Positions 1-64,000 of a DNA stretch of 64,000 nt are shown piece by piece; the first letter of the stretch is position 1, and every line of letters starts with the position of its first letter. The notes below the pieces were generated by a model. That model did not search any database, was not told the origin of the DNA, and saw only the letters and a list, made by a program, of their open reading frames with translations. This stretch comes from Ricordea florida (Eukaryota > Cnidaria > Anthozoa > Corallimorpharia > Ricordeidae). The translations under genes and the position numbers were made by a program. The stretch spans positions 15,320,114 through 15,384,113 of the forward strand of contig OX453287.1 of the NCBI GenBank assembly GCA_949710005.1, given 5' to 3'.

Positions 1-194
1 CCCTTCTCCTCTTCCTTTTCACTCTCTTCCCTTTCCTTCTTCTCCCTTTCCTCTTCACGTTTCAAAGCCTCTCTAGCCCTCTTGTTCTTTTCTGATAACG
101 TTTTACCAGCCTGAACTCTCTTGGGGTCTTTGACCTTTGTTTTGACAGAAGGCTCTCTAGTAATCTGCTCAACCTGACTTGTTTCCTCAGACAT
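1..194 (-). CDS. Charged single-TM protein, N-terminal part (cut by window edge)
   Basis: Starts at ATG 194 and runs off the left edge. The visible part opens MSEETSQVEQ and becomes a Lys/Glu-rich, likely helical stretch. It matches the 143-aa protein at 50684-51115 in element C, whose C-terminal half has one membrane segment that would lie left of this window. Function unknown; probably a small virion or membrane protein. In C a 63-aa hydrophobic gene precedes this one; here only 100 bp separate it from the acidic-tailed gene, so that gene is absent from A. Confidence 0.7.
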   Translation of the reverse strand, partial: MSEETSQVEQITREPSVKTKVKDPKRVQAGKTLSEKNKRAREALKREEEREKKEREESEKEEEK

Positions 195-294
195 TTTATG
201 AACTTATGTGTTCCAAGCTTTAAGTCTCCTAGTAAGGGTCATACTAGGAAACTTTCACATACTTAGTCTTATTCTTACCCTTAATTATACATTC

Positions 295-1140
295 TTATTC
301 ATCATCACTCTCTTCGTCACTACTCTCTTCGTCACTACTTGATGAATAATCATCATACAGGAATGAGGTTTTGTTGTATTCAATTCGTGTAAGTTTAACT
401 TCTCTCACACGTAATTGAACAGATGCACCAAATGGAGTATTTCCATGACTACCAAAATATATACCTTGTAAATCAAGAATTATTTTGGCAGTTGTTAAAT
501 CAGGCATATCACCAATGTCTGACAAAAAGTTTCCAAATGGTTGTTCATCGTCTTCAGAACTGTATATTTTAGTCCAACACTTCATCTTCTTACCAGTGTC
601 TTTGGTGTGTAATTTCAAGTAAGCTACTGCTTTCCCCTTTTTGTTGTAGCCATATATGGGTTTCACTGCCGATGTCAGATCTTCACCAGCATCTTTACAT
701 GCAGATTTAGTTGCCTTTGATGTTTTGGAATATCCATTCCCCAAAGATTTAGCCACTAGATCGACCAAGGCTTCAAAGGTTTCAAAAGTGTACTTTTCAA
801 GATCTGTAGGCTCATTCATAGTTTCTGTGCTTGTCAATGGGTATATGATTTGTAACCCATCCATGTTATCTACAGTCTTTTGAGTATCATCAACTCCCCA
901 TGGCCATGATCTTGAAATACTCCAAACGTTTTGTTCAGGTAACTCAATACATATTGGACGATTTACTTCCTTCTTATCAGTGAAGTAAACTTTTGAATAT
1001 GAACCACCCCACTTGTTGGGTTTGGGCTCTCCAATATGGACCTTATTCCACTTCATTTTACGAGAAGGTTTTATCAAATAAGGCTTTGACAAACAACTAG
1101 TTTTCAATGATGATGAAGAAGCACTTGAGGATTGTGACAT
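295..1140 (-). CDS. Acidic-tailed conserved protein (possible ssDNA-binding protein)
   Basis: 281 aa, homologous to 49438-50325 in element C. Ser-rich N-terminus, a beta-rich middle, and a strongly acidic Ser/Asp/Glu tail. The frame stays open upstream to 1236, overlapping the previous gene, but the first Met conserved with C is MSQ at 1140. The upstream residues are not in the equivalent frame in C, so 1140 is the better start. A compact domain with an acidic C-terminal tail recalls single-stranded-DNA-binding proteins of large DNA viruses, and these elements have a DNA polymerase but no other obvious SSB. That role is my inference. Confidence 0.65.
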   Translation of the reverse strand: MSQSSSASSSSLKTSCLSKPYLIKPSRKMKWNKVHIGEPKPNKWGGSYSKVYFTDKKEVNRPICIELPEQNVWSISRSWPWGVDDTQKTVDNMDGLQIIYPLTSTETMNEPTDLEKYTFETFEALVDLVAKSLGNGYSKTSKATKSACKDAGEDLTSAVKPIYGYNKKGKAVAYLKLHTKDTGKKMKCWTKIYSSEDDEQPFGNFLSDIGDMPDLTTAKIILDLQGIYFGSHGNTPFGASVQLRVREVKLTRIEYNKTSFLYDDYSSSSDEESSDEESDDE

Positions 1141-1207
1141 GTTTTTTCGATCTCTTTCGAGTATGCCTTTAAGCCTAAAGGTACCACATCCAATTTCATT
1201 TTTTTCT

Positions 1208-1780
1208 TTACCGAACAGTGTCAACTCCAACTTCATCTGTATTGGCTAGATCATAAAATGTGGTGGGAGGGGCGGACTCTCTTAGTTTGAAATACTTGAG
1301 AGCGGTAATGGCTATTATCAGTAACGTAGCAATCATACCACCATGTACTACTATTGAACCAGAAGCTTCTGACAGCCACTGCTTGATCAATTGATTGTTC
1401 TTCCAATCCTTTACTAAAGCATCTGGCTCATCTATTCCGCCGTAACCACTAAGACACCAGTTGACTAGTCTGACCAATAGATGTAAAGGAGGATCAATTA
1501 GTCCGTCAGCCACATTCTTACCCGATACCATCTTGTACCTCTTGTAGTACTTCTCGACATCCTTATCCGATAATTTGTGTACATCGCCTAGTGTCATTTG
1601 CATACCAAGATACTCTTTGGTAGAGTATCTTGGTATGTATTTCAAGATCATAGAGCCTAGGCAAGCTAATATTGAGAGCTCTTCTCTTTTGGATTTCAAA
1701 TCATCATCACTAGTGGTTGGTGTTGATTGATGACTATCCACCACAGTTTCACCATTCATGATTTCTTCGGGAGTTGTCAT
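1208..1780 (-). CDS. C-terminal single-TM protein downstream of the ATPase
   Basis: 190 aa, homologous to 48836-49384 in C. A soluble N-terminal two thirds is followed by one hydrophobic helix at about residues 143-166 (IVVHGGMIATLLIIAITALKY) and a short tail. The start overlaps the ATPase stop by 4 nt (ATGA), implying coupled expression of the pair. A carries about 8 residues after ACLGS that are missing in C. I do not recognise the family; position and topology suggest a virion membrane or assembly protein. Confidence 0.7.
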   Translation of the reverse strand: MTTPEEIMNGETVVDSHQSTPTTSDDDLKSKREELSILACLGSMILKYIPRYSTKEYLGMQMTLGDVHKLSDKDVEKYYKRYKMVSGKNVADGLIDPPLHLLVRLVNWCLSGYGGIDEPDALVKDWKNNQLIKQWLSEASGSIVVHGGMIATLLIIAITALKYFKLRESAPPTTFYDLANTDEVGVDTVR

Positions 1781-2415
1781 GGTTGTGCTATGGGAGCCGG
1801 TATTTCTAAATAGTTTTTGAATGGATGTCTAAGGGAGAAGGATAGCCTGGCATACTTTTCATTCTTAAGATGTTTCTTGAGTGTCTTCCACGTTTCAGCA
1901 TCCAGGTCCCCACCATATTCCTCGAGAAGCATCTTCATCGCCGTCTGTGATGGGTTATGGAATGAGACCACACAAGCTACATTTTCACGGAATGGTTTGG
2001 CTATAGATGTCAGTTGTTGAGTGAGAACCCACACTGATATCCCCATATGTCTCCCAGAGAAGGCCAAACCGATGAATTTGTTGGACCTATTCTTCAGATC
2101 CTTGGAAACGGCGCAATCATCCAATATTATGAGCGTATTCATACCTGAGAAGAACGATTCACAATCCATCAACAAATTGTTGATTTCGTCATGATCACTG
2201 GCATCTGGCGACAGTACAAAGAATCGTTTATCCCCCTTGGCAAAGCCTCTATAAGTCTTGTTATGGGCATATGTTGGACAAATCAACACAATATAATCGA
2301 ACACTTGCCTATAGTGGCCTCGAAGCTGTTCCACTATGTATTGGGTCTTTCCACAATTCGTGGGACCAGTGATGATACAATTGAATGGAATCATATCTTT
2401 GAGTTCATTCATCAT
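1777..2415 (-). CDS. A32/FtsK-HerA-type genome-packaging ATPase
   Basis: 212 aa. Walker A GPTNCGKT lies at residues 18-25 and a Walker B-like LIILDDC near residue 108. A downstream polar stretch with VWVLTQQL resembles the sensor region of this superfamily. Size and motifs fit the short packaging ATPases of Polintons, virophages and large DNA viruses, which pump the genome into preformed capsids. Nearly identical to 48201-48839 in C; element B lacks it. It follows the capsid gene with about 70 bp between and overlaps the next gene by 4 nt. The reading frame is intact. Confidence 0.88.
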   Translation of the reverse strand: MMNELKDMIPFNCIITGPTNCGKTQYIVEQLRGHYRQVFDYIVLICPTYAHNKTYRGFAKGDKRFFVLSPDASDHDEINNLLMDCESFFSGMNTLIILDDCAVSKDLKNRSNKFIGLAFSGRHMGISVWVLTQQLTSIAKPFRENVACVVSFHNPSQTAMKMLLEEYGGDLDAETWKTLKKHLKNEKYARLSFSLRHPFKNYLEIPAPIAQP

Positions 2416-2486
2416 TACTCAATACATTAATCCCCTTATATTGATGTTTCTTCTCATGACAACGTGAGAAGAAAACATATAGCGGT

Positions 2487-3722
2487 CTAACATACCATCT
2501 CATCTAGATTACCATTCATAATACCCATATTCGCATCCGCGACCACGAACATGTAGCATGTAAGAACTTTAGTGCCTACCTTTTGTCTCTTAATTTCTAA
2601 AGCCACACCATCACGAGTAGCAATAATTTCCAAACCATTTCCATGGATATCATTATCTGGATAAGTCCTCAAATCAATCCACAAAGCGAATTTATCTGTA
2701 TAGAAATCAGATTCCTTAACTGAATCACTAAGACCAACTCGCTTAATTATGGATTGCCACAAATCAGTCGCCATCATACCTTTCAAATAAACTTTGTTGG
2801 GCACCCCATCTATGTCAATCTTGACTGATGTGATCTTTGGATTTGCAAAAATCTCAGAATCCCTAAGGCCTTCTGCGTGAGGGGCAGTGAAGAGACATAG
2901 TATACCAGTCATGGATCTCCTTGGAACATTAATGTGCTGATTTATCACAGCATCATTAGCCTCAGAGATTGTGAAAGTTTTGTGAAGGAGTGCTTTTTCA
3001 TAGGTGAATCCTTTGCCAACTTTGTAGGACACAATAGCCTTTATTGCTAAATCATCATTTGATATGCACTGGTATTCCATTTCCATGTTTACTAATTTAT
3101 ACTTAGCCGGTGTTTCATTGTTTGAATAAACTACAACATCAGAAACTTTAGCCAAAGTTAATTCAAATCTAAGTGGATGTAGTAATCCTCTTGGATAAAA
3201 TATTCCATGATCTTTGAGGATTGTGTGATCTAATGGAATAGCATATCTAGTGCTATGAATCATAGCTTAAGTATTATCCTTTGTTTTTGATGTATCTTTA
3301 TTACCTGCATTAGTTCTAATTCTCCTTATATTAACATTAGATATACCCTGTCTCAACCTATTCTCACGATCCACCTCCGACAAAAACAAATCATGATAAG
3401 TTTTGAACAAATCAAATCTACTAAGATCCTCTATGATTTCACCACCAAATAGAACCTTATATTGTGAAATTAGATTCCTTCCCAAATTGTTAACGAGAGT
3501 GTTATCTTTGTGCCCGGTTACAACCATATCAAAAGTTATGTAGACGCTGCCAGGCACAATCACTAAATTCTCACTCAATTTGGGTATTTCAATGTATAAT
3601 GTCTCACCAGGTTCTGCTGATGATGGATTCAAAGTGACCCTATTCAACGAAGTTTCCGCCTTCAACCCTCCAGTAGTCCTTGGAACACGACCTGTATCAA
3701 GAATGCTTGGTATAGAAATCAT
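2487..3722 (-). pseudogene. Major capsid-like protein, one in-frame stop
   Basis: Equivalent to the 411-aa capsid gene of C (46894-48129). The frame is open from 3722 down to 3267, where one TAA (3264-3266) replaces the TTA leucine codon of C; it continues without shift to 2487. A single base change therefore truncates the protein to about 151 aa. Conserved blocks are GETLYIEIPKLSENLVIVPG, NNLGRNLISQYKVLFGGEII and the C-terminal DKFALWIDLRTYPDND. This is the abundant capsid candidate of cnidarian Polintons. The double jelly-roll fold is inferred from length, position before the ATPase and beta-rich pattern. Divergent from the integrase with a 27-bp gap. Confidence 0.8.
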
Positions 3723-3749
3723 TTTAAATGTTTATATTCTTGTTTATAA
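3723..3749. promoter_or_regulatory. Divergent capsid/integrase promoter gap (element A)
   Basis: Only 27 bp separate the divergent start codons of the capsid-like gene and the integrase. The gap is AT-rich, contains ATTCTTGT, and closely matches the gap in C (46867-46893). Element B keeps the same tight divergence (11695-11719). Any promoter elements must overlap the coding starts. Confidence 0.4.
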
Positions 3750-4586
3750 ATGAGCGACGCCAACGTTTTAAATCGATTATATTACTCCACTGATGGATAC
3801 TGGAAAGGATACTCAGCCATACCCAAATTGGCCAAAGCAGCCAAAGTTAGTGAAAAGGTCGCCAAAGAGTGGTTGGAGAAGCAAGCCTTGTGGCAAATTT
3901 ATCTCCCAGCCCCCAAGTATATACCCAGGCCACATTGGAGTGTGAATAAGCCTAATCAGATTCACCAAGCGGACTTGTTGTTTCTTCCTCATGATACAGT
4001 GAAAAGAAAAACATACCGCTATGCATTAGTCGTGATTGATATTGCTTCGAGATATAAGGATGCCGAGCCATTGACCTCAAAAGAGAGTGGTGAAGTTGCC
4101 AATGCCTTTCAACGGATTTATTCCCGTAAGTTGAAGTGGCCACAAACATTAATGATAGATCCAGGAACAGAATTCAAGGGTGATGTAACAACTCTTATGA
4201 ATAAGCATCAAGTCATAATCCAGCATAGTGAAGCTGGGAATCATAGAGCTCAAGCTTTTGTGGAGAGGGCCAACAGGACTCTCGGTGAGAAGTTATTCAG
4301 CCATCAATACGCTCAAGAGATGGTTAGTGATACCCGATCCACAGTTTGGGTGAATAGATTGCCCGCCATCATGAAGACCCTCAATAGTGAACCCACCCGT
4401 ATTACTGGTAAAGAGCCTGAGGAAGCTTTGAAAATGGACTCAATTGGAACTAAAACTCCAGACTATAAGCGACCTGTGGGATTGGATGAGAAGAGATTAC
4501 CTCCAGATGTTCAAGTCAGATATCTATATACCCCCGGTGAAGATGAAGGTGGGGACAATCGAAGGGCTACTGATCCCATATGGAGC
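3750..4586 (+). pseudogene. Retroviral-type integrase, 5' part, split by element B
   Basis: About 279 residues of a 332-aa DDE integrase. An N-terminal helical region with a LYYSTDGYWKG motif is followed by the RNase H-like core. Catalytic residues are D in HQADLLFLPHD, D in MIDPGTEFKGD and E in AFVERANR, with the last two about 35 residues apart. The reading frame stops matching exactly at DPIWS, where element B starts. The rest of the gene is at 25454-25611, and the two halves meet in frame if B and one copy of the 5-bp duplication are ignored. The enzyme would integrate linear element DNA. Reading on past 4586 gives a chimeric frame into the TIR of B, which is not a real protein. Confidence 0.9.
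4582..4586. repeat. Target-site duplication of element B, left copy
   Basis: GGAGC immediately before the first base of element B; the matching copy is at 25454-25458. Five bases are unambiguous. Polintons usually make 6 bp. Confidence 0.8.
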
Positions 4587-4845
4587 AGTAGGGGGAAAGT
4601 GACAGTTCTAGGCCAGCACTTCAAGACCAAAAACACAAAAATCCTGCACGCGTGCAGGATTCTAAAAATGATACCATATCATCTTAAAGGGATGACCTGT
4701 ACATCCAAACTCATCATGCCCAATCAACGTCAAACTGTCAAAGAGCTCCGCGCCATTGCCAAGGATCGCAAGATAGCCAAATATTATAAGATGAGCCGGG
4801 GAGAGTTAGTGGAGGCGCTGGGGATGCCTGAAGAGGTACTTAGTG
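4587..4845 (+). repeat. Left terminal inverted repeat of element B
   Basis: Inverse copy of 25195-25453 with only two or so mismatches (for example 4701-4703 ACA versus CCA, and one base near 4840). A short palindrome, ATCCTGCACGCGTGCAGGAT, lies about 65 bp in. Unusually, the inner 130 bp are coding: the ATG at 4716 opens the N-terminus of PolB here and of the zinc-repeat protein at the other end. Confidence 0.9.
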
Positions 4846-5454
4846 TTAGTGGGGGTGGTGGGGGAACAACGCATATTCTCGATGAGCCTGTCCCAGAAAT
4901 AAATGTACCTATTCTTAGGCCAGAAAATACGTACCTCCTAGTCGGTATAGAACACTTCTTTCGGAATATAACAGAGGAGTACAAAAGAAAATAAATAAGT
5001 TTGCGAATTGGATTTTGAATTATGTACCAAAGAGAATCAAAAAGCCTGTGAAAGAAAGAATCAGGAAGTTGAAGGAGGAAATAAGGAGCATTTGGGCTGT
5101 ACAGGAGCCGTTCAGTGTAAAAGAAAAGGAAAGTGCACTGAAAGGGTTCTTCAAGACCTATCGGATCGATGGTAAGAGGGGGTACGGTCCTCGAGAGTTC
5201 ATCAAGAAAATAAAACCAAAGGTTTTGGAGTTACTTTATAGTAGAAGAAAACCCATCAAGGTGAAGTTTGTATTAACTTGTAGATTCGTAAAAGATGATC
5301 TTGTTACGGGTAATGTTGAATACACTGAGGGGTACTTTCATACTAAACTTGAAATAGTAACGGACTCAACTGACACAAATAACTTACTCGATGCAATGAC
5401 GGGATTACAACTTGAAAATGTCGCGAAGTTTGAAGGTGAACAGTCTGGGTGGCA
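4716..5454 (+). pseudogene. PolB of element B, displaced N-terminal part
   Basis: Starts at ATG 4716 inside the TIR. Residues 1-42 form one Rho_N/SAP-like helical motif (TVKELRAIAKDRKIAKYYK). A linker and the region shared with the PolB N-terminus of A and C follow (NWIL...ALKGFFKTY...GYGP). A one-base deletion near 4990 breaks the frame, which resumes in another phase from about 4991. The match ends at 5454, where foreign family-1 DNA begins. The last 353 bp (5102-5454) are repeated exactly at 6197-6549, where PolB continues, so the gene is disrupted by an insertion with a duplication. Confidence 0.8.
5102..5454 (+). repeat. 353-bp direct repeat, copy 1 (PolB segment)
   Basis: Identical by eye to 6197-6549. 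Both code for the same PolB segment. The copies bracket 742 bp made of a family-1 fragment (5455-6180) and a 15-16-bp scrap of the PolB start region (6181-6196). Perfect identity implies a very recent event or an assembly artefact. Confidence 0.85.
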
Positions 5455-5789
5455 CCCCAAGGCACCCCAAGACCAACTTGGAGCCCTCTTGTAAGTTTAA
5501 TGTTGAAGCTCTTGTTGGAATACAGGTAATCAACAGTGTCAGTCTCAATGATGGATAGCTTGGCCCTATCTGTATCGTCCAGAAAGATTGCGTGTATATC
5601 ACGTAGAGAGTATGTACCGGGTGGGATTATTATGATGGGTCGATCCTCCTTGAGAAAGCTTTGTCTATCTTTGAAGTTCACCAATCGTTTGGGTATAATA
5701 CAGTCAAGGAGTTGTATCTCCCGAACCTTTTCCAGTGGTGGATCCAAATACACTCTGGTTTCAGACTCGTACATAGTAATGCTCAACAT
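5455..5789 (-). pseudogene. Penton-like protein, N-terminal fragment from family 1
   Basis: Reverse-strand frame from ATG 5789 matching the first about 105 residues of the 210-aa protein at 53940-54572 (MLSITMYESETRVYLDPPLE), then cut at the junction with the PolB repeat. A short tandem GGGGTGCC-containing duplication marks the break. It resembles element C far more than B's own copy (14919-15551), so it came from a family-1 element. Confidence 0.8.
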
Positions 5790-5798
5790 TTTGTTTGG

Positions 5799-5987
5799 TT
5801 ACTCCTTCTTCATCTTCAAATTTCTATAATCAGCATCTGAGAGGAATCTGGTTTTGATGATGCCACAGCTGGAACATTTACACTTCATCATCGGCCTTCC
5901 TTTGGATGTTTTGGCAAAGGTTTCACTACCAGGTACACAATCAGTCAGCTTTTTCTCTTTGACACAGTAGGTCTTCATTTGATTCAT
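5799..5987 (-). CDS. Small Cys-rich zinc-ribbon protein (family-1 copy inside B)
   Basis: 62 aa, intact, differing at only two positions from 53742-53930 of C. Pattern: YC near the N-terminus, DC, then KGRPMMKCKCSSCGIIKTRF, a small treble-clef or ribbon-like motif resembling the short DUF5679-type zinc ribbons of DNA viruses. Family-2 element B has no such gene at the corresponding place (14914-14918), which supports import of this fragment. Metal binding is inferred from the cysteines. Confidence 0.7.
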   Translation of the reverse strand: MNQMKTYCVKEKKLTDCVPGSETFAKTSKGRPMMKCKCSSCGIIKTRFLSDADYRNLKMKKE

Positions 5988-6180
5988 TTACGTTTTCTTT
6001 TTAATTCTTCTATGAAGTAAAGCACAATCGCCATTATTAACAGCCAAGCATGTTTCCCTAGGAATGAAATGACCTCTCCAGCAGTCTTGAATAGAAAGCT
6101 TACAATAGCGCCCACCATCCCAGGCAATAATTCACCAAGTTTCTTACCAAGGGTTTTTAGCCCATCACCGACTCCTTTGC
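5984..6180 (-). pseudogene. Coiled-coil membrane protein, C-terminal fragment from family 1
   Basis: The last about 65 codons of the protein equivalent to 52609-53745: hydrophobic Gly-rich segments (LGELLPGMVGAIVSFLFK, AWLLIMAIVLYFIEEL) ending in a basic tail. Its TGA overlaps the ATG of the 62-aa gene as in C. Truncated at 6180, where a scrap of the PolB start region follows. Third piece of the 726-bp family-1 fragment in B. Confidence 0.75.
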
Positions 6181-6196
6181 ATGCCCAATCAACGTT

Positions 6197-6549
6197 CAGG
6201 AGCCGTTCAGTGTAAAAGAAAAGGAAAGTGCACTGAAAGGGTTCTTCAAGACCTATCGGATCGATGGTAAGAGGGGGTACGGTCCTCGAGAGTTCATCAA
6301 GAAAATAAAACCAAAGGTTTTGGAGTTACTTTATAGTAGAAGAAAACCCATCAAGGTGAAGTTTGTATTAACTTGTAGATTCGTAAAAGATGATCTTGTT
6401 ACGGGTAATGTTGAATACACTGAGGGGTACTTTCATACTAAACTTGAAATAGTAACGGACTCAACTGACACAAATAACTTACTCGATGCAATGACGGGAT
6501 TACAACTTGAAAATGTCGCGAAGTTTGAAGGTGAACAGTCTGGGTGGCA
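6197..6549 (+). repeat. 353-bp direct repeat, copy 2 (PolB segment)
   Basis: Exact copy of 5102-5454. It is preceded at 6181-6196 by ATGCCCAATCAACGT, which matches the start of PolB at 4716, but the frame does not carry into the repeat. PolB coding continues past 6549. Confidence 0.85.
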
Positions 6550-9500
6550 ATTTGATCGAGTTGAGTACTTTGATATACACATTAATCCATTTGAGCCTAT
6601 CTCTGGGACTTCTTACATACCTCTACCAAAGGTTCTGGCTGATAAGAAGGCTATAGTCAATGTCAAGAATGAGAAGGACCATGAGTGTTTCAAGTGGGCG
6701 GTGACATCTGCTGTATTTCCCAAAGAGAACCCCGGTGAAAGACTGAATGCTGAGATGAGAAAGAATTCTGAGAAGTTTGACTGGACGGGGATGGAGTTCC
6801 CTGTTACACTAAGGGACATTACCAAGTTTGAAAAGCAAAATCCTTACGCCATTAACGTATATGGATACGAGTCTGGTGTAAACGTTTTGAGAATCAGTAA
6901 GCGTCGAGAGGTGACAGTGGTAAACTTACTTTTGTTACACAAAGATGAAACGAATCACTACTGTTGGATTAAGAACTTGAGTAGGCTTTTGTCATCACAA
7001 GTTGATAAACACGATGGTAGAAAATACTTTTGCCACCGATGTCTTAACCCATTCAATAAACAATCCTCACTAGACAAGCATCTAGAGTTTTGTAGCAATC
7101 ATCAAGCAGTCAAGACGACAGTACCCATGAACGAAGATGGGAGCCCGCAGTTCTTCCGTTTCAAGAATCACAACAGGAAGATGGAGGTACCGTTTGTTGT
7201 GTATGCAGATTTTGAGTGCTACACTGAAAAGATGTATACTTGTTACCAAGATGAGGGTAGGAGCTTTACCAATAGATATCAAAAGCATAAACCATCAGGT
7301 TTCTGTTATCTGATCAAGTGCTTTGATAACGCTATATTCGAACCCAAACTTGTAAGGCACACAGCTGAGTCACCAGACGAAGATGTACCCAAGATGTTTA
7401 TGGAGAGCTTGGAGTCGGATATCAAACAAGTTTATGATAGGTTCAAGCTACCCAAAAATTCTCGTGTCAGTCAGGATGAGAGAATAGCCTATGAAAATGC
7501 CACACATTGTCACATCTGCGGATCGATGCTTGGCCATGACAAAGTATTGGACCATTGTCATCTTACTGGAAAGTACAGAGGAGCAGCGCACCAAGAGTGC
7601 AACTTGAATTACAAGGTGCCTAAATTTGTACCAGTTATATTCCATAACCTATCCGGATACGATGGTCATTTATTTGTGAGGAACATAGGGGAATCGAAAG
7701 GTAAGCTGGATTGCATACCAATCAACGATGAAAAGTACATTTCGTTCACGAAAGAGATTGTTGTCGAATCTTACAAGAATAAGAAAGGGAAAATGGTTGA
7801 CATTAAACGGGGAATCAGGTTCATTGATAGCTTTCGGTTTATGGCAGCGGGCCTCAGAAGGTTGGTTGAAAACCTACCACAATCTTCTCTGGTGAATGTA
7901 ACGAGTTGGTATGAAAGGGTAATGTCACAAAAGGATAAACTCAAGCATGAAGAGAGAATCATTCACAACATATTGAGAAATGCTGATTTTGATGTTATAA
8001 CAATGCGTATGATCATGGAAGAGTTTTATCATCGATTGGATCGTGAGGCTGTCATGAGTAGGAAGGAAATCAGGGAGTTTGTAGACGGAGTTCTTACAAG
8101 TTATCGTCAAAAAGAAATATATAATCACATTGAAGAAGAAAAAGATGGCCCAGACTTGCAGTTACTGACTAGGAAGGGAGTATTTCCGTACGATTGGTTT
8201 GACGGGTTTGATAAGCTCAGGGAAACTAATCTCCCACCAAAGGATGAGTTCTACTCGAAGCTCTACAATGCCGAAATATCGGATGAGGATTACCAGCATG
8301 CTCAAAACGTGTGGAAAGTCTTTGGAATTGAGAGCTTCAGGGAATACCACGATCTTTACCTTGAACTGGATGTTTTATTGTTGGCTGATGTCTTCGAGAA
8401 CTTCAGAGAAGTTTGTAGGAAGAACTACGACTTGGATCCAGCTTGGTACTACACTGCACCTGGATTGGCATGGGACGCGGCCCTGAAAATGACCAATGTG
8501 AGATTGGAACTTTTGAATGACCCTGACATGCTTCTCATGGTTGAGGAGGGCATCCGAGGGGGTATCTCCATGATCTCAACTAGATATGGTAAAGCCAACA
8601 ATCCATACATGAAAGATTATGACCCATCATTACCAACAAAGTACATCACATACATGGATGCAAACGGTTTGTACGGATGTGCAATGAGTAAACCTTTACC
8701 AACACATGACTTTCGATGGTTGACTGAAGAAGAGCTTGTATTGAAGTGGAAAGATCTACCATGCATACTAGAGGTTAATCTAATGTACCCAAAGCACCTT
8801 CACAAACTGCATAATGACTATCCATTAGCACCAGAGAGAGTTACGGTAAATGGTGTGGATAAGCTAATTCCAAACCTAAGGGACAAACGAAAATACATCA
8901 TTCACCACGAGACGCTGAAACAGTATTTGAGTCTCGGGTTGAGAGTCTACAAGATATACAGGGGCATCACATTCAAAGAGTCCGCGTGGCTGAAGCCCTA
9001 TATCGAGCTGAATACCGAACTAAGGACCAAAGCAACAAACGACTTCGAGAAGGACTTTTTCAAGTTGATGAACAACTCAGTCTTTGGGAAAACGATGGAG
9101 AACGTAAGGAACAGGGTGGACGTTCGTTTGGTTACTGAAGAGTCAAAAGCCAAGAAGTTGGTATCGAAGCCGAATTACCACCACAGCACGATCTTTTGCG
9201 AAAATCTGGTTGCAGTACAAATGAAAAAGACAAAGTTGGTGTTGGACAAACCCATTTACCTAGGCTTTTCAGTCCTGGAAATAAGCAAGACCATAATGTA
9301 CGACTTTCACTACAACTACATCAAGCCCAAGTATGGTAGCAAAGCCAAGTTGTTATTTACAGACACAGATTCACTGGCATACGAGGTGGAGACGGATGAC
9401 TTCTACAAGGACATTAGCCCAGATGTGAGAGACCGGTTTGACACCAGCAACTACCCTGAAGATCATCCATCCGGCATTGAGGTGGGCGTCAACAAGAAAG

Positions 9501-9859
9501 TCGGGGGCATGTTCAAGGATGAAGCGGGTGGCCAACAGATCATAGAATTCGTAGGTCTCCAGGCCAAACTATATTCATACATGATGGATGAGGGAAAGGA
9601 GGAAAAGAAGTGTAAGTGTGTGAAGAAGGCTGTAGTGAAAAAGAGCATAAGCTTCAAAGACTACAAGGATTGCCTCTTCAATCAAAAATCACAGAGGAGG
9701 ACTATGAATATCATCAGGAGTCACCTACACGACTTGTACACAGAGACTGTGAACAAGGTGGCACTATCATGCGAAGACGACAAAAGGGTGGTAAGGGAGG
9801 ATGGGATACACACATATGCATATGGTCACTTTAGGACTCTAATTTCGGTAAAAACTTAA
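6320..9859 (+). CDS. Protein-primed family B DNA polymerase with internal endonuclease VII-like domain (N-terminus displaced)
   Basis: 1179 codons from the first in-frame ATG after the rearrangement; about 140 N-terminal residues lie upstream at 4716-5454. Order: C2H2 finger (CHRCLNPF...H..FC) near 240; Exo I YADFECY near 294; HNH/endonuclease VII-like module near 395-428 (HCHICG...DHCHLTGKYRGAAH), with all metal and catalytic residues present; Exo II HNLSGYD near 441; Exo III YHDLYLELDVLLLAD near 675; Pol motif A DANGLYG near 780; motif B MNNSVFGK near 915; motif C TDTDSLAY near 1014. The 3'-5' exonuclease and polymerase are intact. Compared with A and C it has an extra charged helical stretch of about 80 residues near 530-620. 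It replicates the linear element from protein primers, as in Polintons. Confidence 0.9.
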   Translation: MELLYSRRKPIKVKFVLTCRFVKDDLVTGNVEYTEGYFHTKLEIVTDSTDTNNLLDAMTGLQLENVAKFEGEQSGWQFDRVEYFDIHINPFEPISGTSYIPLPKVLADKKAIVNVKNEKDHECFKWAVTSAVFPKENPGERLNAEMRKNSEKFDWTGMEFPVTLRDITKFEKQNPYAINVYGYESGVNVLRISKRREVTVVNLLLLHKDETNHYCWIKNLSRLLSSQVDKHDGRKYFCHRCLNPFNKQSSLDKHLEFCSNHQAVKTTVPMNEDGSPQFFRFKNHNRKMEVPFVVYADFECYTEKMYTCYQDEGRSFTNRYQKHKPSGFCYLIKCFDNAIFEPKLVRHTAESPDEDVPKMFMESLESDIKQVYDRFKLPKNSRVSQDERIAYENATHCHICGSMLGHDKVLDHCHLTGKYRGAAHQECNLNYKVPKFVPVIFHNLSGYDGHLFVRNIGESKGKLDCIPINDEKYISFTKEIVVESYKNKKGKMVDIKRGIRFIDSFRFMAAGLRRLVENLPQSSLVNVTSWYERVMSQKDKLKHEERIIHNILRNADFDVITMRMIMEEFYHRLDREAVMSRKEIREFVDGVLTSYRQKEIYNHIEEEKDGPDLQLLTRKGVFPYDWFDGFDKLRETNLPPKDEFYSKLYNAEISDEDYQHAQNVWKVFGIESFREYHDLYLELDVLLLADVFENFREVCRKNYDLDPAWYYTAPGLAWDAALKMTNVRLELLNDPDMLLMVEEGIRGGISMISTRYGKANNPYMKDYDPSLPTKYITYMDANGLYGCAMSKPLPTHDFRWLTEEELVLKWKDLPCILEVNLMYPKHLHKLHNDYPLAPERVTVNGVDKLIPNLRDKRKYIIHHETLKQYLSLGLRVYKIYRGITFKESAWLKPYIELNTELRTKATNDFEKDFFKLMNNSVFGKTMENVRNRVDVRLVTEESKAKKLVSKPNYHHSTIFCENLVAVQMKKTKLVLDKPIYLGFSVLEISKTIMYDFHYNYIKPKYGSKAKLLFTDTDSLAYEVETDDFYKDISPDVRDRFDTSNYPEDHPSGIEVGVNKKVGGMFKDEAGGQQIIEFVGLQAKLYSYMMDEGKEEKKCKCVKKAVVKKSISFKDYKDCLFNQKSQRRTMNIIRSHLHDLYTETVNKVALSCEDDKRVVREDGIHTYAYGHFRTLISVKT

Positions 9860-9897
9860 TGATTTAATTATACATATTCCAACTAGACAAAGTCGGT

Positions 9898-10731
9898 ATG
9901 GATTACGATTCAGAGGAAAATTATCACAGCCTCTTCGATCATTTTCAGTCTATGTTCAAGAAAGCTGATGAAGAGGACGAACAGGTTTGTAAGCATGAAA
10001 GTGTGTATAGGGATAAAACAGGGATTGTTGTTTGTAGCCTCTGTAAGACTGAACTAGAACGGATGGACTATTCTAAACGAGAATGGATGTACTACTCATC
10101 AGTCAGTAGGTGTGATCTTCGTAGATCAAAGCCAAAGGGAGTTCGTAATGTATTCGAGAGACATGACTTGAATGTGTCTTCTATGATGATCAATATCGTA
10201 GAAGCCAAGTATCAAGAGATTGTAAAGTTTAAGTGTAAAAATCGCGGTCAGATTCGTACGTCTTTGGTGGCTTCATGCTTGTTTTATACATACCAAGAAT
10301 TTGGTGAGTATCGTACGTTAGATTACATTAGGAATTTGTTTGGAATCAAGAAAAGAGCCATGACACGTGGTTTACAAATGTACTTGGAAGCATTCCCAGA
10401 GGTGAGAACCAACTACATTACACCAGAGAAACTTATTCCCTGGATAATGAGAGTTACTGGGGTTGATGAATCTCATCAAAGACGCATTTTGTCCATTGCC
10501 AAGTACTTTGGAGCAACATCACAGATTCTTGAGCGCGGTACTAGCGGTGTAGTTGCAGCGGGTATTGTCTTCTTTTACTTATGTATGAACCAGGAGTATA
10601 AAAATCAAATAGGTATGACGAAGAAGATCTTTGCCGACAAAGTTAAAATTTCGGACATTTCATTGATCAAGATAGTTCGTGAAATGGCTGACATCTCAAC
10701 AATGTCACTTAAGTACTCTAGAGGGTGGTAA
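9898..10731 (+). CDS. TFIIB-like transcription factor
   Basis: 277 aa. An N-terminal zinc ribbon at about residues 31-50 (CKH...GIVVCSLC) is followed by two cyclin-like repeats. The first, about 85-170, contains RTSLVASCLFYTYQEFGEYRTLDYI; the second, about 180-270, contains RGTSGVVAAGIVFFYLCM and SDISLIKIVREMADI. This is the TFIIB/TFB layout, in which the ribbon contacts RNA polymerase and the cyclin folds bind TBP-promoter complexes. Large DNA viruses encode such proteins to direct their own transcription; I know of none as a standard Polinton gene. It lies 38 bp after PolB and overlaps the integrase 3' end by 27 bp on the opposite strand. No equivalent exists in A or C. The frame is intact. 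Confidence 0.82.
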   Translation: MDYDSEENYHSLFDHFQSMFKKADEEDEQVCKHESVYRDKTGIVVCSLCKTELERMDYSKREWMYYSSVSRCDLRRSKPKGVRNVFERHDLNVSSMMINIVEAKYQEIVKFKCKNRGQIRTSLVASCLFYTYQEFGEYRTLDYIRNLFGIKKRAMTRGLQMYLEAFPEVRTNYITPEKLIPWIMRVTGVDESHQRRILSIAKYFGATSQILERGTSGVVAAGIVFFYLCMNQEYKNQIGMTKKIFADKVKISDISLIKIVREMADISTMSLKYSRGW

Positions 10732-11694
10732 TTCAGTATCATCGGGAACAACTTGGAGTTCCTCGCGTACAAATCCTCGCTTCGATACTCCATCCAAATA
10801 ATACACAACTGGTTGATCTGGTGAAATTACAGTTCTCGCTATGTCATAAACCTCAAGGCTCCATACAGGATCAGTGGCTCTTCGTTTGTCACCACCTTCA
10901 TCTTCACCGGGCGAATACAAATACCTAACCTCGACTCCCGGGGGCAACCTCTTCTCATTCAAACCCACAGCTCTCTTGTATTCCATAGGCTTAACATCAA
11001 TCTCTTTCAATTCCAAAGCTTCATCGGGCTCTTTACCTGTGATGCGTGTGGGTTCAGAATTCAAAGTCTTCATAATGGCGGGCAGCCTTTTCACCCAAAC
11101 CCTAGACCTAACATCACTCACCATCTCCTGTGCATATTGATGGCTAAATAATTTCTCACCAATCGTTCTGTTAGCCCTCTCTACAAAAGCCTGCGCTCGA
11201 TGGTTACCAGCTTTACTTCGCTGTACGTCTACTTGATGCTTATTCATCAAGTGAGTGACATTACCCATGAATTCTCTACCGGGATCCACCATTAATGTCT
11301 TTGGCCACTTTAGCTTCCGAGCATAAATCCTCTCAAACGCCCTGGCCACTTCACCACTATCTTTCGAGGTCAGTGCCTCAGCATCCTTGTACCTAGACGC
11401 GATATCAACCACAACCAGCGCATAGCGGTATGTTTTTCTTCTCACTGTATCGTGAAGAAGAAACAGCAAGTCCGCTTGATGAATTTGATTTGGTTTGCCA
11501 ACGACCCAATGTGGTCTGGGTATGTACCTTGGTGGAGGAACATATATCTGCCACAATGCTTGCTTCTCCAACCAATCTCTGGCAACACTTTCGGTCACTT
11601 TGGCCGCACTCGCCAACTTTGCTATGGCCGAGTATCCTTTCCAGTATCCATCTGTAGAGTAGTATAATCGACTTAAAATATTGTCACTAGACAT
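10705..11694 (-). CDS. Retroviral-type integrase of element B
   Basis: 329 aa and intact, unlike the copy in A. N-terminal helical region with LYYSTDGYWKGYSAIAK, DDE core with D in HQADLLFLLHD, D in MVDPGREFMGN and E in AFVERANR, then a small C-terminal domain (RRATDPVWS...GFVREELQVVP) resembling the chromo-like tails of Polinton integrases. It joins element ends to target DNA; B's own 5-bp duplication is its expected product. Reverse strand; starts 25 bp from the capsid-like gene and ends inside the TFIIB-like gene. Confidence 0.92.
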   Translation of the reverse strand: MSSDNILSRLYYSTDGYWKGYSAIAKLASAAKVTESVARDWLEKQALWQIYVPPPRYIPRPHWVVGKPNQIHQADLLFLLHDTVRRKTYRYALVVVDIASRYKDAEALTSKDSGEVARAFERIYARKLKWPKTLMVDPGREFMGNVTHLMNKHQVDVQRSKAGNHRAQAFVERANRTIGEKLFSHQYAQEMVSDVRSRVWVKRLPAIMKTLNSEPTRITGKEPDEALELKEIDVKPMEYKRAVGLNEKRLPPGVEVRYLYSPGEDEGGDKRRATDPVWSLEVYDIARTVISPDQPVVYYLDGVSKRGFVREELQVVPDDTELPPSRVLK

Positions 11695-11719
11695 TTACAA
11701 CAAGATTCAGTGCATTTAA
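11695..11719. promoter_or_regulatory. Divergent capsid/integrase promoter gap (element B)
   Basis: 25 bp between the divergent ATG codons. It shares TTTACAA and CATTTAAATGG-type stretches with the gaps in A and C, so the arrangement is conserved across both families. Confidence 0.4.
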
Positions 11720-12886
11720 ATGGCTGGAATATCATACATTCTTGATACTGATCGTGTTCCCAGGATGCGTAAAGGTTTGAGGGCCGAGGCCTCATTAAAT
11801 CGGATCACGCTAAACCCCTCATCAGCCAATCCTGGCGAGACATTATACATTGAAATACCAAAACTGACCGACAATCTGGTGATTGTGCCTGGCAGTGTGT
11901 ACATAACTTTCGATATGAATGTGACAGGTCACAAGAACAACACACTTGTCAACAACTTGGGAAGGAACCTCGTTTCACGATACAAGGTTCTATTCGGGGG
12001 TGAAATCATAGAGGACCTTGATAGGTTTGATTTGTTCAAGACTTATCACGATTTGTTTTTGTCAGAGACCGATCGAAATAACAGATTGAGACAGGGCATA
12101 TCATCCGAGAATGTAAGGAAAATCAGAACCAATGCCGGTGACAAAGTTACCTCGAATGCAGCAGAAAATACTCTAGGTGCAGTCCATAACACCAGGTACG
12201 AAATACCATTGGACCACACGATACTGAAAGATCACGGAGTCTTCTATCCAAAAGCCTTACCACATCCACTCAGATTCGAAATAACTCTAGCTCCGGTTTC
12301 TGATGTCGTCGTTTACTCAAACGTTGAAACACCACCTGATTACAAATTAACAAATATGGAGCTGGAGTATCAATGCATATCAAGTGACCGATTAGCCAGT
12401 CAAGCTATTGCCTCGTACCAGAATGGAAGGGTTTTCATGTATGAGAAGATACTTCTTCACAAAACGTTCCCAATCTCCGAGAACACTGATGGTGTGATCA
12501 ATGAGCATATTAACGTGCCCAGGAAGTCTATGACTGGGATACTATGTATTTTCACAGCCCCATATGCAGCAGGTGCTAGGGACTCTGAGAGTTTTGCAAA
12601 CCCAAAGATCACATCGGTCAAGATTGACAAAGATGGGGTACCAAACAAACTTTATTCGAAAGGCATGATACCAACTGATTTATGGCAAGCCATAATTAAA
12701 CGAGTTGGTATCGATGATTCCATCAAGGAGTCTGATTTCTATACGAACAAGTTTGCTCTGTGGATCGATCTGAGGAGTTACCCCGACAATGATATTCATG
12801 GGAACGGTTTGTGGCTAAGTAGTACTCGGGATGGCATAAGACTCGAGATTAACAGGGAGAAGAGAGGAGGAAGGGTTCCATATTAG
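11720..12886 (+). pseudogene. Major capsid-like protein, C-terminus lost by deletion
   Basis: 388 codons aligned throughout with the 411-aa protein of C (GETLYIEIPKLTDNLVIVPG, NNLGRNLVSRYKVLFGGEII, DKFALWIDLR-type block) up to about residue 378. There the last about 30 residues are replaced by RGGRVPY and a stop. The next bases code for the C-terminal part of a different gene, so a deletion fused the two. Double jelly-roll capsid assignment by inference as for A and C. Loss of the final strands would probably impair folding. Confidence 0.8.
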
Positions 12887-12888
12887 GG

Positions 12889-13038
12889 ATTGGTTATTTT
12901 TTATACAAGAGATACAAAGACAAAATAGCCAACTTACACGTACCTTCTGTAACCTTCGGACCACCTCCTGTCAGGGACATGAATGAGGTCAAAAGACCCT
13001 CAAACAGAGAAAACAGCTTAAATGACGAGTTGATGTAA
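12889..13038 (+). pseudogene. C-terminal remnant of the charged single-TM protein
   Basis: 49 codons, IGYFLYKRYKDKIANLHVPS to a TAA at 13036-13038, aligning with the last 50 residues of the 143-aa protein of C (YGLFTNYRDRIADLHTPT). Its start, the ATPase, the C-terminal TM protein, the acidic-tailed protein and the 63-aa protein, which lie between capsid and this point in C, are all missing. Junction near 12880-12888. Confidence 0.7.
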
Positions 13039-13046
13039 TACACAAA

Positions 13047-13274
13047 ATGTCAGAAAACAAGGTTGTAAAGATAGTTACAGATTCTGCAGTTATCGTGGTA
13101 ATCGCTGGTGGTTTGGGCTATGTGGGTAAGAAGGTCCTGAGAGAAAAAGAATCGTTAATGGGCGATCCATTCTCCAGTGTCATGCATTTTGCCAAAGTGG
13201 TCGCTGTTATATCATTGAGTTTAGCCATCAAAGATTATTTAGAGGATAGAAAGATGTTACCAAAAGAGCTTTGA
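13047..13274 (+). CDS. Small two-TM protein
   Basis: 75 aa; homologue of 51123-51344 in C (shared KVVKIVTDSAVIVV / KLVKTVTDSAVLIG start). Two hydrophobic helices at about 16-32 and 46-62 separated by a short basic loop. Starts 9 bp after the remnant's stop, as in C. Function unknown; likely inserted in a virion or host membrane. Confidence 0.65.
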   Translation: MSENKVVKIVTDSAVIVVIAGGLGYVGKKVLREKESLMGDPFSSVMHFAKVVAVISLSLAIKDYLEDRKMLPKEL

Positions 13275-13277
13275 GTA

Positions 13278-13499
13278 ATGGCTACAGTGACACTTGATCC
13301 TAAAAGATTCAAACTTGCGTTGAATGAATATATGAAAGATGGGCCTAGTTTGAGTGACTTCATAACCAAAGATGGCGATGGGTCCGTAATATCCTTTGAC
13401 GAGAAAGGATTCAGTATGGCTGTACTCGATCATTTGAAGGACGGTCCCAAGTTGGAGTACTTTTTCAACATTGAATTAAGGAATCCTACAATAGATTGA
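13278..13499 (+). CDS. Unrecognised 73-aa protein
   Basis: Follows the previous gene by 3 bp and precedes the next by 3 bp, so it belongs to the same tightly packed run. Soluble and acidic, with two similar halves: LNEYMKDGPSLSDF and VLDHLKDGPKLEYF, suggesting an internal duplication of about 38 residues. The matching place in C holds a different 157-aa gene. No family recognised. Confidence 0.55.
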   Translation: MATVTLDPKRFKLALNEYMKDGPSLSDFITKDGDGSVISFDEKGFSMAVLDHLKDGPKLEYFFNIELRNPTID

Positions 13500-13502
13500 C
13501 AA

Positions 13503-13910
13503 ATGGCGACTATAGCGATCGTTATCGGAGGTGCAATCGTCAATGCAGCTGCCCTCGGTTTTGGTACTTATATAACACATGTCCTCACTGGATCACCACC
13601 CGAAGAACTCGAAAAGGAAAGGAAAAGGCATGACAAAGCAATGGAGGAGTACCAAAAAGATTACGCTGCGCATGAAAAGAGGCGCTTGGCATATATTGAC
13701 TTTATGAATAAGAGGAAGAGTGATGCTGACCAGGCATCTGAGAACATATCGGAGACGGATGAAGCGATGAGATTGTACAATCAAATAGGCGATCCTCCTA
13801 AATTCTCTGACTATTACCGACCGAATGAAGACCAAAGAATGGCTCAGATGGTCTATGTCGCGGTTGGGATGTTAATCCTGGTATATATAATTAGCAAGTG
13901 GGTGCGATAA
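13503..13910 (+). CDS. Two-TM protein with central charged helix
   Basis: 135 aa; homologue of 51904-52311 in C. N-terminal hydrophobic helix (residues 3-27), a charged helical middle (ERKRHDKAMEEYQKDYAAHE, ending in EAMRLYNQIGDPPKFSDYY), and a C-terminal hydrophobic helix (MVYVAVGMLILVYIIS). The DYYRPN motif is conserved between B and C. A virion membrane component is plausible; no family recognised. Confidence 0.65.
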   Translation: MATIAIVIGGAIVNAAALGFGTYITHVLTGSPPEELEKERKRHDKAMEEYQKDYAAHEKRRLAYIDFMNKRKSDADQASENISETDEAMRLYNQIGDPPKFSDYYRPNEDQRMAQMVYVAVGMLILVYIISKWVR

Positions 13911-13944
13911 ACTAACTTAGAAGTTCCCATATTCGACATCAAAT

Positions 13945-14913
13945 ATGGCAACTGCTTATCCTGAAGGAGAAGAAGAAAACGATCCTTTCGGGTTGGGGGA
14001 AGAAAACAAACAAGAAGATCCCGATGATTTCGAAGATACCCCGCTACTTGGTAGGCAGCCTCCAACACCAGACAAAGTCTTGGAAACATCCACGAGCAAG
14101 GGTGCTAGACGTAAATTAGGGTATCTTCAATTACCACGTGAAGATATAGAGATGGAGGTTATGGAAGAAAACAAAGATGAAGTCTGGACCAAGATTGTAG
14201 ATAAGTTCCCAGATGCCAAACCCAAGTTTCTTTTCAAATACGATGAATGGGGTAGAATCGTTGTCAAAATCAGTGGTAAAGATCCAGGCAAAAACGTATG
14301 GCATCCATTATTCGATGAGTATGGTGATGTGAACAAAGGATTACCCAAAACAATTACAAAAGGTCTAGGCCCAAGCGCGGAAGAAATTGTGGAAGCCAAT
14401 GATGGTGAGATAACCAAGAGAAAAGGGTTCGTTAGTAAATTGAAGGAGAAGGTAAGATTCCATCGAGAAAAGGCATTGAAAACCCCGGAAGAAGTAAGTC
14501 AAATAGAGACCATCGAGGAACAAATTGTTGAACAAGAGCAAGAGATAGCTAACTTGGAAGGTGAGAATGAGCAAATCCAGGAGCGAATGTCATTGCGAGA
14601 TAGGGTGAAAGCGATCTTCAAGAAATATGGTTTCACGGTATTTGCCGTTGTGAGCGCCGTTGGTGTGGTCATTGGCGTTATCGTGTCTAATCTTTCCAAG
14701 GGCCTATCCAAGTTGGGCAAAGGTGTGGGGGACGGGCTGAAGACCATCGGTAAGAAACTTGGTGAGTTATTGCCCGGTATGGTGGGGGCGATCGTGAGTT
14801 TCTTGTTCAAGACCGCTGGGGAGGTCATTTCATTCCTGGGTAAGAACGCTTGGCTATTGATCCTCGCTGTTGTAGTGTACTTTGTGGACGAATTAAAGAA
14901 GAGGCGTCGCTAA
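13945..14913 (+). CDS. Coiled-coil protein with hydrophobic Gly-rich C-terminus
   Basis: 322 aa; homologue of 52609-53745. Acidic N-terminus; a globular middle with WHPLFDEYGD; a coiled-coil stretch at about 170-210 (EEQIVEQEQEIANLEGENEQ); then RDRVKAIFKKYGFTVFAV, two to three hydrophobic helices rich in Gly and Lys (SNLSKGLSKLGKGVGDGL) and a basic KKRRR end. The C-terminal about 105 residues are far better conserved between families than the rest, pointing to a membrane-active or structural role. I know the C-terminal module as widespread in cnidarian Polintons; its function is unknown to me. Confidence 0.7.
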   Translation: MATAYPEGEEENDPFGLGEENKQEDPDDFEDTPLLGRQPPTPDKVLETSTSKGARRKLGYLQLPREDIEMEVMEENKDEVWTKIVDKFPDAKPKFLFKYDEWGRIVVKISGKDPGKNVWHPLFDEYGDVNKGLPKTITKGLGPSAEEIVEANDGEITKRKGFVSKLKEKVRFHREKALKTPEEVSQIETIEEQIVEQEQEIANLEGENEQIQERMSLRDRVKAIFKKYGFTVFAVVSAVGVVIGVIVSNLSKGLSKLGKGVGDGLKTIGKKLGELLPGMVGAIVSFLFKTAGEVISFLGKNAWLLILAVVVYFVDELKKRRR

Positions 14914-14918
14914 TGTAA

Positions 14919-15551
14919 ATGCTGAGCGTTACCATGTACGAGTCTGAAACCAGGGTGTACTTGGACCCTCCCCTGGACAAGGTTCGAGAGATACAACTTC
15001 TAGGTTGTAATATACCCAAACGATTGGTGAATTTCAAGGATCGCCAGGGCATACTCAATGAGGAAGATCGACCCATCATAATAATCCAGCCCGGTACATA
15101 CTCTCTGCGTGGTATACACGCGATATTTCTCAATGATACGGATAAGGCCAAGCTATCGATCATTGAGACTGATACTGTTAACTATTTGTACTCCAACAAG
15201 AACTCCAACATCAAACTTACGAGAGGACTGCAAGTTGCTCTGGGTTTACCTGAAGTCATAACGCCTGGCAAGTTATACCCCACAAATCTCCAAATCAAGG
15301 AGCCCCTGAGACTTATGTGCAGTCTAGTGAATAACCAGTCATCCTATATGAATAGTGCTCGATTTACAGGACCCGTGAAGATCTCACCCTCACAACTCCT
15401 TGCCAACATACCATCACAGGATTATCCAGTCATTCCCGTTCATAAATCTAAAACCCCCGTAAATCACTTCGATCTGAGCATCCTCGACATCGAATGGAAC
15501 AAACTGAATCTGAATGGGTCTCCAATCACCTTCAGTTTGCGATTCAGATAA
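14919..15551 (+). CDS. Penton-like minor capsid protein (single jelly-roll candidate)
   Basis: 210 aa; homologue of 53940-54572. Opens MLSVTMYESETRVYLDPPLD; a beta-strand-rich body includes RPIIIIQPGTYSLRGIHAIF and LRLMCSLVNNQSSY, and the end reads FDLSILDIEWNKL..PITFSLRFR. The length and the pattern of a surface-loop motif followed by a final LSI.D..G-type strand fit the minor capsid (penton) proteins of Polintons. That fold is inferred, not shown. Starts 5 bp after the previous gene; the 62-aa zinc-ribbon gene found between them in C is absent. Confidence 0.6.
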   Translation: MLSVTMYESETRVYLDPPLDKVREIQLLGCNIPKRLVNFKDRQGILNEEDRPIIIIQPGTYSLRGIHAIFLNDTDKAKLSIIETDTVNYLYSNKNSNIKLTRGLQVALGLPEVITPGKLYPTNLQIKEPLRLMCSLVNNQSSYMNSARFTGPVKISPSQLLANIPSQDYPVIPVHKSKTPVNHFDLSILDIEWNKLNLNGSPITFSLRFR

Positions 15552-15584
15552 CATTTTAAAAGTACGTGAGATCCGTAACTAAAC

Positions 15585-16188
15585 ATGGGTGAGTACAAAG
15601 GAATCTATCCCAACTTGCCTGCGACAGCGCCTCCTCCTGATGGCGCTAATTTCAGATTACAACAATGTTGTGACATTTTGAATAAGCTGAAGGCTGAATT
15701 GAATCATTACGAGAGGGTACTCAAAAAGTACAACCGGTCCAAAGGCACGCTCATAAACGTAAGCTTGACATGTGGTATCCTATCTTGTATTTTAGCGGCT
15801 GGTGGTTTGGGTTCATCTCTGAGTGGTGTGGGAATTGTGGTAGCTATACCATTGGGAGTGATAAGTGGGATACTTGTTTGCGCATCTATAGCGTGTGAAC
15901 AAATCTCCAAGAGCCTGGCAAAGAAAGCGGTCAAGCACCAAAATACAGTTACACTGGCCAAGGCTAAAATAAACACAATCGAGGACTTGGTGTCCAAGGC
16001 GCTTCGCGATAATGAGATCTCTGACGAGGAGTTCTCCATAATAATCAAAGAGGCTCAAGAAGTTTGAAGTACTGAAAGCTCAGATCCGAATCAAGTATCA
16101 AAAAAATTCAGTGAAGGAGTACGATCCTGCGGTTGTGAAACAGAAAGTACGAGAAGAGCTTCTCAAAGAACTAAAAGGAGAGTCCTAA
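15585..16188 (+). pseudogene. YPNL-containing membrane protein, frameshifted
   Basis: The first 160 codons match 54604-55221 in C: EYKGIYPNLPATAPPPD, a helical segment, two hydrophobic Gly-rich helices (about 60-105) and a charged C-terminal domain. One extra base near 16050 shifts the frame and gives a stop at 16065-16067. The correct frame continues to TAA at about 16188 (ending KELKGES). The N-terminal YPNL followed by prolines resembles an ESCRT-recruiting late-domain motif and is conserved in both families. Confidence 0.65.
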
Positions 16189-16258
16189 ACACAACGTACG
16201 ATAAGGTGTGTTATTGAGTTAAACATTATACCCCTTCTACCCAAACACTGGATAAAAG

Positions 16259-17760
16259 ATGGGCTTACTCAATGACTTTAGGAATAGGTATCCAAAGGCT
16301 GACCGTGACCAATTCGTATTTGTTACTGATATCTATGGAGGTTACATTAGGTGGAAAGTTAATGGGACAACAATCATGTCTTATGATGACCCCGCTGGTA
16401 AGACATGGACTGAAGACCTATCACCCCGTTTGAAAAGACTGCTGTGGGAAGATTTAGGATTGAATGATGATGATGATGATGCATCTTCATTCCCAAAGAG
16501 TTTGACTATGACCAATCGCTCCTACCCAATACCAGCCATTGATTTTGATGACTTCACCAGTGATACAACAAACATGCTGACATCACTGGACATATACGTC
16601 TCCAATACGAAAAAGTTCACCGCTAAGATGCGAAACGTGTTCACATCACAAGTTGTCACGTTCAAGTCTGGAAAGCAAGGTCGAAAGTGGTTGAACGCGC
16701 CCGACATGAACTACTGGCCTCAACAGCTTAACTTTGCAGTGTGGTGTGCAACCTCTGGCTGTGGTGTCAGCCCCTTTGAAAGTTTGAACTACCCCAAAGT
16801 GGTGGCTGGCTTTGTAAAGTTTCACGTGTATTTCACCATAAGGCGAATACTGTACGAATTGAATGTGCCTTTGCCTGATGAACAACCATTTGCCATAGCT
16901 AACAACCCTTACAGTAAGGTTGCTTACCAAAGATTATGCGCTGAATTCGGTATCGCTAATGGTTCTGATTTCAGATGGAAAGGCGGGCGAAACCATGGTC
17001 TTGGTGATATATTCCTTGATTATGGTGCTGGTTACCATGGAAGAGGTGGGGGATTTCAAAATGTTCATTTGATTCGAAACTATGATGAAGACGCAAACCA
17101 ATGGCCTGGTGATGGTGGTGAATTCTCAGATGATGGTGGTAAGAAAGAAAAAGGTAACCTCATCTCATTCATTCGCAATGATGACTTTGCTGGGTACAAA
17201 TATGCTTGGTTCATCCCAACGAGTGGTTATGGGCTCACCAAGGCTGGGCTGGGCAGACTGAATCAATCTGCTGAGGCCTTCGTTTACTTTGTGCTGGGAT
17301 CGCAAGTCAATACACGAAACTCGATTGTGGGCACGGGTGGTGGGGCAATTGAAACTCAACAAGAGTTCTTGGCTCTATTTGAAAGCAGTGTGATTGAGAA
17401 CGACATATCAAGTTCAGTACAAAGGTACCAACTCGCAACCCAGGAAGCGAAGCTAAGATTGGATCTGGCAATTGCACCTGGAGTTTGGCTAATGCCCAGT
17501 AATATGATCATAAACACGGAGAGTATAGTTGGTTACAACAACAACCTAATGAAGGCCACGGGTGACATGAAGTTCGGAGTCAACTCAAATGTAAACCTCG
17601 AGACCAAGACTGTAGGAATAAGCCATAACTTGGGCTCTTCGAAAGTTAAGTTACCACATGCAGCTACCAGAACTGAAACTGTACAGGTGAAAACACCAAT
17701 AACGGATGTTAATCCTGAAATCAAAGAGCCTGAAACCACACAACATGAAAATAATTTAAT
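16259..17760 (+). pseudogene. Conserved C-terminally anchored element protein, split by insertion
   Basis: About 500 codons of a protein of about 520 aa, homologous to 55638-57194 (shared MGLLNDFRNRYPKADRDQF-type start, NYWPQQLNFAVWCATSGCGV, IVGTGGGAIETQQEFLALFE). The frame is clean until 17760, where a 2,967-bp Helitron2-like sequence begins. The last about 16 codons, forming the C-terminal membrane helix, are at 20728-20777. Translation into the insertion would replace that anchor with unrelated residues. The protein is abundant in cnidarian Polintons. It is probably a virion protein; I cannot name its fold. Confidence 0.8.
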
Positions 17761-18764
17761 TCCTCGCGAAGCGAGGTTACTAATCGTGTCGGTTCCGGTC
17801 AGACCACGTGGCTCGCAAGCCCGAGTAAATCGAGCCGAGAGTTTTTATATATGTATATATATATATTTATATATATGTTTATATATATCTATATTTTAAA
17901 GGTGTCCGTTCGCAGGCCAGGTTACCTGGCAATAGTAACGCACTTGAGAACGCTGAATTTCCGCCATTATTCGGTGATGCCTTTTTGAAAGTAATGTAAA
18001 TTTTGTGGAAACCGATTTCACTCGTCCTGGAAGTACATCCCAGCAAGGTGATCTCCAAGATATTCAAGAAATATTAGCACGAGATCGTCGCCGAGTAAGT
18101 TCGAATACCGTGAAAATCAACACGAGGAAAGCACGACTCAAAGCAGGGATAGAGAAACGACAGCAGGGAGAATAACAACAGAAATCGCAGCCAAGACAAC
18201 AACTGCTCGCTCCAGAAAAAGGCAAACGAAACAGCAGGGAAAAGGACCAGGAATTCAATCAAGTTAGTTTTGAATTTGAATGTGTTATTGATAGAAATAC
18301 AGGACATGAGTGAACGATTACATAACGAAATATATTGGTGTACTACATTTAGCAAAACGACTTAGAAGGGACACCGAGTAAGAACGACTTCAACGATTGG
18401 AGATGTCTCTGGAAAATAATTCTATTAGTCTAAAACCGGAATCGGAAGACGACCAACAGATTACAAGAGAATGTAAATAGGTATTTTTCATAATAAAACG
18501 ATAGCGTTTCCAGTTTGAAGTAATTTCCAACACAGAGAGTTGCAGTTGTTATAGCAATCATTTATAACGATGTGATCTGATATCATTGCAACAGTGAAAG
18601 TATTGTAAATTTTCTTGATCTAGCAGTTATGTTAAACATTTTCAACAGAATGTATACCCTGTGTCACTATAAAGTACTGGTTCTGCAATATTATCAGTGA
18701 TCAATGTGATCATTTTAAAATAAAGCAAATGTGATTACTGAATTCTGAGTAGTATTTCTCTTTG

Positions 18765-18810
<46 letters not shown>

Positions 18811-20727
18811 TCTCTGATTGAAAGGTTTCAATAATATTGTGTAGAGACAAGTTTCATAGCCTTTTCACAATGGGTCAGTTTTACCTTAGAGTGCAATGAC
18901 CCCCCCCCCCCCCCTGATAATATTGCTATCTAGAACCCCTGCCCTTTTTTCACAAATGAAATGTTAATTCAAGCCTTAATTTGCAAAGTTAGACATAACA
19001 TATTAACTTTGTTACTTTCTGCCGTTTACTTTACTTTTATGTCAAATATCAATATTTCATAACAACCACAACATGCAATTAACCTTTTACATTGGAAAAA
19101 CTTTATAAAGAAGAAAATAAATTTTGTAATGCCAAAATGTTTATGATCTTTCTCATATATTCATTGCAAGTGTGCTGTATGTAGTAACAAGTGTTTCAAG
19201 TTTCCTAAATGCCCTATGCTTTCAATAATGATTTTCCACACAAACTTTCTAGACAAATGACTGCACTAGATTCTAAGCCTTTTAGAAGAAATGGTATTGT
19301 TTGGAGCTGTTTTGATTACTACCACCTCTGATGGAAAGCCTATTAAGAAGATTTTTGTATTGCTTTTAGTAGTAGAGTAACAATAACTTTACCAAGATTA
19401 AGACATGAATCCCACCCCATAAAAATATATTATGTTTAACATAAAAAATATAACAATAATAATATCAATAACAGTAATAATAATAGTAATGATAATAATA
19501 ATGATAATAATATAATGATAGTTCTTCTCGTTACTATATGTCATTGGTTACAGTTCAATACCTCTGGCTGCCATGACTTTTTCGATGAAATACCGTCCTT
19601 ATATTAAATCTTTCTTCTGCAGTTTTTATAATAGAAATTTTCATATATTCAAAATAATGTACTATTCTATGGTTGGGTATGGATATTTTGCCTGTTTCTG
19701 TAACAGCACAATTAAACTTTCATGTGGTATATACTTTTGACTGATTGATGTTGATTTCACATTATTTTTTTACAGGAGTACGTAGTGCAGCAATCTTTTT
19801 GAACATATTAAGTATTCAATAACTCTTTCTTACATGTATTGTTTTTATGATATGACCTAAAAATAGCACAACCACATACTATACAGTGGGCACTCACTAT
19901 TACCAAACCTTTATTCAAAGCTTTTGTAGAATCCAATTGTTTTACCCCCAATTTGTTGATATGGCATCTCTTTTGAGGGAAGAGGAATTTTTCTATCTAC
20001 CACTGGGGGTACCATTGCAACTGGAAAGAGTACACACATTAAAACATGCACTATTCGTAATGCTCTCAATTGTGGTTACCCGGGAATGAAATAATGACTG
20101 CAGTAGACAATAAAATATCTAATCAGAAGATTCTTCTTTCAATGAATCTCATGCAATTATAACCAAAAAAACATAAACAAAAAATAATTGGAGCGTTCAG
20201 CTCATCCTCTGTGTAAGAACATATTGTGTTCAAAAGTGATGTACAACAAAGAAGACAAAGCAGTAGAGACTAAGAAAATAAAACTAAAGAAAAAAAACAC
20301 AGGTTTTTACACCGTGGTAAACACAAGCATTCATATCAACTCTTCAAGATTTCACCTGCAAAAGATTTACAATCATTTTCAATTTGTGTTAAGTGAATAT
20401 TATTGTGATGCTTCATCGACTCTGTATTCCCTGTCAAGATAATAAATAATTTTACTTCTATTCCCTCTGGTGCAATCTCAGTGGCAGTGAAAGAGCTAAA
20501 TGAAGGTCAATTTTTAAGCACTGTGTTGAGCGGTATACTGATCATGTAATTTGCACCAGGTGTCACTAATTGTGTACCAAACAGCATAAGAAATAAAATA
20601 ATGGGGATTACGCTAATATAAAAAATAAAATATATAATATAAAAAAAAATAAAGAATAAAATATGAAAGCATTGTGACTTCTTCAAAAACTAGCTTCGCG
20701 AGGTTTTTGCGGGAGTCGTATTTCTAG
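17761..20727. mobile_element. Helitron2 (Helentron)-like non-autonomous insertion
   Basis: Interrupts the anchored-protein gene. The left end begins TCCTCGCGAAGCGAGG; its 11-base CCTCGCGAAGC recurs inverted as GCTTCGCGAGG at 20693-20703, 24 bp short of the right end, which reads CTAG. Asymmetric short inverted repeats, CTAG at the end and insertion between two T residues without target duplication fit Helitron2-type elements. No Rep/helicase is present. It holds a possible captured exon at 18046-18174 (open frame GDLQDIQEILARDRRR to a stop), several AATAAA signals, (TA)n runs at 17846-17895 and 18767-18805, a poly-C run near 18901-18915 and AT-rich DNA without genes. Confidence 0.5.
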
Positions 20728-20777
20728 TTACATTGATAATCGTAGTTGGTGGATTGGCTTGGGCTTTGTTTCGTTGA
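20728..20777 (+). pseudogene. Last codons of the anchored protein (membrane helix)
   Basis: Reads on in the correct phase after the insertion: TLIIVVGGLAWALFR then TGA, matching the LLIIGVGTTAWMLFR end of the copy in C. A single hydrophobic helix and a terminal Arg: a tail anchor. Confidence 0.8.
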
Positions 20778-20791
20778 TGGACTCGATATGA

Positions 20792-20820
20792 TTTTTGTAA
20801 CGTGGTTTGCGTTACAAAAA
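20792..20820. repeat. Spaced palindrome TTTTTGTAACG-7-CGTTACAAAAA
   Basis: Perfect 11-bp arms and a 7-nt spacer, 14 bp after the anchored-protein stop and just beyond the 3' end of the reverse-strand zinc-repeat gene. One of five such palindromes in the window (others at 29534, 41924, 57620 and 58444), all with 7-nt spacers. It could be a hairpin terminator or a dimeric protein-binding site. Confidence 0.6.
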
Positions 20821-20831
20821 TGCACACTATA

Positions 20832-20975
20832 TTACTGTGACATCATAAGATCGCGGCAATCTATACAACGATCTTTACGTTTGTAATGAACGCATATGCC
20901 CTTTCCCCCACACTCTTTACATCTGTACCTACAATCCCCGTCAAAAACCTTGACACCCATACCGCACTTTTGCAT
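20832..20975 (-). CDS. Short zinc-repeat protein (CxxC-x5-CxxH type)
   Basis: 47 codons from ATG 20975: MQKCGMGVKVFDGDC, one full unit CKECGGKGICVH, then CIDC. It has the same repeat unit as the large proteins at 29603-30280 and 41426-41893 but is reduced to about two units. Two stop codons lie directly upstream, so it may be the remnant of a longer gene. Convergent with the anchored-protein gene. Confidence 0.5.
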   Translation of the reverse strand: MQKCGMGVKVFDGDCRYRCKECGGKGICVHYKRKDRCIDCRDLMMSQ

Positions 20976-21027
20976 TGTTTACTAGAAGAAGTCAATTATC
21001 TTTCGAAGTATGTAGTTTTATTCCGCT

Positions 21028-21120
21028 CAAGCCCCCTTCCCCGGAGCAATGTTGGAGTGTCTTTCGATTGACATCCCACTGGCGTTCTATCAAACAACAT
21101 TGCACCGGGGAAGGGGGTTT
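21028..21120. repeat. Imperfect inverted repeat downstream of the zinc-repeat genes
   Basis: AAGCCCCCTTCCCCGG...CAATGTTG at about 21029-21053 is repeated inverted at about 21094-21118 around a 40-nt centre. Beyond it the arms keep drifting similarity: 20929-20966 read in reverse resembles 21157-21198. This suggests two zinc-repeat gene tails facing each other. Confidence 0.45.
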
Positions 21121-21195
21121 GAATATAAGGGAATCGGGAGGGGACATTGTGGTCATTGTCTTAGTAGGGTGTCAAGGTATATTGACGGCGATTGT
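21105..21195 (+). repeat. 91-bp direct repeat X, left copy
   Basis: Identical to 24916-25006. The right copy forms the 3' end of the zinc-repeat gene (24983-25324), so X is original element B DNA duplicated on the two sides of the Rep/transposase segment. Confidence 0.85.
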
Positions 21196-21440
21196 CTGAA
21201 AGAAGGGCCTCATTACATTTATTGAAAAAAAGACATGTAAAGCACTAAGCATCATTACACATTGCTGTTATAACAATACAAAGCGTGAAATCGAAGAAAG
21301 TATTGATGTCGAGGCTGTTTAACACGTAATAATACAATAAAGTGTTCCAAATATCCTTTAGAATCAGACGTTTTCTGTGCGTGTAGCGATCACTTAGTAC
21401 CAAAATGGTTTGGCGTGAAATCGATCCCAAAACAGCAGCA
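21196..21440 (+). repeat. 245-bp direct repeat Y, left copy, with candidate origin
   Basis: Identical to 24671-24915. It contains a possible origin (21321-21346), CACGTG-free AT-rich leader sequence and the first 12 codons of the transposase (ATG 21405). The direct orientation argues against a transposon TIR. Confidence 0.85.
21321..21346 (-). other. Candidate rolling-circle origin stem-loop (copy 1)
   Basis: On the minus strand AACAC-TTTATTG-TATTATTAC-GTGTT: 5-bp stem arms around a loop containing TATTATTAC, which fits the NANTATTAC nonanucleotide nicked by CRESS-DNA Reps. It lies in the leader shared by both genes and is repeated at 24796-24821. The stem is short and no iterons were recognised, so this is tentative. 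Confidence 0.4.
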
Positions 21441-22483
21441 AAGGTGCAGATCCTGAAAGAACAGGGAGACTTGACAGTCAATGAAATAGCACGAAAGTGT
21501 CACGTGTCAAGATCAACGGTGTTTCGGTCTGTGAAATCCCCAAATACGAAGAAAAGAAGTAAACGTAAGGCAGGGAAACCGCGAATATTAAGCGCGCGCT
21601 ATGAGCGCAGGATTGAGCGGCAATCTACAATTTACGCCGAACTACTGGGCATTTCACATGCAGGAGACTGATGTGTGAGGTAGGACTTACTACAGAAGAC
21701 ATATCAGTCAGGTCCATGCAACGATACATGGAAAGATTGGGCTATGGATATCACCAAGCCAGGAAAAAGGGTATTCTAACTGATAAGAATGTAGTAAGGA
21801 GACTATCATTCGCAAGACAGATTAAAAGACAGCGTCCTTTAGACTTCTGGAAAGAAGATGTGTGCTTTTATCTCGACGCAGTAAGCTTTTACCACAAATA
21901 CAATCCCTTCGATCAGGCAAGAGTTGCTAGCGGCCGCATATGGAGAAAAAAAGAGGAAGGATTATCGCAGTACTGTACAGCCAAGGGCAGTCACGAAGGA
22001 ACTGGCGGTAGAGTTGTGCATGTGTTTGTTGCGATTTCGTACCGTAAGGGTGTCATTTTATGCCAAGAATACGATTATTTAGATGGCAAGTTCTTTGCTC
22101 TATTTGTTCTTGAGCATTTTGAAAACGTTTATTGTAGAGCGGAAAAATGCAGAACACGACTATTTTTACAAGACGGGGATCCGAGTCAAAAAAGCGCAAA
22201 GGCAAAAATTGCAATGGAATCAGTTCATGCAACAATATTCCCTATTCCCCCTCGAAGTCCGGATTTAAACCCTATTGAGAACTTGTTTCATATCACAAAG
22301 AAGCAGTTAAAGGAAGAAGGGTTAGAAAAACACATAACATATGAAAACAAGGAGCAGTTCGCTGAAAGAGTGAAGAGGAACATTCAGGAAATACCTGTCG
22401 GCGTTATCGACCATTTAATAGACTCCATGAACAAGCGTATAGATTTCATTATAAAAACTCGTGGGCATCGTACAAAATACTAA
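21405..22483 (+). pseudogene. Tc1/mariner-like (IS630 superfamily) transposase, one frameshift
   Basis: Frame 1 (21405 to about 21625) gives the N-terminal helix-turn-helix (DLTVNEIARKCHVSRSTVFR). The protein continues in another phase: about 21626 into the frame opening at ATG 21671, with a second HTH-like region, then the catalytic core. Acidic residues: D in CFYLDAVSF, D in LFLQDGDPSQ and E in PDLNPIENLF, with 34 residues between the last two, so DD34E. A one-base shift near 21622-21626 separates the halves; a TGATG stop-start overlap at 21669-21673 could in theory allow re-initiation. No Tc1-type inverted repeats flank it. Convergent with Rep. Confidence 0.8.
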
Positions 22484-22967
22484 ATACGATAAGACTTACA
22501 GAAGTATTGTACTATTGTACTGAGGGAAGTTTTTTTTATACGCAACATTTTGTATATATTGTACTTCCGTGGGAATAAATTCTTAAATGTTTGACAGTAC
22601 CGCACTAGTTTGAGAATGTAAACAAACCTTATCTCTTTTGCATAATCACTTGGCTTCGTCATTATGGCATTTATAAAAATAGAACTTTATACGGTATTTT
22701 TCCTAAGCCACTGAATTTATACAAAGGTTAGTATGTTCCATAATGTTTTAGTTGTAATGCTACCTTTCAACGGTGTTGCATTACTAATGCTAAGTGATGA
22801 TCGCGGTTTACGGTTTACGGTGTTTGATATAAAGTAATTCGACCTTCATCTTTACACTTCATAAACGTAAAGCGTAAACCATGAAAACGTTGAAAACATT
22901 GTACTTCTATCGCCATACTATTTACAATAATGCAATGCAGTATAGACTATTGTTATTCGACATATGT
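22484..22967. other. Convergent intergenic region of the replicon
   Basis: 484 bp between the 3' ends of the transposase and Rep. AT-rich, with a run of T and scattered AATAAA-like signals on both strands; short frames here do not look real. It probably holds the transcription ends of both genes. Near 22803-22825 GGTTTACGGTTTACGG is a short tandem repeat. Confidence 0.4.
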
Positions 22968-24387
22968 CTAACCCAAAATGAGTCTTGCGAAGCAAGACGC
23001 GCACGATTCGAGTTCTTTTTGACGTTCACGGGGTATAACCCTGTTAAAGTTGAAAACGAGCCATCTAACGCGCATCATGTCACTTTCACGCTCGTCTATC
23101 GCACCACTCTTAACATAAACAATGGGGTGTTTGCTTGTAGCGAAGATTGGGGTGTCTTTCTCAAACAAGATATCCTTAGCATAGTGTGATTTCGGAGCGG
23201 GGAGGTGCACTGGTTGTCCTTCTAACGTAAGAAGTAGATCATGCCAGGGGATAAGCGCGCTATTCCACCGGAAGTCGTTAAGGAAGACACACTCGGCCTT
23301 TTCCGCACCTATCCAAGCAAATGTAGATGTTGCCGGGTTTGAAAATACGTGGTAGATCTTGGTTATTGGGTTAAGAATGAACGTTTTTCCACAGTCTGCA
23401 GGGCCCACGATAAGAATATTACGGTATTTTCCTCTGCCTTTTTTCAACAATTCTAATACCGCTGTGGTAAAACTATTTTCGGTGATCCCATTCTCCTGTA
23501 AGATCTGCTCGGCGCATACTAACCACTGACCTTCGCATCCGTCCACGCATGGCTCGTCTTTACACTCCTGTAAAATGTCTATTCTTGATTTATTAAGCCG
23601 TAATAACTGTTCATCTGCAGTCTCCATCTCCCAGGCTGTATTAAGAACTTCACTGACAACTTTAGGCCCTCTATTTACTATAAACTCCGCTACATCTGTT
23701 TTTCCTTCCGCTTTCTGATCTTTGGCTAATTTCATGAGTTCGAGTTTCGTTTTAATACCTTTCTTCACTATTAATTCGGACAGCTCAAAGGAAGACATAC
23801 GCGTTCGCTTCCTACTACCTCTCGATCTGGTGCTATTTGATCTGTTGACACGGCGGCTTTCGTTTCGGCGTGCAATTCCTCGAGCGTGTACTGCTGCACT
23901 TGCCTGGTTTCCTCGTCTAAGACCTTCATTCGTTAGATCTGGGTGTCCTTCGCTATGCAGTGCTTCTCTATCTTCCTTAGTGACATATTGATAAGCAGTG
24001 AAGTAGTTAGAATGGCTATCGGAATAGTGCACACTAACATCTTGCTCCAACAGAGCTCTCTTGCTTGATATCAATCTTTGAAGGCGATCAAATTTTAGGC
24101 ACATGTGATAGTGTAATCCACCATCGGCATGCTCTTCTAAAGAACAGCACCATTGCAAAATTCTTCCATTGCAACCACAGAACGATTCTAGGACGATATC
24201 TACAAAAGATTGCCTTGTTGGGAAGCGTGTTGTGTCGGCCTGACTGTATGTGACTAGATACACTTGTCTTACAATTGGCTCAGAAGGGACCGTATCTAAC
24301 TCCTCTTCTACAACTATCCGAGATTATACTGCAACTGTCTTCGTATTCAAGGTTAACTTCACACTGACTATATTCGCCTGTCTCCAT
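22968..24387 (-). CDS. rep: CRESS-DNA-type replication initiator (HUH endonuclease + SF3 helicase)
   Basis: The main frame runs from about 24320 to 22968. Motif I YLVTYSQAD; HUH motif HYHMCLKF; motif III YQYVTKED with the catalytic Tyr/Lys; a basic Arg/Ser-rich linker; a helical domain; then SF3 helicase: Walker A GPADCGKTF, Walker B CVFLNDF, motif C PIFATSK, and a C-terminal ESCASCFARLILG. This is the layout of geminivirus/circovirus-like Reps that nick an origin and unwind DNA for rolling-circle replication. The likely ATG is at 24387, one base out of phase with the main frame near 24318; otherwise a non-ATG start at 24263 would be needed. The core is uninterrupted. Confidence 0.88.
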
Positions 24388-24670
24388 TCTATCAATTGGG
24401 TGAAATGTACATCAAAATGTTTGACGTAAAGACTAGAATTCACGTCTATATACACAGGCCACAATTCTTAGCGCGCTATTATAATATTTGCATCTTAAGA
24501 CATTTGCGTTTTTCGACAGAATTTCTTGAACTACTTAGCTATAAGGACATCCTCTCTTTTTCGTTATACACTTTCATGTTCCTTGTATTTAGGGGGTACG
24601 TACTATCAAATTTCACGTCATTCCGAGCAGTGAAACGTCCAAAATCAGGAAAAGGTGAATTTAGACATGT
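24388..24670. promoter_or_regulatory. Leader between Rep and repeat Y
   Basis: 283 bp upstream of Rep, followed by repeat Y'. With Y' it forms the divergent Rep/transposase leader of a circular unit. No clear promoter motif; noncoding. Confidence 0.35.
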
Positions 24671-24915
24671 CTGAAAGAAGGGCCTCATTACATTTATTGA
24701 AAAAAAGACATGTAAAGCACTAAGCATCATTACACATTGCTGTTATAACAATACAAAGCGTGAAATCGAAGAAAGTATTGATGTCGAGGCTGTTTAACAC
24801 GTAATAATACAATAAAGTGTTCCAAATATCCTTTAGAATCAGACGTTTTCTGTGCGTGTAGCGATCACTTAGTACCAAAATGGTTTGGCGTGAAATCGAT
24901 CCCAAAACAGCAGCA
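24671..24915 (+). repeat. 245-bp direct repeat Y, right copy, with candidate origin
   Basis: Identical to 21196-21440. It carries the second stem-loop (24796-24821) and ends 12 codons into the transposase, where target DNA resumes after GCA microhomology. Confidence 0.85.
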
Positions 24916-25006
24916 CCGGGGAAGGGGGTTTGAATATAAGGGAATCGGGAGGGGACATTGTGGTCATTGTCTTAGTAGGGTGTCAAGGTATATTGACGGC
25001 GATTGT
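24916..25006 (+). repeat. 91-bp direct repeat X, right copy
   Basis: Identical to 21105-21195 and contiguous with element B sequence to its right. Confidence 0.85.
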
Positions 25007-25324
25007 AGTTCTACCATGAGAACATACTTGGGAACCCTTACAATCTTTACAAGAGTACTTTACTCTACCATGAGTACATATACCCTTACCACCACATTCT
25101 TTGCAACATGCTTTCTGTCTTAGATGAGGGCATATTTGTGATCCCATACAATCCTTACACTGAACCTTACGCCTGCCATGGTTACATTTTCCACCACTAG
25201 GTACCTCTTCAGGCATCCCCAGCGCCTCCACTAACTCTCCCCGGCTCATCTTATAATATTTGGCTATCTTGCGATCCTTGGCAATGGCGCGGAGCTCTTT
25301 GACAGTTTGACGTTGATTGGGCAT
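24983..25324 (-). CDS. Zinc-repeat protein with TIR-encoded Rho_N/SAP-like N-terminus
   Basis: 113 aa from ATG 25324. The first 42 residues (MPNQRQTVKELRAIAKDRK...) are the same as those of B's PolB because they lie in the TIR. They are followed by about four CxxC-x5-CxxH units (CKDCMGSQICPH, CKECGGKGICTH, CKDCKGSQVCSH) and a short tail TTIAVNIP. The helix-extension-helix motif often binds nucleic acid and the repeats should bind zinc, so a DNA- or RNA-binding role is plausible. The stop lies inside X, so the replicon insertion did not truncate it. The frame is open further upstream without ATG, into the TIR. Confidence 0.7.
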   Translation of the reverse strand: MPNQRQTVKELRAIAKDRKIAKYYKMSRGELVEALGMPEEVPSGGKCNHGRRKVQCKDCMGSQICPHLRQKACCKECGGKGICTHGRVKYSCKDCKGSQVCSHGRTTIAVNIP

Positions 25325-25453
25325 GATGAGTTTGGATGGACAGGTCATCCCTTTAAGATGATATGGTATCATTTTTAGAATCCTGCACGCGTGCAGGATT
25401 TTTGTGTTTTTGGTCTTGAAGTGCTGGCCTAGAACTGTCACTTTCCCCCTACT
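25195..25453 (-). repeat. Right terminal inverted repeat of element B
   Basis: Inverse of 4587-4845; ends ...CTTTCCCCCTACT at 25453, immediately followed by the GGAGC duplication. Confidence 0.9.
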
Positions 25454-25458
25454 GGAGC
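25454..25458. repeat. Target-site duplication of element B, right copy
   Basis: GGAGC, matching 4582-4586. The integrase frame of A resumes here. Confidence 0.8.
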
Positions 25459-25611
25459 CTTGAGGTCTATGATTTGGCCCGAACCATAATCAAACCGGGC
25501 CAACCAGTCTTGTATTATTTGAGTGGTGGTCCAAAACGAGGATTCTTTCGTGAGGAGCTTCAATTTGTACCTCAAGACACTAAATCACCGCCTTCCAGCG
25601 TCCTGAAATGA
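25454..25611 (+). pseudogene. Integrase of element A, 3' part
   Basis: SLEVYDLARTIIKPGQPVLYYL...GFFREELQFVPQDT and TGA at 25609-25611; the C-terminal small domain of the integrase begun at 3750. In phase with the upstream half across element B. Its 3' end overlaps the PolB 3' end by 40 bp on the other strand, as in C. Confidence 0.88.
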
Positions 25612-28600
25612 CCATGTGCATAAGTGTTTATACCATCGTCCATTATCACACGTTTATCGTCCTCGCGTGATAATGCAATCTTATTGATAGTTTCAGTGTA
25701 GATGTCATGATTATGACTCCTTATGGTGTTCATCTTCCGTCTCTGGAATTGACCACTGAAAAGACAAGTCTTGTAATCCTGAAAACTTATGCTTTTGCTA
25801 ACCACTGCCTTGTTAACACCCTTACACTTCTTGACTTCCTTCTGCTTATCCGTCTTGAAAGCATACAGTTTGGCACTCAGACCCACAAATTCAGTGATCT
25901 GTTCACCACCAGCCTCATCTTTGAACATCCCTCCAACCTTTTTGTTCACTCCGGTCTCAATACCGGATGGATGGTCCCTTGGATAGTTGCTGGTGTCAAA
26001 TTTAGCCCTCACATCCAGACTGATGTCCCTGTAAAAGTCCTCAGTCTCTATCACATAGGCTAAAGAATCCGTGTCTGTGAACAACAACTTGGCCTTATCC
26101 CCATACTTTGGTTTGATATATATATACTTGTAATGAAAATCATACATAACAGTCTTACTCAAATCCAGAATGGATAAACCTAAGTAAATGGGCTTATCAA
26201 AGACCAATTTCGTTCTCTTCATATGAAAGGCGGTCAGATCCTCGCAAAAGATGTTCCTATGATGGAAATTTGGCTTCACAATCAACTTACGTGCTTTCTT
26301 CTCATCAGTAACCAACTGGATATCCACCCTCTTCCTAATATTCTCCATGGTCTTGCCAAACACCGAGTTGTTCATCAACTTGAAGTAGTCCTTTTCGAAA
26401 TCATTCTCAGGCTTGGCTCTCAAACTATTATTCAGATCAATATAAGACTTCAACCACTCCGATTCTTCGAATTTGATCCCTCTGTGTACCTTAGTTAACT
26501 TCAAACCCAACGACAAATACTGTTTCAGAGCTTCGTGGTGTAGAATATACTTCTTCTTGTCCCTCAAATTGGGAACCAACTTACCAACCCCATCAACATC
26601 CAACCTCTCTGGAGCCAATGGATAATCACTGTGAAGATCGTGTAACTCCAATGGGTACTCCAATCCACCTCTAATATGCATGGATGGTTCCTCCAATCTG
26701 TCAACTCTTGATCACTCATCCACTCAAAACCATGGGTTGGTAAAGCCTTGGTCACTGTATAGCCATAGAGCCCATTAGCATCCAAATATGTGATGAACTT
26801 TGTAGGCAACCTGGGATCATAGTTCTTCATATATCGATTATTGGCCTTCCCATGCCTCGTCGAGATCATTGATATTCCAACTCTGATACCATTCTCTACC
26901 ATAATCAGCATATCGGGATCCCTCAAAAGCTCCAACTCAACCTTGGTGATCTTCAATGTAGCATCCCAAGCCAGTCCAGGTGCAGTATAATCCCATGCTG
27001 GATCCAACCCGTAATTCTTCATACAAACCCCTCTGAAGTTCTCAAAGACATCAGCCAACAGAATCACATCTGTTTTGAGATACAAGTCATGGTAATCCCT
27101 AAAACTTCTCATACCAAAGGCCTCCCACACGTTTCCGGCATGTTGATAATCCTCATCTGATATGTCAGTGTCGTATAATATCGAATAGAATTCATCCTTG
27201 GGTGGTAGACTAGACACTTGTAACTTGTCAAAGCCATCAAACCAATCATATGGAAACACTCCCTTCCTAGCCAAAAGATCAAAGTTTGCCCCTTCATAGT
27301 ATCTCGAGAGGTTTTCCAGAGACTCTCTCGGCAAGTTGTCAGCCAATCTAGCCAAACCACTTGCCATGAACCTAAAACTGTCTATAAACCTAATGGAGCG
27401 TTTAATCTGAACCTCCTTCTCCTTACCATCATCCCCTTCTGCCTTCTTCATGAACTTTTCAACCACAATCTCTTTGGTGAATGAGATGTACTTTTCATCG
27501 TTAAGTGGAATACAATCAATCTTACCCTCTGATACTCCCATCTTCTTGATAAACAAATGACTATCGTATCCAGACAAGTTGTGGAATATGACTGGAAAGA
27601 ACTTGGGAGTGCTAAATTCCAGGTTGCATTTCCTATGGGCTGCTCCTCTGTACCTACCTGTAAGACGGCAGTGGTCGACCACCTTATCATTCCCCAGTTC
27701 ACCCTCACAAATATGGCAATGAGTAGCCTTTCTATGCTTCCTATTATCGCCATGATTCATTACAAGCTTCTTTTCAGTCTTGAATTTATCATAGATCTTC
27801 TTAATGTCCTCCTCCAAGCTTTCCTGAAACATTTGTGGTATGTCATCCTCAGGTGAGTCGGCTGTTCGCATCATCAACTTGGGCTCAAAGATCTCATCAT
27901 CGAAACACTTGATAAGGTAACAGAAACCTGATGGCTTGTGCTTCTGATACTGATTTGTGAAGCTATACCTGTCATCCGGGAAACAGGTGTCCAACTTCTC
28001 TGTGAAACACTCAAAATCAGCATAGATCACAAATGGCACTTGCATCTTTCGTCTGCGGTTCTTGAAAGTAATGTACTTTGGGCTACCATCCTCTTCCATC
28101 GGCATCTGGACTTTGACTGCCTCGTTGTTTAGGCAGTACTTCATATGGTCGTCCAGCGACTTTTTAGAATTGAACGAGTTTAGGCAGTTATCACAATAGA
28201 AACGGGCACCCTTATTCTTATTATACTTGATAAGTCTTGACATGTTTTTGATCCAACAGTAATGATTTGTCTCTTCGTTTGATATCAAGAGTAGGTTTAT
28301 CTTTTGCACCCCTGACTTGTTACTACGCCTGATTAGGGTTGGCCCTCCATTCTCATAACCAAGGATGTTGATCCCATATGGATTCTGCCTTTCAAATCTA
28401 TCTATATGGGTTGTACTAAGTGCTGCCACTGGAAACTCTATCCCTGACCAATCGAGTTTCTCTGAGTTTTCTCTCATCTCTCTGTTTAGTCTTCCAGCAT
28501 CCTTATCCCTTGGAAACACAGCGGATGTCACTGCCCATTTGAAACACTCCTGGTCTTCTTCATTCTTGACATTGATAATTGCCTTTTTAGCAGCTAATTT

Positions 28601-29461
28601 AGGTGGTAATTTAATATATGAACTTCCAGAAAACGGTTGAAATGGATTTATGTGGATGCGAAAGTCTATCACACTTTCAAACACCCATCCAGATCGCTCA
28701 TTCTCATATTTCTGCACCAATTCAACCAGTCTAGCTTTGATGTTATCAAACACAACAAATGTGTCTGTTGAAGCTGTCACTGTCTCCATCAGTGAATGGA
28801 AATGACCTTGACTCCGCTCAGTAACACGATTATCCTGGTTATTCCTCCTCGTGAATCCACATGAAAGAATACACTTCAGTTTGAATGGCTTCCTATGTTT
28901 ATACATTAAACTACGAAATGGTGTTCTAACCTTGCTAAGGAATGAAGTTGGATCATATCCAGCTCTACCCTTTACTATATAAGTCCTCAAAAAGCCTCTC
29001 AGAGCCGTTTCATGTCTTTCAGGGATGAAATAATCGGGTTCTCTTCTAACTGCATTAGCTGCCCTTCTTAATCTCCTGGTGATGGCCCTCCTGTTTGGAT
29101 CTCTAACATTAGATCTTATCCAATTTATGGTCTGGTTAACTTCACGCCTGGCAGAAGCAATAGCCCTTCCATATGAAGCTCGGGCGGGCCTTGTTCTTGT
29201 GGGCCTAACTGGACCAGGAATTGGAACATTAGCTTCAACCACTCGTGGAGGTCCGACAGCATTAATGAGAGCCGCTTTACGCATGTTGCCAAAACCTTGT
29301 ATACCAGACCTCTTGGCTATGGTTCGTAATATCTTCACTGTCAAGTTCTCGAATTGTATATCAGATAACGCTGTGAGCATTTCAGCCTTTCTGAATCCAC
29401 GAACACTCACACCAACTCTTTTGGCTATTGACCTCAAGTCTTTCACTGTCAAGTTCTCCAT
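25572..29461 (-). pseudogene. Family B DNA polymerase of element A, one frameshift
   Basis: Homologue of the 1293-aa PolB of C. It starts at ATG 29461 (MENLTVKDLRSIAKRVG), two Rho_N/SAP-like repeats, then the same order of finger, Exo I YADFECF, endonuclease VII-like module, Exo II HNLSGYD, Exo III, motif A DANGLYG, motif B MNNSVFGK and motif C TDTDSLAY. A one-base deletion near 26665 (a TTT reduced to TT after ILEVD) splits it into frames 29461-26564 and 26696-25572, removing motifs B and C from the first product. In the endonuclease VII-like module the histidine of DHCHLTG is Arg (DHCRLTG), which would damage that nuclease. Confidence 0.88.
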
Positions 29462-29533
29462 AGCATCAATTGTATTTTGGAATTGCAATCTCTAAGCCAA
29501 CCACTATGGTATTGAAAAGCTTATTTAACTTTT

Positions 29534-29568
29534 ATACATTTGTAACATGGATCGTGTTACAAATGTAT
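29534..29568. repeat. Spaced palindrome, 14-bp arms, 7-nt spacer (element A)
   Basis: ATACATTTGTAACA - TGGATCG - TGTTACAAATGTAT, between the zinc-repeat gene and PolB; both are on the reverse strand and the palindrome lies in the gap between them. The same site in C is 41924-41948. The arms are longest here. Confidence 0.65.
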
Positions 29569-29602
29569 ATTCACACTCTTCACAATACTTATTTATTGAT
29601 AC

Positions 29603-30280
29603 TTACAAACATATCTTACATCTCCTTTTCTTATTAGTATTTAATTTACCATGTATACAATATAAATGAGGTCTACATTCTTTACAATAATGTTTTCGTC
29701 TGCCATGGGAACAAATACCAGCACCACCACATTCTTTACAATAATATTTTTGTCTGCCATGTAAACAAAAATAAGCACCACCACATTCTTTACAATAATG
29801 TTTTTGTCTACCATGCGAACACAAACCAGCACCACCACATTCTTTACAATAATATTTTTGTCTGCCATGTAAACAAAAATAAGCACTACATTCTTTACAA
29901 TGTTTTCGTTTGCCATGGGAACAAATACCAGCACCACCACATTCTTTACAATAATATTTTTTTAAAGAATGTGAACAGAAACCAGCACCACCACATTCTT
30001 TACAATAATGTTTTTGTCTACCATGTGAACACAAACCAGCACCACCACATTGTTTACAATAACGTTTTTGTTTACCATGTAAACAAATACCAGCACCACC
30101 ACATTCTTTACACTGATATTTTTGTCTGCCATGTAAACAAATAGAAGCACCACCACATTCTTTAAAATAATGTTTTTGTCTACCATGCGAACACAAACCA
30201 GGACCACCACATTCTTTACAATAATGTTTTTGTTTACCATGAGTACAATACTTTTTTGCCATGTCATTCACGTTGTCCAT
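29603..30280 (-). CDS. Tandem zinc-repeat protein, 12 units
   Basis: 225 aa from ATG 30280. After MDNVNDMAKKYCTHGK come about 12 units of CKECGGAGICSHGRQKHY (C-x2-C-x5-C-x2-H), ending CKICL. One unit has lost its first Cys (FKECGG) and one is shortened. The copy in C has 8 units, so unit number changes by unequal recombination. Similar arrays occur in giant-virus proteins; zinc binding is inferred and the function is unknown. The gene begins at the inner edge of the TIR, so its promoter lies in the TIR. Long frames on this strand in other phases are shadows of the repeat. Confidence 0.8.
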   Translation of the reverse strand: MDNVNDMAKKYCTHGKQKHYCKECGGPGLCSHGRQKHYFKECGGASICLHGRQKYQCKECGGAGICLHGKQKRYCKQCGGAGLCSHGRQKHYCKECGGAGFCSHSLKKYYCKECGGAGICSHGKRKHCKECSAYFCLHGRQKYYCKECGGAGLCSHGRQKHYCKECGGAYFCLHGRQKYYCKECGGAGICSHGRRKHYCKECRPHLYCIHGKLNTNKKRRCKICL

Positions 30281-30551
30281 TTCTCAAAGCTTATACTTCA
30301 CCCTTTGAACCCCAACCAAAAATTTCAATTTACTTTTTCTCATCTCCACCCCACCCCCCAACGATCCACTCTGAAAAATTGACACCCTTAAAGAAAATCA
30401 TCGATCAAAAATCGAACAAGTTGAGACCCAACTAATTAATTATGCACAAACATTTTTGACCACGCCCATCTTACCCCGACCACGCCCAACTTGCCCCGAC
30501 AAAAAAATGACCACGCCCAACTTGCGCCAGAATCCGCCTTTTGCAACTACT
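30281..30551 (-). repeat. Right terminal inverted repeat of element A
   Basis: About 271 bp matching the TIRs of C except for about 19 missing bases near the outer third. Contains repeated GACCACGCCCA-type motifs and ATCGATCAAAAATCGA. Ends CAACTACT at 30551; the left partner is outside the window. Confidence 0.85.
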
Positions 30552-33398
30552 CACAATGACGAACCCCGAGGAGACAAAGAACAAGTTCTATGAGGACTTA
30601 GAATCCGCCATTGAATCTGTACCCACAAAAGACAAACTAATCGTCTTAGGGGACTTCAATGCAAGAGTTGGAAGCGACCACAAAACCTGGGATGGAGTAA
30701 TCGGAAAGTTTGGTGTCGGAAAATGCAGCAGCAATGGCCTTTTACTTTTGAGGGCCTGTGCCTCGCACGACCTTTTGATCACCAACACAGTCTATCGCCT
30801 ACCAGTCAGAAATCGAACTTCTTGGATGCACCCTCGTAGCAAGCGCTGGCACCTGATCGATTACGTAATTGTTAGAAGACGTGACAGACAGGATGTCCGG
30901 GTGACCAAAGCAATGTGTGGCGCAGAGTTCTGGACGGACCACAGGCTTATCCTCACCAAACTCAATATCCGCATCCGATCCCAAAGACGCCCTCAGGGAA
31001 ACAAACCTCGCCGACGCCTAAATGTCATAAAACTGGAAAAGCAATCAGTGCGCGAGGGCTTCCGCAAAGATCTGGATTATAAGTTACGTCATCTTCACAA
31101 CAATAGCGATCAAGGAATAGAGGAGCAATGGGCAGCACTCAGAGAAGTTATCTACGAAACAGCATTAACCCACGTGGGAGTTGTCGAGCGTAGACACCAG
31201 GATTGGTTTGACGAAAACGATCCGGAAATCCGTACTCTACTCGAGGAGAAGCGTTTACGATTTATAATCCACCAGCAAGATATCAACTCTGTCTCAAAGA
31301 AAACAGCCTACACTACTACCAAGCACAAGCTGCAAGCCAAACTTAGAGAGATGCACGACTCCTGGCTTAGTAAAAAAGCAGGGGAAATACAGCACTGTGC
31401 AGACAACAACAACCCAAAGCGCTTCTACGACGCACTGAAGGCCGTCTATGGCCCACAGTCCCACGGAACATCACCTGTACTAAGTGCTGATGGGTCAAAG
31501 CTGATAACAGAAAAGGAAGACATCCTTAAACGCTGGGCCGAACACTTCAGCAGCGTCCTAAAGAGGCCATCATCCGTCAACTTTGAAGCAATCGCCCGTC
31601 TGCCCCAGGTACCTATCAACTACTCCTTGGCTGCAGCTCCAACAGACGCTGAAGTCCTGAAAGCAATCCAGCAACTCTCAAACGGAAAAGCTCCCGGCTC
31701 TGACTCCATACCGCCAGAAATATTCAAAGCAGGTGGACCCACTCTGACCCAAAAGCTTACAGATCTCTTCCAGAATATGTGGCAAGAGGAAACTGTACCC
31801 CAAGAACTGAAAGACGCACTAATAGTAAACCTCTATAAGAGAAAGGGCGATAGACGTTCCTGTGATTGTCATCGCCGAATCTCACTCCTTGCCATTGCTG
31901 GGAAAATACTGGGGAGAGTACTTCTGAACCGTTTAATTCAACACCTGGAGAACGGTCAATACTTACCCGAATCGCAGTGTGGCTTCAGAGCGGGTCGTAG
32001 CACATCAGACATGGTGTTTGCTGCCCGCCAAATGCAGGAGAAATGTCAAGAGCAATACCAAGACCTTTACATGACCTTTGTAGACCTAACGAAGGCGTTT
32101 GACACCGTCAATCGTGGTGGTCTCTGGCTGATAATGGCCAAATTCGGCTGCCCTGATAAATTCATCACTATGGTTCGCCAATTTCACGAAGGCATGCAAG
32201 CTAGCGTAATCGATAATAACGACACCTCTGCAGCATTCCCAGTAAACAATGGGGTCAAACAAGGCTGTGTTCTAGCACCCACGCTGTTCAGCATGGTGTT
32301 CACAGCCATGCTCTCGGACACCCTTAAGGACGATGGAAATGGCATCCAAATCAAGTACAGAACGGACGGGAACGCATTCAACCTGCGCCGCCTACAGGCA
32401 AAAACAAAGGTAGCCTACGACACTGTGTGTGTGCTATTGTTTGCAGATGACTGCGCCCTCAATGCTGGATCTGAACTCCAAATGCAGCAAACAATGGACT
32501 TATTCTCAGCATCCTGTAACGCCTACGGCCTCTCTATCAACATAAAAAAGACCGAGGTCCTACACCAACCAGCTCCTCAAAAGGCCTATGTTGAGCCAGT
32601 GATCAAAGTCCAAGGAGAAGCTCCCAAGGCTGTTGACAAGTTCACCTATCTCGGTAGCACTCTATCCAGATCAGCAAATATAGATGATGAGATCAATCTG
32701 CGTATCGCTAAAGCTAGCTCTGCTTTTTGGCCGTCTTCGGAAGTCAGTTTGGACCAGAAGAGGTATACGACTTGATACCAAGCTGAAAGTCTATAAGGCA
32801 GTGGTTTTATCCACTCTTCTCTACTGCAGCGAGACATGGACAGTGTACGAGCGTCACGCTAAAGTCCTCAACCGCTTCCATTTACAATGCCTAAGGAAGC
32901 TACTTGGAATCACATGGAAGGACAAGATCCCTGACACCGAAGCTCTCTCTCGCTGTAACATCCCGAGTATCTTCACAATACTGAAGAAGAACCAGATTAG
33001 ATGGGCGGGTCACCTTGTCCGAATGCCTGACTTTAGACTTCCAAAACACTTGTTTTATGTTTTATGGGGAACTGGCCAGTGGTAAGCGCACCCAAGGTGG
33101 ACAGAAAAAGCGCTTCAAAGATGTTCTTAAAGCGTCACTCAAATCTTTCGAAATCGATGTGCCATCCTGGGAATCTCTGGCCCTAAATCGGAATTCCTGG
33201 AAAGCCACTACCGCTACCGGAGCAGTTATATTCGAGTTCAAGAAGATAGAGAACGCGCGAATAAAACGTGCCGCGAGAAAAGCCAGAAGCGCAGCTCTTC
33301 CTCAAAACGAAGACTTTAAGTGCCCCCAGTGTGGAAAGTGTTTCCTAGCCCGCATTGGTCTCATCGGGCACAGTCGTGTCCATCGCAAAACAAATTGA
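30552..33398 (+). pseudogene. Non-LTR retrotransposon ORF2 (endonuclease + reverse transcriptase), 5'-cut and frameshifted
   Basis: Begins mid-gene where element A ends. APE-type endonuclease C-terminal part (LIVLGDFNARVG, a DFNAR motif; ELWTDHR-type WTDHRLI), then RT with APGSDSIPPEIF, FVDLTKAFDTVNR, NGVKQGCVLAPTLF and LLFADDCALN, a thumb/connection region, and a C-terminal C2H2 finger (CPQCGKCFLARIGLIGHSRVH). Two frameshifts, near 32740 and near 33060, break the frame. Element A inserted into the endonuclease domain. The clade is uncertain. Confidence 0.85.
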
Positions 33399-33972
33399 TG
33401 TCCTGGTCATCATCGAACCCGATGGACGAAGATAGATGTACATTGAGAACCTTCCCAAGCTTAATGATCTTGTCGGCTAGATTTTCTTCCGAAGACTCAG
33501 GAATGCCATGAATTTCGAGATTGTGTTTTCGGGTGTATTGTCCCAGATCATCTATTTGATTTATAGCGGAGCCCAGGTCGCTTTTAACACCATCTAGATC
33601 GTCGTTTAAGTCGGCAATTTCGTCTTCTGCCTCACGAACTGCTTTTTTAAGCGAGCTCACTTCTTGTTTCAGCTTTTTGTTTTCCGTTTCTAAGCTTTCC
33701 AGTTTTCCAATGTGAAACTCTAGCGACTTCTGCAGTTCTTCGTATTGATTGTGTAAAGCTCTGTTCTCTTTAAGAAGCTCGTCGGTGTTTCGTTGTATGT
33801 TGTTCAGTGCGATCCAGATACTTGACATATCAGCGTGTTCGGCCATATGATCTGTGGTCTTTGCAGTTTTATTTGGCGGGATTTCAGGAGAGCTGCCACT
33901 ACTTGGTCTTTCACCTTGCTTTCCTCGAATGATAAACGGACTTCCATCGCTTTCGCTTAACTTATCAGCCAT
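33361..33972 (-). pseudogene. LINE ORF1-like coiled-coil protein fragment
   Basis: From ATG 33972: a Ser/Pro-rich start, a long heptad-rich coiled coil (about residues 65-150), then QYTRKHNLEIHGIPES, a hallmark of L1/Tx1-type ORF1 RNA-binding domains. The match ends near 33400, where the opposite-strand retrotransposon ends; the remaining residues are read from it. So this is a truncated element in the other orientation. Confidence 0.6.
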
Positions 33973-34055
33973 TTATTTACGGTGCGGAGAGTTAACAGGG
34001 CGGACTACTCATAAACGTCGCCGTCCATCTTGACAAGGTCCACACTCAATCTAAG

Positions 34056-34903
34056 GTGTTCGCTGAAAGTTTGAGGAATGAACTTAACTCCTATGTTTAT
34101 CCGCCACTTTCTGAAAGTTCTGAAGAGTTTACCATATTAAAAACATTGTATGATGGCTTCTCAAAAAGTGGAAACCTCGACAAGTTCTATAGCAAGTATT
34201 ATTCTACAGTGGCTTTGAAATCCACAACATCTTTCTGCGGACTATCAAAAAACGCAGCGACGCTGTTATCCACCAAAGTAGCTGACAGTATGATCACTTT
34301 TTGCAAGAAACAAAGAGAGAGAGATCAGACACAACTAACTCCACTACTGCTCTTAAGGAAAGGGAGATAGCTGGCCTACAATACCTTGGAGGGTATGTAC
34401 TTCATAAACTGTACAAGAAGCATGCAAGGGTCAGTTGTAATGAAAGTCAACAGGCCATGGTAATTCTTAAAGCAGGTAAAGTGGAGGGAACAGATAATTC
34501 CAGTCAAAAACTTATTGCATCCTTGAACCGTGGTGGACTTTGGAGCATTACAAGGCCTGCACAGAAGATTTTTTTAAAAATTGAAAGCTTGTTCAGACAG
34601 TTAACTCCAAATGTTAACATACAAGGAATTAATCTTGGTGGTATAACACACAAGGCCATAACTGATAGTGACATACTAGCAAATTTTGATTTAATGGTAA
34701 CAGATGCAAGCATTAAACCAGAAAATCATGTCCGCAAGGATGTTTTGTATAGCACTGTTAACCTTTATGTACAAGTTCGCGCTTTTTCTGTAGCCAAGGA
34801 TGTCATTCAAAAATACAAGATCCAAACAAAACAAACAAATACAAAGTCTTTACGCAAGGAAATGATCAGGAGTCAAAGTGAAGAACAAACAAGGCAGGAT
34901 TAA
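34056..34903 (+). pseudogene. Transposase-derived C-terminal region, frameshifted
   Basis: Two overlapping frames form one protein: about 34050-34330 (FAESLRNELNSYVYPPLSES) and 34335-34903 (ALKEREIAGLQYLGGYVLHK, LNRGGLWSITRPAQKIF, VNLYVQVRAFSVAKDV). The GLQYLGGYVLHKL and RGGLW blocks recur in repetitive cnidarian transposase-like genes; I cannot name the superfamily firmly. Frameshift near 34330; no start. Confidence 0.5.
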
Positions 34904-35509
34904 TGACAGCAATCATAACTTTCAAATTATCACCCAATGTATCATAGTGTTTCAGATGTTCTTGTTTATGAAATAAAACTGAAATAGTACATGTAATTTT
35001 GACAATAAGATTAGAAAAAGTCATGTATTTATTAATTGTGACTCTTGCAAGGCTTTTACACAATAAATAAATTTAATAACATTGGTATATTTAATGCAAG
35101 AGATTGATTCATAAATACATCTTAACTTGTGTTGCATATCTTGTAACTGGAGTAAGAATGGTGCACTGTAGATAAATAAGTGAAACTTAAAATTCACTAC
35201 AGTGTTTCCATTCTTTAACATTACTTAACTAACCTTATTCCAAAGGATCTAAATAACCACTCCATGTGAATGAAAACATATCAATATCACTATTTTACTT
35301 TAAAATTGAATTGTAATTTCCAATTGAAATTTACAGAAAACTGTTCCATCAGTGGATCATTAGGCAATATATATAGTGTGATACAATGATGTAACTGTCA
35401 CATGACTTAGCATCACAGAAAAAATATTTACTTCCAAACTCTTCTTGATGACTAACTCATGCTGTACATGTCCTAATTGATTAGATTAGTTATATTCCTA
35501 ACTACAGTA
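34904..35509. other. No gene seen
   Basis: AT-rich; includes AATAAA near 35061 and a short inverted pair TGGTGCACTGTAG...CTACAGTG around 35158-35203. No coding signal seen. Confidence 0.5.
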
Positions 35510-35689
35510 TTATACAGTATTAGGTTTCTTCTTTTTTCTGCTTGGCAAGTTCTCATCCGTTACTTGAACCCAAGCTTTCTTCTTGTCCTTTCTGCCTCTA
35601 GTATTTCCACTCTGGCAAGAAATTGATCTTTCAATCTTGATGGTGTTGCTGTTGTAGCCAAAGGCTTTGATATCTGGGTTGTCGCTCCA
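35510..35689 (-). pseudogene. C-terminal fragment of an unrecognised cnidarian repeat gene
   Basis: 59 codons, [20 protein letters not shown]...[20 protein letters not shown] to TAA; an in-frame TGA lies directly upstream. It resembles a C-terminal end seen on multicopy cnidarian genes. It may belong with the THAP fragment upstream on the same strand. Confidence 0.4.
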
Positions 35690-35768
35690 TCATTTTTGAA
35701 ATCTCACTCCTTACGAAAAATACAGAGCTGTTTTCGCTTGCAATGTTTGCTTACATACATAAGCCATG

Positions 35769-36074
35769 TTAAGTAGCCTCGACATAAATGTCAAAATTTA
35801 TCAAACTATACATACATATTTCAATATCCTCGGGGTAGAAATGCTTTTCGCATGTGTAGATTTTGTCTTCGCTGATCTGTCTTCTGAAATCTTTATCCAT
35901 TTCCCTCGTTTTCTTGAGTTCACCGAGCCACTCGTCGCGCCATCTCTTGTGTTTATCATCCTTCGCTAAGGGCAACTTGAAAATGCCGATTCCTTTAGTT
36001 CTTCGACAAGAACCACATCCAAAAACCGCACAGTTGACACCAGGTATGTCAAAAGAATATATCTGTGGATACAT
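35769..36074 (-). pseudogene. THAP-type zinc finger fragment
   Basis: About 85 residues of a THAP domain: [22 protein letters not shown]...[12 protein letters not shown]...[15 protein letters not shown], showing the C2CH metal pattern (C-x4-C, then C-x2-H) and the final aromatic-P motif. THAP domains bind DNA in P-element-like transposases and many derived host proteins. The rest of any gene is missing or in fragments nearby. Confidence 0.65.
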
Positions 36075-36122
36075 CTTGCTTTGTAAGTCGTAATATTTTT
36101 CATAAACTGAGATGAAATATAT

Positions 36123-36159
<37 letters not shown>

Positions 36160-36371
36160 GGTCATTGACCGAAACGTCTATTTTTATTAAATTTTTAAAC
36201 TTTTTTTAGATTTTTTACTGTATATATATATATTTTTTTTTTTTTTCGCTCGAAGTTGTCCGTCCTCGTGTTCCACAATTGCCTACAAATTTCATTACTC
36301 GAGGTTTGGACTACGAATCCTTTTGGATCCTTCTGGCGTGTGGCATCCCTGTTGGCTCGAAGCATCATAAC

Positions 36372-36409
<38 letters not shown>

Positions 36410-36706
36410 CGTTAGATAAAGCAGGGACGGACAACTTCTGACGATAAAAAAGTTAAAAAGTTAAAAATTTAATAGAAAAAACGTTTCGGTCTTAGACCTT
36501 CGTCAGTTACCTGACGAAGGTCTAAGACCGAAACGTTTTTTCTATTAAATTTTTAACTTTTTAACTTTTTTATCGTCAGAAGTTGTTCGTCCTTGCTTTA
36601 TCTAACGTTTTTAAATTCATTTTTGTGGTGAGGCTTGGACTGTGAATCTTCATTGATCCTCCTGACGCAGTGGCATTCTTTGTTGGCTTGAGGCATTTTA
36701 TAACCG

Positions 36707-36779
<73 letters not shown>

Positions 36780-36918
36780 CTTTAATGAATCAAATTTGTA
36801 GGCCTAAATGCCTAAATTACATTGATTATAAAATACAACTAAGAACTAAAAATACGACTAAGAACTATATAAATATATTCATTAAAAATATTTTACTGAA
36901 TTCCAATTTATCAGATAT
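36075..36918. repeat. TA microsatellites and Penelope-like repeat debris
   Basis: (TA)n runs at about 36119-36160, 36377-36404 and 36713-36780. Between them are repeats: CCGAAACGTCTATTTTTATT near 36169 is echoed at 36528, and TTGGACTACGAATCC near 36307 at 36646. The GACCGAAACG motifs recall ends of Penelope-like elements. No gene. Confidence 0.5.
36404..36613. repeat. 210-bp palindrome (103-bp arms, 4-nt centre)
   Basis: The arms 36404-36506 and 36511-36613 are inverse copies with about two mismatches; the centre is TTAC. It could extrude a cruciform or mark a head-to-head junction of two element copies. Confidence 0.85.
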
Positions 36919-38478
36919 TTACACTTGCTTAAGATGATCATTATAAAGTCTACTGGCTTTAATTATGAAAGAATTTGCTGCTCTCTTAGTGCGACTACTA
37001 GGTATGGATAATGTTCCTATTACTTTCGATCTTGTTGAGTAAGAATTACAATAGAGCTTTGGGAACAAGTGGTGGAGCTTGTGGTTCTTGTTCGCCATAC
37101 CCTTAAAATAGTTCATTGAGATAGTCTGCTGGCGGGCATGCACAGTTGGGATGCTGGCAGTGTGCAAAGCATCAGAGTATTTGTACTCAGGGAGTATAAT
37201 CTTCAGAACCCTCCTCTGTATAGCCTCAAGTTGATCAACAAGGTATGCAGGGGCCGAGAAGAACCACACAGGGGCTGCATATTCTATCACCGATCTGATT
37301 GAGGCCACATAAATATGGACAAGTTCTCTTACAGCGACACCTGCAAGTTTTAGTTGTCTTATAAAGTAGATACGCTTTGCAGCCTTCTTAGAAAGGTAGT
37401 CAATGTGGTTATTCCATGTCAAATCATTCGAAATATGCACACCAAGCAGTTTATAGGTTGAGACTCTTTCAAGCTGTTTATCCTCAATCAAAATATTTGG
37501 AATGTCGGACAGCGATCTCTGGAAGCACATGAGCATTTCCTTACACTTAGCGGGGTTAAGTTTCATTCGGAGGTCTTTAGCACATTGTGAAACTCTATCC
37601 GCGCTTTCTTGCATGTTACTTGAGTCCAGATTGATGTTAAAACTTTCCGCAACCGTCAAGTCATCCATGTACTTCCATCTCCAAGAGTCCAGATGCGCCA
37701 GGGAATTCACCATTATAATAAAAAGAGTGGGGCCCAGTACACTTCCCTGGGGGATTCCTGCTTGGACATGCTTCCAAGATGACAAATGACCGTTGACACA
37801 GACCCTTTGCTGTCTATCCGTGAGAAAACTCCGAATACAGCTAAGAATGGATAGATGTACTTCCCATTGATGCAGGGTGTCGATAAGGATATTATGGTCA
37901 ACACGGTCAAAACCCTTGCTAAGGTCGTATAAACACAGCCTAACGGCTTGTTTTGGGTTGTCAGTGCTCATGTAGAGAAAATGAATCAGGTCAATTAGTG
38001 CTGCAGTAGTGGAAGATCCTTTCAATGAGCCGAAATGCCTTTCGTCAAGTCTTGCTTTAATCTGTTCAATAAGTACGATGTTCAGGTGGCTCTCAAAGAT
38101 TTTGGCCAGTGGAGACGTTACTGAGACAGGTCGAAGGTCTTTTTCAGGCTCAGAGACTTTATGCTTCTTAGGTACAGGTGTGACATATGCTTTTTTCCAT
38201 TGTGAGGGGAAGCAGCCACCGATAATACAGGTGTTCATGATGTTGACTAGTGGTCTTGCTAGATATAGCCAGTTTCCCTGTAATATCCTTACTGGGATTG
38301 GTTCAGGTCCAGACGATTTGTTGACCTTTAGGGCATAAAGGCTGTTTTCCATCTGTTCAACAGTTAGAAGGAACTGGTCACATTGTGCAGTAGGTTGATG
38401 GGTGATGTTTCCAAGGGGCTGGTATTCCTCTGTTACCTGGAGAAAGATGTCATTAGACGCGCACTCGAAGAAAGTCAC
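36919..38478 (-). pseudogene. Non-LTR retrotransposon reverse transcriptase (CR1/jockey-like), partial
   Basis: 519 codons without a break: SSGPEPIPVRIL, LRPVSVTSPLAKIFE, LYDLSKGFDRVDHNIL, AGIPQGSVLGPTLFIIMVN, WKYMDDLTVAE (YMDD), then VSTYKLLGVHISNDLTWN and a C-terminal region with RSVIEYAAPVWF. Typical LINE RT followed by the C-terminal domain. The upstream endonuclease is missing, so it is 5'-truncated though the frame is intact. Confidence 0.8.
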
Positions 38479-39326
38479 ATACTAGCCGCCATCTTTGAAT
38501 ATATGTGTGCACCTTTGTGATCACGTGACATACCATAAAAGTAAACAAAGAGTTCTTTCTTTGAAGTTCGCCGCCTTTCATAACCATCTCCCTCTATTAA
38601 CTATGGCGGAAGCTTTAGCACGACAAATTGTTTTATTTCTCGTTTCCGACGGTTAACCTAAATGTCGCTTATGTTTCCGTCACCCTCTGGTTGATTCCTT
38701 TTAAGGTTTCAGTTACCTTCTCAGATAACGCATGTTTATTGTTCACGTGTTCTCTGCGGGCTACATTTACTTTTCTCTTGGCTAGCGGTCCTGCAGGGAA
38801 GAGTTGCCGCACTTAGGAGCTTACCAAAATAAGTGTATCATGCCTTACCCTCGACGTTAATTTTTCGTCAAGTCAGTTTCTTTGCAATTATAACTAATGC
38901 AGCATTTGTTAATTCCACTCTGTTTCTATTTGTCCTGTGCTTCGAACTACGCTCTGTCACGCACTGCCACGCGCTACAACTTGTTACCACTACTATTAAA
39001 ATTATTGGATTCGTCGGCGTGCATTCGTTTTTAAAGTCCCAAGACTACAAGCTAAGGTACAAGATAAGGACGATAAACCGTAGGTCCCGTCTCACAACCC
39101 TTGTTCGTAATAACTTCGTGGGACGTTAATTAAAGAATCCACACACTGTTCGCGAAGAGTAGGGGATGTAGAACACGGTGTTGGGGTTAGGCCCTTGTAA
39201 TTGCACTTGTAATTTATATATGTCGAGCGTTTCTTACATGAGCCCCTGGCTCAGGAGATTGGGCGACCACTCCCCACGTTATCGACAATAAATGAATTGA
39301 TTGATTGATTGATTGATTGATTGATC
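38479..39326. other. Gene-free region ending in a LINE-type (TTGA)n tail
   Basis: No credible gene. The last part (about 39140-39326), on the plus strand, ends with GACAATAAATGAATTGATTG and five or more TTGA repeats (39293-39325), the tandem tail of CR1-like non-LTR elements. A 3' fragment of such an element is likely. Confidence 0.45.
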
Positions 39327-40905
39327 CCTGTGGTTCCCCAAGGACCATGTGTTCCGCGAAGCACATTACGCATAACGTGAATGGTGAAACCGAGAATGCG
39401 GATATCCGAGTGTAAACTTAAGCGCTACAAATCACTTGCTGAAATGCCCATTAAGCTTTAGCTTTAGAGGCAAACGATACAGAGAAATGTAACACACGTC
39501 CCCGTAACAGCTCTACCTTTCCAATGCCTTGTATGATTCTTCTTATTCCCAAAGCAAAGACTTACGATTAGAGGCAAATTTAGAAAGGGATTTGCCAGAC
39601 TATAATTTCTACTCATGGTTATTTCTTTGTTTCACCAGTATAAAAATCAGGAAGAAATTTATTACACAGTGGCAGGGGTTACTTCCTTAAAATAATAATT
39701 TTATTAGTTGAAGTTTTATAATTACATAGCGCTCAAATTACCATGGTAAACGAGCAATTGTGCTAAGAGACACTCTCACAACTATGCAGACTCTTAATGT
39801 TTGAAAAACTGCACGTTTTGCATCCCACAATCTGTTATAATTTTAAAACTCAAATAAAACATGAAATTAGAAAAACACGGTACACCTGCTTAGCACTGAT
39901 CGACGTTGTTGGCTGCAAAACGCCACTTAGAGTGCAACGGGCATTTTGTAACTTCCAAACGGCTTACTAGTCATTAAAATCAGGATTGACTGAAGAAGGT
40001 TCACGGATGATATACTGAAGTAGATGACATTCTGCCTTCAGCTTATTTTAAAAGTAATACAAAGTCAGTTTTACAAAATAAAACCCTGAACATAGTAAAA
40101 CTATAAAGTGCAGCTTTGAAGAATTCCCATCAGTAATCCTAAACTGAGTCATAGACGTTACTATTCATTTTGCAGAAACACAGAGTTACGACTTTGAAGG
40201 TAACAATCACAATGCAGTATTTTACAATATTTACAGTTTTGACTGTGGCATTTTGCCTGTTCTCAGTAATATCCATTTAGTTTGATAGACATGGCAAAAC
40301 CCTCTCTTTAAAGGCCTCAGATGTTTTCTCTTCCACCTCATCTGGATAAAAGCGAGATATTCTCCGTTAATAGCGGAGCTCCACAGCGGCTCGAAGAGCC
40401 GCAGAGCGGAGCCCCATAACTACCGTGCGAGGATAGAAATTGAGAAAACCATGCGTTTGAGTTTTCATGGTCATCGTGACTAGCGGCAAGGCTCGCGGGC
40501 GCGTGCGCCTAGCGACGACGACGACGACGACGACGATGTTGCCCCAACATGGCGGCCATAGTCATCTTGGATATTTAGAAGGTCTTAAACCGAAAGGAGG
40601 CTTTGTTTTTCGCGCGCTTTTCGCGGCTTGCCGCGGCTACACAACCTACAGCCAGCAGTCTACAGCAGTCTACAATGTTTTGCTGAAGAAACGGATTTTA
40701 TTCCATAGGTACTGAGATTTACTCCTTATAAATCTGTGTGAGAAAAATAGTCTGTAAAAAACTAGAAGCAATTTGATTGGTTGGACATTTTCTTCACTAG
40801 TGAAAAAAAGTGGTCCGACCAATTCACTGTTCATAGAGGTGGGATCAGTTTTGGCGCCATCAACTCGGCAAAAAGTGAGCAATAACGGCCTCTTCCTCAG
40901 CTTCT
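39327..40905. other. No gene seen; simple repeats
   Basis: Mixed sequence without a supported gene. Holds a (GAC)n microsatellite at about 40512-40537 and GC-rich DNA at 40370-40640. Confidence 0.5.
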
Positions 40906-41135
40906 TCTTTGAGAAATTCTAGGTTTGCAGATACAGCTTCAGTCGAGGACTTCATACAAGATCAAGAAAATAAAAATACGAATAACAAATCCGAACAGCC
41001 CGTCGCTTCACTGAAAGAATTCTTGACGTTGAAAGGCGAATCAAGGTCCGTAGAAGAAATTCCTTCAAACGAGCTCAATTCAGTTCATGAGTGAATTTGT
41101 CCGGTAGCAGTGGGAAAGAAGGAAAACAAAGATTA
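40906..41135 (+). pseudogene. Crypton/DUF3504-like fragment, left of element C
   Basis: RFADTASVEDFIQDQENKNT...LKEFLTLKGESRSVEEIPSN resembles the N-terminal helical domain of Crypton-type tyrosine recombinases and their domesticated DUF3504 relatives. After an in-frame TGA at about 41092-41094 the same phase gives GKKENKD at the edge of element C and continues with YEPSSLRSLF on its far side (59334 on). Element C thus interrupted an already decaying copy or one with a later stop. Confidence 0.55.
41131..41135. repeat. Target-site duplication of element C, left copy
   Basis: GATTA; the copy at 59329-59333 is identical. Again 5 bp. Confidence 0.85.
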
Positions 41136-41431
41136 AGTAGTTGCAAAAGGCGGATTCTGGGCCATTTTGGGCGTGGTCATTTTTGTCGGGGGACTGGTTC
41201 GGCTCGGCCAGAATTTTTTGGGTGTGGTCGGGTCAAGATGGGTGTGGTCAAAAATTTTTGTGCATAATTAATTAGTTGGGTCTCAACTTGTTCGATTTTT
41301 GATCGATGATTTTCTTTAAGGGTGTCAATTTTTCAGAGTGGATCGTCGGGGGGTGGGGTGGGGTCGAAAAAAGTAAATTGAAATTTTTGGTTGGGGTTCA
41401 AAGGGTGAAGTATAAGCTTTGAGAAATGGCA
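41136..41431 (+). repeat. Left terminal inverted repeat of element C (contains promoter)
   Basis: Inverse of 59033-59328 without gaps. Repeated GTGTGGTC-type motifs, ATCGATCAAAAATCGA in inverse, and G-rich GGGGGGTGGGGTGGGG. The ATG of the terminal gene (41426) lies at the inner edge, so both terminal genes share this 290-bp upstream region. Confidence 0.92.
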
Positions 41432-41893
41432 AACGTGAATGACATGGCAAAAAAGTATTGTACTCATGGTAGACGAGAACATTATTGTAAAGAATGTGGT
41501 GGTGCTGGTATTTGTTCACATGGTAAACAAAAAGAGTATTGTAAAGGATGTGGTGGTGCGGGCATTTGTTTACATGGCAGACAAAAATATCAGTGTAAAG
41601 AATGTGGTGGTGCTGGTATTTGTTTACATGGTAAACAAAAACGTTATTGTAAAGAATGTGGTGGTGCTGGTTTGTGTTCGCATGGTAGACAAAAACATTA
41701 TTGTAAAGAATGTGGTGGTGCTGGTATTTGTTTACATGGTAAACAAAAATATTATTGTAAAGAATGTGGTGGTGCTGGTATTTGTTCCCATGGCAGACGA
41801 AAATATTATTGTAAAGAATGTAGACCTCATTTATATTGTATACATGGTAAATTAAATACTAATAAGAAAAGGAGATGTAAGATATGTTTGTAA
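41426..41893 (+). CDS. Tandem zinc-repeat protein, 8 units
   Basis: 155 aa: MANVNDMAKKYCTHGRREHY, then units CKECGGAGICSHGKQK of pattern C-x2-C-x5-C-x2-H, ending CRPHLYCIHG and CKICL. Homologue of the 12-unit protein in A. DNA repeat units are about 57 bp. Should bind several zinc ions; a nucleic-acid or protein-binding role is a guess. Translation starts right at the TIR boundary; the spaced palindrome follows 30 bp after the stop. Confidence 0.82.
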   Translation: MANVNDMAKKYCTHGRREHYCKECGGAGICSHGKQKEYCKGCGGAGICLHGRQKYQCKECGGAGICLHGKQKRYCKECGGAGLCSHGRQKHYCKECGGAGICLHGKQKYYCKECGGAGICSHGRRKYYCKECRPHLYCIHGKLNTNKKRRCKICL

Positions 41894-41923
41894 GTATCAA
41901 TAAATAAGTATTGTGAATATACA

Positions 41924-41948
41924 TTTGTAACATGGATCGTGTTACAAA
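41924..41948. repeat. Spaced palindrome TTTGTAACA-7-TGTTACAAA (element C, left)
   Basis: Between the zinc-repeat gene and PolB; spacer TGGATCG, identical to that in element A. Candidate terminator or operator. Confidence 0.6.
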
Positions 41949-42025
41949 AGTATAAAAGTTAAATAAGCTTTTCAATACCATAGTGGTTGGCTTAGAGATT
42001 TCAATTTCAACATACAATTGATGCT

Positions 42026-45000
42026 ATGGAGAACTTAACAGTGAAAGACTTGAGGTCGATAGCCAAAAGAGCTGGTGTGAGTGTTCGTGGATTCAGAAAG
42101 GCTGAAATGCTCGCAGCGTTATCTGATATACAATTCGAGAACTTGACAGTGAAGATATTACGAACCATAGCCAAGAGGTCTGGTATACAAGGTTTTGGCA
42201 ACATGCGTAAAGCGGCTCTCATTAATGCTGTCGGATCCCCACGAGTGGTTGAAGCTAATGTTCCAATTCCTGGTCCAGTTAGGCCCACAAGAACAAGGCC
42301 CGCCCGAGCTTCATATGGAAGGGCCATTGCTTCTGCCAGGCGTGAAGTTAACCAGACCATAAATTGGATAAGATCTAATGTTAGAGATCCAAACAGGAGG
42401 GCTATTACTAGGAGATTAAGAAGGGCAGCTAATGTAGTTAGAAGGGAACCCGATTACTTCATCCCTGAAAGACATGAAACGGCTCTGAGAGGTTTTTTGA
42501 GGACTTATATAGTAAAGGGTAGAGCTGGATATGATCCAACTTCATTCCTTAGCAAGGTTAGAACACCATTTCGTAGTTTGATGTATAAACATAGGAAGCC
42601 ATTCAAGTTGAAGTGTATTCTTTCATGCAGCTTCATAAGGAGGAACAACCAGGATAATCGTGTTATTGAGCGGAGTCAAGGTCATTTCCATTCACTGATG
42701 GAGACAGTGACAGCTTCAACAGACACATTTGTTATGTTTGATAATATCAAAGCTAGACTGGTTGAATTGGTGCAGAAATATGAGAATGAGCTCTCTGGAT
42801 GGGTGTTTGAACATGTGATAGACTTTCGTATCCACATAAACCCATTTCAACCGTTTTCTGGAAGTTCATATATTAAACTACCACCTAAATTAGCTGCTAA
42901 GAAGGCAATCATCAATGTCAAGAATGAAGACCAGGAGTGTTTCAAATGGGCAGTGACATCTGCTGTGTTTCCAAACAAGGATCATCCATATAGACTTAAT
43001 AAGGAGATGAGGGAGAACTCAGAGAAATTCGATTGGTCAGGGATAGAGTTTCCAGTGGCAGCACTCAATACAACTCAGATAGATAGATTTGAAAGGCAGA
43101 ACCCATATGGGATCAACATCCTTGGTTATGAGAATGGCGGGCCAACCCTAATCAGACGTAGTAACAAGTCAGGGGTGTCAAAGATAAACCTACTCTTGAT
43201 ATCAAACGAAGAGACAAATCACTACTGTTGGATCAAAAACATGTCAAGACTTATCGAGTATAATAAGAATAAGGGTGCCCGTTTCTATTGTGATAACTGT
43301 CTAAACTCGTTCAATTCTCAAAAGTCGCTGGACGAACATATGGAGTACTGCTTAAACAACGAAGCAGTCAAAGTCCAGATGCCCATGGAAGAGGATGGCA
43401 GTCCAAAGTATATTACTTTCAAGAATCACAGACGAAAGATGCAAGTGCCATTTGTGATCTATGCGGATTTCGAGTGTTTCACGGAGAAGTTGGACACTTG
43501 TTCCCCAGATGACAGGGATAGCTTCACGAATCAATATCAGAAGCACAAGCCATCAGGATTTTGTTACCTTATCAAGTGTTTCGATGATGAGATCTTTGAG
43601 CCTAAGTTGGTAATGAGAACGGCCAACTCCTCTGAGGATGACATACCACAAATGTTTCAGGAAAGCTTGGAGGAGGACATCAAGAAGATCTATAGTCAAT
43701 TCAAGTCTGAAAAGGAGCTTGTGATGAGGAATAGCGATCATAAGAAGCATAGAAAGGCTACTCATTCCTATATTTGTGAGGGTGAATTGGGGAACGATAA
43801 GGTGGTCGACCACTGCCATCTTACACGTAGGTACAGAGGAGCAGCCCACAGGAAATGCAACCTGGAATTTAGCACTCCCAAGTTCTTTCCAGTCATATTC
43901 CACAACTTGTCTGGATACGATAGCCATTTGTTTATCAAGAAGATGGGGGTATCAGAGGGTAAGATTGATTGTATTCCACTCAACGATGAAAAGTACATCT
44001 CATTCACAAAGGAGATTGTGGTTGAAAAGTTCATGAAGAAGGTGGAAGGGGATGATGGTAAGGAGAAGGAGGTTCAGAGTAAACGCTCCATTAGATTTAT
44101 AGACAGTTTTAGGTTCATGGCAAGTGGTTTGGCTAGATTGGCTGACAACTTGCCGAGAGAGTCTCTGGAAAACCTATCGAGATACTATGAAGGGGCAAAC
44201 TTTGATCTTTTGGCTAGGAAGGGTGTGTTCCCATATGATTGGTTTGATGGCTTTGACAAGTTACAAGTGCCTAATCTACCACCCAAGGATGAGTTCTATT
44301 CGGTATTATATGACACTGACATATCAGATGAGGATTATCAACATGCCGGAAACGTGTGGGAGGCCTTTGGTATGAGAAGTTTTAGGGATTACCATGACTT
44401 GTATCTCAAAACAGATGTGATTCTGTTGGCTGATGTCTTTGAGAACTTCAGAGGGGTTTGTATGAAGAATTACGGGTTGGATCCAGCATGGCATTATACT
44501 GCACCTGGATTGGCTTGGGATGCTACATTGAAGATCACCAAGGTTGAGTTGGAGCTTTTGAGGGATCCCGATATGTTGATTATGGTAGAGAATGGTATCA
44601 GAGGTGGAATATCAATGATCTCGACGAGGTATGGGAAGGCCACTAATCGATATATGAAGAACTATGATCCCAGGTTGCCTACAAAGTATATCGTATATTT
44701 GGATGCTAATGGGCTCTATGGTCATGCAATGACGAAGGCTTTGCCAACCCATGGTTTTGAGTGGATGAGTGATCAAGAGTTGGTAGACTGGAGGAGCCAT
44801 CCATGTATACTGGAGGTGGATTTGGAATACCCATTAGAGCTACATGATTTGCATAATGACTATCCATTGGCTCCGGAGAGATTGGATGTGGAAGGGGTTG
44901 TTAAGTTGGTTCCCAATTTGAGAGATAAGAAGAAGTATATTCTACACCACGAAGCTCTGAAACAGTATTTGTCGTTGGGTTTGAAGTTAACCAAGGTTCA

Positions 45001-45907
45001 TAGAGGGATCAAGTTCGAGGAGTCGGAATGGTTGAAGTCTTATATTGATCTGAATAATAGTTTGAGAGCCAGGGCTGAGAATGATTTTGAAAAGGATTTC
45101 TTCAAGTTGATGAACAACTCAGTGTTTGGCAAGACCATGGAGAACATTAGGAAGAGGGTGGATATTCAGTTGGTTACTGATGAGAAGAAAGCACGTAAGT
45201 TGATTGTGAAGCCAAACTTCCATCACAGGAATATCTTTTGCGAGGATCTGGCCGCCTTCCATATGAAGAGAACGAGATTGGTCTTTGATAAGCCCATTTA
45301 CTTAGGCTTATCCATTCTGGATCTGAGCAAGACGACTATGTACGATTTCCATTACAGGTACATGAAGCCCAAGTATGGGGAGAAGGCTAAGTTGCTGTTC
45401 ACAGACACGGATTCTCTCGCCTATGTGATCCAGACTGAGGACTTTTACAAGGACATCAGTGTGGATGTGAGGGCTAAATTTGACACCAGCAACTACCCAA
45501 GGGACCATCCATCCGGGATTGAGACCGGAGTGAACAAAAAGGTTGGAGGGATGTTCAAAGATGAGGCTGGTGCTGAACAGATCACGGAATTTGTGGGTTT
45601 GAGGGCCAAACTGTATGCTTTCAAGACGGATAAGCAGAAGGAAGTCAAGAAGTGTAAGGGTGTTAACAAGGCAGTGGTCAGCAAAAGCATAAGTTTCCAG
45701 GATTACAAGACTTGTCTTTTCAGTGGCCAATCCGAGAGAAGGAAGATGAACACCATAAGGAGTCATAAGCATGACATCTACACTGAAACTATCAATAAGA
45801 TTGCATTATCACGCGAGGACAATAAACGTGTGATAATGGAAGATGGTGTAAATACTTATGCACATGGTCATTTCAGGACGCTAGAAGGTGGTGATTTAGT
45901 GTCTTGA
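42026..45907 (+). CDS. Protein-primed family B DNA polymerase
   Basis: 1293 aa, intact frame. Two Rho_N/SAP-like motifs at 4-35 and 38-70; a conserved basic region (about 145-210); FKWAVTSAVFP near 310; C2H2 finger CDNCLNSF near 420; Exo I YADFECF near 479; endonuclease VII-like module 577-613; Exo II HNLSGYD near 627; Exo III YHDLYLKTDVILLAD near 788; motif A DANGLYG near 892; motif B MNNSVFGK near 1027; motif C TDTDSLAY near 1125. Exonuclease and polymerase residues are all present. The first zinc ligand region of the endonuclease module reads HSYIC instead of HCHIC, so that nuclease is probably dead. Replicates the linear genome from protein-primed ends. Overlaps the integrase 3' end by 40 bp. 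Confidence 0.94.
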   Translation: MENLTVKDLRSIAKRAGVSVRGFRKAEMLAALSDIQFENLTVKILRTIAKRSGIQGFGNMRKAALINAVGSPRVVEANVPIPGPVRPTRTRPARASYGRAIASARREVNQTINWIRSNVRDPNRRAITRRLRRAANVVRREPDYFIPERHETALRGFLRTYIVKGRAGYDPTSFLSKVRTPFRSLMYKHRKPFKLKCILSCSFIRRNNQDNRVIERSQGHFHSLMETVTASTDTFVMFDNIKARLVELVQKYENELSGWVFEHVIDFRIHINPFQPFSGSSYIKLPPKLAAKKAIINVKNEDQECFKWAVTSAVFPNKDHPYRLNKEMRENSEKFDWSGIEFPVAALNTTQIDRFERQNPYGINILGYENGGPTLIRRSNKSGVSKINLLLISNEETNHYCWIKNMSRLIEYNKNKGARFYCDNCLNSFNSQKSLDEHMEYCLNNEAVKVQMPMEEDGSPKYITFKNHRRKMQVPFVIYADFECFTEKLDTCSPDDRDSFTNQYQKHKPSGFCYLIKCFDDEIFEPKLVMRTANSSEDDIPQMFQESLEEDIKKIYSQFKSEKELVMRNSDHKKHRKATHSYICEGELGNDKVVDHCHLTRRYRGAAHRKCNLEFSTPKFFPVIFHNLSGYDSHLFIKKMGVSEGKIDCIPLNDEKYISFTKEIVVEKFMKKVEGDDGKEKEVQSKRSIRFIDSFRFMASGLARLADNLPRESLENLSRYYEGANFDLLARKGVFPYDWFDGFDKLQVPNLPPKDEFYSVLYDTDISDEDYQHAGNVWEAFGMRSFRDYHDLYLKTDVILLADVFENFRGVCMKNYGLDPAWHYTAPGLAWDATLKITKVELELLRDPDMLIMVENGIRGGISMISTRYGKATNRYMKNYDPRLPTKYIVYLDANGLYGHAMTKALPTHGFEWMSDQELVDWRSHPCILEVDLEYPLELHDLHNDYPLAPERLDVEGVVKLVPNLRDKKKYILHHEALKQYLSLGLKLTKVHRGIKFEESEWLKSYIDLNNSLRARAENDFEKDFFKLMNNSVFGKTMENIRKRVDIQLVTDEKKARKLIVKPNFHHRNIFCEDLAAFHMKRTRLVFDKPIYLGLSILDLSKTTMYDFHYRYMKPKYGEKAKLLFTDTDSLAYVIQTEDFYKDISVDVRAKFDTSNYPRDHPSGIETGVNKKVGGMFKDEAGAEQITEFVGLRAKLYAFKTDKQKEVKKCKGVNKAVVSKSISFQDYKTCLFSGQSERRKMNTIRSHKHDIYTETINKIALSREDNKRVIMEDGVNTYAHGHFRTLEGGDLVS

Positions 45908-46866
45908 GGAACAAATTGAAGCTCTTCACGAACGAATCCTCGTTTTGGACCTTCACTCAAATAATACAAGACTGGTTGGTCCGGCTTGATTATGGTTCGG
46001 GCCAAATCATAGACTTCAAGACTCCATATGGGATCAGTAGCCCGTCGTTTGTCCCCACCTTCATCTTCACCGGGGGCATATAAATATCTGACTTGAACAT
46101 CTGGAGGTAATCTCTGCTCATCCAATCCCACAGGTCGCTTATAGTCTGGAGTTTTAGTGCCAATTGAGTCCATTTTCAAAGCTTCATCAGGCTCTTTACC
46201 AGTAATACGAGTGGTTTTACTGTTGAGGGTCTTCATGATGGCGGGCAATCTGTTCATCCAAACTGTGGATCGGGTATCACTAATCATCTCTTGAGCATAT
46301 TGATGGCTGAATAACTTCATACCGAGAGTCCTGTTGGCCCTCTCCACAAAAGCTTGAGCTCTATGATTCCCAGCTTCACTCCGCTGGATTGTGACTTGAT
46401 GCTTATTCATAAGAGTTGTTACATCACCCTTAAATTCTGTTCCTGGATCCACCATTAATGTTTGTGGCCACTTCAACCTACGGGAATAAATCCGTTGAAA
46501 GGCATTAGCGACTTCACCACTCTCCTTTGAGGTCAATGCTTCAGCATCCTTGTATCTCGAAGCAATATCAATCACGACTAATGCATAGCGGTATGTTTTT
46601 CTTCTCACTGTATCGTGAGGAAGAAACAACAAGTCCGCCTGATGAATCTGATTAGGCTTATTCACACTCCAATGCGGCCTGGGTATATACTTGGGGGCTG
46701 GGAGATAAATTTGCCACAAGGCTTGCTTCTCCAACCACTCTTTGGCGACCTTTTCACTAACTTTGGCTGCCTTGGCTGCTTTGGCTAATTTGGGTATGGC
46801 CGAGTATCCTTTCCAGTATCCATCAGTGGAGTAATATAATCGATTTAAAACATTAGAATCAGTCAT
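45868..46866 (-). CDS. Retroviral-type integrase
   Basis: 332 aa, intact. LYYSTDGYWKG start, then a small duplication of AKAAK in the N-terminal region relative to A; core residues D (HQADLLFLPHD), D (MVDPGTEFKGD) and E (AFVERANR); C-terminal RRATDPIWS...GFVREELQFVP. It cuts and joins element ends to target DNA, here leaving 5-bp duplications. Divergent from the capsid gene with 27 bp between the starts. Confidence 0.94.
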   Translation of the reverse strand: MTDSNVLNRLYYSTDGYWKGYSAIPKLAKAAKAAKVSEKVAKEWLEKQALWQIYLPAPKYIPRPHWSVNKPNQIHQADLLFLPHDTVRRKTYRYALVVIDIASRYKDAEALTSKESGEVANAFQRIYSRRLKWPQTLMVDPGTEFKGDVTTLMNKHQVTIQRSEAGNHRAQAFVERANRTLGMKLFSHQYAQEMISDTRSTVWMNRLPAIMKTLNSKTTRITGKEPDEALKMDSIGTKTPDYKRPVGLDEQRLPPDVQVRYLYAPGEDEGGDKRRATDPIWSLEVYDLARTIIKPDQPVLYYLSEGPKRGFVREELQFVPQDTKSPPSSVLK

Positions 46867-46893
46867 TTACAAACAAGAATATAAGCATTTAAA
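46867..46893. promoter_or_regulatory. Divergent capsid/integrase promoter gap (element C)
   Basis: 27 bp, AT-rich, nearly the same as 3723-3749 in inverse (ACAAGAATATAAGCATTTAAA). Confidence 0.4.
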
Positions 46894-48129
46894 ATGACTT
46901 CCATACCAAGCATTCTTGATACAGATCGTGTTCCAAGGACTGAGAAAGGGTTGGTGGCGGAAACTTCGTTGAATAGGCTCACGATGAATCCATCATCAGC
47001 AGAACCTGGTGAAACATTATACATTGAAATACCCAAATTGAGTGAGAATTTAGTGATTGTGCCTGGCAGCGTCTACATAACTTTTGATATGGTTGTAACC
47101 GGGCACAAAGACAACACTCTTGTTAATAACTTGGGAAGGAATCTAATTTCACAATATAAGGTTCTATTTGGTGGTGAGATCATAGAGGATCTTAGCAGAT
47201 TTGATTTATTCAAAACTTATCATGATTTGTTTTTGTCAGAGGTGGATCGTGAGAATAGATTGAGACAGGGTATATCTGATGTTAATATAAGGAGAATTAG
47301 AACCAATGCAGGTAACAAAGATACATCAAAAGCAAAGCATAATACTTTAGCTATGATTCATAACACTAGATATGCTATTCCATTGGATCACACAATCCTC
47401 AAAGATCATGGAATATTTTATCCAAGAGGATTACTACATCCACTTAGATTTGAATTGACTTTGGCTAAAGTTTCTGATGTTGTAGTTTATTCAAACAATG
47501 AAACACCGGCTAATTATAAATTAATAAACATGGAAATGGAATACCAGTGCATATCAAATGATTATTTAGCAAGAAAGGCTGTCACGGCTTACAAAGTTGG
47601 GAAAGGATTCACGTATGAAAAAGCACTTCTTCACAAAACTTTCACAATCTCTGAGGCTAATGATGCTGTGATAAATCAGCACATCAACGTACCAAGGAGA
47701 TCCATGACTGGTATATTATGTCTCTTCACTGCCCCTCATGCAGAAGGCCTTAGGGATTCTGAGATTTTTGTAAACTCAAAGATCACATCAGTCAAGATTG
47801 ACATAGATGGGGTGCCCAACAAAGTTTATTTGAAAGGTATGATGGCGACTGATTTGTGGCAATCCATAATTAAGCGAGTTGGTCTTAGTGATTCAGTTAA
47901 GGAATCTGATTTCTATACAGATAAGTTCGCTTTGTGGATTGATTTGAGGACTTATCCAGATAACGATATCCATGGAAATGGTTTGAAAATTGTTGCTACT
48001 CGCGATGGTGTGACTTTAGAAATTAAGAGACAAAAGGTAGGAAGTAGAGTTCTTACATGTTACATGTTCGTGGTCGCGGATGCGAATATGGGTATTATGA
48101 ATGGTAATCTAGATGAGATAGTATATTAG
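46894..48129 (+). CDS. Major capsid-like protein (double jelly-roll candidate)
   Basis: 411 aa, intact; reference for the broken copies in A and B. Beta-rich throughout: GETLYIEIPKLSENLVIVPG, SVYITFDMVVTGH, NNLGRNLISQYKVLFGGEII, then LLHPLRFELTLAKVSDVVVY, MEMEYQCIS, MTGILCLFTAPH, FALWIDLRTYPDNDIHGNGL and a C-terminal LTCYMFVVADANMGIMNG. Length, position next to the ATPase and high conservation fit the Polinton major capsid protein; the fold itself is inferred. The frame carries no signal peptide, as expected for a nuclear or cytoplasmic capsid. Confidence 0.75.
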   Translation: MTSIPSILDTDRVPRTEKGLVAETSLNRLTMNPSSAEPGETLYIEIPKLSENLVIVPGSVYITFDMVVTGHKDNTLVNNLGRNLISQYKVLFGGEIIEDLSRFDLFKTYHDLFLSEVDRENRLRQGISDVNIRRIRTNAGNKDTSKAKHNTLAMIHNTRYAIPLDHTILKDHGIFYPRGLLHPLRFELTLAKVSDVVVYSNNETPANYKLINMEMEYQCISNDYLARKAVTAYKVGKGFTYEKALLHKTFTISEANDAVINQHINVPRRSMTGILCLFTAPHAEGLRDSEIFVNSKITSVKIDIDGVPNKVYLKGMMATDLWQSIIKRVGLSDSVKESDFYTDKFALWIDLRTYPDNDIHGNGLKIVATRDGVTLEIKRQKVGSRVLTCYMFVVADANMGIMNGNLDEIVY

Positions 48130-48139
48130 GCCGCTACAT

Positions 48140-48170
48140 GTTTTCTTCTCACGTTGTCATGAGAAGAAAC
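48140..48170. terminator. Hairpin after the capsid gene
   Basis: TTTCTTCTCACG-TTGT-CATGAGAAGAAA: arms of about 10 bp with one mismatch in the capsid-ATPase gap. Element A has the same hairpin (about 2446-2476) at the equivalent place, so it is conserved. Its role is unknown; an mRNA 3'-end or translation signal is possible. Confidence 0.4.
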
Positions 48171-48200
48171 ATCAATATAAAGGAATTAATGTATTGAGTA

Positions 48201-48839
48201 ATGATGAATGAACTCAAAGATATGATTCCATTCAATTGTATCATCACTGGTCCCACGAATTGCGGAAAGACCCAATACATAGTGGAACAGCTTCGAAGCC
48301 ACTATAGGCAAGTGTTCGATTATATTGTGTTGATTTGTCCAACATATGCCCATAACAAGACTTATAGAGGTTTTGCCAAGGGGGACAAACGATTCCTTGT
48401 ACTGTCGCCAGATGCCAGTGATCATGACGAAATCAACAATTTGTTGATGGACTGTGAATCGTTCTTCTCAGGTATGAATGCGCTCATAATATTGGACGAC
48501 TGTGCCGTTTCCAAGGATCTGAAGAATAGGTCCAACAAATTCATCGGTTTGGCCTTCTCTGGGAGACATATAGGGATATCAGTGTGGGTTCTCACTCAAC
48601 AACTGACATCTATAGCCAAACCATTCCGTGAAAATGTAGCTTGTGTAGTCTCATTCCACAATCCATCACAAACGGCGATGAAGATGCTTTTCGAGGAGTA
48701 TGGCGGGGACCTGGATGCCGAGACTTGCAAAAAATACAAGAAGCATCTTATGAACGAAAAGTATGCCAGGCTATCCTTCTCCCTTAGACATCCATTCCAA
48801 AATTATTTAGAGATACCGGCTCCCATAGCACAACCATGA
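48201..48839 (+). CDS. A32/FtsK-HerA-type genome-packaging ATPase
   Basis: 212 aa, intact. Walker A GPTNCGKT at 18-25, Walker B-like LIILDDC near 108, VWVLTQQLTS near 145. Same length and order as in A, with a few substitutions (for example AETCKKYKKHL for AETWKTLKKHL). Packages linear DNA into capsids. A 71-bp gap after the capsid gene contains an inverted pair TTCTTCTCACGTTGTCATGAGAAGAA; its stop overlaps the next ATG by 4 nt. Confidence 0.9.
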   Translation: MMNELKDMIPFNCIITGPTNCGKTQYIVEQLRSHYRQVFDYIVLICPTYAHNKTYRGFAKGDKRFLVLSPDASDHDEINNLLMDCESFFSGMNALIILDDCAVSKDLKNRSNKFIGLAFSGRHIGISVWVLTQQLTSIAKPFRENVACVVSFHNPSQTAMKMLFEEYGGDLDAETCKKYKKHLMNEKYARLSFSLRHPFQNYLEIPAPIAQP

Positions 48840-49384
48840 CAACTCCCGAAGAAATCATGAATGGTGAAACTGTGGTGGATAGTCATCAATCAACACCAAC
48901 CACCATTAGCGATGATGATTTGAAATCCAAAAGAGAAGAGCTCTCGATAGTAGCTTGTCTAGGGTCAACCAAAGAGTATCTTGGTATGCAAATGACACTA
49001 GGCGACATCCATAAATTATCGGATAAGGATGTCGAGAAGTACTACAAGAGATACAAGATGGTGTCGGGTAAGAATGTGGCTGACGGACTAATTGATCCTC
49101 CTTTACATCTATTGGTCAGACTAGTCAACTGGTGTCTCAGTGGTTACGGTGGAATAGATGAACCAGATGCTTTGGTAAAGGATTGGAAGAACAATCAGTT
49201 GATCAAGCAGTGGCTGTCAGAAGCTTCTGGCTCAATAGTAGTACATGGTGGTGTGATTGCTACGTTACTGATAATAGGCATTACCGCTCTCAAGTATTTC
49301 AAACTAAGAGAGAACCCGCCCCTCCCACCACATTTTTATGATCTAGCTAATTCAGATCAAGATGGAGTTGACACTGTTCGGTGA
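48836..49384 (+). CDS. C-terminal single-TM protein downstream of the ATPase
   Basis: 182 aa; homologue of 1208-1780. Thr/Ser-rich acidic start, a conserved middle (YLGMQMTLGDIHKLSDKDVE, PPLHLLVRLVNWCLSGYGG), then a membrane helix (IVVHGGVIATLLIIGITALK) and a short tail. Coupled to the ATPase by an ATGA overlap. Unrecognised; likely membrane-anchored virion or assembly factor. Confidence 0.7.
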   Translation: MTTPEEIMNGETVVDSHQSTPTTISDDDLKSKREELSIVACLGSTKEYLGMQMTLGDIHKLSDKDVEKYYKRYKMVSGKNVADGLIDPPLHLLVRLVNWCLSGYGGIDEPDALVKDWKNNQLIKQWLSEASGSIVVHGGVIATLLIIGITALKYFKLRENPPLPPHFYDLANSDQDGVDTVR

Positions 49385-49437
49385 AGAAAAAATTGAAATT
49401 GGATTTGGTACTTTTAGGTCTAAAGGCATACGCAAAC

Positions 49438-50325
49438 ATGTCACAAGGCTCAAATGGTTCTTCAACTTCATCATTGAAAACTCGTTTTGTACCACTTACC
49501 GAGACTGACTTTGATTGGGGCTCCATAATTGTGGATGATCCCAAGAAGAGTAGAAGCTACAACTGTGCCTTTTCCAAAGTCTTTGTGATGGATGGTGATG
49601 AAAAGAAGAGTTTATCATTAGAATTGGCAAAACAAGACATATGGAGTCTATCATGGTCTTACAAAGACATGAAGAATAAAGATTCCCAGAACATTAATGG
49701 AATTCAGGTTAAGTATCCATTGACATCATTTGATACTAGGTATGATCCAACCGATGTGGAAAATGAAACTATGGATAGGATTAACAAAATTATAGAAATC
49801 GTTGGTTCTAATCTCCAAAGTTTCTACAAGAAGAAAGATACCCGAAAAGAGTTGCCTAATATCAGTGATGCTAAAAAGATACAATTAAAAAACAGTCCAA
49901 ATGATTTGGTGAAAGTGCCTTATTCATATCCAAAAAACAAGGAGACCAATGAGATTGACACAACAAAGCCATTGGAAATGTATCTAAATTTCAAGACTAG
50001 TGGTATTGGTATGGACAAAATAAGGTGTCATACTGTTTTCAAGGGTCGTAAAAGGAATGAGACTTTCAGAAACTATTTGTATGACCCCAATAACAATACC
50101 AGAGCATGCTCACATATGGCATTGAGATGGGAGTCTGTATATTACGGAGCACATGGTACAACTGATTTTATTGCTTCTGCAAAATTAGTAGTTCAACATA
50201 TTAAGTTGACTAAACCACTGGTTGAATTTCTACCAGTGGCAGATGAAGAGGCAGTACTTAGTGATTCAGAATATGAAGATTCAGATGAAGAAGATAAAGA
50301 AGAAGATGAAGAAAATTCAGACTAA
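49438..50325 (+). CDS. Acidic-tailed conserved protein (possible ssDNA-binding protein)
   Basis: 295 aa from MSQG; the frame is open to 49381 but only the MSQ start is conserved with A. Blocks shared with A: IYPLTS/VKYPLTS, DPTD, YGAHGTTDF / FGSHGNTPF, VREVKLTR / VQHIKLTK. C-terminal about 25 residues are almost all acidic or Ser. The layout (compact domain plus acidic tail) fits a single-stranded-DNA-binding protein working with PolB; this is inference. Similarity to A is much lower than for capsid or ATPase, so the gene evolves fast. Confidence 0.65.
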   Translation: MSQGSNGSSTSSLKTRFVPLTETDFDWGSIIVDDPKKSRSYNCAFSKVFVMDGDEKKSLSLELAKQDIWSLSWSYKDMKNKDSQNINGIQVKYPLTSFDTRYDPTDVENETMDRINKIIEIVGSNLQSFYKKKDTRKELPNISDAKKIQLKNSPNDLVKVPYSYPKNKETNEIDTTKPLEMYLNFKTSGIGMDKIRCHTVFKGRKRNETFRNYLYDPNNNTRACSHMALRWESVYYGAHGTTDFIASAKLVVQHIKLTKPLVEFLPVADEEAVLSDSEYEDSDEEDKEEDEENSD

Positions 50326-50379
50326 AATCCAGATGAAATAGGTTTTTAAAACTAAGGGTGGGGTGGGATCTGACAGTTT

Positions 50380-50397
50380 CCTAGGAGACTTAAAGGT
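50380..50397 (+). promoter_or_regulatory. Repeated leader motif CTAGGAGACTTAAAGGT
   Basis: CTAGGAGACTTAAAGGTAA at about 50382 recurs as CTAGGAGACTTAAAGGTTA at about 50647, 30-40 bp before the starts of two successive genes. In A the inverse TTTAAGTCTCCTAG occurs at about 220-233 before the MSEETS gene. Likely promoter core. Confidence 0.5.
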
Positions 50398-50418
50398 AAT
50401 GGTAGTTTATATCACAAC

Positions 50419-50610
50419 ATGACTAAACAAGTTCAAACTACTGAAGAAATTGCTAAAGTATTAATGGTCACAGCCGCATTTTCAGCCATGGAAATCTTAA
50501 CAATTGCATCTGTTACATCCATAGTTGGATTAAAAGCATTAGTAGCTTCGGCTATAAGTTTGGTAACAGTTACAACTGTAATTGGGGTTAATTTACTGAT
50601 CAGAAACTAA
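50419..50610 (+). CDS. 63-aa hydrophobic protein
   Basis: After an N-terminal MTKQVQTTEEI the chain is almost entirely hydrophobic, with two helices at about 12-34 and 37-60. A TTCCTAGGAGACTTAAAGG-type leader precedes it (50380-50397) and is repeated before the next gene (50644-50662), so the two share a likely expression signal. Present only in C within this window. Unrecognised; membrane protein. Confidence 0.55.
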   Translation: MTKQVQTTEEIAKVLMVTAAFSAMEILTIASVTSIVGLKALVASAISLVTVTTVIGVNLLIRN

Positions 50611-50683
50611 TGCGTAAAGTCTTTATTCTCCTAGTATAACACCTACTAGGAGACTTAAAGGTTACAACGGATTAACTCATAAC

Positions 50684-51115
50684 ATGTCTGAAGAAACAAG
50701 TCAGGTTGAGCAGATCACTAGAGAACCTTCTGTCAAAACAAAGATCAAAGACCCCAAGAGAGTTCAGGCTGGTAAAACGTTATCAGAAAAGAACAAGAGG
50801 GCTAGAGAAGCTTTGAAACGTGAAGAGGAAAGGGAGAAGAAGGAAAGGGAAGAGAGTGAAAAGGAAGAGGAGAAGGGTAGTTCTGTTGGTGGAGGGGGTG
50901 ATTGGATACCAAAATATATGTCGCCCCAAACTATTATTCTGGCCATAGGTGCAATTGGCCTCGCCGCCTATGGCTTATTCACAAACTATCGAGATAGGAT
51001 AGCTGATTTGCATACACCAACTATTGTATTGAACCCGCCACAACCTAGAGTTGATAATAATGTAAGTCAGCCCGTCAAAGAAGAGGAAACCAACTTAAAA
51101 AGTAGATGGATGTAA
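50684..51115 (+). CDS. Charged single-TM protein
   Basis: 143 aa. The Lys/Glu-rich N-terminal half includes an EREKKEREESEKEEEK run, then a Gly-rich hinge, one membrane helix (TIILAIGAIGLAAYGLF, about 86-103), and a conserved tail YRDRIADLHTP...SRWM. The tail is what survives in B (12889-13038). Seven bp before the next gene. No known family. Confidence 0.65.
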   Translation: MSEETSQVEQITREPSVKTKIKDPKRVQAGKTLSEKNKRAREALKREEEREKKEREESEKEEEKGSSVGGGGDWIPKYMSPQTIILAIGAIGLAAYGLFTNYRDRIADLHTPTIVLNPPQPRVDNNVSQPVKEEETNLKSRWM

Positions 51116-51122
51116 TCCACAA

Positions 51123-51344
51123 ATGGCTGAGAATAAGCTCGTAAAGACAGTTACTGACTCTGCAGTGCTCATTGGATTGTCGGCTGGGATGGGCTGGCTT
51201 GTCAAAAAGGCTCTTCGGGAGTCGATCATCGGCGACCCAACGACCAATATCATGAACTATGTCAAATGGGTTGTTTTGTTGACTATAGCTATATATGTCA
51301 AAAAGTATTTAGAGGAACAGAAGATACTACCCACAAGTGTTTGA
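51123..51344 (+). CDS. Small two-TM protein
   Basis: 73 aa, homologue of 13047-13274. KLVKTVTDSAVLIGLSAGMG and NYVKWVVLLTIAIYVKKYL are the two hydrophobic segments. The pattern of neighbours is the same in both families. Unknown role. Confidence 0.65.
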   Translation: MAENKLVKTVTDSAVLIGLSAGMGWLVKKALRESIIGDPTTNIMNYVKWVVLLTIAIYVKKYLEEQKILPTSV

Positions 51345-51346
51345 AA

Positions 51347-51820
51347 ATGCCTAATGATATATTCAGAGATGTATTATATTTTGCAGATAAGGATCACAAA
51401 GAAGCTTTTATACACTATGTTAGATCTTCATTACTTGATTATGTGGCTGAGCTTGACCATACATGGAACAAAAAAAGCTATGATTTTGTAATCTCAGAGA
51501 TGATTAGTGACCCAAAGGATCTTCTACAATGGTATGCTTATGAAAGGTTAAATTATAAGCATGGGGAGCCTATGTATTTTGATTTTCTTTTGAACGAGTT
51601 GAAATCTCGTTATCCAGACTTTAAAAAGGAATACGAAGATTATATTAAGCGTCTAAAGGAAGAAAAGAAGCAAGAAAACCAAACAAAAAAATCCAGTCCA
51701 CAGTCATCAACATCCGAAGAAAAACCAGGACCACACACATTAGTATCATTTACGTTTGGAATGCTGTCGATGATCGCATTACTATATCCAATCTTGAAAC
51801 TTTTCAAGAACAACAAGTAA
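51347..51820 (+). CDS. Unrecognised 157-aa protein with C-terminal TM helix
   Basis: ATG 51347 overlaps the previous stop region by a few bases (stop 51342-51344). The soluble N-terminal 100 residues are helical (EAFIHYVRSSLLDYVAELDH), then a Lys/Glu and Ser/Pro linker and one membrane helix at about 128-150 (LVSFTFGMLSMIALLYPIL). It occupies the place of the unrelated 73-aa gene of B. No family recognised. Confidence 0.6.
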   Translation: MPNDIFRDVLYFADKDHKEAFIHYVRSSLLDYVAELDHTWNKKSYDFVISEMISDPKDLLQWYAYERLNYKHGEPMYFDFLLNELKSRYPDFKKEYEDYIKRLKEEKKQENQTKKSSPQSSTSEEKPGPHTLVSFTFGMLSMIALLYPILKLFKNNK

Positions 51821-51903
51821 TGATGACACCAAATTCTAAGTCTTGATTTTATGTCACTGCGCATGCGTTGAAATTGTTTAAGAATAAGACAACAAGTGGA
51901 TAA

Positions 51904-52311
51904 ATGGCGACTATAGCAATCACAATGATTGGAGGGGCAGTCCTCAATGCAACAGCCTTCATTGGTGGAGATTATTTAGCAAAGGTCATTAGCGGCTCAT
52001 CTTCAACTGATCTCCAACTTGAAAGGGAGAGGCATGACAAAGCCATGGAAAAGTACCAGAAAGACTATGCTGCTTATCAAGAGAAACGAATGGCTTATAT
52101 TGACTTTGAGAATCGTAGGAAGGGTGATGAGAATCAAGCCTCTGAGAACATATCAAAGACGGATGAAGCGCTGAGATTGTACAATCAAATGGGCAATCCC
52201 CCCAAATTCTCAGACTATTACCGACCCAATTCAAATCAAAAGACTGGAGAAATGGTTTATGTTTCTGGCGGTATGCTAGCCCTGGGATATATTGCCAGCA
52301 AGTGGATATAA
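51904..52311 (+). CDS. Two-TM protein with central charged helix
   Basis: 135 aa, homologue of 13503-13910, over half the residues identical. TM helices at about 3-27 and 117-133, the central ERERHDKAMEKYQKDYAAYQ helix, and the conserved PPKFSDYYRPN. Its TAA overlaps the next ATG by one base (TAATG), suggesting coupled translation with the RPB6-like gene. Confidence 0.68.
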   Translation: MATIAITMIGGAVLNATAFIGGDYLAKVISGSSSTDLQLERERHDKAMEKYQKDYAAYQEKRMAYIDFENRRKGDENQASENISKTDEALRLYNQMGNPPKFSDYYRPNSNQKTGEMVYVSGGMLALGYIASKWI

Positions 52312-52574
52312 TGGCTGACAAAATAACAGATAACACAATAACACCACATGAATATATTCGTTTGGTAGGATTTAGAGCTGATCAATTGAAGATGGGTAAT
52401 AAACCAGTCATAGACTGGACATTTGATTTCAATCCCATAGCCATTGCCAAGAGTGAACTCAAACAACGCGTTTTACCCATTGCTATAATTAGAAAAATCC
52501 CAGACTGTAACTCAAAGACTGGTTTCCGCGATGAAGTATGGGACCCAAGCGACATGAATATACGAGACTTTTGA
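52311..52574 (+). CDS. RPB6/omega-like RNA polymerase subunit
   Basis: 87 aa. TPHEYIRLVGFRADQLKMGN, then a short acidic-aromatic loop, NPIAIAKSELKQRVLPIAII and RKIPD. This matches the RPB6/RpoZ core: the Y-x-R-x2-x-G-x-RA-x-Q helix and the IA-x2-EL-x4-LP-x2-I-R helix-strand with a final PD. RPB6 stabilises the clamp of all three eukaryotic RNA polymerases; some large DNA viruses carry a version. The charged N-terminal tail of cellular RPB6 is missing, as in many viral forms. No equivalent in B (34-bp gap there). I know of no RPB6 among standard Polinton genes. Confidence 0.75.
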   Translation: MADKITDNTITPHEYIRLVGFRADQLKMGNKPVIDWTFDFNPIAIAKSELKQRVLPIAIIRKIPDCNSKTGFRDEVWDPSDMNIRDF

Positions 52575-52608
52575 ATTAATTTAGAGGTTTCCATATTTGA
52601 ACACTAAT

Positions 52609-53745
52609 ATGGACACCGACGATACCCTTGATCCAACTATATTAAATGAACCTGGTGCTGCAGGTGGTGATGATGGTGATGACACTATATACCTAGATCC
52701 AATTGATGAAGAATCTCCACTGATTGTGGAAAGTAAAGAAGACAATAGGACTCGCGCTTTCAAAAAGATAGAAGAGAAGTTCTACAATTTCGACCCACTA
52801 AATTCACCATTCAGTGCAAGAATCGATGATGAAGGAGTTTGGGTTAGATTGACTGATCGGGTCAACAATAGGGAGCATCTACTTATTGACTCCAAGGGGG
52901 ATTTGGTGAAGTATGACCGACTCCCGGAGACAATCAGGAGATCAATTGGCATGGATTCTCAGAATCTTGTTCTGAATAATAATAAACTAATTGCTGATTT
53001 GAATGAAGCCAATGAAGAAATTAAGGATTTACGTAATGCATTAGACGGGTTAAGAGCAGTCACGGAAACAAGTCAATTCGAAATTGATCGATATGTTACA
53101 CTTGAGAAAGAGTTGAGGGGTATAACTGAACGACATCAAACCAGAATAGCTGAAAGTGAGAGTTATCTCGAGACTGCAGTGAAAGAAAAGGTTGATGCAA
53201 GACTATATGCAGAAACTTTGTTGAATGATTTGAAAGTATACAAAGATGAGATTGATAAGAACAAGAAAGACTTGGCCAGCCTGAAGAAGATTGAACAAAG
53301 TCGAGATAGCTTGGTCAAAAGGGTTAACACCTATGAAGAGCTAGCCAAGAATAGAATCATTTCCAATCAAGAACAAATAAGCAATCTGGAGAGACAAAAT
53401 GATGAAATACGTGATAAGATGCCTCTTCGTGATCGTGTGAAGACCATCTTCAAGAAATGCGGATTCACAGTCTTTGCTGTCATGAGTGCCGTTGGAGTGG
53501 TCATTGGTGTTATAGTCTCCAATCTATCCAAAGGGCTCTCGAAATTGGGCAAAGGGGTTGGTGATAGGCTAAAAACCCTTGGGAAGAAACTTGGTGAAAT
53601 ATTGCCTGGGATGGTGGGTGCTATTGTAAGCTTTTTATTCAAGACTGCTGGAGAGGCCATTTCATTCCTTGGTAAACATGCTTGGCTGTTGATAATGGCG
53701 GTTGTTCTTTACTTCATAGAAGAGTTAAAAAGGAAACGTAAATGA
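52609..53745 (+). CDS. Coiled-coil protein with hydrophobic Gly-rich C-terminus
   Basis: 378 aa from ATG 52609. Acidic N-terminus; a middle domain (VWVRLTDRVNNREHLLIDSK); a long coiled coil at about 120-265; then RDRVKTIFKKCGFTVFAV and Gly/Lys-rich hydrophobic helices to a basic KRKRK end. About 55 residues longer than in B, the extra length being coiled coil. TGA overlaps the next ATG (AAATGA). Probably membrane-associated and oligomeric; function unknown. Confidence 0.7.
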   Translation: MDTDDTLDPTILNEPGAAGGDDGDDTIYLDPIDEESPLIVESKEDNRTRAFKKIEEKFYNFDPLNSPFSARIDDEGVWVRLTDRVNNREHLLIDSKGDLVKYDRLPETIRRSIGMDSQNLVLNNNKLIADLNEANEEIKDLRNALDGLRAVTETSQFEIDRYVTLEKELRGITERHQTRIAESESYLETAVKEKVDARLYAETLLNDLKVYKDEIDKNKKDLASLKKIEQSRDSLVKRVNTYEELAKNRIISNQEQISNLERQNDEIRDKMPLRDRVKTIFKKCGFTVFAVMSAVGVVIGVIVSNLSKGLSKLGKGVGDRLKTLGKKLGEILPGMVGAIVSFLFKTAGEAISFLGKHAWLLIMAVVLYFIEELKRKRK

Positions 53746-53930
53746 ATCAAATGAAGACTTACTGTATCAAAGAGAAAAAGCTGACTGATTGTGTGCCTGG
53801 TAGTGAAACCTTTACCAAAACATCCAAGGGGAGGCCGATGATGAAGTGTAAATGTTCCAGCTGTGGCATCATCAAAACTCGATTCCTCTCAGATGCTGAT
53901 TATAGAAATTTAAAGATGAAGAAGGAGTAA
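53742..53930 (+). CDS. Small Cys-rich zinc-ribbon protein
   Basis: 62 aa; YC..KKLTDC...KGRPMMKCKCSSCGIIKTRF. Cysteine spacing and the G-R-P-x-x-K-C-x-C-x2-CG signature fit a minimal zinc ribbon like the DUF5679-type viral proteins. Overlaps the upstream gene by 4 nt and lies 9 bp before the penton-like gene. Found in family 1 only. Confidence 0.68.
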   Translation: MNQMKTYCIKEKKLTDCVPGSETFTKTSKGRPMMKCKCSSCGIIKTRFLSDADYRNLKMKKE

Positions 53931-53939
53931 TCAAACAAA

Positions 53940-54572
53940 ATGTTGAGCATTACTATGTATGAGTCTGAAACCAGGGTGTATTTGGATCCCCCACTGGAAA
54001 AGGTTCGGGAGATACAACTCCTTGACTGTATTATACCCAAACGATTGGTGAACTTCAAAGATCGACAGGGCTTTACCAAGGGGGATAATCGGCCCATCAT
54101 AATAATTAAACCTGGTACATACTCTCTACGTGACATACACGCAATATTTCTGAATGATACGGATAATGCCAAGCTATCGATCATTGAGACTGACACTGTT
54201 GATTACCTGTATTCTAATAAGAGCTTCAACATTAAACTTACAAGAGGGCTACAAGTTGGTCTTGGAGTGCCTGAAATCATAACCCCTGGAAAGCTGTACC
54301 CCATAAATATACAGATTAAGGAGCCACTGAGACTTATGTGTAGTATAGTGGACAATAAGTCGTCATATATGAATAAGACTCAATCCGGGGAACCTGTGAA
54401 GCTCTCCCCTTCCCACCTCCTTGCCAACATACCATCACAGGATTACCCAGCCATTCCAGCTCAAAAACATAAGAGCCCCATAAACCACTTCGACTTAAGC
54501 ATCATCGACATTGGATGGAAGAAACTTGATCTGAAGGGTTCTCCCATAACTTTCACTTTAAGATTCAGATAA
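53940..54572 (+). CDS. Penton-like minor capsid protein (single jelly-roll candidate)
   Basis: 210 aa; same length as in B with clear similarity throughout. RPIIIIKPGTYSLRDIHAIF, LRLMCSIVDNKSSY, FDLSIIDIGWKKL...PITFTLRFR. The closing motif, strand-D-x-G-strand-F, resembles Polinton minor capsid proteins, which form the fivefold vertices. Assignment by pattern only. Confidence 0.6.
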   Translation: MLSITMYESETRVYLDPPLEKVREIQLLDCIIPKRLVNFKDRQGFTKGDNRPIIIIKPGTYSLRDIHAIFLNDTDNAKLSIIETDTVDYLYSNKSFNIKLTRGLQVGLGVPEIITPGKLYPINIQIKEPLRLMCSIVDNKSSYMNKTQSGEPVKLSPSHLLANIPSQDYPAIPAQKHKSPINHFDLSIIDIGWKKLDLKGSPITFTLRFR

Positions 54573-54603
54573 CATCTTAAAAGTAAGTGATATTCATTCC
54601 AAA

Positions 54604-55221
54604 ATGGATGAATATAAATCAATATATCCCAACTTAGAGGCTACTGCACCTCCTGCACCTCCTCCAACCCCCACTGATGGGCCATCATTCAGGCTTCAGC
54701 AATGTTATGATGCTTTGAACAAGCTTAAGTCTGAATTAAGCCACTATGAGACAGTACTCAAAAAATACAACCGATCCAAGGGTGTACTCATGAATGCAAG
54801 CTCGACCTGTGGTATAATGTCTTGCATTTTGGCAGCTGGTGGATTGGGCACATCTCTTAGTGGTGTCGGAATCATCGCATCTGTGCCACTGGGTGTAGTA
54901 AGTGGCGTATTTGTGTGCGCATCCATAGCATGTCAACAAATATCCAAGAACCTTTCCAATAAAGCTGTGAAGCATCAAAACACCATCACACTGGCCAGAT
55001 CCAAGATAAACACCATTGAAGACCTGGTTTCCAAAGCCCTTCGTGACAATAAGATCTCTGATGAGCAGTTCTCATTGATTATAGAAGAACTCAAGAACTT
55101 TGAAAAGCTCAAGGCTGAAATAAGGGCTAAAGCTCAAAAAAATATGAATGGAGACGACCCATTGGTATTGAGGCAGAGAGTACGCAAAGAAATCCTCAAA
55201 GAACTAAAAGGAGGACCATAA
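54604..55221 (+). CDS. YPNL-containing membrane protein
   Basis: 205 aa. DEYKSIYPNLEATAPPAPPP at the N-terminus, a helical segment, two hydrophobic helices with Gly repeats at about 65-110 (SCILAAGGLGTSLSGVGIIA, VVSGVFVCASIACQQI), then a helical C-terminal domain (DLVSKALRDNKISDEQFSLI ... KELKGGP). The YPxL motif is the type used by viruses to bind ALIX; its conservation in both families is suggestive of a role in membrane egress or entry. That is inference. Confidence 0.6.
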   Translation: MDEYKSIYPNLEATAPPAPPPTPTDGPSFRLQQCYDALNKLKSELSHYETVLKKYNRSKGVLMNASSTCGIMSCILAAGGLGTSLSGVGIIASVPLGVVSGVFVCASIACQQISKNLSNKAVKHQNTITLARSKINTIEDLVSKALRDNKISDEQFSLIIEELKNFEKLKAEIRAKAQKNMNGDDPLVLRQRVRKEILKELKGGP

Positions 55222-55276
55222 CTATAATTTATGAACAAACTAAATAGACTTAAAAACTAGTAGTAGTAATATAAAC

Positions 55277-55573
55277 ATGGATAACCAACAAGTCAATGAA
55301 GCCCAAAAATGTTTAAGTGAAGAGCAAGTTGGAGCTTTAATAGATCTGTTCATACTGTCTAATACCTATGAAAACATGATTTCAATAGGCCTCCGTGACA
55401 AAAAATTCACTGATGACGAATACTCATCGGTCAAAAAAGAATTCAAGGAGTTCAAAGATAGCAAGGCCAGAATTTTGGCTAAATACCAAAAATATATGAA
55501 TGAGGGAGGCACAACGGTAATGAAACAGAGAATGATCATGGATGCGTCCAAAGCCCTGAATGGAAAATCATAA
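55277..55573 (+). CDS. Duplicated C-terminal domain of the YPNL protein
   Basis: 98 aa: ALIDLFILSNTYENMISIGL then RDKKFTDDEYSSVKKEFKEF and a tail with MKQRMIMDASKAL. It aligns with the C-terminal about 75 residues of the preceding gene (LRDNKISDEQF...EELKNFEKLKAEI...LRQRVRKEIL). No membrane helices. Absent from B. A tandem domain duplication followed by divergence. Confidence 0.6.
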   Translation: MDNQQVNEAQKCLSEEQVGALIDLFILSNTYENMISIGLRDKKFTDDEYSSVKKEFKEFKDSKARILAKYQKYMNEGGTTVMKQRMIMDASKALNGKS

Positions 55574-55637
55574 CAAAACACATACTAGTCTAACGTCTTA
55601 AAAGTTTGAACCCTTCTACCCAAATTCTGGATAGAAG

Positions 55638-57194
55638 ATGGTCTTACTCAACGACTTCAGAAACAGGTATCCAAAAGCTGACCTTGACCAATTCAAATTT
55701 GTGACTGATAAATATGGAGGTTACATCAGATGGAGACATAACGGTATGATAATCATGTCCTATGATGACCCTTCTGGAAAGACATGAACTGATGGACTAC
55801 GACCAGGTTTGAAATTACTACTCTGGATTGATCTTGGACTGGCTGATGACGACACAGTGAACTCATTCCCAACGAGCCTAACCATGACCAATCGATACTA
55901 CCCGATACCTGCCATCGACTTTGACAACCCCACAAGCAACACCACAAACATGCTGACATCATTAGACATATACGTGTCCAATACGAAGAAATTCACCGCC
56001 AAGATGCGTAACGTATTTACCTCCCAAGTTGTAACTTTCAAGTCTGGTAAACAAAGTCGAAAGTGGTTGAACGCTCCCGACATGAACTATTGGCCTCAAC
56101 AGCTGAACTTTGCAGTGTATTGTGCGACCTCTGGTTGTGGAATAAGCCCCTTTGAGAGCCTCAACTACCCCAAAGTCGTGAGTAGCTTCATTAAATTTCA
56201 TGTATACTTCACCATAAGACGGATATTGTATGAACTGAGTCTTCCACTACCCGATGAACAACCTTTTGTAATCAACAACAACCCTTACAGTAAGGTCGCT
56301 TTTCAACGATTGTGCGCTGAATTTGGCATCTCAAACAATTCTGATTTCAGATGGAAAGGTGGAAGAAACGGGGGTTTGGGTGACATATTCATCGATTATG
56401 GTTCTGGATACCATGGAGTAGGTGGAGGATACCAAAATGTCCATATGGTGAGAAATTACGATGAAGAGGCTGATCAATGGCCTGGTGAAGGTGGTAAATT
56501 TACTGATGATGGGGGTAAAAAGGAAGCGGGTGACCTCATATCATTCATCCGTAATGATGACTTTGCTGATTACAAGTATGCCTGGTTCATACCAACCAGT
56601 GGCTATGGACTCACTAAAGCTGGACTTGGTAGATTGAAGCGATCTGCTGAAGCCTTTGTTTACTGTGTATTGGGGGCTTAAGTCAACACTACAAATTCGA
56701 TTGTGGGTACTGGTGGTGGAGCGATCGAGACTCAACAAGAATTCTTGGCCCTGTTTGAGAGTAGTGTGATTGAGAACGACATTTCAAGTTCGATCCAAAG
56801 GTATCAACTGGCCACTCAAGAAGCTAAATTAAGGCTTGATTTGGCCATTGCCCCCGGAGTGTGGTTGATGCCGAGTAACATGATAATAAACACAGAGAGT
56901 GTGGTTGGGTATAACAACAACCTTATGAAGGCCACTGATGAGATGAAATTCGGTGCTAACAATAATATAAACCTGGAGACTAAGACTGTGGGAATAAGCC
57001 ATAATCTGGGATCTTCAAAAGTCAAGTTACCACATGCAACTGTAGAGACTAAACAACCAACACCAGCACCAAAGATTGATTCTCAACCTAAAATCAAAGA
57101 CTTTCCACCAGAAGAAACAACCAGTAATCATGAAACCAACCTGATACTATTAATCATTGGAGTTGGAACTACCGCTTGGATGTTATTCAGATAA
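55638..57194 (+). pseudogene. Conserved C-terminally anchored element protein, two stops
   Basis: Frame of 518 codons from ATG 55638, interrupted by TGA at 55785-55787 (TGG in B) and TAA at 56679-56681 (CAA in B). Otherwise aligned with 16259-17760 and its tail: NYWPQQLNFAVYCATSGCGI, GGRNGGLGDIFIDYG, VGTGGGAIETQQEFLALFES, MLLGINH-region MPSNMIINTESVVGYNNN, Pro-rich linker, C-terminal helix NLILLIIGVGTTAWMLF. Two single-base nonsense changes and no frameshift: inactivation is recent. Likely virion protein; fold unknown. Confidence 0.82.
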
Positions 57195-57236
57195 AAAATT
57201 GAAATACATAATCAATCAATCACATCCATTCAAATC

Positions 57237-57605
57237 ATGACATCATTGGCAATCGTTGGCAGCAGATACTTCACTGACTACATATTCTTGAAAGAACAAT
57301 TAAGCAAAGCTCTCAAGAAATGGAAACTCGATGTCTCAGACATTGAATTAATCGTGTCTGGAGGTGCAGAAGGAGTTGACGAGATGGCCATAAACTTCGC
57401 CATTAAATATAACATACCATTCAAGATTATTGAACCCCAATGGGAGTACTATGGCAAGGCAGCTGGCCCAATACGTAACAGAGAGATCATGGAATGTGTT
57501 ACACATGTATTGGCCTTACCTTCTCATATATACTCACCAGGCACCAAATCAGCCATTAAGATAGCTAGGAAACTAAAGAAAGAAGTTGTTGTTGTCTATG
57601 TTTAA
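57237..57605 (+). CDS. SLOG-fold protein (DUF2493/YspA-like)
   Basis: 122 aa. SLAIVGSRYF at the N-terminus, LIVSGGAEGVDEMA near 40-54, PFKIIEPQWEYYGKAAGPIR near 62-82, RNREIME, then VTHVLALP and SPGTKSAIKIAR. These are the nucleotide-binding motifs of the YAcAr/YspA-type SLOG family (GSR, GGAxGVD, R-N-x-x-M). Bacterial and phage members are linked to nucleotide-derived signals and defence; a ligand-binding or counter-defence role here is inference. Complete domain. Not present in B. Confidence 0.8.
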   Translation: MTSLAIVGSRYFTDYIFLKEQLSKALKKWKLDVSDIELIVSGGAEGVDEMAINFAIKYNIPFKIIEPQWEYYGKAAGPIRNREIMECVTHVLALPSHIYSPGTKSAIKIARKLKKEVVVVYV

Positions 57606-57619
57606 TTATTAAGTGAACT

Positions 57620-57644
57620 TTTGTAACGTGAATCGCGTTACAAA
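57620..57644. repeat. Spaced palindrome TTTGTAACG-7-CGTTACAAA (element C, right)
   Basis: 14 bp after the SLOG gene and 17 bp beyond the 3' end of the convergent zinc-repeat gene; spacer TGAATCG. Matches the position of the palindrome in B at 20792. Confidence 0.6.
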
Positions 57645-57660
57645 TGTCTTTTGATAACTT

Positions 57661-57887
57661 ATCACCTAGCCCACCATGCACAAACGTCACATAGATACTT
57701 AACTTTACCATGCTTACAAAATTTAGAAGCTCTACACAGTTTACATACACTTTTATATTTACCATGTACACATATATGTCCCACAATCCTTACAACAAGT
57801 CTTTGCTCTACCATGAACACAAGTAAGATCATTTCCACAAGCCCCACATCTATACTTGACTTCACCATGAACACACCTCCTCACCAT
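57661..57887 (-). pseudogene. Zinc-repeat protein, one frameshift
   Basis: From ATG 57887: MVRRCVHGEVKYRCGACGND, CVHGRAKTCCKDCG, then a one-base shift near 57778 after which the next phase gives CVHGKYKSVCKLCRASKFCK and CDVCAWWAR to TGA at 57661. About four to five units of the CxxC-xn-CxxH type, more diverged than the left-end protein. Corresponds in place to the short gene of B at 20832-20975. Confidence 0.6.
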
Positions 57888-57903
57888 ATTATCGCTATAC
57901 TTG

Positions 57904-58404
57904 TTAATTAACTGTTTTTAAACCAATAACCAGTCCCCAACGCTCTTTCAAATCCTTTGACTCCTCAAAATCAAGACACCAATCCATAAACCTATCTGGA
58001 TGCCATGTCACAAACATCAAATCATCATATAGATCTCTGTAGAAAGTACGTTTATGGATTCGTCTATTAGCTTCATATAATAATTCTTCTTTAATCATAC
58101 CATAAAACTCTTTTTGGTGGGATTCCAAATCAGTAAAACAAATACTAAGGGACTCATATACTCCAAACAAAAACCTATAGTATCTATGATAATGTTTACA
58201 TATGAAATTGATGACATTCTGCTCATGTGTTAAAAAATGGCTAAATAAAATTACACCCATACTATCCATTCGCTCACTTATCGTACTATTACACCATTTA
58301 TCAATTTCTCTCTCTCTCATGGGATAAATCAATTTAATAGATCTTGTTATTCTCCTTCTCTTAGACTTTTTTCGTTTCTCAAAACTTTTGTTTTTTCGTC
58401 CCAT
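57904..58404 (-). CDS. WHPxR-motif accessory protein 1
   Basis: From MGRKNKS at 58404 (166 aa); the frame is open to 58461 but that start lies in the palindrome. Very basic N-terminus (KRKKSKRRR), helical body, and C-terminal WHPDRFMDWCLDFEESKDLK followed by ERWG. A W-H-P-x-R-x3-WC-x-D motif occurs in many giant-virus proteins of unknown function. Paralogue of the next gene. Confidence 0.62.
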   Translation of the reverse strand: MGRKNKSFEKRKKSKRRRITRSIKLIYPMREREIDKWCNSTISERMDSMGVILFSHFLTHEQNVINFICKHYHRYYRFLFGVYESLSICFTDLESHQKEFYGMIKEELLYEANRRIHKRTFYRDLYDDLMFVTWHPDRFMDWCLDFEESKDLKERWGLVIGLKTVN

Positions 58405-58443
58405 CGTATGCAAACCACTTTTACCACAAACCTCAAATATAAC

Positions 58444-58470
58444 TTTTGTAACACGATACATGTTACAAAA
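58444..58470. repeat. Spaced palindrome TTTTGTAACA-7-TGTTACAAAA (between accessory genes)
   Basis: Perfect 10-bp arms, spacer CGATACA, in the 79-bp gap between the two WHPxR genes, 13 bp after the upstream stop. Three of the five sites are in element C. Confidence 0.6.
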
Positions 58471-58483
58471 ATATCATGCATGA

Positions 58484-59038
58484 TTACCAATGAACCCCCC
58501 AACGCTCCTTCAACTCTTGATACTCTTCCACATCAAGACACCAACATACAAACCTACTTGGATGCCATGCCACAGACATAAGATCCTCCCAAATATTTAG
58601 GAAAATACGTCTGTGTATGCCCTTCCAGGCTTCATATAACAACTCGTCTTTGAAACTTATATATATAGTAACCAAAAGATACCCGATAAGTAGATCACCA
58701 GGAGAATGAGAATAAAATTCTTCAACATCAGAATCTATCATCAGATCACAGGCTATATGATCGGCACCCCTACACAAATTCTTAACAATGTCATCAGTAC
58801 ACAACTTATCAAAGTCTTTTGAATATTCATATGTTATCTCATTATCATCTGCAGGAAAATGCACCATAATAAATGTAAGAGAAACTTTTTCAACAAAATA
58901 TTGATTAAACCTCGAAACCCTATACAATATATCTGATTTGTTTTCTTCTATAAAATCATGAACACCTAAACGACTCACATTGTCATAAAGAAAATCAAAT
59001 GACGTTTTCATTCCAAAATAGTTGTCCATGTGTGCCAT
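58484..59038 (-). CDS. WHPxR-motif accessory protein 2 (right-terminal gene)
   Basis: 184 aa from ATG 59038 at the inner TIR edge. Acidic helical body; C-terminal WHPSRFVCWCLDVEEYQELK followed by ERWG, closely matching its neighbour, so the pair arose by tandem duplication. The start and leader are shared with the left-terminal zinc-repeat gene through the TIR, so both should be expressed from the same promoter sequence. Confidence 0.65.
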   Translation of the reverse strand: MAHMDNYFGMKTSFDFLYDNVSRLGVHDFIEENKSDILYRVSRFNQYFVEKVSLTFIMVHFPADDNEITYEYSKDFDKLCTDDIVKNLCRGADHIACDLMIDSDVEEFYSHSPGDLLIGYLLVTIYISFKDELLYEAWKGIHRRIFLNIWEDLMSVAWHPSRFVCWCLDVEEYQELKERWGVHW

Positions 59039-59328
59039 TTCTCAAAGCTTATACTTCACCCTTTGAACCCCAACCAAAAATTTCAATTTACTTTTTTCGA
59101 CCCCACCCCACCCCCCGACGATCCACTCTGAAAAATTGACACCCTTAAAGAAAATCATCGATCAAAAATCGAACAAGTTGAGACCCAACTAATTAATTAT
59201 GCACAAAAATTTTTGACCACACCCATCTTGACCCGACCACACCCAAAAAATTCTGGCCGAGCCGAACCAGTCCCCCGACAAAAATGACCACGCCCAACTT
59301 GGCCCAGAATCCGCCTTTTGCAACTACT
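59033..59328 (-). repeat. Right terminal inverted repeat of element C
   Basis: Inverse of 41136-41431, ends CAACTACT at 59328. Confidence 0.92.
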
Positions 59329-59439
59329 GATTATGAGCCAAGTTCGCTCCGTTCTCTCTTTCGCAACGGTTATTTGAATAAAAAAGCTACGGATTCAGCA
59401 TCTCAAAAGAAGTGGTGTTTAAAAAAGCAAGAGCCGCAT
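59329..59439 (+). pseudogene. Crypton/DUF3504-like fragment, right of element C (with GATTA duplication)
   Basis: 59329-59333 is the GATTA duplication. The phase of the left fragment continues as YEPSSLRSLFRNGYLNKKAT and stops at about 59439. The EPSSLR block is typical of this family. Confidence 0.5.
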
Positions 59440-62400
59440 TAAACTGATCAAAACAAAAAGGTAATTTTACATTGTATTTCCCGTACACAAGACATTCCTG
59501 AGTCATTCACGAGTCGTTTTAAAACGTTTTTAACTGTCTTTGGTTCTTATACTTTTAGCGACATTTCCAACAGTGTTTAAAGTAGAATTTTCCAGTTCGT
59601 GCAATGTTTGTATCATTTTAGAGAAGTAAATTTTGAACGCATTTTTAACTTGACTGTCATGTTTATTCGGTATGCTCCAAAATAAAGCCTGCTAAGTGCG
59701 TTTTGCACCTTGTTGTGGTATCTTGATTTTTCTAGCCCAGCGTGATTCATGATCAGTTAGTAGTATTTTGTAAGGAGTAAATCTCAGTACGTAAAAAATA
59801 AACAAATTACTTCATGGTTAGTTCGCCCGTATCATTTTTCTTCACTCGTTGTGAAGAAAAATAAACTCACTCGTTCGCTGCGCTCACTCGTTCGTTTTCT
59901 ATTCTTCACAACTCGTGAAGAAAAATCGTCCGCCCTCACTAACCATAATGTAATCTCTATATTCATAGCGGTTTTGGAGGAAAAATTTTCTTCCTACAAG
60001 TTTTCAAGCGTTTTTGGAGGGACATAAGCATAAAACTGAGTGTCTATTTTTCCTTTGTTAAAGAGCTGCCAAGCTGCTTTTGGCGTTGCTTTAAAACTAT
60101 TATAATTTTGCTGACCAGGTAATGGTTCTTCCGTTGAGTCGCGAGCTAGATGTTGACGATTTATTTGAGCTATCGAATCTTCTTTAAGTAGTTGCGTACA
60201 CCATGCGTATTTAATAACTTTAGTGACAACATTTTCAATGTGTGAGGGTCTGTGTGAGGAGCTCCGCTTTTAGGCTTGCCTAAACCTATTTAATATATAT
60301 TGTAAGAATACCTTTGAGAGATAAGAGTAATGCCTTAATAGAACTTACCCCGTGGGGGAGGGGGTACTTGGCACAAAATGAACCGTAAGTATTAAATTAA
60401 AGCAAGATATTATAATGGAAACGGTTACCTTAATAAACTCGTGATTAACTGAAGTAACTTTCTCCTCAACTTCAGAGAACTGTAGCGAGAGAGCTCCAGA
60501 GATGTAACTGGTTCTAAGTTTTTGATTCAGCGAAGCAACATTGATAGAAAGAGAATCTGAAGGAAGATTGAAAACAAAATACCATTTATCAATGCTTGAA
60601 ATGAGTGCAATTTATTATCATACTTTTTCATATGATCAAACGGCCTCACGCGCTTTGCACAACATGTAAAAATGTTCTATCCTGTAACGTAAGTAATGAT
60701 AGCAGCTAGGACTAGCATGCCGTTGTACATGAACAGATTCAGTCTGACAGCATTAGATTGTAAAAACATTTGTGGAGTGGAATTTTTTCAAATTGGAAAT
60801 TTCCACTTATTTCAATTTAAGCGAAATCTTCGTCACAGAATTGTATATAATTTTCCCAGTTTTTTTCTTCTGTGGCTAATAAAAAGACTTTTAGAAAAAA
60901 ATATAGGATCACCGGTTTAGTTTTTAAGATAGATGCAACTGATGGTAAAACGTGGGTCAAGTTTGTTGCTTTGCAAGAGAATAGTGAAACCTTAATTTTT
61001 GACACAATGAAAGGTACAGTGGAGAGTTACCTTTAAAAAAGCACAGCCATTCAAAACAGAACAGTTCCAAGCCTGAAAAATCGCACCTAGTTCTATAAGT
61101 CTGAAATAAAAAACCGGAAAACAGTTTGAGCCAACTAAAAACAATATTTTTGTAACTAGTGCCCGTAGGGCTTCATTTTGGCGAGTTTGTCGATTTTTCG
61201 TCTTCCAAGTCTAGGTGATACTTGGGTGAACTGCTCTTAAATAGTATGATTATTACAATGATTATTAAATACTACGACTATCATTATTGATATCATCAAT
61301 GCCATTGATACTGTACACTGAGGTGTAATCGTTAAGGATACCATACAGTGATACCTTAACCTGAATGAAAGTGTCTCTAGGAGTTAATGGAAGCTGGCTA
61401 AGTTACAGAGCAGAGGTTTGATATCTATTTAATGGAACTAGCTGAATATTTGGAACAGGCTGCTGCTAAATTCGCAGATGACTGTCAAGTGAAAGTAATA
61501 ATGATTGGAGCTGTCGCAACGAAATGAATTGTAGGAACACCCATTACTGTGCTGATGATTGGCACCTTCGGGCTTGAGGGGGCGGTGACCTTCTTCCCCG
61601 AATAAATGACGCAATGCATGAATGCGAGACTGTCAAATTGCACGAGAAACAAAAACGTTCACAATTCGCACATCTAAAAACTGAAAATAATTTGCTATAA
61701 TTCCAAAACTAGTTATATTTAAAGCTTGCGCACTCATTGACATTTATTAAAGGTCTCAATCTAGTAAAATTTGAAACTTATTAAAGAAAAAGTTCTGATA
61801 AAAGTAACTGAACTAGAAACTATATTTACGAGTTTTGGAAATCACGCCAACAGCATTATTTTTAATGCTTTTTTTCTTTCACGTGTCGTTGACCGAATCA
61901 TGAGCGTTTTACCCGAAAAATCACATTATTTCCGTAGCTGGGGGTGGGTGGGGTGGTCTGGAGGGGACTCAAGCCCCCTCACCTCCCCAGCTGGTACACC
62001 TATGCATACATGTATCTTCTATTAATATTAATGAATTAATCGTATCTTTAACGAAATTCTCGAGAGAGATTGGCTTTCCGCGCGGCTATTTGTAATGGTA
62101 ATTGGACCGAGTTGAATAAAATTCAGGGAGTAATCGCGAGAGTAATTTCAAAATCGGACCAGCGCGAAGCGCGAGGGCGATTTGAAATTACAAGCACGAT
62201 TACTACCTGAATTGTACGACAAGAGGACAAATTCTCAACTAATCGTATCTATAACAAATTTCGGAATTTTAAATGTCTTTAGAGAACGTTTTTCAGCGAA
62301 AATGTCTGTAGCACTTTTCACTTTTCACTTTTGTTGCGCGCCTAATTGACGGGCAAATCACGTGGGTATCCAATTAGAGGTATCCGATTTCGAAGACTTC

Positions 62401-62480
62401 AAATTGGACACCCACGTGATCGCTCACCGATTACGCGAGTAATAAGTCTTAATGCTCGCAAGTAAAACCGTGCAATAAAG
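59440..62480. other. No gene seen; palindromic repeats
   Basis: Gene-poor DNA. Palindromes: ATTTTTCTTCAC...GTGAAGAAAAAT at 59834-59862 and a second version at 59901-59926, flanking repeated CTCACTCGTTCG. Near 62150-62225 and 62345-62420 are short inverse pairs (CACGTGGGTATCC / GGACACCCACGTG). The short frames here lack any recognisable domain. Confidence 0.45.
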
Positions 62481-62797
62481 ATGATATTTCCCCGGAGGGT
62501 CAGTACTTACCTGACGGGGAGATGTGGTCCTCCGAACCCCTCGTAGACCGATATGAGCAATACTGGTGCATACGTCGCGCGGCCGCGGCCTGGGTACCAC
62601 AATATAAAGAAATCGAAGCGCATGTGCTCTTCCTCGCAGTAGTGGTGAGTGAGGCCGCACCGATTGGCAGTACCAGGGTGGGGAAGGAAGATAGCTGCAA
62701 TGGCTTGGGGACCAGTATTGCTCATATCAGTCTACGAGGGGTTCGGAGAACCACATCTCCCCGTCAGGTAAGTACTGACCCTCCGGGGAAATATCAT
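62481..62797. repeat. 86-bp inverted repeat with U1-snRNA-like start
   Basis: Arms 62481-62566 and 62712-62797 are inverse with about three mismatches, centre 145 bp. Each arm contains GTACTTACCTGACGGGGAGA, close to the conserved 5' end of U1 snRNA (ACTTACCTG, then GGGGAGA), but the rest does not follow U1. Probably a U1-derived or splice-site-bearing repeat, not a functional snRNA. Confidence 0.5.
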
Positions 62798-63036
62798 TTC
62801 TCCTTCACCCCTCTCCGACTGATAGTCGCAATACTGGTGCAGAATTCCCAAAGCAATACTGCCAAGCGGAGCAACAACATAAGATAGCATAACCAAACCT
62901 TTAATGAAGTTCTAAGAGGCATGCTGGACAATAATTGAAGCCCAAACAACAGTAACAACAAGAATTCGAAGTTCTGAAATACAAACAAAATCAGAAATCA
63001 GTTCAGCTGTTCAACACTGCCCTGGAAAAGGAACCA

Positions 63037-63963
63037 CTAGAGTGTTCCCTGTGATAAAAGCGTTCGAAGGTCTGTGCGGAAGCCCAATCTGAGTGCCAAC
63101 AATAGAACTGTCTTGTAAGAAAGCTGCTTCAATGTCAGATCCCCCAAGGGCTCAAGGGACTCTAAGAATGATAAGGCCGTTTGGACATTCCATGTACAAG
63201 CATATTTTGGCTTGGGAGGTTTACTCTTAAACACACCTTTCATAAACCGCGAAACAATAGGCAGATGTCCTAACTCTGTAGAGCCAACTGGGTCATGAGT
63301 CTGAGAAATAGCCGACTTATAGAGGGCTACTGTCCTGTACGCCAAATTCCCCTGTGTAACTAGTGATGCCAGAAAAGCAAGGACTTCTGCTACAGGAGCT
63401 GAAATGGGACAGATACTCCGTTGAGAACACCAGCGAGCCCATGCCTTCCACGGGCCTGCATACCGCTTCTGGGTGGCTGCTCCTCTTGATGCTAGCAGGA
63501 TGTCAACAACTTCCTTTGAAAGGCCGGTTGTTTCGTAATGATTCCTGATAAGGGCCAAACTGCTAGATGCAGTGACTGCCACAGAGGGTGGTGCATGGTG
63601 GGCTGAAATGGAAGGAACAGGAGAGATGGAGACTGGGGTAGGAGTAGAGGTTGATCCACCAGCATTTGAAGCAGTTCTGGGAACCATGGTTGCCCAGACC
63701 AGTTGGGTGCAATCAGGAGAGCTGTTGCCTGATCTTCTCTCATCTTCCTGAGGATTCGAGGGAGAAGGACCACTGAAGGGTGGATTAGACAGGTCCATTT
63801 GCTCCAGTCCTGGAGAAATGCATCCACAGCTACAGCTCCCGGATCCGGGTACCTCGAGACATACTTTGGCACTTGATGAGTTAGGCGAGATGCAAAGAGG
63901 TCCACGTCCGGTGTGTAGAACCTCTGACAAACTGATTGGAAGATCTCTTTGTCCAGAGTCCAC
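63037..63963 (-). pseudogene. DIRS-type retroelement: tyrosine recombinase and RNase H end
   Basis: One frame (63037-63963) codes for a tyrosine-recombinase N-terminal domain: LSKEVVDILLASRGAATQKR, WKAWARWCSQR, VLAFLASLV, AYRTVALYKSAISQ, ISRFMKGVF-like block; it stops before the catalytic core. An overlapping frame (63492-63905 and off the edge) codes for the end of RT/RNase H: DLFASRLTHQVPKYVSRYPD, AFLQDWSKW, WSGQPWFPELLQML. Overlap of these two frames is normal for DIRS elements. The recombinase catalytic residues are missing, so it is truncated on the left. Confidence 0.75.
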
Positions 63964-64000
63964 TCTGTTTTGCTTTCGATCTGTCTGGAGGCAGTGTCTG

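Follow-up and report, generated by a model that had tools for sequence, protein, structure and literature searches.

A Rep and Tc1-type transposase unit, apparently of circular origin, integrated as a 1.07-unit copy within a Polinton of Ricordea florida

The 64-kb stretch of Ricordea florida DNA considered in this study (henceforth the window) contains, inside a Polinton, a unit of 3475 bp that encodes a Rep protein and a Tc1-type transposase and is bounded by long direct repeats. I consider the locus best explained as a circular Rep–transposase replicon that was integrated by error-prone repair as a circularly permuted copy of 1.07 units, a reading to which I assign a probability of roughly two in three.

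Anatomy of the repeats and the unit

The features on which the argument rests are the following:

21102..21195, outer flank duplication X, left copy, 94 bp, the same as 24913-25006
21193..21440, direct repeat R, left copy, 248 bp, starting with TGT common to the flank, the same as 24668-24915
21405..21671, + strand, N-terminal piece of the transposase with helix-turn-helix, 88 aa, the frame broken before the DDE part
21671..22483, + strand, DDE piece of the transposase, 270 aa, matching PF13358 and weakly HTH_Tnp_Tc3_2, with the D-D34-E residues present
22968..24263, - strand, Rep, an HUH endonuclease with an NS1/E1-like SF3 helicase, 431 aa from GTG
24668..24915, direct repeat R, right copy, 248 bp, ending with GCA common to the flank
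24913..25006, outer flank duplication X, right copy, 94 bp

The order of the elements is thus X-R-transposase-Rep-R-X. A first-pass annotation of this DNA had described a Rep and a DD34E transposase lying convergently between perfect direct repeats, and so they do: transposase (+) and Rep (-) converge, both fall within the 3475-bp unit, and the two copies of R, spaced 3475 bp apart, are identical at 248 of 248 positions, which is no chance match. The length that had been given, 245 bp, needs amendment to 248 bp, the extra 3 bp being those that R has in common with the flank. That annotation made no mention of the X duplication, of the frame break in each gene or of the location in a Polinton.

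The copies of X are likewise identical (94/94). At the left junction, the final 3 bp of the left X (TGT) are also the opening 3 bp of the left R, and at the right junction the final 3 bp of the right R (GCA) are the opening 3 bp of the right X; I estimate the chance of an overlap of at least 3 bp at one junction to be about 0.05. Over the 342 positions at which the copies of R and X were compared there is not one difference, which marks the insertion as young.

The opening 12 codons of the transposase lie within the left R. The unit is therefore circularly permuted, one full unit being followed by 7% of the next, and it already contained the transposase when integration occurred. The repeats, the permutation and the unit size of 3475 bp support the view, proposed in the first-pass annotation, that a circular Rep and transposase unit is integrated here at 1.07 times its length; the circularity itself is inferred only from terminal redundancy. 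The flanks, when joined, have no uninterrupted match elsewhere in the 64-kb window.

Apart from the two genes, the largest ORF in the unit is one of 102 aa, antisense to Rep. No capsid gene was recognized, and none of the six ORFs scanned, out of ten others of at least 60 aa, had a Pfam match at 0.01.

The host Polinton and the target site

The unit lies within a larger element, whose parts and target region are:

4587..25453, host Polinton, about 20.9 kb, with terminal inverted repeats (TIRs) of about 260 bp that have 2 mismatches
6320-9859, + strand, PolB-type gene of the host Polinton, named by eye from its sequence
10705-11694, - strand, rve integrase of the host Polinton (Pfam, 32.5 bits, just below the cut-off of 32.6)
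11720-12886, + strand, Capsid_N protein of the host Polinton (Pfam)
21027..21122, inverted repeat in the target, with arms of 28 nt (93%) and 40 nt between them, spanning the left edge of X

The PolB-type protein matches only Endonuclease_7 and DEK_C in Pfam. The TIRs of the host Polinton start with AGTAGGGG, and GGAGC is found at both of its flanks. It is itself inserted in a second Polinton, whose uninterrupted homologue, at about 41459-50877, has GGAGT at the corresponding site. The Rep–transposase circle thus went into the inner of two nested Polintons. The hairpin at 21027-21122 could have provoked the break by which it did so.

The Rep protein

The Rep frame is open to 24323 and offers no ATG; it is probably broken upstream of motif I. 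I aligned the protein with 31 relatives (alignment A1, 32 rows). The residues H51-Y-H53, Y93xxK96 and those of the Walker A motif are invariant or nearly so across the alignment, H51, H53, Y93 and K96 being the same in every row.

The helicase of the window Rep matches Parvo_NS1 in Pfam (8e-6) and PPV_E1_C weakly (0.025), and it does not match PF00910. Among the 32 members of the alignment, Parvo_NS1 is matched by 11, PPV_E1_C by 9 (best 8.9e-7), Gemini_AL1 by 3 and PF00910 by 2 (best 0.0067), and the nuclease model REP_ORF2-G2P is matched by 22. Viral_Rep (PF02407) is absent from the 11 families listed for these 32 members. The protein had earlier been called a CRESS-type Rep with HUH and SF3 domains. 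The HUH motif, YxxK and SF3 helicase are all present, but the term CRESS-type is loose, because the helicase goes with Parvo_NS1 and not with PF00910. The same helicase, an SF3 of NS1/E1 type, leaves a Helitron or IS91-type reading unsupported.

Among viral models, the predicted structure of Rep (pLDDT 86.5, pTM 0.58) has parvovirus NS1 and papillomavirus E1 as its nearest counterparts; in the PDB these are AAV Rep68/Rep40 and E1. The TM-scores normalized to the query are modest, about 0.3-0.5; those normalized to the target are higher (0.5-0.7), mainly against chains that contain the helicase alone. Searches by sequence were less informative: the single Rep sequence found no match in the PDB, the profile of the alignment found only AAA ATPases there (E 0.1-0.6), and PHROGs gave no informative match.

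The transposase

The break in the transposase frame falls between the helix-turn-helix and the DDE parts. The DD34E spacing is present, as counted by hand on an alignment of relatives, and a profile of relatives matches Sleeping Beauty with an E value of 1.6e-18.

Tc1 transposons duplicate TA at the target. Here a TA target duplication is absent, the duplication of the flank being 94 bp. The lack of TIRs claimed for the transposase in the first-pass annotation is borne out as well: the best inverted match around the gene is 9 bp, within the range of 8-14 bp seen in 20 shuffles, and the unit contains one exact 11-mer inverted pair as compared to 1.4 expected. Inverted pairs of at least 14 nt do exist, none of them placed as TIRs would be. 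With no recognizable TIRs, ordinary cut-and-paste of the unit by the transposase is improbable, and the transposase probably does not move the unit in that way.

Full-length relatives exist for both Rep and transposase. The frame breaks may come from the source circle, may have arisen later or may be sequencing errors.

Candidate origins of replication

In CRESS viruses the origin of replication carries the nonanucleotide NANTATTAC. On the Rep strand of each R, the sequence TATTATTAC, which matches that nonanucleotide, stands directly against a 5-bp stem (AACAC/GTGTT). The sites concerned are:

21321..21346, - strand, left-hand candidate for the rolling-circle origin, one unit (3475 bp) from its right-hand counterpart
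24796..24821, - strand, candidate rolling-circle origin, right copy, with TATTATTAC (24809-24801) abutting the 5-bp stem
24758..24769, 12-bp direct repeat GCGTGAAATCGA (overlapping 9-mers), a possible iteron, also in the left R copy
24888..24899, partner of the 12-bp direct repeat GCGTGAAATCGA (overlapping 9-mers), falling among the initial transposase codons and likewise present in the left R

The copies of GCGTGAAATCGA stand on either side of the candidate origin. There are 11 instances of NANTATTAC in the 64-kb window, and a stem of at least 5 bp accompanies none of them apart from the two in R. The intergenic region as a whole (24264-24915) contains no stem of at least 8 bp with a loop of up to 20, and with so short a stem the origin is a candidate only. 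The suggestion that each repeat contains an origin, previously made by inference, has thus gained a candidate site with a 5-bp stem in both copies of R. The ends of the unit lie 112-135 bp away from the candidate nick sites.

Relatives of the two genes and their linkage

Rep has 635 related proteins at E values up to 1e-3; for the transposase there are 455, or 1126 if its relative P0141 is used as the query. The best 120 matches of each search were examined. Three among the best 120 of the 635 Rep matches are named by organism, and they come from Actinostola, Acropora and Porites, all cnidarians.

Taking the longest contig of each listed Rep cluster, 23 of 120 are 3.5-4.0 kb in length, with 9 at 3.0-3.5 kb and 6 of 120 at 4.0-4.5 kb. 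For the listed transposase clusters, the corresponding figures are 16 of 202 at 3.5-4.0 kb and 22 of 202 at 4.0-4.5 kb (38 of 202 in the two ranges combined), with 6 of 202 at 3.0-3.5 kb and 9 at 4.5-5.0 kb. The excess near unit size among the listed contigs suggests stand-alone units. The peaks in these listed clusters differ, Rep at 3.5-4.0 kb versus transposase at 4.0-4.5 kb.

Contigs of equal size were used as a proxy for linkage of Rep and transposase; many matches are to be expected of two genes that are always linked and evolve together. A first test of this kind (120 by 120 listed matches) found 2 exact matches versus 1.7 expected. A second test compared the longest contigs of 120 Rep and 202 transposase clusters, with 400 offsets as the null. 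Between 1 and 6 kb, 3 equal sizes were found versus 1.46 expected (18.5% of offsets reach 3), and over all sizes 3 versus 1.48 expected (19% of offsets reach 3). Between 3 and 5 kb, a range chosen after seeing the data, there were 3 versus 0.64 expected, and 2.5% of offsets reach 3. These tests reveal no broad linkage of Rep and transposase among the listed clusters.

The three size-matched pairs in the range of 3-5 kb, P0028 with P0158, P0047 with P0259 and P0115 with P0126 (Rep first), also share their source. Two of their three Reps (P0047 and P0115) are sisters in the tree of 32 rows, with support of 94/83, and are 56% identical. The transposases matched to them are only 46% identical, so the two genes are not clearly travelling together. 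Relatives with DNA context were sought in viral_contigs, genome_contigs and phages, the contig scans by exact short-peptide patterns, which can miss relatives, and none were confirmed there. The two results that the first-pass annotation named as contrary to its reading, unlinked copies of Rep and transposase and TIRs with TA duplications enclosing the transposase alone, did not come up in searches of this limited reach.

It is conceivable, at somewhat less than even odds, that the unit represents a widespread class of circular elements of about 3.5-4.5 kb, found in cnidarians and other hosts, in which the gene that accompanies an NS1/E1-like Rep encodes a Tc1-type transposase and not a capsid: a rolling-circle replicon lacking a capsid, existing as episomes and as integrated partial dimers and able to ride in Polintons. 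The contig comparisons neither establish nor refute a stable Rep–transposase class.

The pairing might instead be incidental, the replicon and its integration being real but the composite a single occurrence, in which a Tc1-type transposase was trapped in a Rep replicon, perhaps replacing its capsid gene, and lost its TIRs. I regard this as unlikely. The absence of TIRs at the transposase fits such an origin, as does the weak matching in size of Rep and transposase contigs, and the sea-anemone cressviruses with an E1-like Rep have, according to PMC11071296, a proposed capsid gene. Against it stand the three equal-sized pairs of common source, which could still be due to chance, and the excess of listed transposase relatives at 3.5-4.5 kb, a plain Tc1 element being shorter than this.

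Route of entry and of release

Of the explanation favored here, integration of a circular replicon by error-prone repair, the unit, the repeats, the flank duplication, the identity of the genes and the location in a Polinton are observed, and the copying route is what I infer from them. At a break in the Polinton, an end would have primed synthesis on the circle where the two share three bases (TGT), copying would have run 1.07 times round the circle, and the strand would then have returned to the target, 94 bp upstream, by way of another three shared bases (GCA). A single event of microhomology-mediated break-induced replication would in this way account for both duplications. A close alternative, the end-joining of a linear 1.07-mer into a staggered break with the 94-nt stagger filled in, would have the same outcome. 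The 94-bp flank duplication and the 3-bp microhomologies point to integration of a repair type rather than to ends made by Rep or transposase. Joining by Rep at the origin was considered and rejected in view of the distance of the ends from the candidate nick sites.

During an episomal stage, the element would have replicated through nicking of TATTATT/AC by Rep in the intergenic region. The candidate nick sites in the integrated copy are one unit apart, so a nick at the right one with termination at the left would free one unit, much as partial-dimer clones of geminiviruses release a unit between two origins. If Rep were provided in trans, the integrated copy could in principle yield exactly one unit circle, as each repeat has one such site. 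The copy is not autonomous and cannot act alone, since both of its genes are broken in frame. I count against the explanation that neither a circle nor a tandem copy came to light, nor a second locus. Also to be counted against it are the candidate origin's stem of only 5 bp, the broken state of both genes in this copy, the contig comparisons that reveal no broad linkage and the differing size peaks of the Rep and transposase contigs.

It is very improbable that the locus was produced by assembly, through the pasting into the Polinton of an independent circular contig whose ends overlapped. A linearized contig of that sort would give the arrangement R-body-R, and indel errors of long reads could lie behind the broken frames of both genes, but two misjoins would be needed in the same host sequence, 94 bp apart and each with a 3-bp match and a clean duplication. 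Equally improbable is a transposable element bounded by long direct terminal repeats, which its own transposase or Rep would move as a defined unit: direct repeats do flank both genes and two DNA-processing enzymes are encoded, but R reaches into the transposase codons, the candidate nick sites are 112-135 bp away from the ends, a flank duplication of 94 bp is unlike the TA of Tc1, and there is microhomology at the junctions. An LTR-like reading was rejected for the first of these reasons, the extension of R into the transposase codons.

Comparison with known systems

With the CRESS-DNA viruses (Cressdnaviricota) the unit has in common the HUH motif, a motif III with a single tyrosine, an SF3 helicase and a candidate NANTATTAC site in an intergenic region. 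It differs from them in having no recognized capsid gene and a helicase nearer to NS1/E1 than to the PF00910 type. With Tc1/mariner elements (IS630), specifically the Sleeping Beauty branch, it shares the DD34E catalytic domain and a Tc3-type helix-turn-helix, but it is without TIRs and a TA duplication and possesses a companion Rep gene and an apparently circular unit. To judge from sequence, the unit probably works like a CRESS replicon with respect to its Rep and candidate origin. With a CRESS-like Rep, a candidate origin and an unusual helicase, but no recognized capsid gene and neither TIRs nor a TA duplication, it is classed here with neither the CRESS viruses nor Tc1.

The nearest published relatives found are the RepE1 cressviruses of sea anemones and seawater, which, as reported in PMC11071296, have an E1-like SF3 helicase in Rep and small genomes, one of them apparently circular. 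The likeness is one of helicase type: PPV_E1_C is matched by 9 of the 32 aligned proteins and at 0.025 by the window Rep, and E1 is among the PDB matches. The RepE1 cressviruses carry proposed capsid genes (Hepecap, Nodacap and Filcoat), whereas the only other recognized gene of the Ricordea florida unit is the Tc1 transposase. The same source describes sea-anemone contigs that join virus fragments to cnidarian genomic sequence.

Teratorn, reported in PMC10175614 as a 180 kb fusion of a herpesvirus and piggyBac, similarly joins a replicating element of virus type to a transposase, though a different one. A search of the literature, mainly of open-access papers, turned up no paper recognizable as describing a replicon that combines Rep with a Tc1 transposase.

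Significance

Exchange of modules is believed to take place among CRESS-like viruses, plasmids and DNA transposons. At this site the entry of the circle into a chromosome may be read from the terminal redundancy, the duplicated flank and the two microhomologies, as one young event, and the prediction is that unit circles would be released between the two candidate origins. If the interpretation is true, then a rolling-circle Rep combined with a cut-and-paste transposase in place of a capsid gene would constitute a direct intermediate between virus and transposon.

Nested Polintons and neighboring features

The Polinton at 4587-25453 (about 20.9 kb), which carries the Rep element (the 3475-bp unit of Rep and a Tc1-type transposase), has TIRs of about 260 bp that differ from each other by two mismatches, and GGAGC is found on either side of it. 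It is itself inserted into a second Polinton, whose interrupted halves, 1095-4585 and 25453-30031, each find a 93% match within the window, at 49486-46022 and 46026-41459, respectively. An rve integrase ORF at 3750-4994, belonging to one Polinton, reads through into the nested Polinton's TIR, and its C-terminus, which has a Rho_N domain, is therefore chimeric.

An inverted repeat in the insertion target (21027-21122; 28-nt arms matching at 93%, with 40 nt between them) overlaps the left edge of X, the 94-bp duplicated flank of the Rep element. A Cys-rich repeat protein (CKECGGxGxCxHGRQK), whose tandem units lie multiples of 54 bp apart, appears at 29603-30280 and 41458-41851, and a fragment akin to it adjoins the Rep element at 25039-25120. 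The ORF at 63037-63963, judged by eye from its sequence, may encode a tyrosine recombinase-like protein.
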